In this document: positions 1 through 40,347 of the stretch, piece after piece
Numbering within the stretch: the first letter of the stretch is position 1
How the letters are laid out: each line of letters begins with the position of its first letter
From: Alphaproteobacteria bacterium
Lineage (GTDB): Bacteria > Pseudomonadota > Alphaproteobacteria > GCA-2731375
Reading direction: 5' to 3'
Length of the DNA stretch: 40,347 bases
NCBI GenBank assembly: GCA_016869175.1
Contig: VGEV01000015.1
Location: 1-40,347, forward strand
Position numbers and translations under genes: made by a program
The notes under the pieces: model-generated
The model's database searches: none
Seen by the model: the letters and a program-made list of their open reading frames with translations, nothing else
What the model was told of the DNA's origin: nothing

Positions 1-1635
1 CCGGCGCCCATGCCGGCAGCGCCGCCGGCCGCGACGACGCTCGCGCCGGCCGCACCGCCCGCCGCCGAACCCGGTCTGCAACGCCAAGCGCTGGGCGGTA
101 TCGACCTGTCCGGCCTGGGCACCTTGGGACAAAGCCAGGGCGCCCTGCCGCCCAGCCTGTGGCGCGGCACGACGCTGCGCGCGGTCGAGCAATTGCTGGT
201 CCGCTTGCCGTTGCCAAGCAGTTCGCCCGCCATGGTCGATCTCGCCCGCCGGCTGCTGTTGTCGACCGCCGAGGCGCCGGCGGGGCAGCCGAGCGGGGTG
301 TCGCTGCTGGCGCTCAGGGCCGAGCGGCTTTGGGCGGCAGGCCTGGTCGAAGACCTGGTCGCCTTGGCGCGATTGCTGCCGCAAGACCGGGCGGAGGAGC
401 CGGCGCTGGCCAAGCTGCGGCTGGAGGCGGCGTTCGTCACGGGCGACGAGAAGACGGCCTGCGCGATCGCCGAAGCCATGCTGGCCCGCGACGCCCTTCC
501 GGTCTGGCAGAAGGCGGCGGCGTTCTGCTATGCGCGCGCCGGCGATCAGGGGCGGGCCAACTTGTTCGCCGACATGCTGCGCGAGACGCAGCGCGAGGAT
601 CAGACGTTCTTCCGCCTGCTGGAAGCCAACACGGGTCGACGCGGCAAGCCCCCGGAATGGCCGAAACAGAGCGAGCCGCTGCATCTTGCTATGCTGCGCG
701 CCACCGGACGATTGCCGCCGCTCGACCGGCTGGAAGCGCTTGGCCCGGCCGCGCTCGCGGCGGCGGCCGTGGCCGGCGACAACCCGCCCGAGATACGGGC
801 GGAAGCGGCGGAGCGAGCGGCGGCGCTGGTCGCGCTGCGGCCAACCGACCTGGCGAAGGCCTATGCGGAAGCGACCTTCGGCGCGGCGGACCGGGCCGAT
901 CCGGCCAAGCGGGCGAAGGAGCTGGGTGGCGGGCGGGGCAGCGCCTTGCTGGTGCAGGCGGCGGCGTTGCAGCCGGCCGGTGCCGCGGGCCATCTCGCCG
1001 AGGCGCTGCGCCTGGCGCGCGAGGGCGGCCGCTTCCTGGCGGTCGGCGCCGCCTTGCTGCCCGGTTTGCGGCAGCTCGCGGCCGAGCCAGGCACGTTGCC
1101 GCTTGCCGCCGACGCGGTGCGCCTGCTTGCACTGGCCGACGATCCGGTCCTCGCCAGGCGGTGGCACGACATGATGCCGGCCGGCGAGGTCGAGGCGGCG
1201 CGCCTGCTGCCGCTCGTGGCGCTAGCCGGCAATGCCGTCGGCGACCTGGATGGCGAGCGGTTCGCGGCCTGGTGGCAGGCGCAGCCCGATGCGCCCGCCG
1301 GACGCAAGCCGACAAGACTGGCGATACTGCTGGCCTGCTGGCAGGGTCTGGGGCATGCCGTCCCGGCCGGCGCGCCATCCCTGGCGCTGGAACTGGCCGA
1401 GGCGACCGAAGACGCGGTCGCGCCGCTCGGCCTGCGCCAGGCGCTGCGCCTGGCGGCAGAGCAGAAGCGGCTGGGCGAGACCGTGGCACTGGCCCTGATC
1501 GTGCTGGGCAGCGGCGGGCCGGCCAAAGCGAGCGCGACCAGCTTGCAAGCCGTGCTGGAAGCCCTGCGCGCTGTCGGGCTGCAGACCGAGGCGCGCCATC
1601 TGGCGCTGGAGGCCCTGGTTGCGCACAGCTTTTAA
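1..1635 (+). CDS. Unknown alanine-rich helical protein, 5' end missing
   Basis: No function is recognised. The reading frame is already open at base 1. The first in-frame ATG (base 10) has no visible ribosome binding site and opens into a Pro/Ala-rich linker, so the true start probably lies upstream of the window. From about residue 45 the protein is a run of amphipathic helices rich in Ala, Leu and Arg, in the manner of helical-repeat (TPR-like) scaffolds, but I cannot assign a repeat family. No membrane segment or catalytic motif is evident in the visible part. The 3' end overlaps the xerD start by 17 bp, which suggests co-transcription. I recall large uncharacterised proteins beside xerD in related alphaproteobacteria, but that is memory, not a search. 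The call as a real gene rests on frame length, codon bias and the tight junction with xerD. Confidence 0.7.
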   Translation, partial: PAPMPAAPPAATTLAPAAPPAAEPGLQRQALGGIDLSGLGTLGQSQGALPPSLWRGTTLRAVEQLLVRLPLPSSSPAMVDLARRLLLSTAEAPAGQPSGVSLLALRAERLWAAGLVEDLVALARLLPQDRAEEPALAKLRLEAAFVTGDEKTACAIAEAMLARDALPVWQKAAAFCYARAGDQGRANLFADMLRETQREDQTFFRLLEANTGRRGKPPEWPKQSEPLHLAMLRATGRLPPLDRLEALGPAALAAAAVAGDNPPEIRAEAAERAAALVALRPTDLAKAYAEATFGAADRADPAKRAKELGGGRGSALLVQAAALQPAGAAGHLAEALRLAREGGRFLAVGAALLPGLRQLAAEPGTLPLAADAVRLLALADDPVLARRWHDMMPAGEVEAARLLPLVALAGNAVGDLDGERFAAWWQAQPDAPAGRKPTRLAILLACWQGLGHAVPAGAPSLALELAEATEDAVAPLGLRQALRLAAEQKRLGETVALALIVLGSGGPAKASATSLQAVLEALRAVGLQTEARHLALEALVAHSF

Positions 1636-2551
1636 GGCGTCCAAGCCGCCGGTCCCGCGCCATCTCGAGCGCTTTCTGGAAATGCTGCTGGCCGAACGCG
1701 GCGCGGCGGCCAACACCGTCGAGGCCTACCGCCGCGACCTGGGGGACTTGTCCGCCTTCCTGCGAGCGGATCCCGCGGACGCCGACAGCGCAGCGCTGCA
1801 ACGCTACTTGGCAATGCTCGCCCGGGCCGGTGCCAGCCCGGCGACGCAATCGCGCCGACTGTCGGCGCTCAAGCAGTTCTATCGACATTTGCATGCCGAG
1901 GGGCTGCGTCCCGACGATCCGAGCGCCAGCCTGAACGCGCCCCGACGGCGCCGGCCGCTGCCGAAACTGCTGAGCGAGGCGGAGGTGGGGCGGCTGCTGG
2001 CGGCCGCCGCTGACTTGCCGGGGCCGGAGGGCGCGCGGCTCCTGGCGATGATGGAACTGCTTTATGCCGCCGGCCTCAGGGCCTCGGAACTGGTGCGGCT
2101 GCCCTATCCGCCGCTCACCGACGAGGGACGCTTGCTGCGCGTGCTGGGCAAGGGCGGGCGCGAGCGTGCCGTGCCAGTGAGCTTGCCAGCGCTGGCCGCG
2201 CTCGCGCGCTATCAGGCGCTGCGCGGGCATTTCCTCACCCGGCCGAGCCAGGCCCGCTGGCTGTTCCCCTCCGGCGGCCGCGCCGGGCACCTGACCCGCC
2301 AACGCCTGGGGCAATTGCTGGCGGAGCTGGCGGTCACCGCCGGCCTGCGGCGCGACCGCGTCTCGCCGCATGTACTGCGCCATGCCTTCGCCACGCATCT
2401 GCTGGCGGGCGGCGCCGACCTCAGGGCGGTGCAACAGATGCTGGGCCATGCCGACATCGCCACCACCGAGATTTATACCCACGTCCTGGAGGAACGGCTG
2501 CGCCAGTTGGTCATCCGCCACCATCCGCTAGCCGATGGCACGGCCGGTTGA
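1619..2551 (+). CDS. xerD: Tyrosine recombinase XerD
   Basis: Site-specific recombinase that, with XerC, resolves chromosome dimers at dif, in the cytoplasm. The 310-residue length fits the family. The N-terminal SAM-like core-binding domain spans about residues 14-95 and the catalytic domain about 115-305. All catalytic residues are visible: Arg154 (GLRASEL), Lys178 (GKGGRER), His251 and Arg254 (HVLRHAFATH), His277 (LGHADIATTE) and nucleophile Tyr286 (IYTHV). The chosen start is TTG at 1619, because GGAGG at 1608-1612 sits 6 nt upstream. It lies inside the end of the preceding frame and implies translational coupling. XerC is the alternative, since the two paralogues look alike, but adjacency to accA favours XerD as I recall the usual gene order. 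Confidence 0.9.
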   Translation: MRTAFKASKPPVPRHLERFLEMLLAERGAAANTVEAYRRDLGDLSAFLRADPADADSAALQRYLAMLARAGASPATQSRRLSALKQFYRHLHAEGLRPDDPSASLNAPRRRRPLPKLLSEAEVGRLLAAAADLPGPEGARLLAMMELLYAAGLRASELVRLPYPPLTDEGRLLRVLGKGGRERAVPVSLPALAALARYQALRGHFLTRPSQARWLFPSGGRAGHLTRQRLGQLLAELAVTAGLRRDRVSPHVLRHAFATHLLAGGADLRAVQQMLGHADIATTEIYTHVLEERLRQLVIRHHPLADGTAG

Positions 2552-2611
2552 CAGCGGCGGCAAAGCTGTGTGCAACCTGCCGGCCCGCCGGCCTGAGAGC
2601 ATGCCCCCTGG

Positions 2612-3583
2612 ATGACGGCCTATCTCGACTTCGAGCGTCCGATCGCCGAACTGGAGCGCGAGATTGCCGATCTCGAGGGGCTGCGCGACAAGGGCGAGGG
2701 CAGCGCCGGCCTGGACATCGATGAGGAGATCGGCCGCCTCAAGGCCAAGGCCGCCGCCCTGGTGGCGGCGACCTATCGCGACCTCAGTCCCTGGCAGAAG
2801 ACGTTGGTCGCCCGGCATCCCGCGCGGCCGCGTTGCCGCGACCTGATCGCCAACCTGCTGAGCGAGTTCGTGCCGCTGGCCGGCGACCGCGCCTATGGCG
2901 AGGACCCGGCCATTGTCGGCGGCCTGGCCCGCTTTCGCGGCCAGTCCGTCGTCCTCCTGGGCCACGAGCGGGGCAGCGATACGGCCAGCCGGATCAAGCA
3001 CAATTTCGGCATGGCGAAACCGGAAGGCTATCGCAAGGCGCAGCGGCTGATGCGGTTGGCCGACTGCTTCGGGCTGCCGCTGCTGACCCTGGTGGACACG
3101 CCCGGCGCCTATCCCGGCATCGATGCCGAGGCGCGCGGCCAGGCCGAGGCGATTGCCCGCACCATCGCTTTGTCGCTGGAACTGAGCGTGCCGGTCGTTG
3201 CCTGCATCGTGGGCGAGGGCGGCTCGGGCGGTGCCGTGGCATTGGCCACCGCGGACCGTGTGCTGATGCTGGAGCACTCGGTCTATTCGGTGATTTCGCC
3301 GGAAGGCTGCGCCGCCATCCTGTGGCGCGCGCCCGAGCGGGCGCCGGATGCGGCGGAAGCCCTCAGGCTGACGGCGCAAGACCTGTTGCGCCTCGGGGTG
3401 ATCGACACCGTAGTGCCGGAGCCGCTGGGCGGCGCGCATCGCCAGCCGGCGCAGCTTTATCCCCTGCTGGGCGACGCGCTGGAGCAGGCCATCGTCGCGT
3501 TGGCAGGCCAGCCTGGGCACGACCGCGGCGCCAATCGCCGCGCCAAGTTCCTGGCGATGGGCCGCGCCCTGTCCGGCGAATAG
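2612..3583 (+). CDS. accA: Acetyl-CoA carboxylase carboxyltransferase subunit alpha
   Basis: Alpha subunit of the carboxyltransferase half of acetyl-CoA carboxylase. With AccD it moves the carboxyl group from biotin to acetyl-CoA, giving malonyl-CoA, the first committed step of fatty acid synthesis. The 323 residues match the family length (E. coli AccA has 319). A helical N-terminal segment (residues 1-60, starting MTAYLDFERPI) precedes the crotonase-fold core with the family signatures GEGGSGGAVAL and HSVYSVISPEGCAAILW near residues 203-235. ATG at 2612 is used; its ribosome binding site is weak. It follows xerD by 60 bp on the same strand. No accD lies in the window, as is normal for this split enzyme. 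Confidence 0.97.
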   Translation: MTAYLDFERPIAELEREIADLEGLRDKGEGSAGLDIDEEIGRLKAKAAALVAATYRDLSPWQKTLVARHPARPRCRDLIANLLSEFVPLAGDRAYGEDPAIVGGLARFRGQSVVLLGHERGSDTASRIKHNFGMAKPEGYRKAQRLMRLADCFGLPLLTLVDTPGAYPGIDAEARGQAEAIARTIALSLELSVPVVACIVGEGGSGGAVALATADRVLMLEHSVYSVISPEGCAAILWRAPERAPDAAEALRLTAQDLLRLGVIDTVVPEPLGGAHRQPAQLYPLLGDALEQAIVALAGQPGHDRGANRRAKFLAMGRALSGE

Positions 3584-3612
3584 CCCACCCGCGACAATTC
3601 CGCGCGGCGCGC

Positions 3613-3626
3613 AATTGATCGCGATC
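3613..3626. promoter_or_regulatory. FNR/FixK-type box (TTGAT-N4-ATCAA)
   Basis: The 14-bp sequence TTGATCGCGATCAA is a perfect palindrome and matches the FNR/ANR/FixK consensus TTGAT-N4-ATCAA at every defined position. It lies 30 bp after the accA stop and 112 bp before the monooxygenase ATG at 3738. The established reading is oxygen-responsive control by an FNR/FixK-family regulator. That it acts on the 3738 gene is inference from position. I could not identify a convincing -10 hexamer. Confidence 0.6.
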
Positions 3627-3737
3627 AACCGCCGGCATGGCGGCGGAGCCTCGACTGCCGCGCATGGGGCATCGGCCCCGGTGCCTGGCCCTCCGGCAGG
3701 CAGGCCGGACGGCAGGGCCGCGACAGCGGAGGATGCC

Positions 3738-4811
3738 ATGCGCTTCGGCCTGATGTACCTGTTCAGCGAATTCGGCAGCACCAGCCAGGCGCAAGCCTTC
3801 AAGGATTTCCTGGCGGAGGTGGAGTTGGCCGAGGAACTCGGCTTCGATGCTGTCTGGCTGCCGGAGCATCACTTTTCGGTCTACGGGATGCTGGGCGACA
3901 CGCTGACGCTGGCCGCCGCCGTGGCGCAGCGCACCAAGCGCATCCGGATCGGCACCGCTGTGGTCTTGCTGCCGTTGCAGCATCCGGTGCGCGTGGCGGA
4001 ACAGGCGGCGCTGGTCGATGTGCTGTCGGAGGGTCGGCTGTTGCTCGGCCTGGGCCGCGCCTACCAGCCGCTGGAATTTGTCGGCTTCGGCATGGATCCC
4101 GCGGAATCGCGCGACCGCTTCGACGAAGCGCTCACCATGCTGCTCGGCTGTTTCACGCAAGAGCGCTACACCCACAAAGGTCGCTTCTGGTCGTGCGAGA
4201 ACGTCACGCTCTATCCCAAGCCGGTGCAGCGCCCCTATCCGCAACTCTATCTCGCCGCCGTCTCGCCGCCCACGATCGAGGTGGCCGCCCGCTACGGCCT
4301 GCCCATCCTGCGCGCGCCGCGCTTCACCCGGATCGACACGGTCGAAGGGCAGTGGCGCGACTATGTGAAGGCGATGCAGGCGGCGGGCCGCGACGCCTCT
4401 GCGCTTGACCAGCCAATGCTGATGCAGACCTACGTTGCCGAAACCGAAGCGGCCGCCAAGCGCGACGCCGAGCCCCATGCCACTCGGTATCACGAACTGT
4501 TCCAGGAGGTGTTGCCGGGCGCGCCGGGCGCCAAGGTAAGCGCCGGCTACGAGCTCTACGACAAGGTGCGCCAGGCGCATGCCCGTGTCACCTACGATGA
4601 TCTTGCCAATTGGGGCAGCGCCTTCGGCACGCCGGAACAAGTGGCCGAGCGCATCGTCACCGATGTCCGCCATGGCGGCGTCAGCCATTGGATGGCGGAG
4701 ATGAAGTTCGGCGGCATGACCCACAAGCAGGCAGTGGCATCCATGAAGCTGTTCGCCAAGGAGGTCATGCCGCGGGTGCGGGCCGGCCTCGCCAAGGCGG
4801 CGGCGGAGTAA
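3738..4811 (+). CDS. Luciferase-like flavin-dependent monooxygenase (LLM family)
   Basis: A 357-residue cytoplasmic TIM-barrel enzyme of the bacterial luciferase-like class, which uses reduced FMN or F420. The substrate is unknown. The N-terminal strand MRFGLMYLFSEFGS, the motif LPEHHFS around residue 50, the IGTAVVLLPLQHPVRVAEQAALVD region (about 75-97) and SEGRLLLGLGR are typical of the family. The start is ATG 3738 because GGAGGA lies 5 nt upstream. The frame stays open to 3615, but that part reads as non-coding and overlaps the FNR-type box. A strong terminator follows at once, so the gene looks monocistronic. A paralogue sits at 8176-9270. The FNR-type site hints at control by low oxygen, which would be odd for an oxygen-using monooxygenase unless it scavenges or acts in microaerobic conditions. 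Confidence 0.88.
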   Translation: MRFGLMYLFSEFGSTSQAQAFKDFLAEVELAEELGFDAVWLPEHHFSVYGMLGDTLTLAAAVAQRTKRIRIGTAVVLLPLQHPVRVAEQAALVDVLSEGRLLLGLGRAYQPLEFVGFGMDPAESRDRFDEALTMLLGCFTQERYTHKGRFWSCENVTLYPKPVQRPYPQLYLAAVSPPTIEVAARYGLPILRAPRFTRIDTVEGQWRDYVKAMQAAGRDASALDQPMLMQTYVAETEAAAKRDAEPHATRYHELFQEVLPGAPGAKVSAGYELYDKVRQAHARVTYDDLANWGSAFGTPEQVAERIVTDVRHGGVSHWMAEMKFGGMTHKQAVASMKLFAKEVMPRVRAGLAKAAAE

Positions 4812-4813
4812 GC

Positions 4814-4853
4814 CGCCGCCCGAGCCTCTCGCGGGCGGCGCTTGCCTTTTTCC
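4814..4853 (+). terminator. Intrinsic terminator after the LLM monooxygenase
   Basis: A perfect 9-bp stem, CGCCGCCCG (4814-4822) with CGGGCGGCG (4832-4840), has a 9-nt loop and is followed by CTTGCCTTTTT. It begins 2 nt after the TAA stop of the monooxygenase. Confidence 0.85.
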
Positions 4854-4887
4854 TTGGCTCTTGTCAGTTTGCGCCTTGCATCAGGAG

Positions 4888-5010
4888 GAGGGCTGCCGCC
4901 CTCGCCAACCTGCCTACCCGGGCAAGGTGGATCCCGCAAGGGGATGCGGCCATTCGGCAACGAAACGGGTCGCGCGAACGCCACCCCTCCTTGCTTGAGC
5001 GATGGAGGGA
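4888..5010 (+). promoter_or_regulatory. Structured mRNA leader with sequestered ribosome binding site
   Basis: The 160 nt between the terminator and the next gene fold well by eye. Hairpin GAGGGC-tgcc-GCCCTC spans 4888-4903. A closing stem GCAAGG (4922-4927) with CCTTGC (4989-4994) encloses two hairpins: ATCCC/GGGAT (4931-4945), and GCGGCC-a-TTCG-GCAA-CGAA-ac-GGGTCGC (4946-4973), which is capped by a GCAA tetraloop. An alternative hairpin pairs CCCTCC (4985-4990) with GGAGGG (5004-5009), the ribosome binding site of the gene at 5014. The two pairings share bases 4989-4990 and exclude each other, as in a translational switch or RNA thermometer. No known riboswitch class is recognised. GC-rich DNA forms hairpins easily, so this is a candidate only. 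Confidence 0.4.
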
Positions 5011-5013
5011 TGC

Positions 5014-5568
5014 ATGTTTGCCAGCAGCACACGTCGGTGGATCTTGGGCTTTGGCTTGGGTGGCGCATCCGCCGCCCTCGTCGGCGGCGTCACGGCGAGG
5101 TCGGCGCAAGAGCGGCGGCCGACCGCGCCGCCGGTCGAGCCCGCATCGTGCCGCAGCGATCCCAGCGGCGCCCGACCGGGCGCGGCGAGCGATTTCTCGC
5201 AGGCCCGTACCGGAGTGGTCCGCCATCTGATCGCGAACAGTTCGTGGCGGTCCGATGGCGCACGGGTGGCCAGCCTCATCGGCTATGAGCGCCTGGCGCG
5301 GGCGCGTGGCCAAGGCGCGCTCAGGGGGTTGGCGGCGAACCTGGCGCATCATCTGCGGCAGCGCCATCCCGTCGAATGCGGCCTGATCGATGCCGAACTT
5401 GCCGGCGCGCGGTTCGATCCGCGGGACTATGCCCGCCGTCTCGCCGCCGCCCGTTCGGCCGCCGCCGCGGACGAACGGCAGTGCCGCGAGCGCGAGCGCC
5501 GGCAACTCGCGCGGGCCGAACGGGCCTGGCTGGCGGCGCAGTACCGGTTCCACGCCGATTGCGCCTGA
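5014..5568 (+). CDS. Small exported protein of unknown function
   Basis: A 184-residue protein with no recognised family. ATG 5014 is chosen because GGAGGG (5004-5009) sits just upstream; the in-frame ATG at 5002 lies within that site and lacks its own. The N-terminus (TRRWILGFGLGGASAALVGG) has a twin-Arg followed by a hydrophobic stretch, like a Tat or Sec signal, with possible cleavage near residues 28-34. The mature part is Arg/Ala-rich, predicted helical, with Cys at about 46, 120, 162 and 183 that could form disulfides. The spacing and run of Arg and Glu in the C-terminal third (DERQCRERERRQLARAERAW) suggest a long charged helix. It stands alone between two strong hairpins. The leader suggests post-transcriptional control. 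Confidence 0.6.
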   Translation: MFASSTRRWILGFGLGGASAALVGGVTARSAQERRPTAPPVEPASCRSDPSGARPGAASDFSQARTGVVRHLIANSSWRSDGARVASLIGYERLARARGQGALRGLAANLAHHLRQRHPVECGLIDAELAGARFDPRDYARRLAAARSAAAADERQCRERERRQLARAERAWLAAQYRFHADCA

Positions 5569-5577
5569 GCCCAGCAC

Positions 5578-5610
5578 GGCCGGGGCCGAGGTCCACCCTC
5601 GGCTCCGGCC
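5578..5610. terminator. Long hairpin between convergent genes
   Basis: A 14-bp stem with one G-T wobble pairs bases 5578-5591 with 5597-5610 around a 5-nt loop. It lies between the 3' ends of the exported-protein gene and the broken acetyltransferase, 7 bp from the latter. There is no T-tract, so it is more likely a bidirectional stop or 3' stabiliser than a canonical terminator. Confidence 0.6.
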
Positions 5611-5616
5611 AGCCGC

Positions 5617-6273
5617 TTATCGCTTGGCCGCCGCGGCCGTCTCGATGCGCATGGCCAGCCGGGGCTGCCAGTTTCTCGGCAAGCCCGGCAGCGGCGGCCG
5701 CGCCACGCGAAAGCCGGCGCGGCGAAACAGCGGCTCGGTGCCGAAATAGACGCTGGCGTCTTCCGCCCTCGCCGCGCCGGCACGCGGATAGGCCTCGACG
5801 ATGCGGGCGCCCTGTGCGGCGGCGTAACGCACCGCTGCCTGCACCAGGGCCACCGCCAGGCCTTGCCCGCGGGCCGTCCTGCGCACGGTGACACAAGGAA
5901 TGACTCAGACGGCTTGCCCGTCGACGGGCGGCGTGGCACGCGAGGCGACCAGGCGCTGGAACTCCGCGCGGGGCGCGATGGCAACCCAGCCGACCGGCTG
6001 CCCGTCGGAAAAGGCCAGCAGGCCTGGGGCGGGCGTCTGGCCGGCGCGCTCGGCCATCGCCTGGCGGCGGCGCTGACTGGCGCTGCCGGGCCCCGGGAGC
6101 GCCCGCAGCCCGGCCTCGCCCAGCCGCGGATAGAGGCACCAGCAGCCGGCGCCCCAACCGCCCCGCAGCACCTCGGCCAGCCGATCCATCAGCGCCGGCG
6201 TCAGCGGGCGGAATTCCGGCGTCGGCTCCGCGGCCTTGCTGCGGCCGCGGGGCGACATGGCGGGCTTGGCCAT
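5617..6273 (-). pseudogene. GNAT acetyltransferase interrupted by an in-frame TGA
   Basis: Both halves of one GNAT N-acetyltransferase lie in the same frame, separated by a single TGA at 5905-5907 (codon 123). The N-terminal half contains WGAGCWCLYPRL and GLLAFSDGQPVGWVAIAPRAE. The C-terminal half contains the acetyl-CoA loop RRTARGQGLAVAL and FGTEPLFRRAGF. Across the stop it reads PPVDGQAV-stop-VIPCVTVRR, where I expect Trp in this family (QAVWVIPC), so one G-to-A change (TGG to TGA) explains the break. TGA is a normal terminator in neighbouring genes, so recoding is unlikely. A GTG at 5886 could allow restart, but would give only the C-terminal half of the fold. The ATG at 6273 lacks a clear ribosome binding site. 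A sequencing error is the main alternative. Confidence 0.8.
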
Positions 6274-6505
6274 GCCGCGATGCTAGCGCGGCGTCCGATC
6301 AGGGGGAATCGCGATCGGCGATCGCTCTGATCAGTGCCCGCCGCGCCGCGATCATGGCTGTCGGGCAACGGCTTCCGGCGAAGCCGAGCCTGCCGCTTCG
6401 ATTGGCACGGGAATCGCCCAAGCCGAACGGGCGTGCCGGGCCCAGCGGGCTGCGCGGCGGTGGGTTGGCGCCAAAGCCATTTCAATCGGCAACCAGTCAA
6501 TTCGG

Positions 6506-6705
6506 TGACATCTTATCTTTTTCCAGCCGAAACCTGCCGTTCCCCTGGCGCCGTGCGGACTTGGGAAGACAAGCAGCAGCGATCGGTTAGTGCCGCGCAA
6601 CAAAGCAAGCTGTGACCGGACCCGCCGCGCCATAGGCGCCGAGAAATTATAAGCTGTCACCAGTTCACGCACCGTGTCAAGGCGCCGAGAAAACGTAAGC
6701 TATCA
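6506..6705. mobile_element. 200-bp MITE-like element or IS relic with TGA-starting inverted ends
   Basis: The left end on the plus strand starts TGACATCTTATCTTTTTCC (6506). The right end on the minus strand starts TGATAGCTTACGTTTTCTC (6705). These are imperfect inverted ends, and both are bordered outside by TCGG (6502-6505 and 6706-6709), a possible 4-bp target duplication. Further copies of the right-end sequence occur inside. Ends starting with TG and repeated internal binding sites are known for IS21-family elements, so a relic or a non-autonomous derivative of such an element is a reasonable guess. No transposase sequence remains. Confidence 0.5.
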
Positions 6706-6711
6706 TCGGTT
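6607..6711 (+). repeat. Three imperfect direct repeats spaced about 45 bp
   Basis: The core AAGCTGT/AAGCTAT occurs at 6607, 6651 and 6697, a spacing of 44 and 46 bp. The last two copies share a 31-bp unit beginning GGCGCCGAGAAA (6635-6665 and 6681-6711). The first copy is shorter (GCAAGCTGTGACCGGA, 6605-6620). An inverted relative lies at 6506. The pattern fits repeated protein-binding sites at the end of a transposable element. Confidence 0.6.
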
Positions 6712-6909
6712 TATTCTGCCACCGGGTTGCGCGCCGGTCCGCGCAGCGCGCTGCGGGCGGCGGGCCTGACGGCTGCCACTCGCCACCGCCGACGGCGCGC
6801 GAGCGACGGCGCCGACGATGGCGCCGAGGCTGGGCGCACCTGCCGCATTGCCGCGGCGGGCCGGCCGACCGCACACTGCCCGCGAGACGGCGCCAGCGGG
6901 GGAACACGC

Positions 6910-8088
6910 ATGATCGACTTCGAATTGCCGGCGGAACTGGTTGAGTTGCGCGAGCGGGTCAAGGCCTTCATCGCCGCCGAGATCGTGCCGCTCGAGCGCG
7001 ATGCCCGGCAGGAGCCGCACGGCCCCAGCGAGGAGTTCCGCCGCGAACTGGTGGCGCTGGCCCGGCGGGCCGGCCTGCTGTCGCCGCACGCCCCGGCCGA
7101 ATGGGGCGGCCTGGGTCTCGATCATCGCGCCATCGCCGTGGTGTTCGAGGAGGCCGGCTATTCGACGCTTGGCCCGCTCGCGCTCAACATCCAGGCGCCC
7201 GACGAGGGCAACAGCAACCTGCTGGCCAAGGTGGCGACGCAAGCGCAGAAGGAGCGCTGGCTGCGTCCGCTGGTGGCCGGCGAAATCCGCACCGTCTTTT
7301 CCATGACCGAGCCCGACGGCGCCGGCTCGGACCCCTCGCTGTTGCAGACGGTCGCCCGCCAACAGGGCGACGAGTTCGTCATCGACGGCCGCAAGTGGCT
7401 GATCACCGGCGCGCCGGGCGCCGCGCTCAATATCGTCATGGCGCGCGCCTTCGATGCCGCCGGGCGCGAACTGGGCGCCACCATGTTCCTGACCCCGGCC
7501 GACGCCCCCGGCATCCGCCTCGTCCGCCTGCTCGACACGCTCGACAGCAACTCGCCCGGCGGTCACGCCGAGCTCGCCTTGGAGGGGCTGCGGGTGCCGG
7601 CCGCGGCCATCCTGGGCGAACTGGGCCAGGGCTTTCGCTATGCGCAGGTGCGTCTGGCGCCCGCACGCCTGACCCACTGCATGCGCTGGCTGGGGGCGGC
7701 GCGCCGGGCGCACGACATCGCGGTCGCCCATGCCGGGCGCCGTCAGGCCTTCGGCAAGCCGATCGGCGAGCACCAGGGCGTGGGCTTCATGCTGGCCGAC
7801 AACCTGATCGACCTGCACCTCGCCCGCCTGGCCATCTGGCATGCCGCCTGGACCTTGGACCGGGGCGACAAGGCGCGCAACGAGACGAGCCTGGCCAAGG
7901 TGTTCTGTTCGGAAGCGCTCGGCCGCGTGGTCGATCGCTCGCTGCAGGCGCTGGGCGGGCTCGGCATCACCGCAGACACCGTGGTCCAGCGGATCTATCG
8001 CGACATCCGCGCCTTCCGCATCTATGACGGGCCGTCCGAGGTGCACCGCTTCGCGCTCGCCCGCGCCATCCTGGCCGGACGGGCCTGA
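6910..8088 (+). CDS. Acyl-CoA dehydrogenase, ACAD10/11-like
   Basis: A 392-residue flavoenzyme that introduces an alpha-beta double bond into an acyl-CoA and passes electrons to ETF. The three-domain ACAD layout is present: N-terminal helices, a middle beta domain with FSMTEPDGAGSDPS and GRKWLITGA, and C-terminal helices with RQAFGKPIGEHQG and LQALGGLGIT. Near the C-terminus IYDGPSEVHR replaces the YEGT type, with Asp in the position of the usual catalytic Glu. That resembles the ADGPDEVH region of ACAD10/11-type enzymes. The start is ATG 6910, reading MIDFELPAEL. It leads a same-strand cluster with two APH-type kinases, the domain that is fused to ACAD in animal ACAD10/11. The substrate is unknown; a hydroxylated acyl-CoA is inferred from context. 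Confidence 0.92.
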   Translation: MIDFELPAELVELRERVKAFIAAEIVPLERDARQEPHGPSEEFRRELVALARRAGLLSPHAPAEWGGLGLDHRAIAVVFEEAGYSTLGPLALNIQAPDEGNSNLLAKVATQAQKERWLRPLVAGEIRTVFSMTEPDGAGSDPSLLQTVARQQGDEFVIDGRKWLITGAPGAALNIVMARAFDAAGRELGATMFLTPADAPGIRLVRLLDTLDSNSPGGHAELALEGLRVPAAAILGELGQGFRYAQVRLAPARLTHCMRWLGAARRAHDIAVAHAGRRQAFGKPIGEHQGVGFMLADNLIDLHLARLAIWHAAWTLDRGDKARNETSLAKVFCSEALGRVVDRSLQALGGLGITADTVVQRIYRDIRAFRIYDGPSEVHRFALARAILAGRA

Positions 8089-8175
8089 CGCCGTCGGCCG
8101 GCCGGCGCTTGCCGGGCGCACCGGCGCATGAAAAGCTGCCGTCCCAACGCGACAACGATCCAGACGGAGTGCGCC

Positions 8176-9270
8176 ATGGATGTGGGCATGATGATGGTGT
8201 TCGCCAGCTATGGCTGGGACAACTGCCCCGACGCACGGGTGTGGGAGGAGGAAATCCGCCTGGCACGACTGGCCGCCGATTCCGGCTTCGACTGCTTGTG
8301 GTCGGCCGAGCACCACTTCAACGACTATTCCTTCGTGCCCGACAACATCCAACTAATGACCTATCTGACGGCGCTCAATCCCAATGTCGATGTGGGCACG
8401 GCGGCGGTGATCGTGCCCTGGCACGATCCCCTGCGCGTGGCCGAGAACGCCGCCGTGCTCGACCTGTTGAGCAAGGGCCGGCTCAGGCTCGGCCTGGGGC
8501 GCGGGCTGGCGCGGCGCGAATTCGCCGCCTTCCGCCTGTCCATGGACGAAAGCCGCGGCCGCTTCGACGAGGCGGCGCCCATGATCATCAATGCCCTCAA
8601 GACCGGCTTCATCGAGGGCGATGGCCCGTTCTACAAGCAGCCGCGCACGGCGATCCGCCCACGGCCCCAGCATTCCTTCGACGGCCGCATCTATGCCGTG
8701 GCCTCGAGCGAGGATTCGGTGGTCTCCGCCGCCAAGCTGGGCGCGCACATGGTGATATTCGCCGACCGGCCCTGGGAAATGCGCGCACCGACGATCGAGC
8801 GCGGGCGCGAGTTGCATCGCCAGTTCCACGGCACCGAGCCGCCCAGCCTGATGCTGACCGAGTTCTGCGTCTGCGGCAGCGATCTGGCCGCGACCGAGGC
8901 GGAAGCCCGCCAATATCAGGGAAAGTTCGTGGAGAGCAATTTCCACCATTACGAGTTCCTGGGCGAGCACTTCAAGAACGTCAAGGGCTATGACGCCTAT
9001 CAGCAGAAGGCCGAAATCGCGCGCAAGGCTGGATTGGAGGGCGCGCTGACCAGCTTCATGCAGGCCGCCAGCTGGGGCACGCCGGACAAGATCCTGCGCG
9101 GGCTGGAAGCGCGCCGGCAGGTGGTCGGCGACTTCGAGCTGAACGTGGCATTCCGCTTTGGCGGCACGCCCTATGAGGTGTCGGAGCGCGGCCTGAAGCT
9201 GTTCGCCAGGGAGGTGCTGCCGGTGGTCAAGTCCTGGGGCCCCGCCAAAGTCGCCAGAGCCGCGGAGTAG
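8176..9270 (+). CDS. Luciferase-like monooxygenase, second copy
   Basis: A 364-residue member of the same LLM family as the gene at 3738. It shows the N-terminal strand MDVGMMMVFASYGW, SAEHHFNDYSF near residue 45, IVPWHDPLRVAENAAVLD, and SKGRLRLGLGRGL. ATG 8176 is preferred because ACGGAG lies 6 nt upstream; an ATG at 8128 would add 16 residues with no family character. It follows the acyl-CoA dehydrogenase by 87 bp and precedes the di-iron protein by 8 bp, so it belongs to the same cluster. The likely role is flavin-dependent oxidation of a pathway intermediate; the substrate cannot be read from sequence. Confidence 0.88.
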   Translation: MDVGMMMVFASYGWDNCPDARVWEEEIRLARLAADSGFDCLWSAEHHFNDYSFVPDNIQLMTYLTALNPNVDVGTAAVIVPWHDPLRVAENAAVLDLLSKGRLRLGLGRGLARREFAAFRLSMDESRGRFDEAAPMIINALKTGFIEGDGPFYKQPRTAIRPRPQHSFDGRIYAVASSEDSVVSAAKLGAHMVIFADRPWEMRAPTIERGRELHRQFHGTEPPSLMLTEFCVCGSDLAATEAEARQYQGKFVESNFHHYEFLGEHFKNVKGYDAYQQKAEIARKAGLEGALTSFMQAASWGTPDKILRGLEARRQVVGDFELNVAFRFGGTPYEVSERGLKLFAREVLPVVKSWGPAKVARAAE

Positions 9271-9278
9271 GTCGACCG

Positions 9279-10388
9279 ATGGCCAAGCACATCACCCACG
9301 ACAAGGTCTATGACACCGTCGCGCGCGACAACTTTCCGGCCATGCTGGAGGTTGCGCGCTATGGCCGCCGCTCGGCCGCCTTCGACGCCATCATCGCCGC
9401 GACGCACGACCATTTCTGGGATCCCCTGGACCCCAGCTATGTCGACCTCGACCAGCCGTTCGACCTGACGACCGCGATGCTGGTGCCGGCGGAACAGATC
9501 ATCGAGTTGAACTCGAGCGTCGCCGAGCGGCTGGACGAAGGCCAACGGATCGCCCTTGCCAACGAGATCCAGCGCTGGAACCTGTCGGCCATCCTGCATG
9601 GCGAGCAAGGCGCGCTCAGCTTGAGCGCCAGCCTCTGTCACATCCTGCTGGACCCGGGCGCGCAGGAATATGCCGCCAACCAGGCGCGCGAGGAAGCGCG
9701 CCATGTCACCGCCTTCTCCCGCTACATCGCCAACCGCTGGGGCACGCCGCTGCCGGTCGGCGAGGCCTTGGGCGGACTGCTCAACGAACTGGTGCTGGCA
9801 CCGGAGGTGTACAAGAAGCTGGTCGGCATGCAGATGCTGGTGGAAGGCTTGGCCATGGGCGCCTTCGCCAGCCTGCACGCCTGCACCACCGACCCGGTAT
9901 TGAAGCGGCTGGTGCAGCTGGTCATGACCGACGAGGCGTTTCACCATCGCTTCGGCAAGATCTGGGCCGAGCGCACGATTCCCAAACTGAGCGCCAAGGA
10001 GCACGCCTTGGTCGAGGACTGGGCGGCGCGCTGCTTCGAGACGCTGCTGTTCAATCTGTCCAACATCCGCCAGCGGCATGTCATCTATTCCGCCTTCGGT
10101 CTCGACTGGCAGTGGGTGCGCGATGCTTGCCGCGAGGTCTGGGGCGAGGCCGAACGGCGCAACAGCCTGAAGGTCGGCACCAACATCTTCCGTGTGCTGG
10201 TCAAGACGCTGCTGGGCGCCGGCATCATCACCGACCGCACGCGCCCGCTCTACGCCGCCTGGGTCGATCTGCGGGAACTCGAAGGCGAGGCGGACTTCAT
10301 GGTGGGCGATGCCATCGCCGCCGAGGGCATCGAATTCCTGCGCGCCCGCAATGCCGGGCGGCGGCGGATCGGCCAGGAGCCGATCTGA
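9279..10388 (+). CDS. Ferritin-like di-iron protein, probable oxygenase or desaturase
   Basis: A 369-residue, all-helical cytoplasmic protein with the two-fold carboxylate/His pattern of di-iron enzymes: Glu109 (HGEQGA), Glu139-x-x-His142 (EEARH), Glu189 (LVEG) and Glu219-x-x-His222 (DEAFHH). Such four-helix sites activate oxygen in fatty-acid desaturases, AurF-type N-oxygenases and bacterial multicomponent monooxygenases. It is too long for a storage ferritin, and the reaction here is unknown. It starts 8 bp after the luciferase-like monooxygenase, so two oxygen-using enzymes are made together. A joint role in oxidising one substrate is inference. Confidence 0.8.
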   Translation: MAKHITHDKVYDTVARDNFPAMLEVARYGRRSAAFDAIIAATHDHFWDPLDPSYVDLDQPFDLTTAMLVPAEQIIELNSSVAERLDEGQRIALANEIQRWNLSAILHGEQGALSLSASLCHILLDPGAQEYAANQAREEARHVTAFSRYIANRWGTPLPVGEALGGLLNELVLAPEVYKKLVGMQMLVEGLAMGAFASLHACTTDPVLKRLVQLVMTDEAFHHRFGKIWAERTIPKLSAKEHALVEDWAARCFETLLFNLSNIRQRHVIYSAFGLDWQWVRDACREVWGEAERRNSLKVGTNIFRVLVKTLLGAGIITDRTRPLYAAWVDLRELEGEADFMVGDAIAAEGIEFLRARNAGRRRIGQEPI

Positions 10389-10390
10389 GC

Positions 10391-10420
10391 GGCAGGCCGG
10401 CGATTGCCAGCCCGCCTGCC
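10391..10420. repeat. Intergenic hairpin
   Basis: GGCAGGC (10391-10397) pairs with GCCTGCC (10414-10420) around a 16-nt loop in the 77-bp gap between the di-iron and kinase genes. No T-tract follows, so partial attenuation or mRNA processing is possible, not full termination. Confidence 0.4.
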
Positions 10421-10465
10421 CCGTTGTCAGGCGAAGGCTAGCGCCGACAACCGGGGCGAGACGCC

Positions 10466-11530
10466 ATGAACGAGATGGAACAGCAATTTTCCGGCACCAT
10501 GACGGTGCGCGAGCAGCACCGCTTCGACGTCACCCGCCTGGAACGTTTCCTCAAGGACCATATCGAGGATTTTCGCGGCCCGCTCGGCGTCGAGCAGTTC
10601 AAGGGCGGCCAGTCCTGCCCGACCTACCGCCTGTCGGCCGGCGGCCGGCATTATGTGCTCAGGCGCAAGCCGCCCGGCAAGTTGCTGCCATCGGCCCACG
10701 CGGTCGAGCGCGAATACAAGGTGATCAGTGCATTGCAGGGCTCGGCCGTGCCGGTGCCGAAAAGCTATCTCCTGTGCGAGGACGAAACCATCGTCGGCAC
10801 GGCTTTCTACGTAATGAGCTGGGTGGCCGGCCGCATCTTCTGGGATCCATTGCTGCCGGGCCTGGCGCCAGCCGAGCGCCTTGCCGTCTACGACGACATG
10901 AACCGCGTGCTGGCGGAGTTGCACAAGGTCGATCCCGCCACGGTCGGCCTGGCCGAGTTCGGCCGGCCGGGCAACTATTTCGCCCGCCAGATCAGCCGCT
11001 GGTGGAAGCAGTACAAGGCCTCGGAGACCGAACGCATCGAGACGATGGAGCGCCTGGCGGTATGGCTGCCGGAAAACATTCCGCCCGGCGACCAGGTTTC
11101 GGTGGTGCACGGCGACTACCGGCTGGACAACATGATCTTCCATCCCACGGAACCGCGCGTGGTGGCCGTGCTGGACTGGGAGCTGGCAACGCTCGGCCAT
11201 CCGCTCGGCGACTTCACCTACAACCTGCTCGGCTGGCGCATCGGCGGCGATCTCTTCCGCGGCATCGCGGGCAGCGACCTCGCCGCGCTTGGCCTGCCGA
11301 GCGAAGCCGATTACACCGCCGCCTATTGCCGCCGCACCGGCCGCGACGGCATTCCCGATCTTGACTGGTACATGGGCTACAACATGTTCCGCCTGGCCTG
11401 CATCCTGCAGGGCATCATGGGCCGGGCGCTGGACGGCACGGCGTCGAGCGCGCATGCGCTGGAACAGGGCCGGCGCGCCAGGCCGATGGCCGAGGCGGCC
11501 TGGAAACAGGTCGAAAAGCTGGTGCGATGA
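10466..11530 (+). CDS. APH-family acyl kinase-like phosphotransferase, copy 1
   Basis: A 354-residue protein-kinase-like phosphotransferase of the aminoglycoside phosphotransferase (APH/choline kinase) superfamily. ATP-binding features include FKGGQSCPTYRL (about 46-57) and the Lys in LRRKPPGKLLPSAHAVEREY. The catalytic loop is HGDYRLDN with Asp217, and the metal-binding Asp237 lies in DWELATLGHPLGD. Members with the KLLPSAH signature include LvaA of levulinate catabolism and the kinase domain of ACAD10/11, which phosphorylate 4-hydroxyacyl-CoA. Location next to an ACAD and a homologous kinase supports that role over antibiotic resistance. Its stop overlaps the next start (ATGA). Confidence 0.88.
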   Translation: MNEMEQQFSGTMTVREQHRFDVTRLERFLKDHIEDFRGPLGVEQFKGGQSCPTYRLSAGGRHYVLRRKPPGKLLPSAHAVEREYKVISALQGSAVPVPKSYLLCEDETIVGTAFYVMSWVAGRIFWDPLLPGLAPAERLAVYDDMNRVLAELHKVDPATVGLAEFGRPGNYFARQISRWWKQYKASETERIETMERLAVWLPENIPPGDQVSVVHGDYRLDNMIFHPTEPRVVAVLDWELATLGHPLGDFTYNLLGWRIGGDLFRGIAGSDLAALGLPSEADYTAAYCRRTGRDGIPDLDWYMGYNMFRLACILQGIMGRALDGTASSAHALEQGRRARPMAEAAWKQVEKLVR

Positions 11531-12579
11531 GCGCTGGCGTCGAGCTGATCGCCGTTCGTCCCCAGCACCGCTTCGACGAAACGGTCCTGCACCGCTATCT
11601 CGCCGCACGCCTGCGCGGCTTTGGCGGACCGCTGAGCGTTCGGCAGTTCGAGGGCGGGCAATCCAACCCCACCTTCCAACTGGATTGCGAGGGGCAGAGC
11701 TACGTCCTGCGCAAGAAGCCGCCCGGCAAGCTGCTGCCTTCGGCGCACGCGGTGGATCGCGAGTACCGCGTCATGCGGGCGCTGGCCGACACGGCCGTGC
11801 CCGTGCCGCGCGTCTTGCATCTCTGCCAGGACGACGGCGTGATCGGTACCGCCTTCTTCGTCATGCAGAAGGTCGAGGGGCGCGTCTTGCGCGATCCTTT
11901 GCTGCGCGAACTGCCGCCGATCGAACGACGCCAGCTGTACGATCACTTCATCGCGGTGCTGGCGGCTTTGCACAAGATCGACTTCGCCGCCGTGGGCCTG
12001 GCCGACTTCGGTCCGCCCGGCAACTACTATGCCCGGCAGATCGGACGCTGGTCCAAGCAGTATCTCGCCTCCAAGACCGAGGAGATCGAGGCCATGGACC
12101 GGTTGATGGCGTGGCTGCCGGCCAACATTCCGGCTTGCGACGAGACCGCCATCGTGCACGGCGACTTTCGCATCGAGAATGCCGTCGTGCATGCCAGCGA
12201 GCCGCGCATCGTCGCCGTGTTGGATTGGGAATTGTCGACGCTTGGCCATCCCTTTGCCGACCTCAGCTATTGCTGCCTCGGCTATCGCGGCGATGTCGGC
12301 TCGTCGGTCGGCAGCCTGCAAGCGCAGTCGCATGCCGCGACCGGCGTGCCGAACGAGCAGGAATTCCTGCAACGCTATTGCCGGTTGACCGGCCGCGACA
12401 GCATTCCCGGCTGGGATTTCTATGTCGCCTTCTCGCTGTTCCGCCTGGCGGCAATCGGCCAGGGCGTCTACAAGCGCGGGCTGGACGGCATCGCCGCCTC
12501 GGCGCGTGCCGCCAGCTTCGGCCAGGTTTGCCGTCAGCGTTCGGAACTGGCCTGGAAGATCGTCACGGCTCGGGCTTGA
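11527..12579 (+). CDS. APH-family acyl kinase-like phosphotransferase, copy 2
   Basis: A 350-residue paralogue of the preceding gene, translationally coupled to it by a 4-bp ATGA overlap. It aligns end to end with that gene: HRFDETVLHRYL, FEGGQSNPTF, KKPPGKLLPSAHAVDREY, catalytic HGDFRIEN with Asp213, and DWELSTLGHPFADLSY with Asp233. All residues needed for ATP and metal binding remain, so it should be active. The differences in the substrate half suggest either a second substrate or a heteromeric pair. Its last 17 bp overlap the end of the convergent transporter gene. Confidence 0.88.
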   Translation: MSAGVELIAVRPQHRFDETVLHRYLAARLRGFGGPLSVRQFEGGQSNPTFQLDCEGQSYVLRKKPPGKLLPSAHAVDREYRVMRALADTAVPVPRVLHLCQDDGVIGTAFFVMQKVEGRVLRDPLLRELPPIERRQLYDHFIAVLAALHKIDFAAVGLADFGPPGNYYARQIGRWSKQYLASKTEEIEAMDRLMAWLPANIPACDETAIVHGDFRIENAVVHASEPRIVAVLDWELSTLGHPFADLSYCCLGYRGDVGSSVGSLQAQSHAATGVPNEQEFLQRYCRLTGRDSIPGWDFYVAFSLFRLAAIGQGVYKRGLDGIAASARAASFGQVCRQRSELAWKIVTARA

Positions 12580-13423
12580 CCGTGGCGCGGCGCATCACCT
12601 GATCCATCGCCAGCGCGGTTAGCACCGCCAGGCCGCCGAACAGTTCGAAGCCGCTTGGCCGCTCATCCAGGATGAGCCAAGCCCAAAGAACGGCGGGCAC
12701 CACCTCCAGCAGCACGATCAGGCCGCTTTGCGCGGCCGGCAGATGCCCGGCGGCGGCGGCGAACAGCAGGGTGCCACTGGCCAGCGCCACGCCCGAGAGC
12801 AAGCCGAACCACAGGCTGGGCGTGTTCGGCAGCCAGAGGGCAGGCGCCAGCAGCGCCGCCGGGACGCAGGCGGCCGCGCCGGCGATCAGCACGGCCGGCA
12901 ACAGGTCGATGGCGCGATGACGCCTGAGCAGCACGATGTAAAGCGCAAAGGCAGCCGCCACCACCAGCGCCAAGGCATCGCCCAGCAGCGTCGCCCGACC
13001 GGCCTTGCCCAGCACCATGATGCCGTTGCCGACAACCGCCAGAATGAGGCAGAGCCAACCGGAAGCGCGCACCCGTTCGCCCAGCCAGATCCATGCCAGG
13101 ATGCCGGCGATCAGCGGCGCCGTGTCGATCAGCACAATGGCATGCGCGATGGAGGTGTGCTGCAGCACGAACACGAACAGGACGAAGGTGCTGCCCATCA
13201 ACAGGCCGGCAACAATGCCGGGCCGGCCGATGCCAACCAGCTTGGCTCCGGCATGGCGGCCATAGAGCGCGAGCATGGCCAACGCGACCACGACTGTCAT
13301 TGCGGCCGAACGCAGGAACACGACGGTCCACGGATCGGCTTCGGCCAGTCGGATCAACGGTCCGCCAAAGCTCCAGCAGATCGGCGCGGCAAAGGTCAAC
13401 GTCAGCGCAAGGCGTGGTGACAC
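12563..13423 (-). CDS. EamA/DMT-family transporter
   Basis: A 286-residue inner-membrane protein with ten predicted hydrophobic helices in two EamA repeats (about 8-140 and 145-280), the standard DMT layout. Typical patches are FVLQHTSIAHAIVLIDTAPLI in the first half and LPAAQSGLIVLLEVVPAVLW in the second. Family members export metabolites such as amino acids, but the substrate is not readable here. It starts 37 bp after the stop of the decaheme-LVIVD cytochrome on the same strand, so it may be the last gene of that operon. Its 3' end overlaps the convergent kinase gene. Confidence 0.88.
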   Translation of the reverse strand: MSPRLALTLTFAAPICWSFGGPLIRLAEADPWTVVFLRSAAMTVVVALAMLALYGRHAGAKLVGIGRPGIVAGLLMGSTFVLFVFVLQHTSIAHAIVLIDTAPLIAGILAWIWLGERVRASGWLCLILAVVGNGIMVLGKAGRATLLGDALALVVAAAFALYIVLLRRHRAIDLLPAVLIAGAAACVPAALLAPALWLPNTPSLWFGLLSGVALASGTLLFAAAAGHLPAAQSGLIVLLEVVPAVLWAWLILDERPSGFELFGGLAVLTALAMDQVMRRATVKPEP

Positions 13424-13460
13424 CGTGTTGCCGCCAAGCGTGCCGATCGCCGTCCGCGCG

Positions 13461-16400
13461 CTATTCGCTGCGCCGGCGGAAGATCGACCGCGGGTCGGCG
13501 GGAGGGGCCGGCTGCGCCGGGGCTGTCGCCGGCGGCCGCGCAGGCGCCACCGTGGGTGCCCCGGGTTGCGCTGGTGCGGGAGTTGGCGTCGGTTGCACCG
13601 CCGGGGTCACGTCGGACCGCGGGGGCGCGTAAAGGGGCGCGGTGATCCAGGGGCCACCCGGCCGCCGGCGCGCGCCACTCGGTGCCGGCGGCAACGCGGC
13701 CAGGGCGGCCGTTTGCACCGCGGTCCGCGGCGGCTGGGGGGCCGGCACGAACTTCTCTGCCTCGACCCGGTCGCTCACCCGCCAGGGCTTGCCCTCCTTG
13801 TCGAGATAGAACCGCCGCTGCTCCGCCAGGTTGAACGGCCGCGAGCCCAGCCGCCCCAGGACGGCGATCTGTCCGCCGGTCTCGTCCACCGCGCGGTCGC
13901 GGTCCAGGCCCTTGGACAGCGACAGGGCCGGCCAGCTGGTCGGCCACCAGGCGACCAGTTCCGGCTTCGGATCGGGGCTGAAACCATAGAAATTCGGCTG
14001 GCTGTCTGGCGAGGTGAGCTGCACCACCTTGAGACCGTTCTTGCCGTCGGCGACATAGAGGAAGGCCGAAGCGTTGGTGCTGGCCACCTGCACGTCGAAG
14101 GCATCGTTGAGGCGCCCGTCGGCCGTGTACATCTGATGGACTGTCGGCCGTTCCGGATTCTCCACGTCGATGATGGCAACGCCTTCGCCGCGCGCCGCGA
14201 CGTAAGCGAAGGTGCGCGCGACATAGACGCGCTGCGCATCCTTCAGGCGCACCATCGCGTCCGCCACGGGCCTCGGTTTCTCCGGATTGGTCACGTCAAC
14301 CACCTTGAGGCCGTCGGCGTCGGTGACGAAGAGATAGCGGAATTGCACCGCGGTCGCCCGCGCGTCGCGGAACGGCAGCACCGCGGCCACCTTGGGCTTC
14401 AGCGGCTCGTTCATGTTGAGCACCACCACGCCCGCGTCGGCGACAATGTAGAAATAGTAGCCGGCGATGGTGATGTGCCGGGCGCCCTTCAACACGCCGC
14501 CGTCGTTCCAGGTGAGCTGGCGCGACAGGAAGTTGTTGCGCGGCTCGCCGTCCGACAGCGTGTTGACGTCGACGAGGATCAGGCCTTCCTCGGCATCGGT
14601 GATGAAGGCGTAGTCGTAGATCGGATGGAAGGGCTGCTCGAGGTTGACCTCGAACATCAGCTTCTTGGTGGCCTCGTCCTTCACCTGCCGGGCCGGGTGC
14701 ACCGGCTGGTTGGTGGCCAGTGCCATGCAGGTGGCGTTCTTGCTGGGCACGTGCGTGTCGTGCCCCAAGGAGCCGAACGGCGCGGTGATGATGCGGTCGG
14801 AAATGCCCTTGTTGGCGATCGAGGCGACGTCGTAGACCTGGAAACCGTTGGGCCCTTGCGAGACGTACAGATACTCGCCGCGCAACTGGATGCAGCCGGT
14901 GCGGTAGCCGGGCTGGGTATAGCTTTCGTCAAGCTTGCGGCCGCGTGCCTGGTGCTCGCGATACCAGTCGGGATAGGCGTATTTCTGCAGGTAGCTGCCG
15001 ATCACCGCCTGCGGCTCTTCCCACTCCGTCACGCGCACCGCCTCGAAGCCGCCATCGCCGCCGACCCAGGCGTTGAAGCCGACGAAGCCCACATAGTTGG
15101 TTCCGTGCAGCAGGAGTTGCGCCATGATCGCGTTGTTGTCGTTCCTGTCCGACAGATGGCAGTCGGTGCAGGTCTTGGTCTCGATCTTGCGCACCGTGTG
15201 GGGGAAGTGCGGCGCGAAGGCCTGGCTGGAATAGCCGCTGGCCGCCACCGGCGGCTGCTGGATGTAGATGCGCTCGCGGTTGATGTTGGTGGACGACAGC
15301 ACCAGCGCGGAGGACGAGCGGATCGGCGCCACCTTGTGGTTCTTGTAGACCGAGTGCTTGCCGAGCTGAAACATCTCGTCGCGCGCCACCTGCGGGTTGT
15401 AGGTGGCGTAGTTGCGCGTCTCGCCGCCCTCGTAATGGTGCCGGTCGGACTTCCAGTTGGCCTGGATCGGCAGATGACAGCCGCCGCAGCTGGTGGTCCA
15501 AGACAGATGGCAGGTGAAGCACAGCATCTCGTCGTCGTTATGCGCACGGGCGGCCTTGTCGCCCGCCACCCCCCAGCCCCATTGCATGCCGGTGCCCTTG
15601 ACCAGCAGTTTGGCGCGGGCGGACTTGGCGTTGTAGCCGGGATGCTCGGGGTTGACGCTGTCGCGCACCAGCGACATTTCCCATTCGCGTTGCGGACCCA
15701 GCGCCTTCTTGATCTTCTGGTCGGTCGACTCGGGCTGGTCGGTCCCCCACAGCATGGGCCGCTGGTAGAGCTTGCAGTCGCTGCGCGCGTTCAGCGCCTT
15801 GTCGCAGTCGCTGCCGCGCCATTCGAAGCGGGCGCGGCCGTCGGCATTGCGCAGGACCGAGAGATCGAAGCCGCCGGGCCGGGCCGCCGGGCCGCTGGTC
15901 CGCAAGGTCGGATAGCTGTCCACCGTACCGTGGCAATCCTCGCAGTCGATCTCCACGGCGTTGGCCACTTCGCCATAGATGTAGCCGTTGGAATGCGCGT
16001 CCTGCACGAAGTGGCAATCGACGCAGTGCATGCCGACGTCGACGTGGATCGACGACATGTGCACGGCCTTCTTCCACTTGTCGGGATCCTTGTGCTCGAC
16101 CTTGTTGCCGTCGGCATCCAGCAGGTTGCCCTTGCGGTCGCGCTTGTGGATCGAGCGGAAGTTCCAGCCGTGGCCGTGATAGTCGGCGAACTGCACGTGC
16201 TCCAGCTTGGGGTTGATCTCGGACACGCCGCGCATGAATTCGGGATCCGACCACAGGCCGCGGATCGCCGCTTCTTCCGGGTTGCGCTGGTTGATGGCGC
16301 GGATTTCCGCGGCGGACGGGTAGCGCTGCTCCTTGGGAAACATGTGCGGCGCTTCGGGCTCGTAGTCCCACATGGTGTAGCCCAGGAACGAGTTCACGAA

Positions 16401-17645
16401 CACGTTCGGCTGGTGCATGTGGCAGCTCATGCAGAGCGAGGTGGGGATGGCGCGCGAAAAGACATGGCGCAGCGGATGGCCTTCCTCGTTCTTCGGGATG
16501 GTGGGGTCCTTGGTCTGGGTCTTGCCGGTATGGCCGAAGCGGGCATAGGGGCCGGAATGGCGCTGGTCGCGGTCGTTGGCATAGACCACATGGCAGCCCG
16601 AACAGCCCGAGGAGCGGAAATCGCCCGGGTTGTCGTTGGTGCCCAGGAGCCACATGAACGGATCGTTGAGGCGGGTCTTGTGGATGTTCAGCACCGGCAC
16701 CGAGATCCTGAGGCCGGTGCCGGCGCCGCGGTTGGACTGCCGAATGTCGGGGCGGCCCGGCTCTTCCAGCCGCTGCAACTGCCCCAGCGAGTTGGGCAGG
16801 CCGATTTCCGGGAACTGCGTGACGATGTTGCGGCCGCCGCGCTCGAAAATGCGGAAGACGTCGCCAGGCGGAATCGTCTCGAAGGCGGGCAGCGGATAGA
16901 AGCGCGGCAGCACGCCGCGCTTGGCCAGCTTCTGCTTGAATTCCTGGGTGGCGTCGGGCGGAATCAGGCTGTCGAAGGCGGCGCCGACGCTGTGGCGCTC
17001 GCTGCCCTCGCCCACCACCTTGTAGCCTTCGCCCAGCAGATAGTGCTTGAACGGCAGGATGCCGTTGTTATAGGCGCCGCCGCCCCACAGCATGGCGCCA
17101 GTCGCCATCAGGCTGCGCTTGTTGTGCTCGATCTCCGGCATGTGGCAGGCGCCGCACGCCTCGTGCGCCACCCGATAATCCCCCGGATTGACGAAACGGA
17201 TGAATTCCGGCGCCTCGCGGTTCAGCAGCGTGTAGCTGCCTTCCGGATTGCGGCTGTGCGGATAATGCCAGCCGCCGGGAAAACGCGGCTGCACATGCGC
17301 CTTGTCCAGCGCGGCCATGTAGGCCGGTTCCTTGTGCTTGGTTCCGGCCGGCCGCATCACGCCGGCATCGCCGCCATGGCAATCGACGCAACCCAGCACG
17401 ATGGCCGGATTCTCGTGCATGTTGGCGCTGTCGGTCTCGGTATGGCAGGAGATGCAACCGATGCTTTTCTTGGCGGCGGCGTCGGCCGATTGCTGCGCCG
17501 GCGCCGGGGGTGTCACGGAATACACCACATGGCGCGGCGCTTCGCCGCCGGCCGCCAGGGCCGCGCCGCTCGCCCATGCGGCCGCCCACACGGCCGACAA
17601 TGTCGCGAAGATCGCCGTGCCCACCTTGCCTGACCGCACGCGCAT
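13461..17645 (-). CDS. Exported decaheme cytochrome c fused to an LVIVD-repeat propeller
   Basis: A 1394-residue exported protein. A Sec signal peptide (residues 1-32, cut near ALAAG) has no lipobox Cys. Ten CxxCH c-heme motifs follow: residues 64, 86, 164, 348, 405, 541, 568, 709, 720 and one near 830. From about residue 930 to 1240 the chain carries about six LVIVD-type repeats (for example YLFVTDADGLKVVDV and FAYVAARGEGVAIIDV), which form a beta-propeller. A Pro/Ala-rich tail ends it. The start is ATG 17645, behind AGGAGGGG. As the last cytochrome of the operon, after an outer-membrane barrel, it is the candidate terminal electron donor or acceptor outside the inner membrane. Whether it stays periplasmic or crosses the outer membrane cannot be seen. 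The propeller may bind a partner or substrate. Confidence 0.9.
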   Translation of the reverse strand: MRVRSGKVGTAIFATLSAVWAAAWASGAALAAGGEAPRHVVYSVTPPAPAQQSADAAAKKSIGCISCHTETDSANMHENPAIVLGCVDCHGGDAGVMRPAGTKHKEPAYMAALDKAHVQPRFPGGWHYPHSRNPEGSYTLLNREAPEFIRFVNPGDYRVAHEACGACHMPEIEHNKRSLMATGAMLWGGGAYNNGILPFKHYLLGEGYKVVGEGSERHSVGAAFDSLIPPDATQEFKQKLAKRGVLPRFYPLPAFETIPPGDVFRIFERGGRNIVTQFPEIGLPNSLGQLQRLEEPGRPDIRQSNRGAGTGLRISVPVLNIHKTRLNDPFMWLLGTNDNPGDFRSSGCSGCHVVYANDRDQRHSGPYARFGHTGKTQTKDPTIPKNEEGHPLRHVFSRAIPTSLCMSCHMHQPNVFVNSFLGYTMWDYEPEAPHMFPKEQRYPSAAEIRAINQRNPEEAAIRGLWSDPEFMRGVSEINPKLEHVQFADYHGHGWNFRSIHKRDRKGNLLDADGNKVEHKDPDKWKKAVHMSSIHVDVGMHCVDCHFVQDAHSNGYIYGEVANAVEIDCEDCHGTVDSYPTLRTSGPAARPGGFDLSVLRNADGRARFEWRGSDCDKALNARSDCKLYQRPMLWGTDQPESTDQKIKKALGPQREWEMSLVRDSVNPEHPGYNAKSARAKLLVKGTGMQWGWGVAGDKAARAHNDDEMLCFTCHLSWTTSCGGCHLPIQANWKSDRHHYEGGETRNYATYNPQVARDEMFQLGKHSVYKNHKVAPIRSSSALVLSSTNINRERIYIQQPPVAASGYSSQAFAPHFPHTVRKIETKTCTDCHLSDRNDNNAIMAQLLLHGTNYVGFVGFNAWVGGDGGFEAVRVTEWEEPQAVIGSYLQKYAYPDWYREHQARGRKLDESYTQPGYRTGCIQLRGEYLYVSQGPNGFQVYDVASIANKGISDRIITAPFGSLGHDTHVPSKNATCMALATNQPVHPARQVKDEATKKLMFEVNLEQPFHPIYDYAFITDAEEGLILVDVNTLSDGEPRNNFLSRQLTWNDGGVLKGARHITIAGYYFYIVADAGVVVLNMNEPLKPKVAAVLPFRDARATAVQFRYLFVTDADGLKVVDVTNPEKPRPVADAMVRLKDAQRVYVARTFAYVAARGEGVAIIDVENPERPTVHQMYTADGRLNDAFDVQVASTNASAFLYVADGKNGLKVVQLTSPDSQPNFYGFSPDPKPELVAWWPTSWPALSLSKGLDRDRAVDETGGQIAVLGRLGSRPFNLAEQRRFYLDKEGKPWRVSDRVEAEKFVPAPQPPRTAVQTAALAALPPAPSGARRRPGGPWITAPLYAPPRSDVTPAVQPTPTPAPAQPGAPTVAPARPPATAPAQPAPPADPRSIFRRRSE

Positions 17646-17672
17646 ACCCCTCCTGGCCAGCGCCCCGACGCC

Positions 17673-19499
17673 CTAGTACGTCAGGATGATGTTCGCCAGC
17701 ACGGAATAGAAGATGTCTTCCTCGGCGTTCGAGGCACGGTAGATGTCCTTGAAGCCTTCTTCCGGCAACAGCACCGCCCCCGACAGGCGGAACACGATGT
17801 TCTGGATGAACAGCGGCCGCCAGATCAACGCCGCCGACAGGTCCCAGCCGATCGCGGTGTCGATGTCGCCCTGGTTGCGCAGGAATTCGATTGACGACGA
17901 GTTAACGAAATCCAGGCGGTTGAAATTGGTGGACAGACGCAGTTCAGGCGTCAGGTCCAGATCGGTACCGATGCCGAACAGGGTGATGCCGGGGTTGTTG
18001 AAATTGGCCTGGCCGTGCTCCTTGGAGCTGCGCAACGACGGCAGCACGCCGTTGCGTTGCGACAGCACCACGCCGCCGCCGCCGATCAGCGGAATCCCCT
18101 GGCGGATCCAGAAACTGGTGTCGCCGCCGGCGAATTGCGGGTTCTCGAACGGCGCGTCGAAGCCTTCCTCGTCGTCGTCGAACGGGTCGTCGTCGCCGCT
18201 GGCATAGAGCGCCGACAGCCGCACGCGGATCCAGCTGAAGTCGATCGACGGTTCCAGCGCGGCGAAGAAGGCGCGAATGTTGGCGTCGCGCCGGCTGGTG
18301 AACTGGTTATGCTCGTCGTTGCCGAAGGCGTAGTAGAACGAGCCGGTCAGGTTGAACCGACCGAAATGACCGTCGCCGTTGAAGCCGATATAGGTGACAT
18401 CGTAGTTTCTCGGCCGCTCGTCGCCGATTGCCGCCGGCCGCTCCAGGAAGCCGTTCTCGTTGAAGAAGAAGGCGCGCTCGCCCTCGCGGTTGCGGTTATG
18501 CACCACGGTAAGCTGGCTGGTGAAGCCCAAGACCGGCGTGTCCTGCCGGTAGAGGTTGGCGATGAACAGGTCGTCGTCGCGGCTGGCGGCGGCGATGTCG
18601 TTCAAGCCCGAATTGGTGTCTTTTTCCAGACGACGGAAATAGGCCAAGTTGTACTGGTAGAGGTTGTTGGCCCGGGTGCCGAACAGGCGGGCGCCCAGTT
18701 GCAGATCCTGGAACAGGAAGCCGCGGAAATCGCTGGAGAATGGCTGAATACCGACGCGGATCGAATCGAAATCGTAGCGGTCGGAAACGTTGCGGATGTG
18801 GTAGTCGAAGAACAATTCCTGCATCGCCAGGAAGTTGTCATTGCGCTCGGCGCCGCCGTCCGGGTCGATCTTCAAGACCCGCAGCTCGTCCAGCTCGACG
18901 TAGTTGTAGTTGAAAACCGGGGTGATCCGGATTTCATAGTCGGGTGGCTTGTAGGCCGTGTTGCCCTTGATGAAAGCCAGACTGAAGATCACGTTCTGGT
19001 TGAAGATCAGCGTGTTGGTGTCGCCGAACAGGTCCAGCTTGTTGGCCGCCTTGGTGGTCTGCACGCCCACCGGCTTGGGGAAGGCGGACGGCTCAACCAC
19101 GGTGTCGGAGATGATGCCGATATTGACGAACCAGTCGTCGAACACCGGCCGGTCGCCCTTCAGCGTGCTTTGGCTGTAGGGGTCCCACCACTTCTCGTTG
19201 ACACCGATCGATTCGACGATACGCCAGCGATCGGGAATGGGGATGAAATCCTTCGGCAAGTTGGGCTGCCGGATATCGGGGCGTGGCGCCGCGGTCGGAT
19301 CGACCTTGATCGGCTCCTGCGGTGCCGGCGGCGGCACGCCCGGCCGGCGGCTGTCGTCCTGCGCGTAGCGATCGCCGCCCTGGCCGGTATAGCCCATGCG
19401 GATATTCGCGTTGGGGGCAAAGGATTCCTTGCCCGCCTGCGCGACCCCCGGACAGAGCGTGAGCGCCAGCAGCAGCGGCAGCGGACGGGGCAGGCTCAT
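17673..19499 (-). CDS. Outer-membrane beta-barrel (porin-like) protein
   Basis: A 608-residue protein with a clear signal peptide (MSLPRPLPLLLALTLCPGVAQA). The mature chain has many alternating-hydrophobicity strands and ends in NIILTY, an aromatic C-terminus typical of Bam-assembled outer-membrane barrels. Asp-rich loops (SGDDDPFDDDEEGFD near residue 440) fit surface loops. Its start overlaps the previous stop as ATGA, and the decaheme-LVIVD gene follows after 27 bp. By analogy with MtrB/PioB in porin-cytochrome conduits, it could seat a cytochrome across the outer membrane, but no sequence similarity to MtrB is claimed. There is no CxxCH motif. Confidence 0.8.
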   Translation of the reverse strand: MSLPRPLPLLLALTLCPGVAQAGKESFAPNANIRMGYTGQGGDRYAQDDSRRPGVPPPAPQEPIKVDPTAAPRPDIRQPNLPKDFIPIPDRWRIVESIGVNEKWWDPYSQSTLKGDRPVFDDWFVNIGIISDTVVEPSAFPKPVGVQTTKAANKLDLFGDTNTLIFNQNVIFSLAFIKGNTAYKPPDYEIRITPVFNYNYVELDELRVLKIDPDGGAERNDNFLAMQELFFDYHIRNVSDRYDFDSIRVGIQPFSSDFRGFLFQDLQLGARLFGTRANNLYQYNLAYFRRLEKDTNSGLNDIAAASRDDDLFIANLYRQDTPVLGFTSQLTVVHNRNREGERAFFFNENGFLERPAAIGDERPRNYDVTYIGFNGDGHFGRFNLTGSFYYAFGNDEHNQFTSRRDANIRAFFAALEPSIDFSWIRVRLSALYASGDDDPFDDDEEGFDAPFENPQFAGGDTSFWIRQGIPLIGGGGVVLSQRNGVLPSLRSSKEHGQANFNNPGITLFGIGTDLDLTPELRLSTNFNRLDFVNSSSIEFLRNQGDIDTAIGWDLSAALIWRPLFIQNIVFRLSGAVLLPEEGFKDIYRASNAEEDIFYSVLANIILTY

Positions 19500-21346
19500 T
19501 TGCCGGAACAAGGGGTTTGCGTGTCGTCGTTGACGAACGGCCGGAACGGGCAACTGACGTAGCGCAGGCGGATGCCCTGCGGCGCCAGGTTGTCGGCGCG
19601 CAAGGCCATCGGCGCGTTGGCGACGCCGCTGGCCAGCTGCAGGCCGGCATTGTGCGTTCCCAGGAAGGCGATCATGTCGTCCTGGTCGATGCCGTCGCCC
19701 GAAATGCCGATGGCGCCGGCCAGGACGCCGTTCTTGTACACCGGCACGCCGCCGGCGAAGATCTGCAACCCGTTCGCCAGCCGCGGCATGCCGGTTGCCA
19801 CCTGCAACGGCAGGCCGGTGCAGCCCACGGCCGTGTCCACGCCCGAGGCGCCGGTGACGAAGTTGAGATGCTGCACCACGTTGTTGGCGATCAGGTCGAG
19901 TTGCAGGCCGGTCGAGAACGGGCTCCAGGACGGAAACGGCCGCGACAAAGGTCCAGGCTGGTTGTTGGAATTGCCGTCGGGGAAGAACGGCCGCGCCAGG
20001 TTGCCGATCGAGCGTGCGGCATAGGCGAAGCCGTCGGCGAGAGCGTTGGGTCCCAGCAGCGCCCGGGTGCTGGCAACGTAGCTGGCAAAGCCGCCGGCGG
20101 TCAGGTCGGCCGCCGCCGCGACATTGCTGAAGAAGGCCGCCGAGCGCGCTTTCTGCAACGACACGTCGGTGCCGAAGACCGGGCCGTCGGGGGTGCGCAC
20201 CACCCCCAGCACGGTGCCGGCCGTGTCCACCACCGAGAGCGTGACGTGGATCTGGTCGTTGAGCGGCCGGCGGATCTGCGCGCGGCCGGCGTTGGCCACC
20301 TGCAGACCGGCGCGCAGGATCCCCGTCACCTCGGCCCGGGTCAGGCCGCCGTCGGTCGCATCGCGCGGCGCGAAGCGCTGCGTATTGGTGCCGTCGACCA
20401 GCACGAAACCGTTGAGGTCGGCGAACAGTCCGGAATTATCTAGCCGGTAGCCCGAGGCGGCTGTGCCAAACGCCTGGCCGTCGACAATGACCGCGCCGTT
20501 GGTATAGCCGGTCACCGCCTGAACCGTTCCCAGCACGCCGTTGATCGCGGCGAAGGCCGGCGCCGCGGCGGGCGCCGACACCAGCGATTCGATGTCGCGG
20601 TCGGCGAAGCGCAGCGTCTTGCCGTCGACCGCGATGCGGTTCGCGCGAATGCCCACCGGGGCGGCGAAGCCGACGCTGCCGGCGATCGCGATCAGTTCGT
20701 CGCTGTCGGTGTCGAAGTCGGTGATGTTGCGGTCAAGCCCATAGATCGCATCGGCGATCACGCCGATCCCACCCACCAGGATGTTGGCCTTGTAGAGCGG
20801 CATGCCGCCCGGGTCCGCGGACAAGCCCAGCGGCGAACGTTTCGGGCCGATATTCTGGTTGACCGAGGCGGCGACGAAGCGAACGTTCAGGTCGGAACAG
20901 GGCAATTGGCTGAACTGCACGCCGAATAGCGGCCCGCCCGGCTGGTTGGTTTCCAGCGGATTAAAGAACTCCTGCACGATCTGGTTGGCCGTGCGGCTGG
21001 TGAAGGCGTTGCCGTTCGACGACAGATAGGCCCCGGTGACCGCCTTGGCGATGGCGGCCGCCGACGCCGGGACGTTCGCCCCCTCGAGGCCGGTGGTGAC
21101 GCTGCGACCGGAGGTGACGGCGGCGGTCGCCGCGGCACCGTTCATGGCGAATACGCCCAGCACGTTGCCGACCCGGTCCACGACGGCGATGGTGGCAGGC
21201 CGGCCGCGCGCCTGCGCCTCGTTCACCGCCCGGGCGATGATCCGTTGCACCTCGGCGATGCTCAGCGACTGCTGCGCCAGGGTCGGCGCCGACAACCCCA
21301 GCAGCACCGGCAGCAACAATGCGCACCGCCACAGCCGGCCGATCAT
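19496..21346 (-). CDS. Exported protein with two HbpS/GlcG-like domains
   Basis: A 616-residue exported protein. The signal peptide is MIGRLWRCALLLPVLLGLSAPTLAQ without its last residues fixed. It carries two copies of the HbpS/GlcG-like fold, seen as ARGRPATIAVVDRVGNVLGV plus GGIGVIADAIYGLD in the first half and IHVTLSVVDTAGTVLGVVR plus GAIGISGDGIDQDDMIAFLG in the second. The family includes haem-binding and haem-degrading HbpS and the GlcG protein of glycolate operons. Fusion of two copies and a place inside a 20-haem cytochrome operon suggest haem handling or redox sensing, which is inference. It is coupled by 4-bp overlaps on both sides. Confidence 0.78.
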   Translation of the reverse strand: MIGRLWRCALLLPVLLGLSAPTLAQQSLSIAEVQRIIARAVNEAQARGRPATIAVVDRVGNVLGVFAMNGAAATAAVTSGRSVTTGLEGANVPASAAAIAKAVTGAYLSSNGNAFTSRTANQIVQEFFNPLETNQPGGPLFGVQFSQLPCSDLNVRFVAASVNQNIGPKRSPLGLSADPGGMPLYKANILVGGIGVIADAIYGLDRNITDFDTDSDELIAIAGSVGFAAPVGIRANRIAVDGKTLRFADRDIESLVSAPAAAPAFAAINGVLGTVQAVTGYTNGAVIVDGQAFGTAASGYRLDNSGLFADLNGFVLVDGTNTQRFAPRDATDGGLTRAEVTGILRAGLQVANAGRAQIRRPLNDQIHVTLSVVDTAGTVLGVVRTPDGPVFGTDVSLQKARSAAFFSNVAAAADLTAGGFASYVASTRALLGPNALADGFAYAARSIGNLARPFFPDGNSNNQPGPLSRPFPSWSPFSTGLQLDLIANNVVQHLNFVTGASGVDTAVGCTGLPLQVATGMPRLANGLQIFAGGVPVYKNGVLAGAIGISGDGIDQDDMIAFLGTHNAGLQLASGVANAPMALRADNLAPQGIRLRYVSCPFRPFVNDDTQTPCSGK

Positions 21347-21759
21347 TCCGGCACCACGTCGAACACGCCGAACTTGAGCTGGCCCCCGGCCCGATAGGCG
21401 ACGGTGACGGTGACCGGCAGGAAGCGCTGCGTCAAATCCTCCTTCAGCACCTTGAAGGTCAGCAGGCCGCCGGTCGGCTGGAAACCGTTGTCGATCAGGC
21501 TGGCGGGCGTGCCATCCCAAGGCAACCAGTAGCCCTGGTTGGTGCGCTGCAGGCTGCGCCCGTCCGGCATCGAAGCCATGACATGGCTGGCGGTCGGCAC
21601 ATCGCCGCCCAATTCGACCGTCTTGCCGACATTGGCGGCGGCGATCGGCACCTTGACGGGCGCCAACCGCGCGCCCTTGCTGTTGAGGGTTTCGGCCTGT
21701 GCCCCCAACGCAACCAGCAGCCCAAGGCCCGCCAAGCCTGTGGTGCGCGCCAGATTCAT
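21343..21759 (-). CDS. Small exported beta-rich protein of unknown function
   Basis: A 138-residue protein with a signal peptide (MNLARTTGLAGLGLLVALGAQA). The mature part looks beta-rich (VKVPIAAANVGKTVELGG and FLPVTVTVAYRAGGQLKFG) and has no Cys, so it binds no c-type haem. A family is not recognised. It lies 56 bp after the FHA-decaheme cytochrome and overlaps the next start as ATGA, so it is clearly part of the operon. A periplasmic accessory or assembly factor is the plain guess. Confidence 0.75.
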   Translation of the reverse strand: MNLARTTGLAGLGLLVALGAQAETLNSKGARLAPVKVPIAAANVGKTVELGGDVPTASHVMASMPDGRSLQRTNQGYWLPWDGTPASLIDNGFQPTGGLLTFKVLKEDLTQRFLPVTVTVAYRAGGQLKFGVFDVVPE

Positions 21760-21815
21760 GCCGCCCCGACCCCCCGGCTTGCGCTACGCGTGGCAACTGC
21801 ATAACCCAACATCGC

Positions 21816-23687
21816 CTACTTCACAATCGCGGCCGCTTGCGGCTTGCCTTGCATCGGCGCCATGCGGTCGATGTGGAATTCGTGGCACATGACGCAGGTC
21901 GACGGCACCAGGTTCGCCGCCCGTTCGCCGCCGTGACATTGCTGGCAAGTCTCGATCTTCGGCAGCAGCACGTCGGCGCTGCACAGCGAGGGCAGCGGAT
22001 TGTCGGCCAGCAGTTCCTTCTGCACCGCCACCCGCTCGCAGGCAGCGCTGGCCACCCAGACCTGGCCCGCGCCCAGCGGCGCGCCTTCGGCCGCGACCTC
22101 GTTGGCTTGCCCCTGGTGGCACCCCGAACAGGCCACCGTGTCGTGGCTCTTGTGGTCGAACTTGCCGAGCGGCAGCCAGCGGTTGACCACTTTCGGCCGT
22201 TGCACGTCCCACTCGCCGCTGGCGGCGATCGTGGTGTTGTGGCAATAGCCGCACAGCGCCTCGCCGGCATAGCGCACGAAGGCCTTGCGCTGCTCCTCGG
22301 CCCAGGCCGCCGCTTCCGCCAGCTCTTCGCGGCTCTCCGGCCGGCCGGGTCGGCGCGGCTGCAGCATGCGCGGCTCCGCCTCGCGCGCCTGCGGGTCGCG
22401 GTAGGCGGCGTTCTCAAGCGCGACGCGATAGTAATAGTCGCGGCCGATGTCCTGCACCTCCTTGGGCTTGGCATGCGGCAACGAGCGCTCGGGCGTCAGC
22501 TTGATCGGGTGGCATTCCTGGCAATGCGTTTCCATGTCGATCGGCAGGAAACCGGCGCCGCCCGGCTCCTGCTGATGACAGTCCTTGCAGTCGAGCAGCC
22601 GCCGCCCGCTCGGCGAGTTGACGCCTTGGCGCGGCTTGCCGTCGCGGTCGGCCACGGTCATGCGGGTCAGGTGCACGGCATGGGGGAAGCGCAGGCCCGA
22701 GACCTCGCGCAAGCGCGGCTTGCCGTCGGCCCCCTTGCCGGCGTCGGCCAGGCTCACGCGCTCGATCCTGCCGCCGTCGGGCGCGCGGAAATCGGTCATC
22801 ACCGAGGGTCGGAACTGCGGGTGATTGGTCAGGAAATCGCTGGCGTCCTGCAGTTTGGTATCCGCCAGGCGACCCTTCAATTCGCTATGGCAGCCGGCGC
22901 AGAAGCGCTGATCCGACAGGACAATGGCCTGTCGTCCGTTATGCTCCTTGTGGCAGCTTTGGCAGGCGGGCGTGGCGCCGGCGGCGGCCTGTTCGAAGCG
23001 CTTGGCCTCGGCATGGTGCCGCGTTGCCACATGACAGGCGACGCAGGCTCGATCCGCCACTTGCTCAAACGGCTTCTGGTGGCAGGTTTCGCACCGATCG
23101 CCGAAGAAGTTGTGCGCGCCCGAGATCGTGCCGCTGAGCCAGGTCTGGTCGAACCGGGCCATGGCGCCCGCCGGCGGCTCGCTCAGCTTCTGGCCCGCCT
23201 TGCCAAAGTATCCGGCAATCGGCAGCGCCAGGAACAGCGCCACCACCGCCAGAAACAGGCCCCAGGCGGTGCGCCGCTTGCTGAGCCAAGTCTCGGCCAG
23301 GCTGGTGTGGCTGCGCGACCTCAATTGCTCCAGATCGTCGCCCAGCGGCCGCGCCAGTTCGACGGTCAGCGCGAACTGCTTGCCGACCGGCGCTTCCACC
23401 ACTTCCAGATCGTACGGCCCGACCGCCAGCTTGTCGCCGAGCTTGAGCTTGGCCGCCCGCGTCGGCGCGCCGTTCGCCCTGAGGTCGAACGGCGGCACGC
23501 TCTGCATGAACATGCCGCCCGGCTGCTCGACGATCTCGGCCGCGTGCAGCGGGATGCGCGGGTCGGCCAGATAGATCTCGCATTCGGCGCCACGGCCGAT
23601 GCGGATGGTCGCGGCCGAGATGTCGATGTCGCGCCGCGCGACGCCGCCGCGGGCCCGGCGTGTGAGTGTGCTGACGACGCAATCCAC
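21816..23687 (-). CDS. FHA-domain, membrane-anchored decaheme cytochrome c
   Basis: A 623-residue protein joining three parts. Residues 22-112 form an FHA domain (IRIGRGAECEIYLADP, then PLHAAEI), the phosphothreonine-reading fold. The Gly-Arg is kept, but the usual Ser of SxxH is Ile. One membrane helix (141-161) follows a basic KRR, which puts FHA in the cytoplasm and the rest in the periplasm. The remainder holds ten CxxCH motifs: CETCH 199, CVACH 215, then CQSCH, CAGCH, CKDCH, CQECH, CGYCH, CSGCH, CQQCH and CVMCH. It starts at GTG 23687, 14 bp after the cytochrome b stop. It is placed to carry electrons from the membrane b-hemes across the periplasm. The FHA part suggests control by protein phosphorylation or docking of the cytoplasmic reductase. 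Confidence 0.88.
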   Translation of the reverse strand: MDCVVSTLTRRARGGVARRDIDISAATIRIGRGAECEIYLADPRIPLHAAEIVEQPGGMFMQSVPPFDLRANGAPTRAAKLKLGDKLAVGPYDLEVVEAPVGKQFALTVELARPLGDDLEQLRSRSHTSLAETWLSKRRTAWGLFLAVVALFLALPIAGYFGKAGQKLSEPPAGAMARFDQTWLSGTISGAHNFFGDRCETCHQKPFEQVADRACVACHVATRHHAEAKRFEQAAAGATPACQSCHKEHNGRQAIVLSDQRFCAGCHSELKGRLADTKLQDASDFLTNHPQFRPSVMTDFRAPDGGRIERVSLADAGKGADGKPRLREVSGLRFPHAVHLTRMTVADRDGKPRQGVNSPSGRRLLDCKDCHQQEPGGAGFLPIDMETHCQECHPIKLTPERSLPHAKPKEVQDIGRDYYYRVALENAAYRDPQAREAEPRMLQPRRPGRPESREELAEAAAWAEEQRKAFVRYAGEALCGYCHNTTIAASGEWDVQRPKVVNRWLPLGKFDHKSHDTVACSGCHQGQANEVAAEGAPLGAGQVWVASAACERVAVQKELLADNPLPSLCSADVLLPKIETCQQCHGGERAANLVPSTCVMCHEFHIDRMAPMQGKPQAAAIVK

Positions 23688-23701
23688 GGGCGCTTACCGC
23701 C

Positions 23702-24532
23702 TTACCAGTAGAAGAAAACGGATATCACATGCGCCACCAGCGCGGCGATCAGCGCGAAGGTGAGCGGCACATGCACGTAGAGCCAAATGTCCAGCATCGC
23801 CTTGATCTGCACGTCGCGCCGGGCGCGACCAAGCAGCTCGTCCTTGCGGGTCAGCAGCGCGATCAGGCGACGCACATGCTCGGCGCCCTCGCTGCCGATG
23901 CTGTCGCCCAGCTCGCGCACCCTCTTCAACGCCCGGGCGGTCGCGCAATCGGGCGCCCGCCCGCTCAGTTGCCGAAGGACGCCGCCGCCGACCCTGGTGT
24001 TCTGGCTGGCCTCCAGCACGGTCCGATTGATCTCGTCGCCCAGCGTCATCACCTGTTCGCGGCACTCCACGTCCAGCTCGGCGATCTGCGCCAGTATGTC
24101 GGTCAGCGTCAGGCCGCGCCGGTTCTCGGTCATCAGCGCGGGATAGCGCAGATAGACGAAGACGCCGAAAACCCCGCTGGCGATCACCAGCATCATCAGC
24201 ACATAGGCCAGCGTGTGCACATTCCAGCCGAACTGGAAGCCAGAATGCAGCGTGGCGATCACGATCAGCGACAGCCCCAGGTAGACATGCGCCGACAGCC
24301 AGCCCTCCAGCCGCCACTTGCCGGGGCCGTAGCTGCGCTTGCGCATGCCGAACCACATCAGCCACAGGATCAGCGCGGCGCCGATGGAGCCCAGGCCGTA
24401 GCCGAGCCAGGTGCCGCCGTTGGGCATGCCAAGCGGCCGGTCGACGGCGTAAGCGACGATCGCCGCCAGCATCAGCAGCGTCGCCACCTTCAAATACAGA
24501 AAGCCGCGATAGACCAGTACGGACTCGTTCAT
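23702..24532 (-). CDS. Di-heme cytochrome b-type membrane protein
   Basis: A 276-residue inner-membrane protein with about five membrane helices: four in residues 8-130 and one at 253-274. His residues in helices, about H82, H96, H106, H254 and H268 (AHVYLGL, TLHSGF, VHTLAY, YVHVPL, AHVISVF), can ligate two b-type hemes as in cytochrome b561-like quinone or iron-sulfur-linked subunits. A soluble helical insert of about 110 residues lies between the fourth and fifth helices. A GTG at 24535 directly before the ATG could also start it. It sits between the iron-sulfur oxidoreductase and the decaheme cytochrome genes, so it is the expected membrane step between them, with or without quinone. Confidence 0.82.
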   Translation of the reverse strand: MNESVLVYRGFLYLKVATLLMLAAIVAYAVDRPLGMPNGGTWLGYGLGSIGAALILWLMWFGMRKRSYGPGKWRLEGWLSAHVYLGLSLIVIATLHSGFQFGWNVHTLAYVLMMLVIASGVFGVFVYLRYPALMTENRRGLTLTDILAQIAELDVECREQVMTLGDEINRTVLEASQNTRVGGGVLRQLSGRAPDCATARALKRVRELGDSIGSEGAEHVRRLIALLTRKDELLGRARRDVQIKAMLDIWLYVHVPLTFALIAALVAHVISVFFYW

Positions 24533-24549
24533 CACCCCGTCCCCGCCGA

Positions 24550-24567
24550 TCCGCCCGCCAGGGCGGA
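24550..24567. repeat. Intergenic hairpin between reductase and cytochrome b genes
   Basis: TCCGCCC-gcca-GGGCGGA is a perfect 7-bp stem with a 4-nt loop in the 55-bp gap. No T-tract follows on the coding (minus) strand. It may tune expression ratios within the operon. Confidence 0.4.
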
Positions 24568-24587
24568 CCCGCCCCTCGTCCCCGCCA

Positions 24588-26975
24588 CTAGCGCTGGCCG
24601 AGCGTCGCCAGACTCAAGAACCGTTCCGGATTGACGCGGATCGCCGCCCCGGTCGGACAACCCCTGACGCAGGCCGGCCCGCCCTCGATGCCCGAACACA
24701 TATCGCACTTCACCGCCTTCTTCTGACCGTGCGGATGCGCCGACTTGTCCTGCCCGGGACCCGGCCCGGCGCCGAACAGCAGCCAGTTGAGGATGCTGGG
24801 CTTGCCGGGCGGCCGCACCGCCAGCTGAATGACGCCATAGGGGCAATTGCGCTGGCAATTGCCGCAGCCGATGCAGCTGTCGTCGATGAACACCTCGCCG
24901 TTCGGTCGGCGGTGGATCGCGTCCGGCGGGCAATCGGTCATGCAGTGCGGGTGCTCGCAATGCCGGCACGACGTCGGCACGTGCACGTTGGCGAAGGTCG
25001 GTCCGGCCTCGCGGTTCAACCGCGAGATGCCATCGTGCGATTCGGCGCAGGCCTTCTCGCAGTTGTCGCAGCGCACGCACAGCGCCTCGTCGATCAGCAG
25101 GATGTCCGTCGCCTCCGAGGCGCCCTGGTCGACCAGGAACTGGATGATCGAGCCCACTTCCGGCGCATTCGCCATGCGCTCGTTCTGCTGGATGCGGTCC
25201 CCGAACTTCTGTTCCACCTCCTTGCGCAAGGCTTCCGAGCGGGACATCAGCCGCTTGAAGGCCTGGCCTTCGATGCGGATCGTCTCGGTGTGGTTGATCG
25301 CCGCCCTGACCGTGGCCGAACGCGGCGCGTCCGACAGCAGCGCCATCTCGCCCACGTAATTGCCGGCGGCAACATAGGACAGCACGATGTCGCGGCCGCC
25401 GATACGCCGCGAGACGGTGACTGAGCCGCGCCGGATCAGGTGCACGCTGTCGCCGATCTCGCCCTCGTTGAACAGCGTCTCGCCTTCCATGAAATGCTGC
25501 GCCTGGGCCGAGGCCAGCACGTCGGCCAGGTCGTCCTTGGCCAGCCTGGGCGCGAGATAGGTCTGGATCTGCCGGGCGATCGCCGTCTGATCCATCACCC
25601 GGCGCACTTCCTCGACCGAGTTGATCAGCTTGATCATCGACCGGCGGTTGGTCTCCAGCAGCACGCAATCGCTGTGTGCCTTGATGGTGGCGGTGCGCCG
25701 GCGGCCGGAGATCAGGCCCATCTCACCGAAGAACTCACCCTTGCCCAGCAGCACGACCTCCGTGGGGTCGTTGGGATTGACCTCGATCGCCACCTGACCG
25801 TCGACGATGGTGTAGAAGGTGTTGGAATAGTCGTTGCGGGTGAAGATCGCTTCGCCCGGTTTCGGCGTCCGCACTTCCGAATCCAGCATCAGCTCGCGCA
25901 GCAACAGCGTGTTCAGCTCCCGGAACAGCGGCACATTGTCGCGCACGCGCTTCAGGAACGCATCAACCGACACGCCGGGCAGGATCTTGATCTTTTCTTC
26001 GAGCAGCGGTTCGTCGGCCGGCTTCAGCTCGCGGTTGCCGCGGATGAACTCGATGACCTCATAGCCCTGGTTCATCGCCTGCTTGATCAGCGGATAGCCG
26101 CCCAGCGCGCCGATGATGTACAGGCCCTCGACATTGCTCTCGTAGTGCCGGCTGACTTCCGGCAGCGAGGCGGGATTGTCGTTCGGGAACTTGACGCCGC
26201 AACTCTCCACGAACTGGCGCGGCGGAATGGCGCCCAGCCGGGCGATGATGCGGTCGCACTTGATTTCGGCCTCGCCTTCCGGCGTGCGCAAGGTGATGGT
26301 GCCGGGCGTCACCTTCACCGGGGCGGTGTTGAAATAGCCCTGGATCACGCCTTTCTCGATCGCCGCGGTGACGGCATCGAGATTGCCCTGCTTGGCGCGG
26401 GCGAACTCGTCTCGCCGGTTGACGATCAGCACGGTATTCTGTTTCGACAGCGCCACCGCGTTCTCGATCGCCGCGTCGCCGGCACCGATCACCACCACGG
26501 TCTCGCCTTCGTATTCGTCGGGATCGTCGAGCTGATACTGCACGTGCGGCGCGTCGGCGGCTCCCGGGCAATCCAGCTTGCGCAGGTTGCCCTGAAGGCC
26601 GATCGACAGGATGACGTTCTCGGCCGTCAGCTTGCTGCCGTCGGTCAGGCTGATCTCGAAGGCGCCCTTCTTGCCCTTGACCCGCGTGACCTCCGCCTTG
26701 TAGCGGACGTTCACCTTGTGCTTCGCAAGGTCCTCGTCCCAGGCGCCCAGCACCTCCTCGCGCGCGCCCGCCTGGAAGCGGAACGGACTGCGCAGCGGCA
26801 AGATATCCGGCGTGGCCATGACATACTTGCCCTTCTGGTACTTGAAGATGGTGTCCGAGGCGTGCGGCATCTTTTCCAGCAGCACATGCGACAGGCCCGC
26901 CTCGGCCGCGTGCCCGGCGGCGCTCAGTCCGGCCGGCCCGGAACCGATAATGGCGACAGCAACGTTGTCAGCCAC
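24588..26975 (-). CDS. FAD/NAD(P) oxidoreductase fused to two cyclic-nucleotide-binding domains and a four-cluster ferredoxin
   Basis: A 795-residue cytoplasmic fusion. Residues 5-315 form a TrxR-like FAD/NAD(P) reductase: FAD motif IGSGPAGLSAAG (10-21), NAD(P) motif VVIGAGDAAIENA (161-173), and no CxxC, so it is not a thioredoxin reductase. Residues 365-450 and 488-575 are two cyclic-nucleotide-binding folds with phosphate cassettes FGEMGLISGRRRTAT and VGEMALLSDAPRSATV. Residues 632-775 hold four Cys groups (CVRCDNCEKAC, CRHCEHPHCMTDC, CIGCGNCQRNC, CDMC...CVRGC) as in DmsB/HybA-type four-cluster proteins. GTG 26975 is chosen because GGAGG lies 7-8 nt upstream; upstream codons are Arg-rich non-coding. 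As first gene of the operon it should move electrons from NAD(P)H to the b-heme protein, perhaps gated by cAMP or a related nucleotide. Confidence 0.9.
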   Translation of the reverse strand: MADNVAVAIIGSGPAGLSAAGHAAEAGLSHVLLEKMPHASDTIFKYQKGKYVMATPDILPLRSPFRFQAGAREEVLGAWDEDLAKHKVNVRYKAEVTRVKGKKGAFEISLTDGSKLTAENVILSIGLQGNLRKLDCPGAADAPHVQYQLDDPDEYEGETVVVIGAGDAAIENAVALSKQNTVLIVNRRDEFARAKQGNLDAVTAAIEKGVIQGYFNTAPVKVTPGTITLRTPEGEAEIKCDRIIARLGAIPPRQFVESCGVKFPNDNPASLPEVSRHYESNVEGLYIIGALGGYPLIKQAMNQGYEVIEFIRGNRELKPADEPLLEEKIKILPGVSVDAFLKRVRDNVPLFRELNTLLLRELMLDSEVRTPKPGEAIFTRNDYSNTFYTIVDGQVAIEVNPNDPTEVVLLGKGEFFGEMGLISGRRRTATIKAHSDCVLLETNRRSMIKLINSVEEVRRVMDQTAIARQIQTYLAPRLAKDDLADVLASAQAQHFMEGETLFNEGEIGDSVHLIRRGSVTVSRRIGGRDIVLSYVAAGNYVGEMALLSDAPRSATVRAAINHTETIRIEGQAFKRLMSRSEALRKEVEQKFGDRIQQNERMANAPEVGSIIQFLVDQGASEATDILLIDEALCVRCDNCEKACAESHDGISRLNREAGPTFANVHVPTSCRHCEHPHCMTDCPPDAIHRRPNGEVFIDDSCIGCGNCQRNCPYGVIQLAVRPPGKPSILNWLLFGAGPGPGQDKSAHPHGQKKAVKCDMCSGIEGGPACVRGCPTGAAIRVNPERFLSLATLGQR

Positions 26976-27032
26976 GCTTGCCCCTCCGCCCCTGTAGTCC
27001 GGCCGCCGCTGCCGGAACCCTCTGTGGTTGTT

Positions 27033-27047
27033 GCGTAAAAGCCGCCA
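27033..27047 (-). promoter_or_regulatory. Candidate sigma54 promoter for the cytochrome operon
   Basis: On the minus strand TGGCGGC-TTTT-ACGCA has GG and GC separated by exactly 10 bp, the sigma54 rule, and shares TGGC and GCA with the consensus TGGCACG-N4-TTGCA. It ends about 58 bp upstream of the GTG start of the oxidoreductase. A sigma54-dependent activator is encoded divergently next to it. The match is partial. Confidence 0.4.
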
Positions 27048-27063
27048 GCGGCAAATCGGACTG

Positions 27064-27092
27064 AGGCTAGGTACTCGACTGAGTCGTGTCAA
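27064..27092 (-). promoter_or_regulatory. Candidate sigma70-type promoter overlapping a palindrome
   Basis: On the minus strand a consensus -35 TTGACA (27087-27092) is spaced 17 bp from TAGCCT (27064-27069), a weak -10. The spacer contains the palindrome CGACTGAGTCG (27076-27086), which could be an operator for a repressor or an enhancer site for the NtrC-type regulator. It competes with the sigma54 reading. Confidence 0.4.
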
Positions 27093-27175
27093 TCACAGCG
27101 GCGCAAGATTAGCAGAACGTAAAAAGCCGTCGATTAGTCTCGCGCTTCGTGCAGCCCTCCTTTGGAGAATCGCAC

Positions 27176-28597
27176 TTGGCCGATCACGCCTCGGCGGCGC
27201 CACCGACCCTGTTGCTGGTGGAAGACAGCCCGACGATGGCACGGCTCTATCGCCGATTCGTCCGGCACGAGCCATACGCCGTCGTGCACGCCGCCAGCGC
27301 CGCCGAAGCCGCGGCCGCGCTCGGCCGCCTGACGCCGGCGGTGGCGCTGATCGACCTGCGCCTGCCGGACGCCGACGGCCTCGGCCTCCTGCGGCAGATT
27401 CGCGCGGACGGCCTGCCCACGGTGGCGGTGGCGATGACCGCGCATGGCAGCATCGAACTGGCGGTCGAGGCCATGCGAATCGGGGCCTTTGACTTCCTGG
27501 TCAAGCCCTTCGCCCGCGACCGCCTGCTCGTCACCTTGCGCAATGCCTTCGATCGGTTTCGCCTGACCGGGCTGGTGGAACGCTATCGCGCTGAGTTCGG
27601 CCGCGACCGGCTGTGCGGCTTGCTGGGCGGCTCGGACGCGATGCAGGCCGTCTATCACACCATCCTGGCGGCGGCGCGCAGCCGTGCCGCCGTGTTCATC
27701 AGCGGCGCCAGCGGCACCGGCAAGGAGCTGGCGGCGCGCGCGGTGCACGAGCTCAGCGAACGACGCGGCCGGCCGTTCGTGGCGGTCAATTGCGCTGCCC
27801 TGCCGGCCAGCCTGGCGGAAAGCGAACTGTTCGGTCATCGCAAGGGCGCCTTCACCGGGGCCGACGCGGCGCGGGCCGGCGCGGCGGCCTCGGCCGACGG
27901 CGGCACCCTGTTCCTCGACGAAATCAGCGAGATGGAGATCGCGACCCAGGCCAAGCTGCTGCGCTTCCTGCAAGGCGGCCGTTTCACCCCGCTCGGCGCC
28001 GACCGTGAACAGGTCGTCGACGTGCGCGTCCTGGCGGCCAGCAACCGGCGCCCGGAACAGGCCATGGCGGAGGGATGCCTCCGCGAGGACTTGTTCTACC
28101 GCCTCAACGTGATCCCGCTGGAGCTGCCGAGCCTGAAGGAGCGAGAGGCCGACGCGCTGCAGATCGCCCAGGCATTGCTGGCGCGCGTCGCCCGGGCGGA
28201 GGGCAAGCGCTTCGGCGCCATGGCGCCCGATGCCGAAGCCTGCCTGCTGGCCTACGACTGGCCGGGCAACGTGCGCGAACTGGAAAACAGCATCCATCGC
28301 GCGGTGGTGCTGAACGATGGCGAGCTGTTGACCGCCGCCATGCTGCCGCCGGCGCTGCGTGCCGCCACCCTGCCGCCGGCGCCGGGCGTCGCCGTTCCGC
28401 CGGTGCCGGCCTCGCCCCCCGGTATCCGTCCGCTCATCGAGGTCGAGCGCGCCGCCATCGAAGCCGCGTTGGCCGCCTGTCGGGGCAACGTCGCGCGGGC
28501 CGCGACGCTGCTCGGCATCAATCCCTCGACGCTCTACCGCAAGCGGCAAGCCTGGGAGGCGGGTGCCGCCCCGCCGGCCGCCAGCGCCGCGCGATAG
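27176..28597 (+). CDS. NtrC-family sigma54-dependent response regulator
   Basis: A 473-residue activator with three domains. The receiver spans residues 10-125, with acidic E16/D17, phosphoacceptor Asp60 (ALIDLRLPD), Thr88 and Lys110 (FLVKPF). The AAA+ domain spans about 145-380, with Walker A GASGTGKE (177-184), the sigma54-contacting loop GAFTGAD (224-230) and Walker B TLFLDEI. A C-terminal Fis-type helix-turn-helix (GNVARAATLLGINPSTLYRKR) ends it. TTG 27176 is favoured as start because GGAGA lies 7 nt upstream; a GTG at 27149 lacks such a site. It is transcribed away from the cytochrome operon, so it is the likely activator of that operon. No cognate histidine kinase is in the window, and the nearby Hpt gene is broken. 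Confidence 0.9.
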   Translation: MADHASAAPPTLLLVEDSPTMARLYRRFVRHEPYAVVHAASAAEAAAALGRLTPAVALIDLRLPDADGLGLLRQIRADGLPTVAVAMTAHGSIELAVEAMRIGAFDFLVKPFARDRLLVTLRNAFDRFRLTGLVERYRAEFGRDRLCGLLGGSDAMQAVYHTILAAARSRAAVFISGASGTGKELAARAVHELSERRGRPFVAVNCAALPASLAESELFGHRKGAFTGADAARAGAAASADGGTLFLDEISEMEIATQAKLLRFLQGGRFTPLGADREQVVDVRVLAASNRRPEQAMAEGCLREDLFYRLNVIPLELPSLKEREADALQIAQALLARVARAEGKRFGAMAPDAEACLLAYDWPGNVRELENSIHRAVVLNDGELLTAAMLPPALRAATLPPAPGVAVPPVPASPPGIRPLIEVERAAIEAALAACRGNVARAATLLGINPSTLYRKRQAWEAGAAPPAASAAR

Positions 28598-28894
28598 GCG
28601 GCCTCGGTTTCGGCTGCCAGCGCCGTCAACGCGGCCAGCAGCCTGTCATCCGCCGCCTTGCGTTCCAGGCGCCCAGCGGCATCCGCCAGCGAGAGCGCGC
28701 CAAAATTCTCCGCCAGGCCGCAAAGCTGGTGCGCCAGACGCGCGCGCCCGGCTCGCCAGCCCGGCCGCCGCCAGTTCCGCCTGCAACCGCGCAACCTCGG
28801 CCAAGAAATCCTCGATCAGCTCCGGCAAGGCCTCGGCGCCGACCTCGGCCTCCAGTTGCACCAGGGTCGCGCGTGCCAGCGTCGCCCGGCTCAT
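28534..28894 (-). pseudogene. Hpt phosphotransfer protein broken by a 1-nt frameshift
   Basis: Two overlapping minus-strand frames together give one Hpt-like four-helix protein. The N-terminal part (ATG 28894) reads MSRATLARATLVQLEAEVGA and LPELIEDFLAEVARLQAEL. The C-terminal part reads ARLAHQLCGLAENFGALSL, containing the phosphoacceptor-like His. The frames switch by +1 in the run of alternating C and G near 28738-28752. The His motif has Cys where Hpt proteins usually have Lys (HxLKG). The 3' end overlaps the regulator gene antisense by 64 bp. It starts 3 bp after the crotonase stop, so the two are co-transcribed. Either a real mutation or a base-calling error in the GC repeat is possible. 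Confidence 0.6.
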
Positions 28895-28897
28895 GGG

Positions 28898-29680
28898 TCA
28901 GCGGCCGCGAAAGACCGGCGGTCGCTTCTCCAGGAAGGCGCGCATGCCCTCGGCGCGATCCTCGGAATCGAAACAGCGTCCATAGGCCTCGACCTCGATG
29001 GCGCGGGCGGCGTCGAAATCCTGCTCCAGCGCGGCATTGAGCGCGCGTTTCAGTTCACGCACCGTTAGCGGGCTGTAGCCGGCCAGCCGGTCGCAGACCG
29101 CGGCGGCCGCTTGGCCGAGCTCTGCCTTCGGAACGACCTGGTTGACCAGGCCAAGTTCGGCCGCGCGCTGGGCGGAGAAGCGCTCGCCCAGCAGGCAGAT
29201 GGCGCGCGCCGCCGCCGGTCCGATCAGGCGGTTGATCAGCACCGTGCCGCCGGTGCCGGGGAAGATGCCCAGCTTGATTTCCGGATAGCCGAATTCCGCG
29301 CTGTCGGCGGCGATGCGAATGTCGCAGGCCATGGCGATCAGCATGCCGCCGCCCAGCGCATAGCCGTTGATCGCGGCAACGAGCGGCTTGGGATGCTGGC
29401 GCATGGCGTCGTAGACATGCATGCCGCGCCAGGAACGCGCCTCGGCCTCGGCCCGCGTCAACTGCGCCATCTCCTTGATGTCGGCGCCGGCGACAAAGGC
29501 CCGCTCGCCGCCGCCGGTGAGCAGCAATACGCGGGTTTCCGCGTCCTTGGCGTCCGCCGCCAGCGCCCGCAGCAATTCGTCGAACACCTGCCGGTTCAGG
29601 GCGTTCAGCGCCCGCGGCCGGTCGATGGTGACGGTCAGCAGCGGCGGCCGCCGCTGCAGCCGCAGGGTTTCATAGGCCAT
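28898..29680 (-). CDS. Enoyl-CoA hydratase/isomerase family protein (crotonase)
   Basis: A 260-residue crotonase-fold enzyme acting on acyl-CoA. Signatures are RPRALNALN, FVAGADIKEM (oxyanion hole) and INGYALGGGMLIAMACDIRIA, then FGYPEIKLGIFPGTGGT. The Glu of GYPEI corresponds to one of the two catalytic Glu of classical hydratases (rat E164). The position of the other (E144, GGGCELAM) is Leu here, as in many hydratase-like or isomerase-like members. ATG 29680 is chosen for GAGGAGG about 7 nt upstream; the frame runs further up but is non-coding in character. It ends 3 bp before the Hpt gene. Confidence 0.92.
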   Translation of the reverse strand: MAYETLRLQRRPPLLTVTIDRPRALNALNRQVFDELLRALAADAKDAETRVLLLTGGGERAFVAGADIKEMAQLTRAEAEARSWRGMHVYDAMRQHPKPLVAAINGYALGGGMLIAMACDIRIAADSAEFGYPEIKLGIFPGTGGTVLINRLIGPAAARAICLLGERFSAQRAAELGLVNQVVPKAELGQAAAAVCDRLAGYSPLTVRELKRALNAALEQDFDAARAIEVEAYGRCFDSEDRAEGMRAFLEKRPPVFRGR

Positions 29681-29868
29681 CGCGGAACCTCCTCTGCCGA
29701 GCGCGGTTTGCCCCGGCCGGCCGGTCCGCGCCATGCTGACGCCCTGGTCCCGGGAGGATGGCGATGGCCTATCGCGCGCGCAAGCCGCCAGTCCATCGCC
29801 GTAGTCGATCGACCGCCGCAACGGACGGGTGCCGGCCGATTGCGGCGATCCCCTAGGAGGGGCGCGAG

Positions 29869-31119
29869 GTGTTGCAGGCGCAAAGCGGGCTTGGCCTTCT
29901 GGCGCTGTTGGCGCTGGCCTGGGCCTTGAGCGAGGACCGGCGGCGTGTCGACTGGCGCTTCGTCGCCATCGCCATGGCGATCGAGATCGGCCTTGCCGCC
30001 CTGTTCCTGCACGTGCCGGCGCTGACGACCGCATTCCAGGCGTTGAACGCTGCCGTCGGCGCGCTGCAACGGGCGAGCGAGGCCGGCAGTGGCTTCGTCT
30101 TCGGCTACCTGGGCGGCGGGCCGCTGCCGTTCGAGGAAAGTCAGCCGGGCGCCAGTTTCGTGTTGGCCTTCCGGGCCCTGCCGCTGATCATCGTGATCAG
30201 CGCGCTGACCGCGCTGCTGAATCACTGGCGCATCCTGCCGGCGGTGGTGCGCGGGCTTGCCGTCCTGTTGCAACGCAGCCTGGGCGTGGGCGGCGCGGTG
30301 GCGCTCAGCACCGCGGCCAACATTTTCGTCGGCATGGTCGAGGCGCCGCTGTTCATCCGGCCCTACCTTCTGCGCCTGAGCCGCAGCGAGCTGTTCGTGG
30401 TCATGGTGGGCGGCATGGCCTCGATCGCCGGCACGGTGCTGGTGCTCTATGCGGTGATCTTGTCGCCACTGGTACCGGGCGTGGCGGGGCACCTGATGCT
30501 GGCCTCGATCCTGAGCGCACCGGCCGCCATCCTGGTGGCGCGCCTGATGGTGCCGGAACGGGGCGGCGGCAGCGATGCCGACCGCCTGACCATCGAACCA
30601 GAGGCCAACAGCGCCATGGATGCGCTGACCAAGGGCACCGAAAGCGGCCTCAAGCTCTATCTCAATGTGCTGGCGATGCTGCTGGTGCTGGTCGCCCTGG
30701 TGCACCTGGCCAACGCCGCGCTCGGCTTGTTGCCGGACCTGTCAGGCGCCCCGCTGACGCTGCAGCGGCTGCTCGGCTGGGCGATGACGCCGTTCGCCCT
30801 GGCGCTGGGTCTGCCTTGGGCCGAAGCGCAGGTGGCCGGCGCGTTGCTGGGGGTCAAGACGGTGCTGAACGAACTGGTCGCCTATCTCGATCTTGCCCGA
30901 ACCGAGCCCGCCCTGCTGGCGCCGCGCAGCCGGCTGATCCTGACCTACGCGCTTTGCGGCTTCGCCAATTTCGGCAGCCTGGGCATCCTGATCGGCGGTC
31001 TGGCGGCGATGGCGCCCGAGCGGCGGAGCGAGATCGTGCAGCTCGGCGGCAAGAGCATTGTCGCCGGCACGCTCGCAACCTGCCTGCTCGGGGCCACGGT
31101 CGGCCTGCTGACACCGTGA
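29869..31119 (+). CDS. Concentrative nucleoside transporter (CNT/NupC family)
   Basis: A 416-residue inner-membrane protein that imports nucleosides with protons or sodium. It has the family's helix arrangement and the conserved central motif NIFVGMVEAPLFIRPYL followed by ELFVVMVGGMASIAGTVL, which form the substrate and cation site, and ILTYALCGFANFGSLGI near the C-terminus. The start is GTG 29869, since AGGAGGGG lies 6-7 nt upstream. It is divergent from the crotonase (188-bp gap) and convergent with the small-protein array. A phosphoribosyltransferase for purines lies 7 kb away but is not linked in an operon. Confidence 0.92.
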   Translation: MLQAQSGLGLLALLALAWALSEDRRRVDWRFVAIAMAIEIGLAALFLHVPALTTAFQALNAAVGALQRASEAGSGFVFGYLGGGPLPFEESQPGASFVLAFRALPLIIVISALTALLNHWRILPAVVRGLAVLLQRSLGVGGAVALSTAANIFVGMVEAPLFIRPYLLRLSRSELFVVMVGGMASIAGTVLVLYAVILSPLVPGVAGHLMLASILSAPAAILVARLMVPERGGGSDADRLTIEPEANSAMDALTKGTESGLKLYLNVLAMLLVLVALVHLANAALGLLPDLSGAPLTLQRLLGWAMTPFALALGLPWAEAQVAGALLGVKTVLNELVAYLDLARTEPALLAPRSRLILTYALCGFANFGSLGILIGGLAAMAPERRSEIVQLGGKSIVAGTLATCLLGATVGLLTP

Positions 31120-31133
31120 CGTTGGGGGCGCCC

Positions 31134-31168
31134 GGCGGCAACGGGCCGCCGACCGCGTTGCCGGCCGG
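31134..31168. terminator. Hairpin terminator between convergent genes
   Basis: GGCAACG (31137-31143) pairs with CGTTGCC (31156-31162), and flanking CCGG/CCGG pairs can extend the stem. It lies between the nucleoside transporter stop and the last small membrane protein. There is no clear T-tract. Confidence 0.45.
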
Positions 31169-31169
31169 T

Positions 31170-31358
31170 CTACAGGACGCCGTCGAGTATCATGGCGAGG
31201 CCGGTGATGAGCGCTATGGTGACAAACCCCGCCAAGACGATGATCGCCTGATCGCTCCAGCGATTGTTCGACTTTTGATTGCGCCGGCCCATGACCCAAG
31301 CGACAAGCGCAAGCACGACCAGGAGAGCGCCGACGCTCTCGAGGACCAAGATGTTCAC
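31170..31358 (-). CDS. Small two-helix membrane protein, array copy A3
   Basis: A 62-residue protein of unknown function, third of three paralogues (with 31931-32125 and 32663-32854). It has two hydrophobic helices, about residues 6-23 and 38-58, joined by a loop starting with GRRNQ, and ends in ITGLAMILDGVL. GTG 31358 is chosen for AGGA 8 nt upstream and because the protein then aligns end to end with its paralogues; a longer in-frame start at 31412 would add an Arg-rich tail. It is the most distal member of the array and has no exported partner behind it. Confidence 0.65.
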   Translation of the reverse strand: MNILVLESVGALLVVLALVAWVMGRRNQKSNNRWSDQAIIVLAGFVTIALITGLAMILDGVL

Positions 31359-31493
31359 TTCGACGATCCTTCGCCGGCCGCTGGCAGTGGCGCGCGACGG
31401 CGGCTTCGCCATCGCCCGGCACCATTGCCGCGGCAGATTGCTTCGATGGGTTGCATTCGCGCCATCTCGCGCTCGCGCGCCGGTGGCTTGCCG

Positions 31494-31895
31494 CTAGGCG
31501 CGTGCCGGAGGGCCGGTGGCGCGGCGGGGCGAGCTGAAATGCTCGGCCGCCAGGCAAACGGTGCGTTGTGGCGCGCGGGCGGCGCCCGCTCGGTCGATCG
31601 GTCTTGGCGCGGAACGCTGCTCGGCCACCTTGGCCGGCAGGCGCGGCGGCTCGCCGTCCGGCCGCTTGCGCTCCAGCCGCTGCTCCCCGCGCTTGATCTC
31701 TATGCCCGCCTCGGTCTTGGCGAGCGGCTGGCCGGGATCCCAGGTGGTCGCACTCGTCTCGCCGCAACCAGGCGATGCCAGCAGCGACAGTGGCGCTGGC
31801 GGCATCGCCACGGCCGGCAAGAACAAGCCCAGCACCGCCAGCGCCGCCAGCAGGCGACGCGGGCAGGCCGGAGCCCAGGCGAACCGCTTCATCAT
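31494..31895 (-). CDS. Small exported protein, array copy B2
   Basis: A 133-residue protein of unknown function. The N-terminus MMKRFAWAPACPRRLLAALAVLGL forms a basic signal peptide with a cut near AVAM. The mature part is polar and charged (EIKRGEQRLERKRPDGEPP) with three Cys (one in the leader, GCGE and TVCLAAE). Its end, HFSSPRRATGPPARA, matches that of copy B1 (HFHSPRSPTGPPPAA), so the two are paralogues. It follows membrane protein A2 by 35 bp. It could be anchored by an uncleaved leader helix. Confidence 0.5.
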   Translation of the reverse strand: MMKRFAWAPACPRRLLAALAVLGLFLPAVAMPPAPLSLLASPGCGETSATTWDPGQPLAKTEAGIEIKRGEQRLERKRPDGEPPRLPAKVAEQRSAPRPIDRAGAARAPQRTVCLAAEHFSSPRRATGPPARA

Positions 31896-31930
31896 GCCGC
31901 CCGCGCTAGCGGCGCCGACGGCGCGAAACG

Positions 31931-32125
31931 CTAGAGCGCGCCATCCAGCACCATGGCGATGCCGGTGATCAGGCTGATGGTGGCGATACCGGCCAGGCTG
32001 ATGATCACCTGGTCGTTCCAACGCAACTCCATGGGCCCACGCTGATTGCGCCGGCCGATGAACCAACTGGCGATGCCGATGACAATCAGCCCCACCCCGA
32101 TGAGCTCCAGCTCGAGCAAATTCAT
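31931..32125 (-). CDS. Small two-helix membrane protein, array copy A2
   Basis: A 64-residue protein starting MNLLELELIGVGLIVIGI. Two membrane helices flank IGRRNQRGP, and the C-terminus is ITGIAMVLDGAL. It shares ELELIG, RRNQRG and IAxVLDGxL with A1 and ITG, GRRNQ and LDG with A3. The basic loop between helices should face the cytoplasm, putting both ends outside. No known family is recognised. It sits between B1 and B2 in a head-to-tail array, which suggests duplication of an A-B gene pair. Confidence 0.7.
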   Translation of the reverse strand: MNLLELELIGVGLIVIGIASWFIGRRNQRGPMELRWNDQVIISLAGIATISLITGIAMVLDGAL

Positions 32126-32253
32126 GTTCGTTCGCTCCGATGCGCCGGCGGCGGCTCAAGCCCGCTCACTGCTGCTTGCGCGCGACGCGCGGCGGAAATC
32201 CCGACGGACGCTATGCGCCGCGCGGCGGCGAACCGTCGGCGGCGCCGGCTCGG

Positions 32254-32628
32254 TCAGGCCGCGGGTGGCGGTCCGGTCGGGCTGCGGGGCGAATGGAAAT
32301 GCCGGCTGGTCCCGCTTTCGACGACTTGCGGGGCAGCGATGCACGGGCGGGCAACCGGCGCCGGCGCGGGCGCCGCGGCGGACAGGACCGCCAGCAGGTT
32401 CGGCGCCGGTTTGGCCACCTGCCGGCGTTTCTGCATGCCGGCGGTCGGTTCCGCTTCAAGTTTCGCGATCTGCTCGGCCGGCTCGGCCGAGCTCACCTGA
32501 TCGACCTTTGGCGCGGCTTCGACCAGGTCGAGCGACGGCGCCGGCGGCGGCAGCAAGGCCGCCAGCAGCATGCCCAGCAGCGCGAGCCAAGCCACCAGCC
32601 GGCGCCCGCGCGGCCTGCCGCCGGCCAC
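32254..32628 (-). CDS. Small exported protein, array copy B1
   Basis: About 124 residues, function unknown. The start is uncertain: GTG 32628 begins just before a signal-peptide-like stretch (GRRLVAWLALLGMLLAALLPP), while ATG 32685 would overlap the end of A1 by 23 bp. The mature part is Ala/Pro/Glu-rich with one Cys (ARPCIAAPQ), and ends HFHSPRSPTGPPPAA, the shared B-type tail. Low-complexity sequence makes annotation pipelines likely to miss it; the tail shared with B2 is the best evidence that both are translated. Confidence 0.5.
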   Translation of the reverse strand: MAGGRPRGRRLVAWLALLGMLLAALLPPPAPSLDLVEAAPKVDQVSSAEPAEQIAKLEAEPTAGMQKRRQVAKPAPNLLAVLSAAAPAPAPVARPCIAAPQVVESGTSRHFHSPRSPTGPPPAA

Positions 32629-32662
32629 GGTCAGGCCGGCGGCCCGGATCAGGCCGGAGGGT

Positions 32663-32854
32663 TCAGAGCACCCCGTCCAGGACAAAGGCGATGCCCGCGA
32701 TCAAGGAAATTGTGCTGGTGCCGGCGGCGACGATCACCATTGGGTCCGGCCAGGGGGCGGTGCCGCGCTGATTGCGGCGCGCCACCAACCAAACGGCAAG
32801 CGCGACCGCGATCAGGATCGCGCCGATCAATTCCAACTCCGAAACCGGCAGCAT
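32663..32854 (-). CDS. Small two-helix membrane protein, array copy A1
   Basis: A 63-residue protein starting MLPVSELELIGAILIAVALA, with helices at about 8-25 and 40-58, loop ARRNQRGT, and end IAGIAFVLDGVL. It is clearly paralogous to A2 and A3. ATG 32854 matches the start of A2 in alignment; the frame runs on to 33058 but only with Arg/Pro-rich antisense-like sequence. It starts 82 bp after the secF stop on the same strand, so the array may be transcribed with secF. Confidence 0.7.
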   Translation of the reverse strand: MLPVSELELIGAILIAVALAVWLVARRNQRGTAPWPDPMVIVAAGTSTISLIAGIAFVLDGVL

Positions 32855-32936
32855 GCCCGCCCCCTTGACGCTGTTCCGCTCGTGGCCGGCGGAGTTTGCG
32901 GCAATGCCCGCGTCGGGTCCAGAAAAACCCGCCCCT

Positions 32937-33884
32937 TCACCCGGCGGCCTTGGGCGGCGTCTCGCCCTCCCGTGGCTCCGCCGCCGGCCGCAATGCCTTC
33001 GGCGCCGGCAGGTAGAGCAGCAGGGCAGCCGCCACGTAGATCGAGGAGAATGTGCCAATCAGCACGCCGCACAACACCGCCGCGTTGAAGTTCAGGATCA
33101 CGTCGCCACCGAACATCAGCAGCGCGAACACGGCCAGCAGCGTCGTGCTGCTGGTGCGAATCGTGCGGCTCAAGGTCTCGTTGACACTGCGATTGATGAT
33201 CCGCGGCAGGGGGTCGCGTCGGAACTTGCGCAAGTTCTCACGGATTCGGTCGAACACGACGACGGTATCGTTGATCGAGTAGCCGGCAACGGTCAGCAGC
33301 GCGGCCACGGCGGCGATGTTGAACTCGAGGTCGAAAACCGCGAACAGGCCGAGCGTGGCCAACACGTCATATCCGGTGGTGACCAGCGCCAGGAGACCGA
33401 ACTGCCATTCGAAGCGGAACCAGACATAGATCGCGATGGCCAGCACCGCCAGCACGGTGGCGAGGATGCCGTCGCGCAACAACTCGGCGCTGATGGCGGG
33501 CCCCACCGCCTCGACCCGGCGATAGTCGAGCGTCGGCCCCAACGCCTCCTTGACCCGCAGAACGGCGGCGGCGTCGCGGTCCACGGCGCGGCCGATCGGC
33601 TGCACCCGGACCAGCAAGCCGTTCGGCCCGCCGAAATTTTGCAGCTGCACCTCGCCAAGGTTGAGCCCGGCCAACTTCTCGCGCATGGCGGCAACGTCGA
33701 AGGCTTTCTTCGCCTGCACCTCGATCATCACGCCGCCGGTGAAATCGATACCGAAATCCAAGCCCTTCAGCGCCACCGCAATCCCACCCACGACCAGCAG
33801 CAGGATGGAAAACACAAATGCGATCAGCCGTTTGCCGACGAAATCGATGTTGGTGTTTTCCTTGATCAGGGTGAAACGCGCCAT
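32937..33884 (-). CDS. secF: Protein translocase subunit SecF
   Basis: A 315-residue inner-membrane subunit of SecDF, which uses the proton gradient to help pull exported proteins across the membrane. Six helices are predicted, with a periplasmic P4-type domain between the first and second. Signatures are GIDFTGGVMIEV (about 45-56), GYSINDTVVVFDRIRENLR and the region SVNETLSRTIRTSSTT. ATG 33884 gives the usual N-terminus (MARFTLIKENTNIDF). secD and yajC normally precede secF, but here the upstream neighbour is a divergent alcohol dehydrogenase, so secD must be elsewhere or lost from this locus. Confidence 0.95.
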   Translation of the reverse strand: MARFTLIKENTNIDFVGKRLIAFVFSILLLVVGGIAVALKGLDFGIDFTGGVMIEVQAKKAFDVAAMREKLAGLNLGEVQLQNFGGPNGLLVRVQPIGRAVDRDAAAVLRVKEALGPTLDYRRVEAVGPAISAELLRDGILATVLAVLAIAIYVWFRFEWQFGLLALVTTGYDVLATLGLFAVFDLEFNIAAVAALLTVAGYSINDTVVVFDRIRENLRKFRRDPLPRIINRSVNETLSRTIRTSSTTLLAVFALLMFGGDVILNFNAAVLCGVLIGTFSSIYVAAALLLYLPAPKALRPAAEPREGETPPKAAG

Positions 33885-34007
33885 CGGGTCGGGGCTTTCG
33901 CTCGCAGGTTCCACGGGCAAACTGCCGCAACTGCCGGGCAAGGTCAAAGTCGCCACGCCGCCGCCGGCATTGCTATAACGCCAGCAACGGCAAGATCGGA
34001 GGACGTC

Positions 34008-35054
34008 ATGCTGAGCTACCGCTTCCAGGAATACGGCAAGCCGCTGGCCGCCATGCAGGAGGCGACGCCGGTGCCGAAAGGCAAGGAAGTGCTGGTGCGC
34101 ATCACCGCCAGCGGCGTCTGTCATTCCGACATCCATCTTTGGGACGGCGCCTTCGACATGGGCGGCGGGCGCAAGCTGGACATCTCCAAGGGCCGTCGCC
34201 TGCCGTTCACGCTCGGCCACGAGATCGCCGGCGTGGTCGAGGCGGTGGGCGAGGCCGCCAGCGCCACGGTCGGCCAGAAGGGCATCGTCTATCCCTGGAT
34301 CGGCTGCGGCGACTGCCCGATGTGCCGGCGCGGCGACGAGCATGCCTGCCCGCGCCCCCGCCAATTGGGCGTCAACGTCGATGGCGGCTATGCCGACCGC
34401 GTGCTGATCCCCGGCGGGCATTATCTCTATGACTATGGCAGCGTGCCGGTGGAACTGGCCTGCACCTATGCCTGTTCCGGCATCACCGCCTATGGCGCGC
34501 TGAAGAAAGTGAAAGAGCGGGCGGAGGGCCGCAACCTGCTGCTGATCGGCGCGGGCGGGGTGGGCTTCGCCGGCCTGATGATCGCGCAGGCGATGCTGCG
34601 CACCAAGCTGATCGTGGCCGACATCGACGACAAGAAGCTGGAGGCCGCCAAGGCGGCCGGGGCCGATCACGTGGTCAACCCGAAGGCCGAAGGCGCCCGC
34701 AAGGAGGTGATGGCGTTGACCGATGGCGGCGCCGTCACGGCGGTGGATTTCGTCGGCAGCGAGGCGACCGTCGGTTTCGGCGTGAGCTGCCTTGGCACTT
34801 TCGGCCTGCTGGCGGTGGTCGGCCTCTATGGCGGGCAATACAATTTGTCGATCCCGCTGCTGCCGCTGAAAGGCATCGGCATCGTCGGCTCGTTTACTGG
34901 CAGTCCGGCCGAGATGGGCGAACTGATGGCGCTGGTCAGGGCCGGCAAGGTCAAGCCGCTGCCCTATGCCACGCGGCCGCTGGCCCAGGCGCAGGCCACG
35001 CTCGACGATCTGCGCGGCGGGCGCATCGTCGGCCGGGTGGTGCTGACCCCTTAG
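34008..35054 (+). CDS. Zinc-dependent alcohol dehydrogenase (MDR family)
   Basis: A 348-residue NAD(P)-dependent dehydrogenase. Catalytic zinc ligands are Cys38 (SGVCHSD) and His71-Glu72 (GHEIAG). Structural zinc ligands are Cys100, 103, 106 and 114 (GCGDCPMCRRGDEHAC). The Rossmann motif is IGAGGVGFAGL near residue 182. ATG 34008 has GGAGGA 4 nt upstream; the frame stays open far upstream, but there it overlaps secF and is antisense noise. The substrate is probably a primary alcohol or aldehyde and cannot be fixed from sequence. It is divergent from secF (123-bp gap) and overlaps the convergent MFS gene by 4 bp. Confidence 0.93.
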   Translation: MLSYRFQEYGKPLAAMQEATPVPKGKEVLVRITASGVCHSDIHLWDGAFDMGGGRKLDISKGRRLPFTLGHEIAGVVEAVGEAASATVGQKGIVYPWIGCGDCPMCRRGDEHACPRPRQLGVNVDGGYADRVLIPGGHYLYDYGSVPVELACTYACSGITAYGALKKVKERAEGRNLLLIGAGGVGFAGLMIAQAMLRTKLIVADIDDKKLEAAKAAGADHVVNPKAEGARKEVMALTDGGAVTAVDFVGSEATVGFGVSCLGTFGLLAVVGLYGGQYNLSIPLLPLKGIGIVGSFTGSPAEMGELMALVRAGKVKPLPYATRPLAQAQATLDDLRGGRIVGRVVLTP

Positions 35055-36205
35055 GTCAGCGGGCCGCCCGACCACAGCCGGCGGAGCAGCAGGCCGGCCA
35101 CGCCGCCCGCCAGCGCCACCGCGGCCATCGCCAGGTAGGCGGCCGAGCCGGCCTGCTGGTAGAGCAGGCCGGAGCCGAGCGCGGTGAAGCCGACGACGAT
35201 GCCGCCGGCAAATGCCGAATAGATGCTCTGCGCGGTGGCCGCCAGATGCGCCGGGCAGGCGCGCTGGATGAAATGCATGCCGGCCAGGTGCGTGGCACCG
35301 AAGGTGAGCGCGTGCAGCGGCTGGCTCAGCAGCACGACCGGCAGCGAGGTGGCAAGCCCCAGCAGGCCCCAGCGCACGACCCCCGCCGTCGCCGCCAGCA
35401 GCAGCAGGTTGGGAATGCCGGCCCAAGCCACGACGCGATTGGAGAACGCGAACAGCAGCACTTCGGCGAGCACGCCCTCGGCCCACAGCCAGCCGATGGC
35501 AGCGTCGGCGATGCCGGCCTTGCGCCAGTCGATGGTGGCAAAACCATAGAGCACGGCGTGGCTCGCCTGGATCAGGCTGGCGCCAGCGATGCAGGCGATG
35601 AAGGCCGGATGCGACAGCAGGCGCCTCGCTTCGCCCGGCCGGCGTGCGACCGGCTCGGGTCGCACATCCGGCAGGCAGGCGACCGCCAGCAGGGCGAGGG
35701 CCACCATGCCCAGCACCATGACCGGCACCGCCGGCAAGCCGAAACGGCCGACCGCTTCGCCGGTCAGAATGCCGGCCGCGATGAACGCCAGCGAGCCCCA
35801 GAGCCGCAGCCGGCCGTAGTCGAGCTTGCGGGCATAGACCACGGCCAGCGTCACTGCCTCGCCCAATGGCAGGATGGCGGAGGCCGACAGTGTCGCCAGC
35901 ACACTCAGCGGCGCCACGAACCAGACTTCGCGCGGCCCCCACAGCAGCAGGCCATAGAGCGTCAGCCCCAATCCCAGCAGCAACAGCATCGGCCGGCGTC
36001 GTTGGCGCCGCCGGTCCGCCAGGTGCGCGATCGCCGGATTGAGCACGACGCGTAGCCATGCGCCGGCGGATATGCACAGACCGATGGTGGCGGCACTCAG
36101 CCCCACCTCGGCCAGCCAGGCGGACCAATAGGTGGTGTAGACGCCGATATAGGCGAAGAAGGCGGCGCTGTAGGCGGCGAGGCGAACCGGCGAAACGGGT
36201 GGCAT
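35051..36205 (-). CDS. MFS transporter, HcaT/phenylpropionate-permease-like
   Basis: A 384-residue inner-membrane transporter with about twelve helices. The N-terminal GVYTTYWSAWLAEVGLSAATIG, the early loop with DRRRQRRRP and LWGSLAFIAAGILTGEAVGRFG are typical of the MFS_1-like (HcaT, 3-phenylpropionate) group. ATG 36205 gives MPPVSPVRLAAYSAAFFAY, which runs straight into the first helix; an ATG at 36235 adds ten residues. Genes around it handle acyl-CoA and alcohols, so an organic acid substrate is possible but unproven. Confidence 0.87.
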   Translation of the reverse strand: MPPVSPVRLAAYSAAFFAYIGVYTTYWSAWLAEVGLSAATIGLCISAGAWLRVVLNPAIAHLADRRRQRRRPMLLLLGLGLTLYGLLLWGPREVWFVAPLSVLATLSASAILPLGEAVTLAVVYARKLDYGRLRLWGSLAFIAAGILTGEAVGRFGLPAVPVMVLGMVALALLAVACLPDVRPEPVARRPGEARRLLSHPAFIACIAGASLIQASHAVLYGFATIDWRKAGIADAAIGWLWAEGVLAEVLLFAFSNRVVAWAGIPNLLLLAATAGVVRWGLLGLATSLPVVLLSQPLHALTFGATHLAGMHFIQRACPAHLAATAQSIYSAFAGGIVVGFTALGSGLLYQQAGSAAYLAMAAVALAGGVAGLLLRRLWSGGPLT

Positions 36206-36293
36206 GGCTCGCGGCACTCTACCAGCGCGCGCCATGCTTGCCGCGCCGGCGCTCGGGGCGGCACACTCGCGCCGGCAAGCACGGGGGAGAGCG

Positions 36294-37088
36294 ATGGACT
36301 ACAGCCGCTACAGCACGATCCTGGCGGAGCACCGAGGCCGCATCCTGACCTTGAGTCTCAATCGGCCGGAGGCGCTCAACGCCGTCAACCACGTGATGCA
36401 CGAGGAACTGGCGACGATCTTCACCGACGTGCAGCTGGACGATGCCTGCGATGTCTGCGTGCTGACCGGGGCGGGCCGCGCCTTTTCGGCCGGCGGCGAT
36501 ATTGCCGAAATGCAAGCCGCCTTCGAGCGCGGCGGCGAGGTGTTCGTGACGCTGGTCGATGCCAAGCGCATCGTCTTCTCGCTGCTCGACCTGGAGAAAC
36601 CGATCATCGCGCGTGTCAACGGTCATGCCATGGGGCTGGGCGCCACCATCGCGCTGTTCTGCGACGTCGTGTTCATGGCCAAGGGCGCCAGGATCGGCGA
36701 TCCGCATGTCAAGGCGGGCGTGGTGGCGGGCGACGGCGGCGCGGTGATCTGGCCGCAACTGGTCGGCTACGCGCGGGCCAAGGAATATCTCATGACGGGC
36801 GATCCGCTGAGCGCCGAGGAGGCCGAGCGCATCGGCCTGGTCAATCACGCGGTCGCGCCGGAGGAGCTCGACGCCCGCGTCTATGGCTATGCCGAAAAGC
36901 TGGCGAACGGCCCGGTCAAGGCCATCAAGTGGACCAAGGTGTCGGCCAATATCGGCCTGAAGCAGCTGGCGCATGCCATCATGGACACCTCGCTGGCCTA
37001 CGAATGGATCACCTTCAAGACCGAGGACCACCGGGAAGCGGCGCGCGCCTTCCTGGAGCATCGCCCGCCGAAGTTCACCGGCCGCTGA
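36294..37088 (+). CDS. Crotonase-family protein lacking both classical catalytic Glu residues
   Basis: A 264-residue crotonase-fold protein with RPEALNAVN, FSAGGDIAEM (oxyanion hole) and NGHAMGLGATIALFCDVVFMA. At the positions of the two hydratase Glu residues it has Thr (GLGATIAL) and His (IGDPHVKAGVVAGDGGAVIWP), so a classical enoyl-CoA hydration mechanism is unlikely. The DPHV...GDGGA block marks a crotonase subgroup whose reaction I cannot name. ATG 36294 has a GGGGGAGA site upstream. The GST gene starts 16 bp later, suggesting a two-gene operon. Confidence 0.9.
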   Translation: MDYSRYSTILAEHRGRILTLSLNRPEALNAVNHVMHEELATIFTDVQLDDACDVCVLTGAGRAFSAGGDIAEMQAAFERGGEVFVTLVDAKRIVFSLLDLEKPIIARVNGHAMGLGATIALFCDVVFMAKGARIGDPHVKAGVVAGDGGAVIWPQLVGYARAKEYLMTGDPLSAEEAERIGLVNHAVAPEELDARVYGYAEKLANGPVKAIKWTKVSANIGLKQLAHAIMDTSLAYEWITFKTEDHREAARAFLEHRPPKFTGR

Positions 37089-37104
37089 GCCGAAGAAGGC
37101 CGCC

Positions 37105-37725
37105 ATGCTGAAACTCTGGGGACGCGACAACTCGATCAACGTGCAGAAAGCGATGTGGACCATCGCCGAACTCGCCCTGCCGCACGAACGGATCGACGCC
37201 GGCGGCAAGTTCGGCCTGGTGGGCGAGGCTTGGTTCCTGAAAATGAACCCCAACGGCCGGGTGCCGGTGATCGACGACGACGGCTACGTGCTCTACGAAT
37301 CGAATGCCATCTGCCGCTATCTCGCCGCCCGATACGGCCTGGGCGGCCTCTGCCCGTCCGACTGGCGCGAGCGGGGGCTGGCCGAACAGTGGATGGACTG
37401 GCAGCAGACCACGCTGAACGGGCCGATGACGACGGTGTTCTTGAACCTGATCCGCACCGAGCCCGCCAAGCGCGACATGGCCGCCGTCACCGCGGCCGGC
37501 GAGGAACTTGGCCGGCTCTTTGGCCAGCTCGACCGGCAGCTTGCCGGCAGGGACTACGTCCTGGGCAAACGCTTCAGCATGGCCGACATCCCGGTCGGCG
37601 CCGCCGCCAGCCGCTGGCAGCGACTTGACCTGACGCGCCCCAGTCTGCCCAGCCTGGAAGCTTGGCTGGAACGCCTCGGCGCGCGGCCCGCCTTCCAGCG
37701 GCACGTCAGGATCGCGCTCACCTGA
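37105..37725 (+). CDS. Glutathione S-transferase family protein
   Basis: A 206-residue cytoplasmic GST. The thioredoxin-like N-terminal domain (1-80) has FLKMNPNGRVPVI with the cis-Pro and the glutathione-contacting YESNAI. The all-helical C-terminal domain has the N-capping region YVLGKRFSMADIPVG near 150-165. The probable catalytic residue is Ser10 or Asn12 (RDNSIN). ATG 37105 follows the crotonase stop by 16 bp. The last 8 bp overlap the convergent gpt gene. The substrate is unknown; linkage to a crotonase hints at breakdown of a reactive CoA intermediate. Confidence 0.9.
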   Translation: MLKLWGRDNSINVQKAMWTIAELALPHERIDAGGKFGLVGEAWFLKMNPNGRVPVIDDDGYVLYESNAICRYLAARYGLGGLCPSDWRERGLAEQWMDWQQTTLNGPMTTVFLNLIRTEPAKRDMAAVTAAGEELGRLFGQLDRQLAGRDYVLGKRFSMADIPVGAAASRWQRLDLTRPSLPSLEAWLERLGARPAFQRHVRIALT

Positions 37726-38209
37726 CGGGCCCGGCCGGCGGCGGGCCGGCGGCGGGCGGCGCGGCCTCCCAGGGAAACACGATCCAGGTGTCCTGCGAGA
37801 CCTCGGTGACGAAGCTGTCGGCCAGCGGCCGGCCGGCCGGCTTGGCGTAGACGGTGGCGAAATGCGCGGCCGGCATCAGGCCGCGGGCGATGCGGGCCGT
37901 GGCGCCGGTGTCGGTCAGATCGTCCACGATCAGCCAGCCGGCGCCCCGGTCGCGCCGCGCCTCCTCGCAGGGCGGCTTCAGCAGGCGCGGCTGGCCCAGC
38001 TCGCGCTCGCGGCGATAGGTCTCGATCGACGCCGTGTCGAGCAGGCGGATGTCGAGCTCGCGGGCGACCACCGCGGCCGGCACCAGGCCGCCGCGGGCGA
38101 TCGCCACGATGCCGCGGAACGGCGCCAACGCGGCCAGCCGCCTGGCCAACGCCTGGGCATCGCGGTGCAGGTCCTGCCAGGATACTGAAAGATCCCGCCA
38201 GCCGGTCAT
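37718..38209 (-). CDS. gpt: Xanthine-guanine phosphoribosyltransferase
   Basis: A 163-residue purine salvage enzyme that joins xanthine, guanine or hypoxanthine to PRPP. The PRPP-binding loop WLIVDDLTDTGATARIAR lies near residues 90-107. The C-terminal half (AHFATVYAKPAGRPLADSF...SQDTWIVFPWE) closely follows E. coli Gpt in my memory of that protein. ATG 38209 (MTGWRDLSVSWQDLHRDAQAL) gives the usual start; an upstream extension would run to the tRNA. E. coli Gpt has 152 residues; the extra length is a Pro/Gly-rich tail. Confidence 0.93.
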   Translation of the reverse strand: MTGWRDLSVSWQDLHRDAQALARRLAALAPFRGIVAIARGGLVPAAVVARELDIRLLDTASIETYRRERELGQPRLLKPPCEEARRDRGAGWLIVDDLTDTGATARIARGLMPAAHFATVYAKPAGRPLADSFVTEVSQDTWIVFPWEAAPPAAGPPPAGPVR

Positions 38210-38240
38210 CGGCCGCGCCTCTCCAAGCTGTCGGAGCGGT

Positions 38241-38316
38241 TGGTGCCCGCTGGGTGACTCGAACACCCGACCCACGCATTACGAATGCGTTGCTCTACCG
38301 GCTGAGCTAAGCGGGC
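38241..38316 (-). tRNA. tRNA-Thr (anticodon CGU)
   Basis: 76 nt including an encoded CCA (38241-38243). The acceptor stem is GCCCGCT with AGCGGGC. The D-arm is TAGCTCAGCCGGTAGAGCA. The anticodon stem ACGCA/TGCGT encloses loop TTCGTAA with anticodon CGT. The T-arm contains GTTCGAGTC. All arms pair properly. It lies 31 bp upstream of gpt on the same strand. Confidence 0.97.
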
Positions 38317-38383
38317 GCCGGGCCGGCCTGAAGCCTAGCGCCGCGCTTCTTAACGCCCCGCCAGCGCCCGGGCAACCCTGAAC

Positions 38384-39778
38384 CTATTCCGCCGCCTTGC
38401 GGGCGGCCCGCGCCAGCTGGTCGGCGAAGCGGTTGAGCGCCCTGCCGAACCGGTCGAACAGCTCGTCGATCTCCGGCTCGGTGATGATCAGCGGCGGGCA
38501 GAAGCCCAGGATGTCGCCCGGCATGGCGCGAATGATCAGCCCTTCCTCCTGCGCCAGCGCCTGCAATTGCTGGCCCAGCCGCAGCTTGGGGTCGAACGGC
38601 GTTTTCTTCGCCTTGTCGGCGCTGAGCTCGATGCCGCCGATCAGCCCGACGCCGCGCGCCTCGCCGACCAGCGGATGGCTGGCGAAACCCAACAGGTGCT
38701 GCTGGAAGCGCGGACTGACCCGGCGCACATGGCCCACCATGTCGCGTTCCAGCATCAGTTGCTGGGCGCGCAAGGCGACGGCCGCGCAGACGGGATGCGC
38801 CGAATAGGTGAAGCCGTGGCCGAAGATGCCCAGCTTCTCGCTTTCCTTGACCAGGCCCTGGAAAATCGGCTCGCTCACCATCACCGCCGAGATCGGCAGG
38901 TAGGCCGAGGACAGCGCCTTGGCGCAGGTCAGGATGTCCGGCTTGATGTCGTAGGTCTGGCAGCCCCACATGTTGCCGGTGCGGCCGAAGCCGCAGATCA
39001 CCTCGTCCGCCACCATCAGCACGTCGTATTTTGCCAGCACCGCCTGGATCTTGGGGAAATAGCCCGTGGGCGGCACGATGACGCCGCCGGCGCCCATCAC
39101 CGGCTCGGCGATGAAGGCGGCGACCGTCTCCGGCCCCTCGCGCAGGATCAGGGCCTCGAGGTTGGCGGCCATGCGCGACGCGAACGCTTCCTCGCTCTCG
39201 CCCGGCTGGGCATGGCGGTAATAATGCGGGCAATCGGCGTGCTTCATGCGTTCCAGCGGCACGTCGAAATCGGTCTGCGCATAGGGCAGGCCGGTCAGGC
39301 TGGAAGCGGCCACAGTGACGCCGTGATAGCCGCGGATTCGGCCGATGATCTTCTTCTTGTTCGGGCGGCCCAGCGCATTGTTGTAGTACCAGACCAGCTT
39401 CACCATCGAATCGTTCGCTTCCGATCCCGAATTGGCGAAGAACACCTTGGAAAACGGCACCGGCGCGATTGACTTCAGGATTTCCGCCAGTTCGATCGCC
39501 GGGTTGGTCGATTTGCCGGCGAAGACATGGTAATATGGCAGCTTCCGCATCTGGTCGATCGCCGCCTTGACCAGTTCCTGCTCGCCGAAGCCGAAGGACA
39601 CGCACCACAGGCCGGCCAAGCCTTCGATATATTCCTTGCCCGTCTCGTCGGTGACATAGATCCCCCGGCCGCCGGTGACAATATGCGGCCCCTGCTGCAA
39701 ATGCGTCGACAGGTTGGTGAAGGGGTGCAGGAAATGCGCGATGTCCCGGCTGCTCGGACTATTGCCTCGAGTATCCAT
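38384..39778 (-). CDS. Class III PLP-dependent aminotransferase (omega-amino acid or putrescine:pyruvate type)
   Basis: A 464-residue cytoplasmic transaminase. PLP contacts are visible: SGSEAND (117-123), the YHG pair at 151-153, Asp258 (VADEVICGFGRTG), and the Schiff-base Lys287 (CAKALSSAYLP). The N-terminal HPFTNLSTHLQQGP is typical of the beta-alanine/putrescine/omega-amino acid:pyruvate group (such as SpuC), which moves a terminal amino group to pyruvate. The exact donor cannot be fixed. ATG 39778 gives MDTRGNSPSSRDIAHFLHPF. It follows the insertion-sequence region at the right edge and stands apart from other genes. Confidence 0.93.
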   Translation of the reverse strand: MDTRGNSPSSRDIAHFLHPFTNLSTHLQQGPHIVTGGRGIYVTDETGKEYIEGLAGLWCVSFGFGEQELVKAAIDQMRKLPYYHVFAGKSTNPAIELAEILKSIAPVPFSKVFFANSGSEANDSMVKLVWYYNNALGRPNKKKIIGRIRGYHGVTVAASSLTGLPYAQTDFDVPLERMKHADCPHYYRHAQPGESEEAFASRMAANLEALILREGPETVAAFIAEPVMGAGGVIVPPTGYFPKIQAVLAKYDVLMVADEVICGFGRTGNMWGCQTYDIKPDILTCAKALSSAYLPISAVMVSEPIFQGLVKESEKLGIFGHGFTYSAHPVCAAVALRAQQLMLERDMVGHVRRVSPRFQQHLLGFASHPLVGEARGVGLIGGIELSADKAKKTPFDPKLRLGQQLQALAQEEGLIIRAMPGDILGFCPPLIITEPEIDELFDRFGRALNRFADQLARAARKAAE

Positions 39779-40097
39779 GGTTGGCTCCCATCATGTCCCC
39801 GGCGCCGACCGCCGCCCGCACCGCAAGACCCGGGAGCATAGCGCGCCGCCGGGCGTTCGGCAGCAGCAAAAAGCTTGTGGTAACCGGCCGCAGTCTAGGT
39901 TAGCGGCGGGTGGCGAGGCATGGTAAACCGGCATCCACTGGATGACCGGCTCTTGGGGGCAAGATTGACGCCTAGCCTGGATTATTCGTGACGCGGGCCG
40001 TATCGGTGCGGCGGGTGTAGCATAGCTCACTGATTTCGTTCAGGATTTGGTTGTCTAAGCCGGTCCTTCACGAGAGCAGGGAGGCGCCACGCCCGCC
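39779..40097. other. Promoter region of the aminotransferase and left end of an IS1380-type element
   Basis: No gene is seen. Bases 39779-39975 must carry the aminotransferase promoter (minus strand), but no boxes are convincing. From about 39976 the text (CCTGGATTATTCGTGACG) looks like the left end of an IS1380-family element, with the untranslated lead to its transposase up to 40097. The left-end placement is from memory of such elements. Confidence 0.5.
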
Positions 40098-40225
40098 ATG
40101 GCCGACGATAGAGAACTCTCCTGCGATTTGCCAAGCGTCGGGCGCAAGAAGATGAGCGCGTCGTTCGACGGCGGGCGCATCAGCTCCGACGGCGGGGTGA
40201 TGGTACTGGCCCAGGCCGAGAGAAG
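39976..40225 (+). mobile_element. IS1380-family element, left part, interrupted by an IS3-type element
   Basis: The element begins near 39976 and its transposase start is intact, but the coding sequence ends at 40225 where a second element begins. The rest of the IS1380 copy should continue beyond the window, after the inserted element. Confidence 0.65.
40098..40225 (+). pseudogene. IS1380-family transposase, N-terminal 42 residues
   Basis: ATG 40098 opens MADDRELSCDLPSVGRKK and continues with SASFDGGRISSDGGVMVLAQ and AER, the conserved N-terminus of IS1380 DDE transposases. After residue 42 the family normally continues RLGIA; here it runs into SGPRFWDQ, which is the terminal sequence of another IS read through. 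The gene is therefore cut by insertion. The upstream CACGAGAGCAGGGAGG supplies a ribosome binding site, so a short peptide might still be made. Confidence 0.8.
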
Positions 40226-40347
40226 TGGACCCCGGTTTTGGGACCAGGGGCTTGAGTGGAGCCGCGTTCTGATCCGTCATTGTGACGGAGGGAGCGATGG
40301 CGAAGACAAGACGGAAGTTTGATGCGGCATTCAAGGCGAAGATCGCC
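40226..40347 (+). mobile_element. IS3-family insertion sequence, left end (runs off the window)
   Basis: The left end starts TGGACCCCGGTTTTGGGACC at 40226, a TG-starting terminal repeat, followed 71 bp later by the start of an IS3-type orfA. The right end is outside the window. It is inserted within the IS1380 transposase gene. Confidence 0.75.
40297..40347 (+). CDS. IS3-family transposase OrfA, N-terminal fragment (3' end beyond window)
   Basis: Only 17 codons are visible: MAKTRRKFDAAFKAKIA, the characteristic N-terminus of IS3/IS911-type OrfA helix-turn-helix proteins. GGAGGGA (40288-40294) sits just upstream of ATG 40297. OrfB, normally made by a -1 frameshift, would lie outside the window. 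Confidence 0.8.
   Translation, partial: MAKTRRKFDAAFKAKIA

Follow-up and report, generated by a model that had tools for sequence, protein, structure and literature searches.

A candidate NAD(P)H-fed electron conduit of Proteobacteria that joins an inner unit of PCC4 composition to a differing outer module

Background

PCC4, a predicted porin-cytochrome system of iron bacteria, comprises a porin, cytochromes with 4, 5 and 10 hemes and an inner membrane protein that bears the WX3HX13H motif twice; in its Subgroup II the gene for this protein has a PF13247 iron-sulfur (FeS) gene upstream (He et al. 2017, PMC5566968). The same work compared this di-heme signature with NADPH oxidase/ferric reductase, and depicted both PCC3 and PCC4 as delivering the electrons of an external donor into the quinone pool (PMC5566968). 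The MtrCAB, MtoAB and PioAB conduits unite decahemes with an outer-membrane barrel, and in Geobacter, whose ExtABCD and ExtHIJKLMNOPQS clusters employ outer lipoprotein cytochromes, the ExtB cluster is needed for electrode growth. In NADPH oxidase and MsrPQ, a flavin donor in the cytoplasm hands electrons of NAD(P)H to a heme-bearing membrane protein, which passes them on to the outer side of the inner membrane.

Here we describe an operon from a window of 40,347 nucleotides (by which we mean the whole stretch of DNA that was analysed, positions 1-40,347 of contig VGEV01000015.1, assembly GCA_016869175.1) of an Alphaproteobacteria bacterium of the GCA-2731375 lineage. By composition rather than by accession, three of its proteins (A, B and C), together with an eighth part (H) encoded elsewhere in the genome, appear to match PCC4, the outer parts of which would be replaced by the non-homologous proteins D, E, F and G. 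The initial annotation, which recognised no described system with this set, was in this respect too strong, as PCC4 agrees with A, B, C and H in composition and with B in signature (PMC5566968).

Locus organisation

The seven genes (A to G) occupy positions 13461-26975 of the window, all on the minus strand (Table 1), and are separated by spacers of 52 nt (A/B), 14 nt (B/C), 56 nt (C/D) and 27 nt (F/G), the D/E and E/F junctions being ATGA overlaps. They had been described beforehand as a single unit arranged along an electron path, and our check of the sequence reproduced the coordinates, order, strand, gaps and overlaps, as well as the succession of reductase (A), di-heme b protein (B), decaheme (C), barrel (F) and second decaheme (G). 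The start of A is a GTG at 26975, the point at which its homologues also start, and that of F is most likely the ATG at 19499.

Table 1. Features of the operon and of its divergent neighbour (positions in the window)
Feature	Position	Strand	Description	Remarks
A	24588..26975	-	Cytoplasmic reductase: FAD/NAD(P) domain, two cyclic-nucleotide-binding (cNMP) domains, four [4Fe-4S] sets	PF13247
B	23702..24535	-	Di-heme-b membrane protein, five hydrophobic helices	WX3HX13H x2, SGXXG
C	21816..23687	-	N-terminal FHA domain, one membrane helix (residues 143-161), periplasmic decaheme	
D	21343..21759	-	Small exported protein, without family	
E	19496..21346	-	Exported, two HbpS-like domains	PF03928, 2 stretches; ATGA overlap with D
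F	17673..19499	-	Outer-membrane beta-barrel, AlgE-like, 18 strands in model	ATGA overlap with E
G	13461..17645	-	Exported decaheme with LVIVD beta-propeller at C-terminus	
Regulator	27149..28597	+	NtrC-type response regulator (receiver, sigma-54 domain, HTH_8)	Divergent from operon

The NtrC-type gene is a possible regulator of the operon; since no homologue of it was found at 80 other loci, any control that it exerts would be local. A sigma-54 promoter was sought in the gap between A and this regulator, and in the absence of a convincing site we dropped the notion that such a promoter drives the operon. The remaining neighbours are a tandem pair of similar phosphotransferase-like genes on the plus strand (10466-11530 and 11527-12579, joined by an ATGA overlap and APH-like by eye) and, immediately downstream of G, a minus-strand gene for an EamA/DMT-like transporter (12563-13423, by eye).

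Inner-unit proteins

The domain search of A, together with its four Cys4 sets (16 cysteines, 100% conserved in 64 homologues), bears out the proposed cytoplasmic NAD(P)H/FeS entry with four [4Fe-4S] groups. Outside the FeS domain no cysteine is conserved at 90% in the same 64 homologues, and as the FAD part thus lacks conserved cysteines, a thioredoxin- or YpdA-like thiol reductase could be ruled out, and electrons probably leave through the FeS domain. Read by eye, the phosphate-binding-cassette sequences of the two cNMP domains (FGEMGLISGRRRTA and VGEMALLSDAPRSATVRA) look intact. The motifs of B confirm the di-heme b membrane step, being both WX3HX13H motifs and the SGXXG of the PCC4 inner membrane protein, and A lies upstream of B just as the PF13247 gene does in Subgroup II. 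Moreover, A and B together recall the layout of NADPH oxidase and MsrPQ, from which the set of the window differs in its additional FeS clusters, multiheme cytochromes and outer-membrane parts.

The FHA domain of C, whose best profile match is GarA (3e-12), lacks by eye the SRxH motif seen in classical members, which renders phosphothreonine binding doubtful. The 20 c-type heme motifs previously counted in two decahemes are indeed present (10 CXXCH each in C and G) and nearly invariant, 10 being found in C at 59 of 62 loci and in G at 81 of 82; of the four exceptions, one is a complete C with 9 (L032) and the others are genes truncated at contig ends. Neither C nor G has an MtrA/DmsE-family match in Pfam or NCBIfam, and PDB sequence searches of C, G and F returned no match.

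Outer-module proteins

D is present at 15 of 80 loci, mostly in Alphaproteobacteria. F has no Pfam family, and its model (mean pLDDT 76.5), with AlgE as the closest structure, folds as an outer-membrane barrel of 18 strands (counted from the listed elements), in agreement with the barrel predicted earlier. Such a barrel would be small in comparison with the 26-strand MtrB that sheathes a decaheme in MtrAB/PioAB, which argues against an MtrAB-like plug; furthermore, the decaheme there is of the MtrA/DmsE family, unlike those found here, and barrel size and decaheme family together rule out a canonical MtrAB conduit. ExtB of Geobacter is likewise predicted with 18 membrane segments, but the Ext proteins show no full-length homology to those of the window, and no NAD(P)H reductase is described for them. 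G weakly matches ExtM (64 bits), far under the curated cut-off of 800, so that we ruled out an ExtM orthologue. In the model of G the C-terminal propeller is well resolved and the heme region is of low confidence.

Co-conservation across genomes

A scan of genome contigs confirmed at least 590 relatives of G, from which 80 loci were kept, nearly all labelled Proteobacteria (L019, L076 and L077 carry labels of other phyla, as record labels only). Recurrence of the genes and of their order in other genomes had been put forward as a check on the operon, and both were found: A, B, C, E, F and G occur together at 54 of the 80 loci (14 with A-G complete and 40 with all but D), and with the addition of L010 the number rises to 55, among which 39 are collinear on one strand. 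The order A-B-C-(D)-E-F-G recurs in many proteobacterial families, and this kept order, together with the near-invariant heme counts, rules out chance or artefact. Other loci show the blocks A-B-C and E-F-G split apart or inverted, from which it follows that the set consists of two modules. In 14 genomes of the same family C was absent save for one weak FHA-only match, which suggests horizontal spread or loss. Among the named carriers are Haliea, Duganella, Steroidobacter and sphingomonads, which are mostly aerobic heterotrophs and are not known as metal respirers; a MAG named for a biocathode (L053) also bears the operon.

An eighth part and type II secretion

H, a C554-like protein with 4 CXXCH and 1 CX4CH, adjoins the operon at 51 of 82 loci. 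Among 192 genomes of Alphaproteobacteria G was detected in 12, C in 17 and H in 15, and all 12 genomes with G have both C and H (Fisher p about 1e-15 to 1e-16 for the co-occurrence of the three over these 192 genomes, the kinship of which inflates independence). In the genome of the window H is found on another contig (C10), divergent from type II secretion system (T2SS) genes, namely a GspE-F-G-H-J-K-L-M cluster (L094, G000:C10:28001-45132). The operon had been called a complete conduit, a claim that does not hold, as H accompanies G in all 12 genomes but is encoded elsewhere here; H and the linked T2SS genes are thus additions to the seven-gene account.

T2SS genes adjoin the operon itself at 10 related loci (several genes at 6, and at 4 a prepilin peptidase gene alone at the edge of the stretch); in Shewanella, according to Shi et al. 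2008 as cited in PMC7198977, this system moves MtrC/OmcA to the cell surface. At some gammaproteobacterial loci (L069:14976-17110 and the like) H is followed instead by genes for a PP2C phosphatase and a double-FHA protein, hinting at phospho-signalling around the conduit. At one locus (L097:4963-12437) A-B-C and H stand together with neither outer module nearby.

Comparison with PCC4-type loci

Like PCC4, the window's genome encodes a 10-heme (C) and a 4-heme (H) cytochrome and a barrel protein; it differs in that its operon has a second 10-heme protein (G) in place of the 5-heme one, in that the 4-CXXCH protein H is unlinked, and in the extra presence of D, E and G. The PCC4 composition, in which a 5-heme protein and a porin accompany A-B-C and H, is seen in two of the 192 genomes (L095 and L096), and a third (L098) has B, C, the 5-heme protein and the porin. 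One such cluster holds two H-type cytochromes (L096:9418-10749 and L096:14139-15521). Profile comparison of F with the porins of PCC4-type loci (assigned as such by composition, not accession) gave a probability of 0.1%, and G showed no detectable homology to their 5-heme protein, which was ruled out as its homologue since the match spans only 23 residues of heme motif. In a quick tree of A, sequences from PCC4-type loci branch at two supported positions within the window-type ones, and outer modules therefore appear to have been exchanged on one shared inner unit.

Discussion

Taken together, these observations make it probable, in our judgement, that the operon encodes a trans-envelope conduit that is fed by NAD(P)H, gated by cyclic nucleotides and built with an outer module that can be exchanged. 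NAD(P)H would donate its electrons to the FAD of A, from where they would reach the four FeS clusters under the gating of the two cyclic-nucleotide domains; the two b hemes of B would take them over the inner membrane in the fashion of NADPH oxidase, and C, anchored in that membrane, would bring them into the periplasm, with H probably acting as a relay. F and G would form the outer-membrane end, the propeller of G being probably exposed at the surface and perhaps G itself delivered by the T2SS linked to H, and E would be accessory. Given the NAD(P)H donor domain in A, outward flow is the more likely direction, presumably towards an extracellular acceptor. The domains and cofactor sites, the likening of the B signature to NADPH oxidase/ferric reductase, the FHA domain of C, the barrel model of F, the kept gene order, the constant association of G with C and H and the position of H beside T2SS genes all argue for a conduit; against it count the 18-strand model of F and its resemblance to a polysaccharide exporter, the low confidence with which the heme region of G is modelled, and the mostly aerobic nature of the named carriers. 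In its widest form, that of a cNMP-gated NADPH-to-surface conduit with a shared A-B-C-H, exchangeable outer modules and a T2SS-delivered propeller-decaheme, widespread in aerobic Proteobacteria not known for external electron exchange, the proposal is a tentative one.

The same chain could also run inwards, as proposed for PCC4: G would oxidise an external donor, and the electrons would travel by way of C and B either into the quinone pool or, if energy is supplied, onto NAD(P)+ via A. PCC3 and PCC4 were drawn in this direction by He et al. 2017, and the operon shares A-B-C-H with PCC4-type loci and occurs in the biocathode-named MAG. However, A is retained with B and C at nearly all loci where it is visible, which suits NAD(P)H oxidation, and the named carriers are mostly heterotrophs; we regard inward flow as unlikely. 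Alternatively, NADPH electrons may feed G or secreted enzymes at the surface, for action on polymers, extracellular superoxide or the reduction of a specific compound, and serve no respiratory conduit at all. The likeness of F to the alginate exporter AlgE, the T2SS linkage, the HbpS-like E, the mostly aerobic hosts and the NADPH-oxidase-like layout of A-B would all fit such a redox enzyme system, but conserved genes for hydrolases, oxygenases or polymers were absent next to the operon in the clustered neighbourhoods, and two decahemes would exceed the needs of a simple enzyme feed; we thus consider it quite improbable.

Should the NAD(P)H-fed conduit be borne out, many ordinary aerobic Proteobacteria would possess a regulated route by which NAD(P)H electrons are released or taken up at the surface, and one inner unit could serve conduits with interchangeable outer ends. 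For PCC4-type systems, NADPH and cyclic nucleotides would then offer an experimental point of entry, and hosts already in culture (for example Duganella, Parahaliea) would open the way to gene deletion and current measurement.

With regard to the known systems, PCC3 (Gallionellaceae; He et al. 2017) resembles this set in the motif pattern of B, the porin and the periplasmic and outer cytochromes, but its cytochromes usually carry far more hemes (medians 34 and 21), and no NAD(P)/FAD/FeS protein is described for it. The electroactive gene sets of Methylobacter and Idiomarina were compared as well and are not the same set. We found no description of a D-E-F-G outer module joined to an A-B-C-H inner unit in the literature searched, which covered few subscription papers. 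Thus the inner half of the system has the composition of the predicted PCC4, whereas D-E-F-G forms a differing outer assembly.

Follow-up and report, generated by a model that had tools for sequence, protein, structure and literature searches.

An FHA domain joined to a membrane decaheme cytochrome, part of a conserved three-gene unit that probably carries electrons across the inner membrane

What does a forkhead-associated (FHA) domain do on a multiheme cytochrome? The question is raised by a gene in a 40,347-nucleotide stretch of alphaproteobacterial DNA (contig VGEV01000015.1, hereafter the window), for whose product an initial annotation made from the sequence had proposed an FHA domain, one membrane helix and ten periplasmic c-hemes in a single protein. 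This architecture was confirmed by a structural model, the hydrophobic segment and ten CxxCH motifs:

21816..23687, minus strand: FHA domain, one transmembrane helix and decaheme c-type cytochrome; 623 aa, GTG start, 10 CxxCH
23355..23687, minus strand: FHA domain, residues 1-111 (AF2 pLDDT 90.5, structural matches, profile matches, residue counts)
23202..23279, minus strand: single transmembrane helix, residues 137-162 (full-length model; hydrophobic segment 139-165)
21816..23094, minus strand: decaheme domain in the periplasm; all 10 CxxCH invariant and likewise 10 further His, matches to PF14522 and PF14537

The periplasm is the site of heme attachment. The protein has one hydrophobic segment only (residues 139-165), with SKRR on the N-terminal side of the membrane helix, and because the hemes are necessarily periplasmic, the N-terminus and its FHA domain are placed in the cytoplasm, as had been proposed; a periplasmic FHA domain is incompatible with this single helix. 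The heme domain matches PF14522 and PF14537 above cut-off and carries distal His residues, as in multiheme c-type cytochromes of the c3/c7 type. In an alignment of 24 sequences, all ten CxxCH motifs are invariant, as are ten His outside them (192, 225, 249, 289, 336, 339, 405, 512, 515 and 605), the number needed for second-side ligation of all ten hemes, a role that these residues could fill. The full-length model predicts the heme domain too poorly to place the hemes. An insertion of ~38 residues with two extra Cys (window 21972-22112, residues about 526-572) lies between hemes 8 and 9 of the window protein and is absent from most relatives; another subgroup carries a different, longer insertion (about 87 residues) at the same site.

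Of 385 genomes sampled from the class, 36 carry a relative, the genome of the window among them, and a profile search of the phylum yielded further members with 9-10 heme motifs. Most named relatives come from alphaproteobacterial genomes and MAGs; a few are beta- or gammaproteobacterial, two are in records labelled Marinimicrobia, and others are on Sphingobium plasmids. Chance is excluded as the origin of the fusion, since the ten CxxCH motifs and the order FHA-helix-heme domain are kept in distant relatives. Within the family of the window's genome, the protein is missing from all fourteen other genomes sampled; the distribution is therefore patchy, possibly through horizontal transfer. Mis-binning of the contig was considered and judged unlikely: its AccA is the sole AccA match of the genome, which is rated 100% complete.

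The N-terminal FHA fold had been named beforehand as one point on which the initial annotation could fail, and it held. Searches with the single sequence were weak (Yop-YscD_cpl, PF16697, E 3.4e-4, the best Pfam match; TagH FHA, 2.8e-3), and PF00498 was not significant for the window protein alone. PF00498 was matched by 21 of 27 aligned family members (best 2.4e-11), and the family profile matched FHA structures including Rv1747 and GarA (best 2.4e-7). A suggested domain search for FHA plus CxxCH thus succeeded with the family profile and with PF14522/PF14537, and failed for PF00498 with the window protein alone. Modeled with AF2, residues 1-128 reach a mean pLDDT of 90.5, and the matches listed from Foldseek and VIA-align are FHA domains, headed by EmbR (Z 11.3, rmsd 2.4 over 93 residues). 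By structure prediction and family profile, then, the N-terminal domain is an FHA domain.

Cytoplasmic FHA-fold domains of membrane proteins are also found in YscD and EssC, which have neither hemes nor redox partners; both appear among the structural matches, and Yop-YscD_cpl is the best single-sequence Pfam match. The domain could accordingly be a ligand-free oligomerization or anchoring module that organizes the complex and has no specific hold on a reductase. We consider this unlikely: conservation is higher in the Gly-Arg pair and residues 31-50 than elsewhere in the domain (an average of 2.7 bits for residues 31-50 against 1.9 in the remainder), and to our knowledge the Arg is not retained in secretion-system FHA domains. 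Among 57 nonredundant members, Gly31 is present in all and Arg32 in 56, so the apical, or ligand, face is constrained. The Gly-Arg pair was correctly noted at the outset.

The same alignment bears on classic phosphothreonine recognition, for which the canonical residue set comprises the Arg of GR, the Ser and His of SxxH and the Asn of NG. The set is incomplete in the window protein, which has Pro46 and Ala49 in place of Ser and His and retains Asn72-Gly73. The missing Ser had been noticed in the initial annotation, which did not mention the His; across the family, Ser is found in 4/57 members, His in 38/57 and the Asn of NG in 36/57. A phosphothreonine reader that couples Ser/Thr phosphorylation to electron flow would account for the near-invariant Arg32 and the frequent Asn, and PF00069 kinases do occur in some carriers, but the loss of Ser, the variable His and the lack in the host genome of both a PF00069 kinase (the one kinase family searched for) and a PF00498 match make it improbable. 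PF00069 kinases were detected in only 16 of 36 carrier genomes as against 9 of 36 non-carriers, a weak co-occurrence between sets unmatched for genome size, and hence there is no obligate partner kinase of the PF00069 family. The proposed link to phosphorylation signaling is therefore unsupported.

A face that is constrained in its apical region and lacks the Ser fits, judging from the alignment, a binding surface other than a classic phosphothreonine reader. With an invariant Arg, phosphate or another anion could still be bound. That the face is a sensor for some other anionic ligand, held by Arg32 and, where present, Arg44, strikes us as very improbable; the invariant GR and a frequent DPR motif (Arg44 in 43/57 members) speak for it, but Arg44 is missing in whole subgroups, and we know of no FHA domain that senses an anionic ligand in this manner. 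Docking without classic phosphothreonine reading, as first suggested, remains the best reading, with Gly-Arg kept and Ser lost family-wide. GarA and OdhI are soluble proteins under kinase control that possess the canonical Ser and bind 2-oxoglutarate dehydrogenase in the unphosphorylated state. They share the FHA fold with the window protein and differ in lacking hemes, and their complexes with that enzyme (entries 6i2q and 8p5x) provide a precedent for an FHA domain on a redox enzyme.

A candidate for such a docking partner is encoded in the same operon:

23702..24535, minus strand: diheme b-type protein of the inner membrane with five helices; two copies of Wx3Hx13H (TM3 and TM5), SGxxG on TM4
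24588..26975, minus strand: cytoplasmic reductase; FAD/NAD(P) pyridine-nucleotide oxidoreductase domain, two cyclic-nucleotide (cNMP)-binding domains, 16 Cys

Forty-four extended loci were compared; one is truncated, which leaves 43 that could be tested for these two genes. Both were found in all 43, and in 42 they lie adjacent and upstream in the order reductase, five-helix protein, FHA-decaheme protein. In L061, a divergent member, the Arg is missing and the reductase gene lies some 6 kb away. The reductase, which had been described as fused, is a separate upstream gene; its start is likely a GTG near 26975. Its 16 Cys fit four 4Fe-4S clusters, including the PF13247 domain, and the pattern GE...R.AT, with the Glu and Arg of the phosphate-binding cassette, is kept in both cNMP pockets across 24 aligned reductases, from which both domains are apparently intact. 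No sigma-54 site was found by a strict pattern, and a loose match at 26974 coincides with the probable coding start of the reductase. A sigma-54 response regulator (window 27149-28597, plus strand) is divergent from the operon and was matched in only two of the 44 loci. The full operon is also present in a MAG titled Biocath_Alpha_33 (biocathode), which agrees with an exchange of electrons with a solid.

The motifs of the five-helix protein, Wx3Hx13H twice and SGxxG, are those reported for the inner-membrane proteins of the porin-cytochrome systems PCC3 and PCC4, where they were interpreted as two b hemes (He et al. 2017, PMC5566968); by this definition they are conserved in 32 sequences. Downstream of the FHA-decaheme gene the window continues with the following genes, and with two APH-family phosphotransferase genes in tandem beyond them (10466-12579, plus strand):

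21343..21759, minus strand: small protein of 138 aa that looks secreted and belongs to no known family; recurs as the next gene, 19/44 loci
19496..21295 (start approximate), minus strand: HbpS-like protein, PF03928 E 9.2e-17; 30/44 loci
17673..19499 (start approximate), minus strand: putative outer-membrane beta-barrel, weak NCBIfam porin match (E 6e-4), C-terminal Tyr; 32/44 loci
13461..17645, minus strand: large decaheme cytochrome; LVIVD repeats, N-terminus resembling a signal peptide, distant similarity to ExtM/N/O; 29/44 loci

PCC4 was published as a putative system (PMC5566968), and the window resembles it in the five helices and motifs of the inner-membrane protein, in an Fe-S gene upstream of that protein (pfam13247, Subgroup II), which corresponds to the PF13247 domain of the window reductase, and in a 10-heme cytochrome. 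Another locus of our set (L060) carries the 10-, 4- and 5-heme proteins together with a putative porin, which is the published PCC4 composition. This complete cluster occurs in L060 (and in the truncated L057) but not in the window, where two 10-heme proteins accompany a putative porin. The outer modules accordingly differ, the window type consisting of the HbpS-like protein, putative porin and LVIVD decaheme protein, and that of L060 of tetraheme, pentaheme and putative porin. A tetraheme homologue 47% identical to that of L060 lies on another contig of the window's genome, near a CcmH-like TPR stretch; the window yielded no 5-heme protein. Furthermore, the three multiheme cytochromes of PCC4 were called periplasmic, and the main text of that paper mentions neither FHA nor cyclic nucleotides (PMC5566968). 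The set of reductase, five-helix protein and FHA-decaheme protein agrees with the inner-membrane portion of porin-cytochrome clusters of the PCC4 type.

Besides the two conserved cNMP pockets of the reductase, other genes bear on the signaling input. The host genome (100% complete) encodes no PF00069 kinase and about 17 class III cyclase domains, and a CpdA/SpdA-like metallophosphoesterase gene lies directly downstream of the FHA-decaheme gene in 7/7 sphingomonad-type loci (L031, 16821-17669, and L087-L092; one Sphingobium and six genomes of similar gene order), its product being closest to the SpdA/CpdA cyclic-nucleotide phosphodiesterases at scores below curated cut-offs. On these grounds we infer that the input falls on cyclic nucleotides and that the FHA domain serves as a dock. 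As far as the sequences indicate, the second-messenger input visible in the complex is a cyclic nucleotide rather than phosphate.

The FHA-decaheme protein is a conserved member of a three-gene unit that probably carries electrons across the inner membrane. In the path we propose, whose direction is likewise conjectural, the cytoplasmic reductase would transfer electrons between NAD(P)(H)/FAD and its four 4Fe-4S clusters, from which they would pass to the two b hemes of the five-helix protein, then to ten bis-His c hemes of the FHA-decaheme protein, and onward to the outer-membrane module of porin and LVIVD cytochrome. The five-helix protein might instead pass electrons to quinone. In the proposed path, the FHA domain, the sole sizeable cytoplasmic part of the decaheme protein, most likely acts as the membrane dock of the soluble reductase by way of the canonical FHA ligand face centered on the invariant Gly-Arg, with no need for phosphothreonine, and the regulatory input is likely to be the two cyclic-nucleotide sites of the reductase. 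Taken whole, this account of a periplasm-facing subunit of a three-subunit redox complex, with phospho-independent FHA docking of the reductase and regulation by its cNMP sites, is one we favor at slightly better than even confidence. More tentatively, and with considerable doubt, we suggest that a second messenger on the cNMP-binding domains alters the grip of the reductase on the FHA arm and so switches electrons between the NAD(P) pool and the exterior.

Our search of the main texts of openly accessible papers returned a single record of FHA combined with multiheme proteins, a 2023 table entry from Gallionellaceae ('Cluster 403, Forkhead-associated protein, 10 motifs', in 27/87 FeOB genomes; PMC10734462, Table 1). 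It resembles the window protein in being forkhead-associated with ten heme motifs, a match by description only, and it stands under 'Other' without analysis. Within the same limits, no literature was found that joins cNMP, multiheme proteins and extracellular electrons, nor any discussion of an FHA arm or cNMP domains in a PCC4-type context. Since PCC4 is published and Cluster 403 tabulated, the unit is to be viewed as a regulated variant, or an overlooked feature, within a known type and not as a new category. In PCC4-like extracellular electron transfer, no characterized enzyme for the step at the inner membrane came to light in this search, and a widely conserved unit with explicit regulatory domains, an FHA domain and two cNMP pockets, offers a concrete and testable candidate for that step. 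Our results suggest that cyclic nucleotides may act directly at the protein level as a switch for the exchange of electrons with the exterior.

What the first reader, a model, noticed from the sequence alone, without database searches (positions are those of the whole stretch)
24588..26975. One polypeptide with reductase, two cyclic-nucleotide domains and a four-cluster ferredoxin
Residues 5-315 are a TrxR-like FAD/NAD(P) reductase without the CxxC. Two cNMP folds with intact phosphate cassettes come next, then four Cys groups for [4Fe-4S]. The sensor domains sit exactly between the flavin and FeS modules, so a bound nucleotide could gate electron flow directly.
Basis: partly seen in the sequence, partly recalled or inferred. 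Interest (0 to 1): 0.82.

Follow-up and report, generated by a model that had tools for sequence, protein, structure and literature searches.

The report
Cyclic-nucleotide-sensing electron input for cytochrome conduit
A bacterial enzyme that probably takes electrons from NAD(P)H and feeds them, through a membrane cytochrome, to a chain of multiheme cytochromes leading out of the cell carries two built-in sensors of the cAMP/cGMP type, kept unchanged in every one of about 100 related bacteria examined, so a second messenger may switch this electron export on or off.

Summary
It is no curiosity. The same full-length protein occurs in hundreds of Alpha-, Gamma- and Betaproteobacteria (>=528 stretches encode relatives). 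Both CNB phosphate cassettes keep their Glu and Arg in 102/102 proteins. The gene heads a tight 7-gene operon: 5-TM diheme-b-type membrane protein, FHA-like decaheme cytochrome, small secreted protein, HbpS-like protein, barrel-like protein, decaheme LVIVD cytochrome. All 25 genomes of its class with the gene also have the membrane protein (26/289 genomes), even when unlinked. The membrane protein has the exact signature of the 'PCC4' conduit proposed in 2017 for iron oxidisers, so the window is PCC4's inner half joined to another outer half. Best reading: NAD(P)H -> FAD -> [4Fe-4S] -> b hemes -> multiheme cytochromes -> outside, regulated by a cyclic nucleotide. That the sensors gate flavin-to-FeS transfer directly is not shown: relatives without a flavin domain keep CNB-CNB-FeS beside the membrane protein, so gating may act at the FeS/membrane step. 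Ligand, gating and direction are untested.

The parts
24588..26975 (-). Gene 1: YpdA/TrxR-like flavoprotein + 2 cyclic-nucleotide-binding domains + four-cluster ferredoxin, 795 aa, GTG start
26031..26963 (-). FAD/NAD(P) reductase domain (aa 5-315), no CxxC, no YpdA catalytic Cys
   Evidence: best fold match Bdr/YpdA 7a7b, TM 0.87 by target length
25566..25940 (-). CNB domain A (aa 346-470); phosphate cassette at 25683-25733 (FFGEMGLISGRRRTATI)
   Evidence: E418, R425, R427 invariant in 102
25176..25565 (-). CNB domain B (aa 471-600); phosphate cassette at 25308-25358 (YVGEMALLSDAPRSATV)
   Evidence: E543, R552 invariant in 102
24630..25100 (-). Four-cluster [4Fe-4S] ferredoxin domain (aa 626-782), HycB/HydN/AegA-like
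   Evidence: 16 conserved Cys
23702..24535 (-). Gene 2: 5-TM inner-membrane protein with two WX3HX13H motifs (H83/H97, H255/H269) and SGXXG; predicted diheme cytochrome b with a helical hairpin (aa ~140-245)
21816..23687 (-). Gene 3: FHA-like N-terminal domain, one TM, decaheme c-type cytochrome (10 CXXCH)
21343..21759 (-). Small 138-aa protein with a signal-peptide-like start, in the operon, function unknown
19496..21346 (-). Gene 4: protein with HbpS-like domains (616 aa from ATG 21346), signal-peptide-like start
17673..19499 (-). Gene 5: barrel-like protein (608 aa), weak match to an outer-membrane porin family; predicted outer-membrane channel
   Evidence: (NF033939, 18.6 bits, far below cut-off)
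13461..17645 (-). Gene 6: decaheme c-type cytochrome with C-terminal LVIVD repeats, signal-peptide-like start; predicted outer cytochrome
27149..28597 (+). Divergent NtrC-type sigma-54 response regulator; clear homologue next to gene 1 in only one relative (L072), so a doubtful part of the system

Best explanation
Gene 1 is the cytoplasmic electron-input protein of a trans-envelope multiheme conduit. NAD(P)H reduces the FAD of the YpdA-like domain, which (having no thiol) passes electrons to the four [4Fe-4S] clusters; these reduce the two b hemes of the 5-TM protein (gene 2), which pass electrons across the inner membrane to the FHA-like decaheme cytochrome (gene 3), a tetraheme c554-like cytochrome encoded elsewhere, and an outer-membrane unit (genes 4-6) to a periplasmic or extracellular acceptor. 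The two CNB domains bind a cyclic nucleotide (cAMP or cGMP) and change the arrangement of the ferredoxin relative to the flavin and/or the membrane protein, so that NAD(P)H is spent on the conduit only under the right signal. Shown: the domains, the conserved motifs, the operon and the co-occurrence. Inferred: cofactors, electron path and outward direction. Inferred, weaker: ligand binding and gating.
For: Architecture conserved full length in hundreds of loci, with PBC Glu/Arg 102/102 and the 16 FeS Cys conserved. Order gene 1-2-3-4-5-6 is kept in most loci long enough to show it, and the same genes lie together on a Sphingobium plasmid. Co-occurrence over the same 289 genomes of the class: gene 1 in 25, gene 2 in 26, all 25 shared (Fisher 3.5e-35; genomes are related, so this overstates the significance), also where unlinked (G120, G178). 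Gene 6 is in 19, all within the 25. Gene 2: two WX3HX13H and SGXXG in 62 of 66; pLDDT 92; fits E. coli superoxide oxidase CybB (Z 8.6, rmsd 3.1, 130 residues) and cytochrome b561 (Z 7.7, rmsd 3.3) (Z in a range common for helical proteins); 28 of 49 relatives hit Pfam b561 PF01292. The reductase folds like YpdA and TrxR-like ferredoxin-NADP reductases, which lack CxxC and reduce ferredoxin (general knowledge). Modularity: CNB-CNB-FeS without reductase, and FeS-reductase without CNB, both beside homologues of gene 2 and a multiheme cytochrome, which fits sensors as a regulatory add-on. Nucleotide cyclases are present. Outward direction follows from NAD(P)H potential and membrane-potential sign (general knowledge).
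Against: No binding, spectroscopic or activity data. Intact PBCs do not prove cyclic nucleotide binding. CNB-A has Arg at the usual Pro (GRRR), so its ligand could differ. Thiotrichales loci L060 and L075 have gene 1 without the cytochromes nearby. Residues for the NADPH 2'-phosphate are only partly kept (R187 98/102, R188 48/102), so the donor is uncertain. He et al. 2017 drew PCC4 as running inward from an extracellular donor to quinone. The FeS region is modelled poorly. The barrel and extracellular location are not established.
Confidence: 0.5

Rival explanations
1. Same conduit, but run inward: the multiheme chain collects electrons from Fe(II), Mn(II) or another outside donor and delivers them to quinone or, through FeS and FAD, to NAD(P)+; cyclic nucleotide regulates uptake.
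For: He et al. 2017 (PMC5566968) proposed PCC4 in iron oxidisers with flow from an extracellular donor to the quinone pool.
Against: Reducing NAD(P)+ from such donors is uphill and against the membrane potential; many carriers are ordinary aerobic heterotrophs (Tahibacter, Dokdonella, Solimonas, Sphingobium) not known to me as metal oxidisers.
Confidence: 0.2
2. The CNB domains are structural spacers or dimerisation modules that no longer bind or respond to a nucleotide; gene 1 is a constitutive NAD(P)H:FeS reductase.
For: CNB folds can serve without a ligand (general knowledge); in the reductase-less relatives the second CNB has lost its cassette.
Against: Glu and Arg of both cassettes invariant in 102/102 and cassette identity far above the rest of the domains; a spacer need not keep the ligand site.
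Confidence: 0.2
3. Gene 1 is mainly a sensor of redox state and cyclic nucleotide that controls partners, rather than an electron carrier.
For: Sensor domains in gene 1, an FHA-like domain in gene 3, and a divergent NtrC-type regulator next door in the window.
Against: No output domain; near-perfect co-occurrence with a predicted heme-binding membrane protein; FeS domain of the HycB/HydN electron-transfer type; the regulator is not conserved.
Confidence: 0.1

Closest known systems
PCC4 putative porin-cytochrome conduit (He et al. 2017, PMC5566968)
   Same: 5-TM inner-membrane protein with SGXXG on TM4 and two WX3HX13H on TM3/TM5; a decaheme cytochrome; a PF13247-type FeS protein; tetraheme homologue in the same genome (contig C10). 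Seven related loci (L047, L052, L068, L084, L092, L099, L101) carry tetraheme, pentaheme and barrel genes with gene 1.
   Different: No match to the PCC4-like pentaheme or barrel in this genome (single-query searches without a positive control); instead HbpS-like, another barrel-like protein and a decaheme-LVIVD cytochrome. Cyclic nucleotide sensing is not mentioned in that paper's main text.
YpdA/Bdr bacillithiol disulfide reductase
   Same: Closest fold (7a7b, TM 0.87 by target) and closest sequence family for the N-terminal domain; no CxxC.
   Different: 138.9 bits against a cut-off of 339.9; the catalytic Cys is not conserved; fused to CNB and FeS domains.
TrxR-like ferredoxin-NADP+ reductase (YumC type)
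   Same: TrxR fold, NAD(P)H to FeS acceptor, next-best fold group (6gar, 2zbw, 3lzw, 3ab1).
   Different: Stand-alone enzymes using separate ferredoxin; no sensor domain.
cNMP-TrxR fusion ATII-TrxR (PMC6544261)
   Same: CNB domain fused to a TrxR-type flavoenzyme.
   Different: One CNB domain, N-terminal, described as a thioredoxin reductase; no FeS module reported in the passages read.
HycB/HydN/AegA-type four-cluster ferredoxins
   Same: C-terminal FeS domain (HycB3 7qv7 E 7e-19; HydN 64 bits; AegA 76 bits).
   Different: Below NCBI cut-offs; other partners.

Membership tests
PCC4 (He et al. 2017) | IMP with 5 TM, SGXXG on TM4 and WX3HX13H on TM3 and TM5 | tested here: met
   62 of 66 homologues by pattern; helices of the model
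PCC4 (He et al. 2017) | Periplasmic decaheme and tetraheme cytochromes | tested here: met
   Gene 3 has 10 CXXCH; tetraheme relative on contig C10, 41% identity to the Sphingobium copy, 500 bits to the L047 copy; periplasmic location itself not tested
PCC4 (He et al. 2017) | Pentaheme cytochrome and PCC4 porin | tested here: inconclusive
   No match in the own genome but no positive control; present beside gene 1 in seven other loci
PCC4 (He et al. 2017) | PF13247-containing redox protein near the IMP | tested here: met
   Fer4_11 PF13247, 40.2 bits, cut-off 26.2
PCC4 (He et al. 2017) | No extracellular multiheme cytochrome | tested here: inconclusive
   Gene 6 is an extra decaheme with a signal-like start; its location is unknown
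YpdA/Bdr | Score above TIGR04018 cut-off | tested here: not met
   138.9 of 339.9 bits
YpdA/Bdr | Catalytic Cys in the GxGPCG FAD motif | tested here: not met
   Ala15 here; Cys in 6 of 101
Thioredoxin reductase | Redox-active CxxC | tested here: not met
   No CxxC in aa 5-315; Cys of this domain not invariant
Cyclic-nucleotide-binding domain PF00027 | Profile score above cut-off, two copies | tested here: met
   129.5 bits, two stretches
Cyclic-nucleotide-binding domain PF00027 | Phosphate cassette Glu and Arg | tested here: met
   102/102 in both
Cyclic-nucleotide-binding domain PF00027 | Binds cAMP or cGMP | not testable with these tools
   needs a binding assay
Diheme b cytochrome (b561/CybB-like) | Heme-ligand His on TM helices and fold | tested here: inconclusive
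   Four conserved His; PF01292 in 28/49 relatives but not in the window protein; 5oc0 Z 8.6, 4o6y Z 7.7
FHA domain (gene 3) | GR...SxxH...NG phosphopeptide site | tested here: inconclusive
   G31 R32 in 62/62; canonical Ser lost; PF16697 21.3 bits under cut-off 33.2

The most novel reading that the evidence does not exclude
A cyclic nucleotide directly and allosterically gates electron flow from NAD(P)H into a widespread trans-envelope multiheme conduit: second-messenger control of extracellular electron export at protein level, in hundreds of proteobacteria, many of them aerobic heterotrophs not known to be electroactive.
Probability: 0.35. Interest if true: 0.85.

Novelty: new variant of a known kind. 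Interest (0 to 1): 0.6.

Why it matters
How bacteria decide when to spend NAD(P)H on a multiheme conduit is known, as far as I can tell, mainly at the level of gene expression. Here the electron-input protein itself carries two cyclic nucleotide sites under strict selection. If they gate it, second-messenger signalling controls an electron-transfer conduit directly, in one polypeptide that can be expressed and assayed. It also gives the PCC4 class a plausible NAD(P)H-side partner and extends it to many heterotrophs.

Tried and rejected
One-off fusion or assembly artefact: rejected, because full-length relatives are numerous. Thioredoxin reductase or bacillithiol reductase function: rejected, because CxxC and the YpdA Cys are absent. 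Phage origin: no phage match; 12 Sphingobium megaplasmids carry it. Sigma-54 site between gene 1 and the NtrC-type gene: no TGGC-N7-TGC match at 26975-27149. Foldseek of gene 2 against PDB gave no match at E<=0.001; only the VIA second look showed b561-type proteins. A class-wide search with full-length gene 6 failed and was repeated with its first 880 residues. Literature searches found no paper on this protein or on cyclic-nucleotide gating of a conduit; PCC4 was found by reading PMC5566968. Its supplementary domain figure could not be read, so it may already show this domain architecture. Magnetospirillum MGMSRv2_1306 was considered as a homologue and left as unproven.

Full report
OBSERVATION. 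The gene lies on the minus strand, 24588-26975. It encodes 795 aa: a Pyr_redox flavoprotein (aa 5-315), two cNMP_binding domains and a ferredoxin domain with four Cys groups. The nearest reductase is YpdA/Bdr (TIGR04018 138.9 bits, cut-off 339.9; PDB 7a7b by sequence and by fold), followed in fold by TrxR-like ferredoxin-NADP reductases. CxxC and the YpdA Cys are absent.

FAMILY. Twelve Sphingobium megaplasmids carry it. In 102 proteins, Glu418, Arg425, Arg427, Glu543 and Arg552 never vary and the 16 ferredoxin Cys are essentially invariant. Identity to the window protein is 0.86 and 0.78 in the two cassettes, against 0.56 and 0.51 for the whole CNB domains. The distance between the two cassettes is almost fixed (117 residues in 90 of 102).

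NEIGHBOURS. Seven genes run on the minus strand from 26975 to 13461 with gaps of about -4 to 56 bp (coordinates): gene 1; gene 2, 277 aa with five TM helices; gene 3, FHA-like + TM + 10 CXXCH; a 138-aa secreted-looking protein; gene 4, HbpS-like; gene 5, barrel-like; gene 6, 10 CXXCH + LVIVD. The order 1-2-3-4-5-6 recurs in most loci and, split into two opposed blocks, in Sphingobium. In the 289 class genomes gene 1 is in 25, gene 2 in 26, shared 25 (Fisher 3.5e-35; the genomes are related, so the number overstates the case), also in G120 and G178, where the two lie on different contigs. Gene 6 is in 19, all with gene 1. So genes 1 and 2 form the core and the outer unit is exchangeable.

KNOWN KIN. 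Gene 2 carries W79xxxH83x13H97, S120GxxG124 and W251xxxH255x13H269; 62 of 66 homologues match all three patterns. This is the signature He et al. 2017 gave for the inner-membrane protein of the putative conduits PCC3 and PCC4, argued there to bind two b hemes (PMC5566968). PCC4 also has cytochromes with 4, 5 and 10 hemes, a porin and a PF13247 FeS protein. Seven of the loci here carry tetraheme, pentaheme and barrel genes beside gene 1. The window's genome has the tetraheme on contig C10 but no detectable pentaheme or PCC4-like barrel. The window is thus PCC4's inner half with another outer half. The model of gene 2 is confident (pLDDT 92) and, among solved membrane proteins, fits CybB superoxide oxidase and cytochrome b561 with rmsd near 3 A, though Z there is in a range common for helical proteins. 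PMC10734462 lists a 'Forkhead-associated protein' with 10 hemes in 27 iron-oxidiser genomes, probably gene 3's kind (inference).

MODULARITY. A weaker search found two relatives of the plan. L134 and L135: tri-/tetraheme gene, then CNB-CNB-FeS WITHOUT reductase, then a gene 2 homologue, then a decaheme gene; L136 has the same CNB-CNB-FeS protein. Their first cassette is intact (FGEIGALGRFPRSVS, FGEISALSRSPRTAT, FGEIGALGRFPRSTS), their second lost. L137: FeS + YpdA-like reductase WITHOUT CNB, beside a gene 2 homologue and a 24-heme cytochrome, as in PCC3. Hence FeS plus membrane protein is the constant part; flavin and sensor are each optional. This supports the sensor as a regulatory add-on but argues against the specific claim that it must gate flavin-to-FeS transfer.

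MECHANISM. NAD(P)H -> FAD -> [4Fe-4S] x4 -> b hemes -> decaheme/tetraheme -> outer unit. Outward flow is preferred because the reverse, to NAD(P)+, is uphill and against the membrane potential (general knowledge). The genome has 18 matches to class III nucleotide cyclases, so ligand supply is plausible. Ligand identity is open; Ser/Thr after the cassette Arg in most proteins does not decide cAMP against cGMP. The GRRR in CNB-A is unusual.

VERDICT. The reading as a sensor-bearing electron-input protein is supported by conservation and context; direct gating is a good, testable hypothesis, not a result. It is a new variant of a known candidate conduit.

Noticed in passing
L137:3557-4858 (-), L138:3914-6250 (-), L139:3672-5030 (-): YpdA-like reductases fused to FeS domains look circularly permuted relative to gene 1: the segment that ends gene 1's reductase (ETNVPGIFIAGE in L137 and L139) lies before the FAD Rossmann motif.
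   Followed up: partly
L134:3193-5043 (+), L135:3222-5000 (+), L136:3941-6130 (+): Reductase-less CNB-CNB-four-cluster ferredoxin proteins; in L134 and L135 they sit beside a gene 2 homologue and a decaheme cytochrome; only the first cassette is intact.
   Followed up: partly
window 21816-23687: FHA-like domain fused through a TM helix to a decaheme cytochrome; Gly-Arg conserved 62/62 but the phosphopeptide Ser lost: a second signalling-type domain in the same conduit.
   Followed up: partly
L079:4281-6734 and 12677-15190: Two copies of gene 1, in opposite orientation, within one betaproteobacterial locus, each next to a tetraheme gene.
   Followed up: no
L060:9968-12406, L075:4408-6882: Thiotrichales loci with gene 1 and no cytochrome genes nearby.
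   Followed up: no
window 10466-12579: Two adjacent APH-family phosphotransferase genes downstream of two luciferase-like monooxygenase genes (3615-4811, 8128-9270).
   Followed up: no
window 21343-21759: 138-aa secreted-looking protein inside the operon with no family assigned here.
   Followed up: no

Follow-up and report, generated by a model that had tools for sequence, protein, structure and literature searches.

Candidate translation-arrest leaders in a duplicated array of small membrane and exported protein genes behind a relocated secF

Introduction

SecM of Escherichia coli is an exported monitor protein that carries a C-terminal arrest motif and is encoded upstream of the gene that it controls. 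Other Sec arrest peptides, ApdP and the RAPP-like RQH group, have also been described (PMC7897499, PMC10987492, PMC12992588). Sec-linked arrest peptides were recognized as small unannotated uORFs with an N-terminal signal, a conserved C-terminus and a spacer of more than 30 residues, and they lie upstream of secA, secDF or yidC (PMC10987492). The survey's list of motifs from short exported uORFs of sec and yidC genes includes TGPP, entered because four or more uORFs within a single order of bacteria have it in common, and orphan uORFs with a narrow distribution are described as well (PMC10987492). ApcA, ApdA and ApdP, and reportedly SecM, tolerate no substitution of the first motif Arg (PMC12992588). 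G/PP/G triplets are listed among the strong pausers, and stalling at prolines is said to be weaker when Thr or Gly lies upstream (PMC5811046). CruR harbors RAPP three residues before its C-terminus, is separated from the next gene by a 162-bp gap, and acts through Rho-dependent termination (PMC9426467). The proline tail of CutF does not stall by itself (PMC9973294).

Here we describe an array in which genes for small exported proteins (B) alternate with genes for two-helix membrane proteins (A) behind secF. Its layout is akin to that of the ApdP-secDF, CruR-bfrG and CutF-cutO pairs, where a leader lies upstream of a controlled gene.

Results

Organization of the array

The window is a stretch of 40,347 nucleotides (contig VGEV01000015.1 of assembly GCA_016869175.1, from an alphaproteobacterium). 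Five minus-strand frames in the order A-B-A-B-A occupy positions 31170-32854, 3' of secF. In the order of transcription, the features are:

32937..33884, minus strand: secF, the only secF found in the genome (at E 1e-20), away from yajC-secD, which is on another contig
32663..32854, minus strand: A1, 63 residues, two-helix membrane protein; AAGGGGG before the ATG read as a Shine-Dalgarno site
32254..32628, minus strand: B1, 124 residues, GTG start, putative exported protein; tail HFHSPRSPTGPPPAA-stop
32126..32253, minus strand: B1-A2 gap, 128 nt
31931..32125, minus strand: A2, 64 residues, two-helix membrane protein; GGAG before the ATG
31494..31895, minus strand: B2, 133 residues, putative exported protein; tail HFSSPRRATGPPARA-stop
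31359..31493, minus strand: B2-A3 gap, 135 nt
31170..31358, minus strand: A3, 62 residues, GTG start, two-helix membrane protein; AAGGA upstream

From secF, A1 follows after 82 nt, B1 after a further 34 nt, A2 after 128 nt, B2 after 35 nt and A3 after 135 nt. The spacing from A to B is thus 34-35 nt, whereas that from B to A is 128 and 135 nt; no B precedes A1. The GTG start of B1 was picked from the layout of its signal peptide and from the 34-nt spacing to A1, which matches the 35 nt between A2 and B2; a TTG upstream, at 32685, is likewise open. When the frames were re-read, the coordinates, the lengths of the A proteins and the RRNQ and LDGxL motifs given in an earlier note on this DNA proved correct. 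The array does lie behind secF, as that note had it, secF itself being misplaced in this genome. Judging from gene order and strand, from which a shared transcript is assumed, the array and secF probably form one transcription unit. A promoter scan found no promoter, a terminator scan returned 3 terminator-like sequences versus 2.4 expected, and the Rfam search gave one sub-threshold match, outside the array.

Elsewhere in the window, a putative sigma-54-type response regulator (27149-28597) is followed by a small Hpt-like frame on the opposite strand (28534-28794). We take the two to resemble a LuxO/LuxU pair.

The A proteins

A1, A2 and A3 are full-length paralogues, 47-56% identical, and their three pairwise comparisons give shuffle z-scores of 25-28 (500 shuffles each). 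All three contain RRNQ, their C-termini read LDGVL, LDGAL and LDGVL, and the invariant positions comprise E, W, RRNQ and LDG. Of the six frames in which the aligned DNA can be read, the annotated one is the most alike, with identities of 0.58-0.66, 0.69-0.74 and 0.45-0.50 at codon positions 1, 2 and 3. Between copies, substitutions affect about 57% of the synonymous sites but 30-37% of the non-synonymous ones; the Nei-Gojobori dN/dS is 0.37-0.45, selection on A, as on B below, being judged between paralogues within one genome. GC3 (0.83-0.88, versus a GC2 of 0.35-0.48) fits coding sequence, and Shine-Dalgarno-like sites precede all three genes.

AlphaFold2, run on a three-row alignment, predicts a helical hairpin with helices at residues 4-30 and 37-62 (mean pLDDT 90). 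Every Lys and Arg lies in or adjoins the RRNQ loop, with none elsewhere, and by the positive-inside rule both ends of the protein should therefore be in the periplasm. A resemblance of the RRNQ loop to ATP synthase subunit c (the c-ring) was considered and dropped, as there was no profile match. No Pfam or NCBIfam family matched A above its curated cut-off, the best matches lying below, and PHROGs, PADLOC and PDB sequences yielded weak matches only. Foldseek returned 59 PDB matches to the hairpin at E up to 10. Because none of them reached E 0.001, the predicted fold is uninformative.

The B proteins

Putative signal peptides, read from the sequence by eye, follow the Arg-rich starts of B1 (RRLVAWLALLGMLLAALL) and B2 (RRLLAALAVLGLFLPAVA). 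Between signal and tail, a diverged, Pro/Ala-rich, low-complexity linker spans more than 80 residues. The two proteins share the tail HFxSPRxxTGPPxxA-stop, B1 ending in TGPPPAA and B2 in TGPPARA, and TGPP sits three residues before the stop in both. The alternation of A and B described in the earlier note stands, with its tail pattern, TGPPxA, lengthened by one residue. B1 and B2 agree at ten of their final 15 positions, a number that none of 200000 sets drawn at random from the same composition reached. Over their full length they compare with a shuffle z-score of 13.8 (500 shuffles); part by part, the tail (z 6.9) and the signal (z 5.5) are most alike and the linker less so (z 3.6).

The tail looks to be kept as protein, given its synonymous changes (dN 0.26 and dS 1.0, over 15 codons only). 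Over the 122 aligned codons of the whole of B, identity at the three codon positions is 0.50, 0.66 and 0.59. Since position 1 is less alike than position 3, purifying selection on B as a whole is not demonstrated; outside the tail the proteins are weakly conserved. GC3 is 0.85, versus a GC2 of 0.61-0.64. There is one Cys in B1, counted from the GTG, and three in B2, with neither CxxC nor CxxxC in either protein. Neither matches any Pfam family at E up to 10, and thus neither matches DUF2946 (PF11162).

The background for the tail was taken from 400 kb of the same genome (20 stretches, 375 genes from a rough caller based on GC by codon position). Within the last 8 residues, [AG]PP occurs in 5 of the 375 genes and [RHQT][AG]PP in none. 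TGPP was observed 3 times versus 1.7 expected in these 400 kb. RGPP was observed 0 times versus 3.9 expected in 125,356 called residues (L139-L158), in agreement with its published avoidance.

Distribution of A and B

The family, class and phylum samples that were searched overlap, and each includes the genome of the array; at order level the sample is identical to the 15 genomes of the family. A matched 2 of the 15 family genomes, namely its own and one with a 22.6-bit match within a 355-residue frame, which we take to encode a COX15/CtaA-like protein. Its own was the one genome matched among the 385 of the class sample. Eleven of the 398 phylum genomes matched, ten at 18.8-22.8 bits within frames of 127-514 residues. 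On inspection, these ten and the weak family match cover short parts of long frames, either helical or unrelated to A, and were judged to be chance. A motif scan of 84,980 species genomes, which needs near-exact short motifs, gave 71 pattern matches and no relative. No A was found in plasmids, and two IMG/VR loci were rejected, sharing only 14 residues with A in a frame unlike A. A search of six genomes of named secF loci, run without a positive control, found A in 0 of 6. Across 80 named secF loci, no small frame had an A-like match and no frame with C-terminal [RHQT][AGS]PP was convincing, the 11 listed being judged spurious by eye.

With up to one mismatch, the B tail pattern was found in 5 of the 385 class genomes: the genome of the array, with two exact matches, and four further genomes in which every match has one mismatch. 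The one of these four that was inspected (L035) is antisense within another gene, presumably cytochrome-oxidase-like. The pattern PRxxTGPPxxx-stop, restricted to TAA and TGA and hence blind to the TAG of B2, was present in 2 of 15 family genomes; the two matches in G003 fall outside any listed small frame with that ending. The B profile matched 1 of 15 family genomes, its own. Conservation of the B tail in a second lineage was thus not found among the class and family genomes searched.

The earlier note had proposed a small, unrecognized module without assigning it a function. Duplication of the A/B pair is well supported, and searches of Pfam, NCBIfam, PHROGs, PADLOC, Rfam and PDB sequences do not recognize it. 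The check suggested there, whether A and B occur together in other genomes, came out negative, since the searches revealed neither in any further genome. Within the genomes covered, the pair is lineage-restricted and present in its own genome only.

Relocation of secF

Across the secF regions of the 13 relatives compared, the gene after secF is one that we take to be Mth938-like, and not A or B. Here, yajC, secD and the Mth938-like gene lie together on contig 52 (L055, 13500-20500) with no secF between them, and the stop of secD overlaps the next start. Here secF no longer forms part of the yajC-secD operon. With the intact SecDs of the family (12 of the 13 loci, the thirteenth being cut), SecD shares 60-65% identity, and it falls within their group. 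SecF shares 47-50% identity with the family SecFs and clusters, with support of 99/98, with the SecFs of the four loci L060, L062, L064 and L075. Forcing it into its own family changed the log-likelihood by -23.4 (AU p 0.009, on a reduced 21-row set picked once the first tree had been built). Because its branch is long, a foreign replacement and fast change after relocation are both possible origins.

The clade of these four SecFs consists mostly of alphaproteobacterial MAGs, in which no secD adjoins secF in the stretch examined. L060 and L062 have a common downstream gene.

RNA folding between B and A

Removal of the stretch that a stalled ribosome would cover changed the predicted accessibility of the A start from 0.42 to 0.39 in one pair and from 0.45 to 0.45 in the other. 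The B1-A2 gap folds no better than shuffled sequences (z +1.22), and the B2-A3 gap folds better (z -2.15). With no predicted gain in accessibility, the models do not support a switch of the SecM or CutF type, in which the stall frees the downstream start. Any control by stalling would therefore need a route through Rho or mRNA stability.

Discussion

A and B are a true, lineage-restricted, duplicated gene pair. Similarly to the ApdP and RQH peptides, B has a putative signal peptide, a variable linker and, close to its C-terminal end, a short Pro-Pro motif that is conserved, it is encoded upstream of a membrane protein gene, and its TGPP is among the query motifs of the survey. Read from its sequence, B thus appears to combine the export signal, the spacer of more than 30 residues and the listed motif of RAPP-like peptides with a C-terminal motif whose conservation rests on two paralogues. 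In contrast to these peptides, Thr replaces the irreplaceable Arg in both B copies, B lies upstream of the new hairpins A2 and A3 and not of secA, secDF or yidC, and it occurs in two tandem copies, behind secF. Because the Arg and the downstream gene differ, we do not file B in the RAPP family, but it may still work like a member.

The other described systems are each reminiscent of B in part. Like SecM, B would be an exported monitor with a C-terminal motif upstream of another gene, here A; it lacks FxxxxWIxxxxGIRAGP and has no predicted stall-operated RNA switch. CruR of Bordetella pertussis, a DUF2946 protein, has the same distance of three residues from motif to end and a long gap downstream, whereas B has no DUF2946 match and no CxxC. 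CutF of the alphaproteobacterium Rhodobacter capsulatus is likewise an exported leader with a Pro-rich C-terminus before a controlled gene (PMC9973294); B differs in lacking CxxxC and any evident stem-loop that would mask the Shine-Dalgarno site of A.

We tentatively favor B1 and B2 as RAPP-like translation-arrest, export-sensing leaders for A2 and A3, respectively, a quite possible reading, because of the layout of B, the presence of TGPP in the survey list and the CruR-like spacing. The greater likeness of B1 and B2 in tail and signal, the pausing listed for G/PP/G and the absence of [RHQT][AG]PP endings among the 375 background genes point the same way. Against this reading count the Thr at the Arg position, the failure of the CutF tail to stall by itself, the lack of a predicted RNA switch, downstream genes other than sec genes and a tail seen, in the genomes searched, in one lineage. 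The agreement between B1 and B2 counts as a single piece of evidence, because both come from one duplication. The array as a whole suggests a twice-repeated sensor and effector pair behind secF. The signal peptide of nascent B would be engaged by the Sec machinery, and SPRxxTGPP in its tail would slow or stop the ribosome at Gly-Pro-Pro. Normal export would pull the chain and free the ribosome; with slow export or a bound ligand, the ribosome would stay stalled and thereby either protect the transcript or let its synthesis continue, allowing expression of the A gene that starts 128-135 nt further on. As the immediate neighbor of secF, A1 would be expressed together with it, and A2 and A3 on demand. 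The inner membrane would be the site of action of the hairpins and SecDF or SecYEG a plausible target, the target being a guess from position alone. A rather improbable extension is a graded response from a single operon, in which the relocated secF gained A as a new two-helix Sec accessory, the unit of arrest peptide and accessory was duplicated, and each of the two monitors, with its Arg-free Thr-Gly-Pro-Pro motif, adds one accessory subunit when export falters.

It is somewhat unlikely, by comparison, that A and B are structural partners in a small envelope complex of A hairpins and secreted, Pro-rich B, duplicated for dosage or hetero-oligomers, with the B tail as a binding motif and not a stalling signal. 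Strict alternation and repeated duplication would suit such a complex, and so would the invariant E, W, RRNQ and LDG positions of A; the HF and SPR of the tail exceed what known stalling motifs need. However, most of mature B consists of low-complexity linker with little conservation, the last 15 residues of the protein alone being strongly kept, A1 has no preceding B, and a binding motif has no need of a fixed distance from the stop.

The genes could also be young, lineage-specific and of little or no function, retained and duplicated by chance in a genome whose high GC content goes with many spurious frames. We consider this improbable. No relatives appeared in any genome searched, long spurious frames are common here and the codon positions of B are without overall purifying selection, but such an origin fits poorly with the dN/dS among the three A copies (0.37-0.45), the coding GC3, the Shine-Dalgarno-like sites before every A, the confidently predicted hairpin (mean pLDDT 90) and a B tail retained despite synonymous changes. 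Least probable is that B, as a leader of the DUF2946 type like CruR and CutF, senses a ligand or metal and not the state of export, with A as a small envelope stress or metal protein: a small exported protein with a Pro tail near its stop, a long gap and a downstream gene on the same strand fit, but both B proteins lack a DUF2946 match at E up to 10 as well as CxxC and CxxxC, and no metal gene was recognized among the neighbors, which were inspected without family searches.

Searches of the open-access PMC library for work on arrest peptides yielded no duplicated sensor/effector array beside secF. If B1 and B2 do stall ribosomes, this locus would provide an arrest motif without the Arg thought to be essential and would extend arrest control to small membrane hairpins. 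It would also represent a sensor and effector array that was duplicated next to secF, and A would become a candidate for a new accessory protein of Sec.
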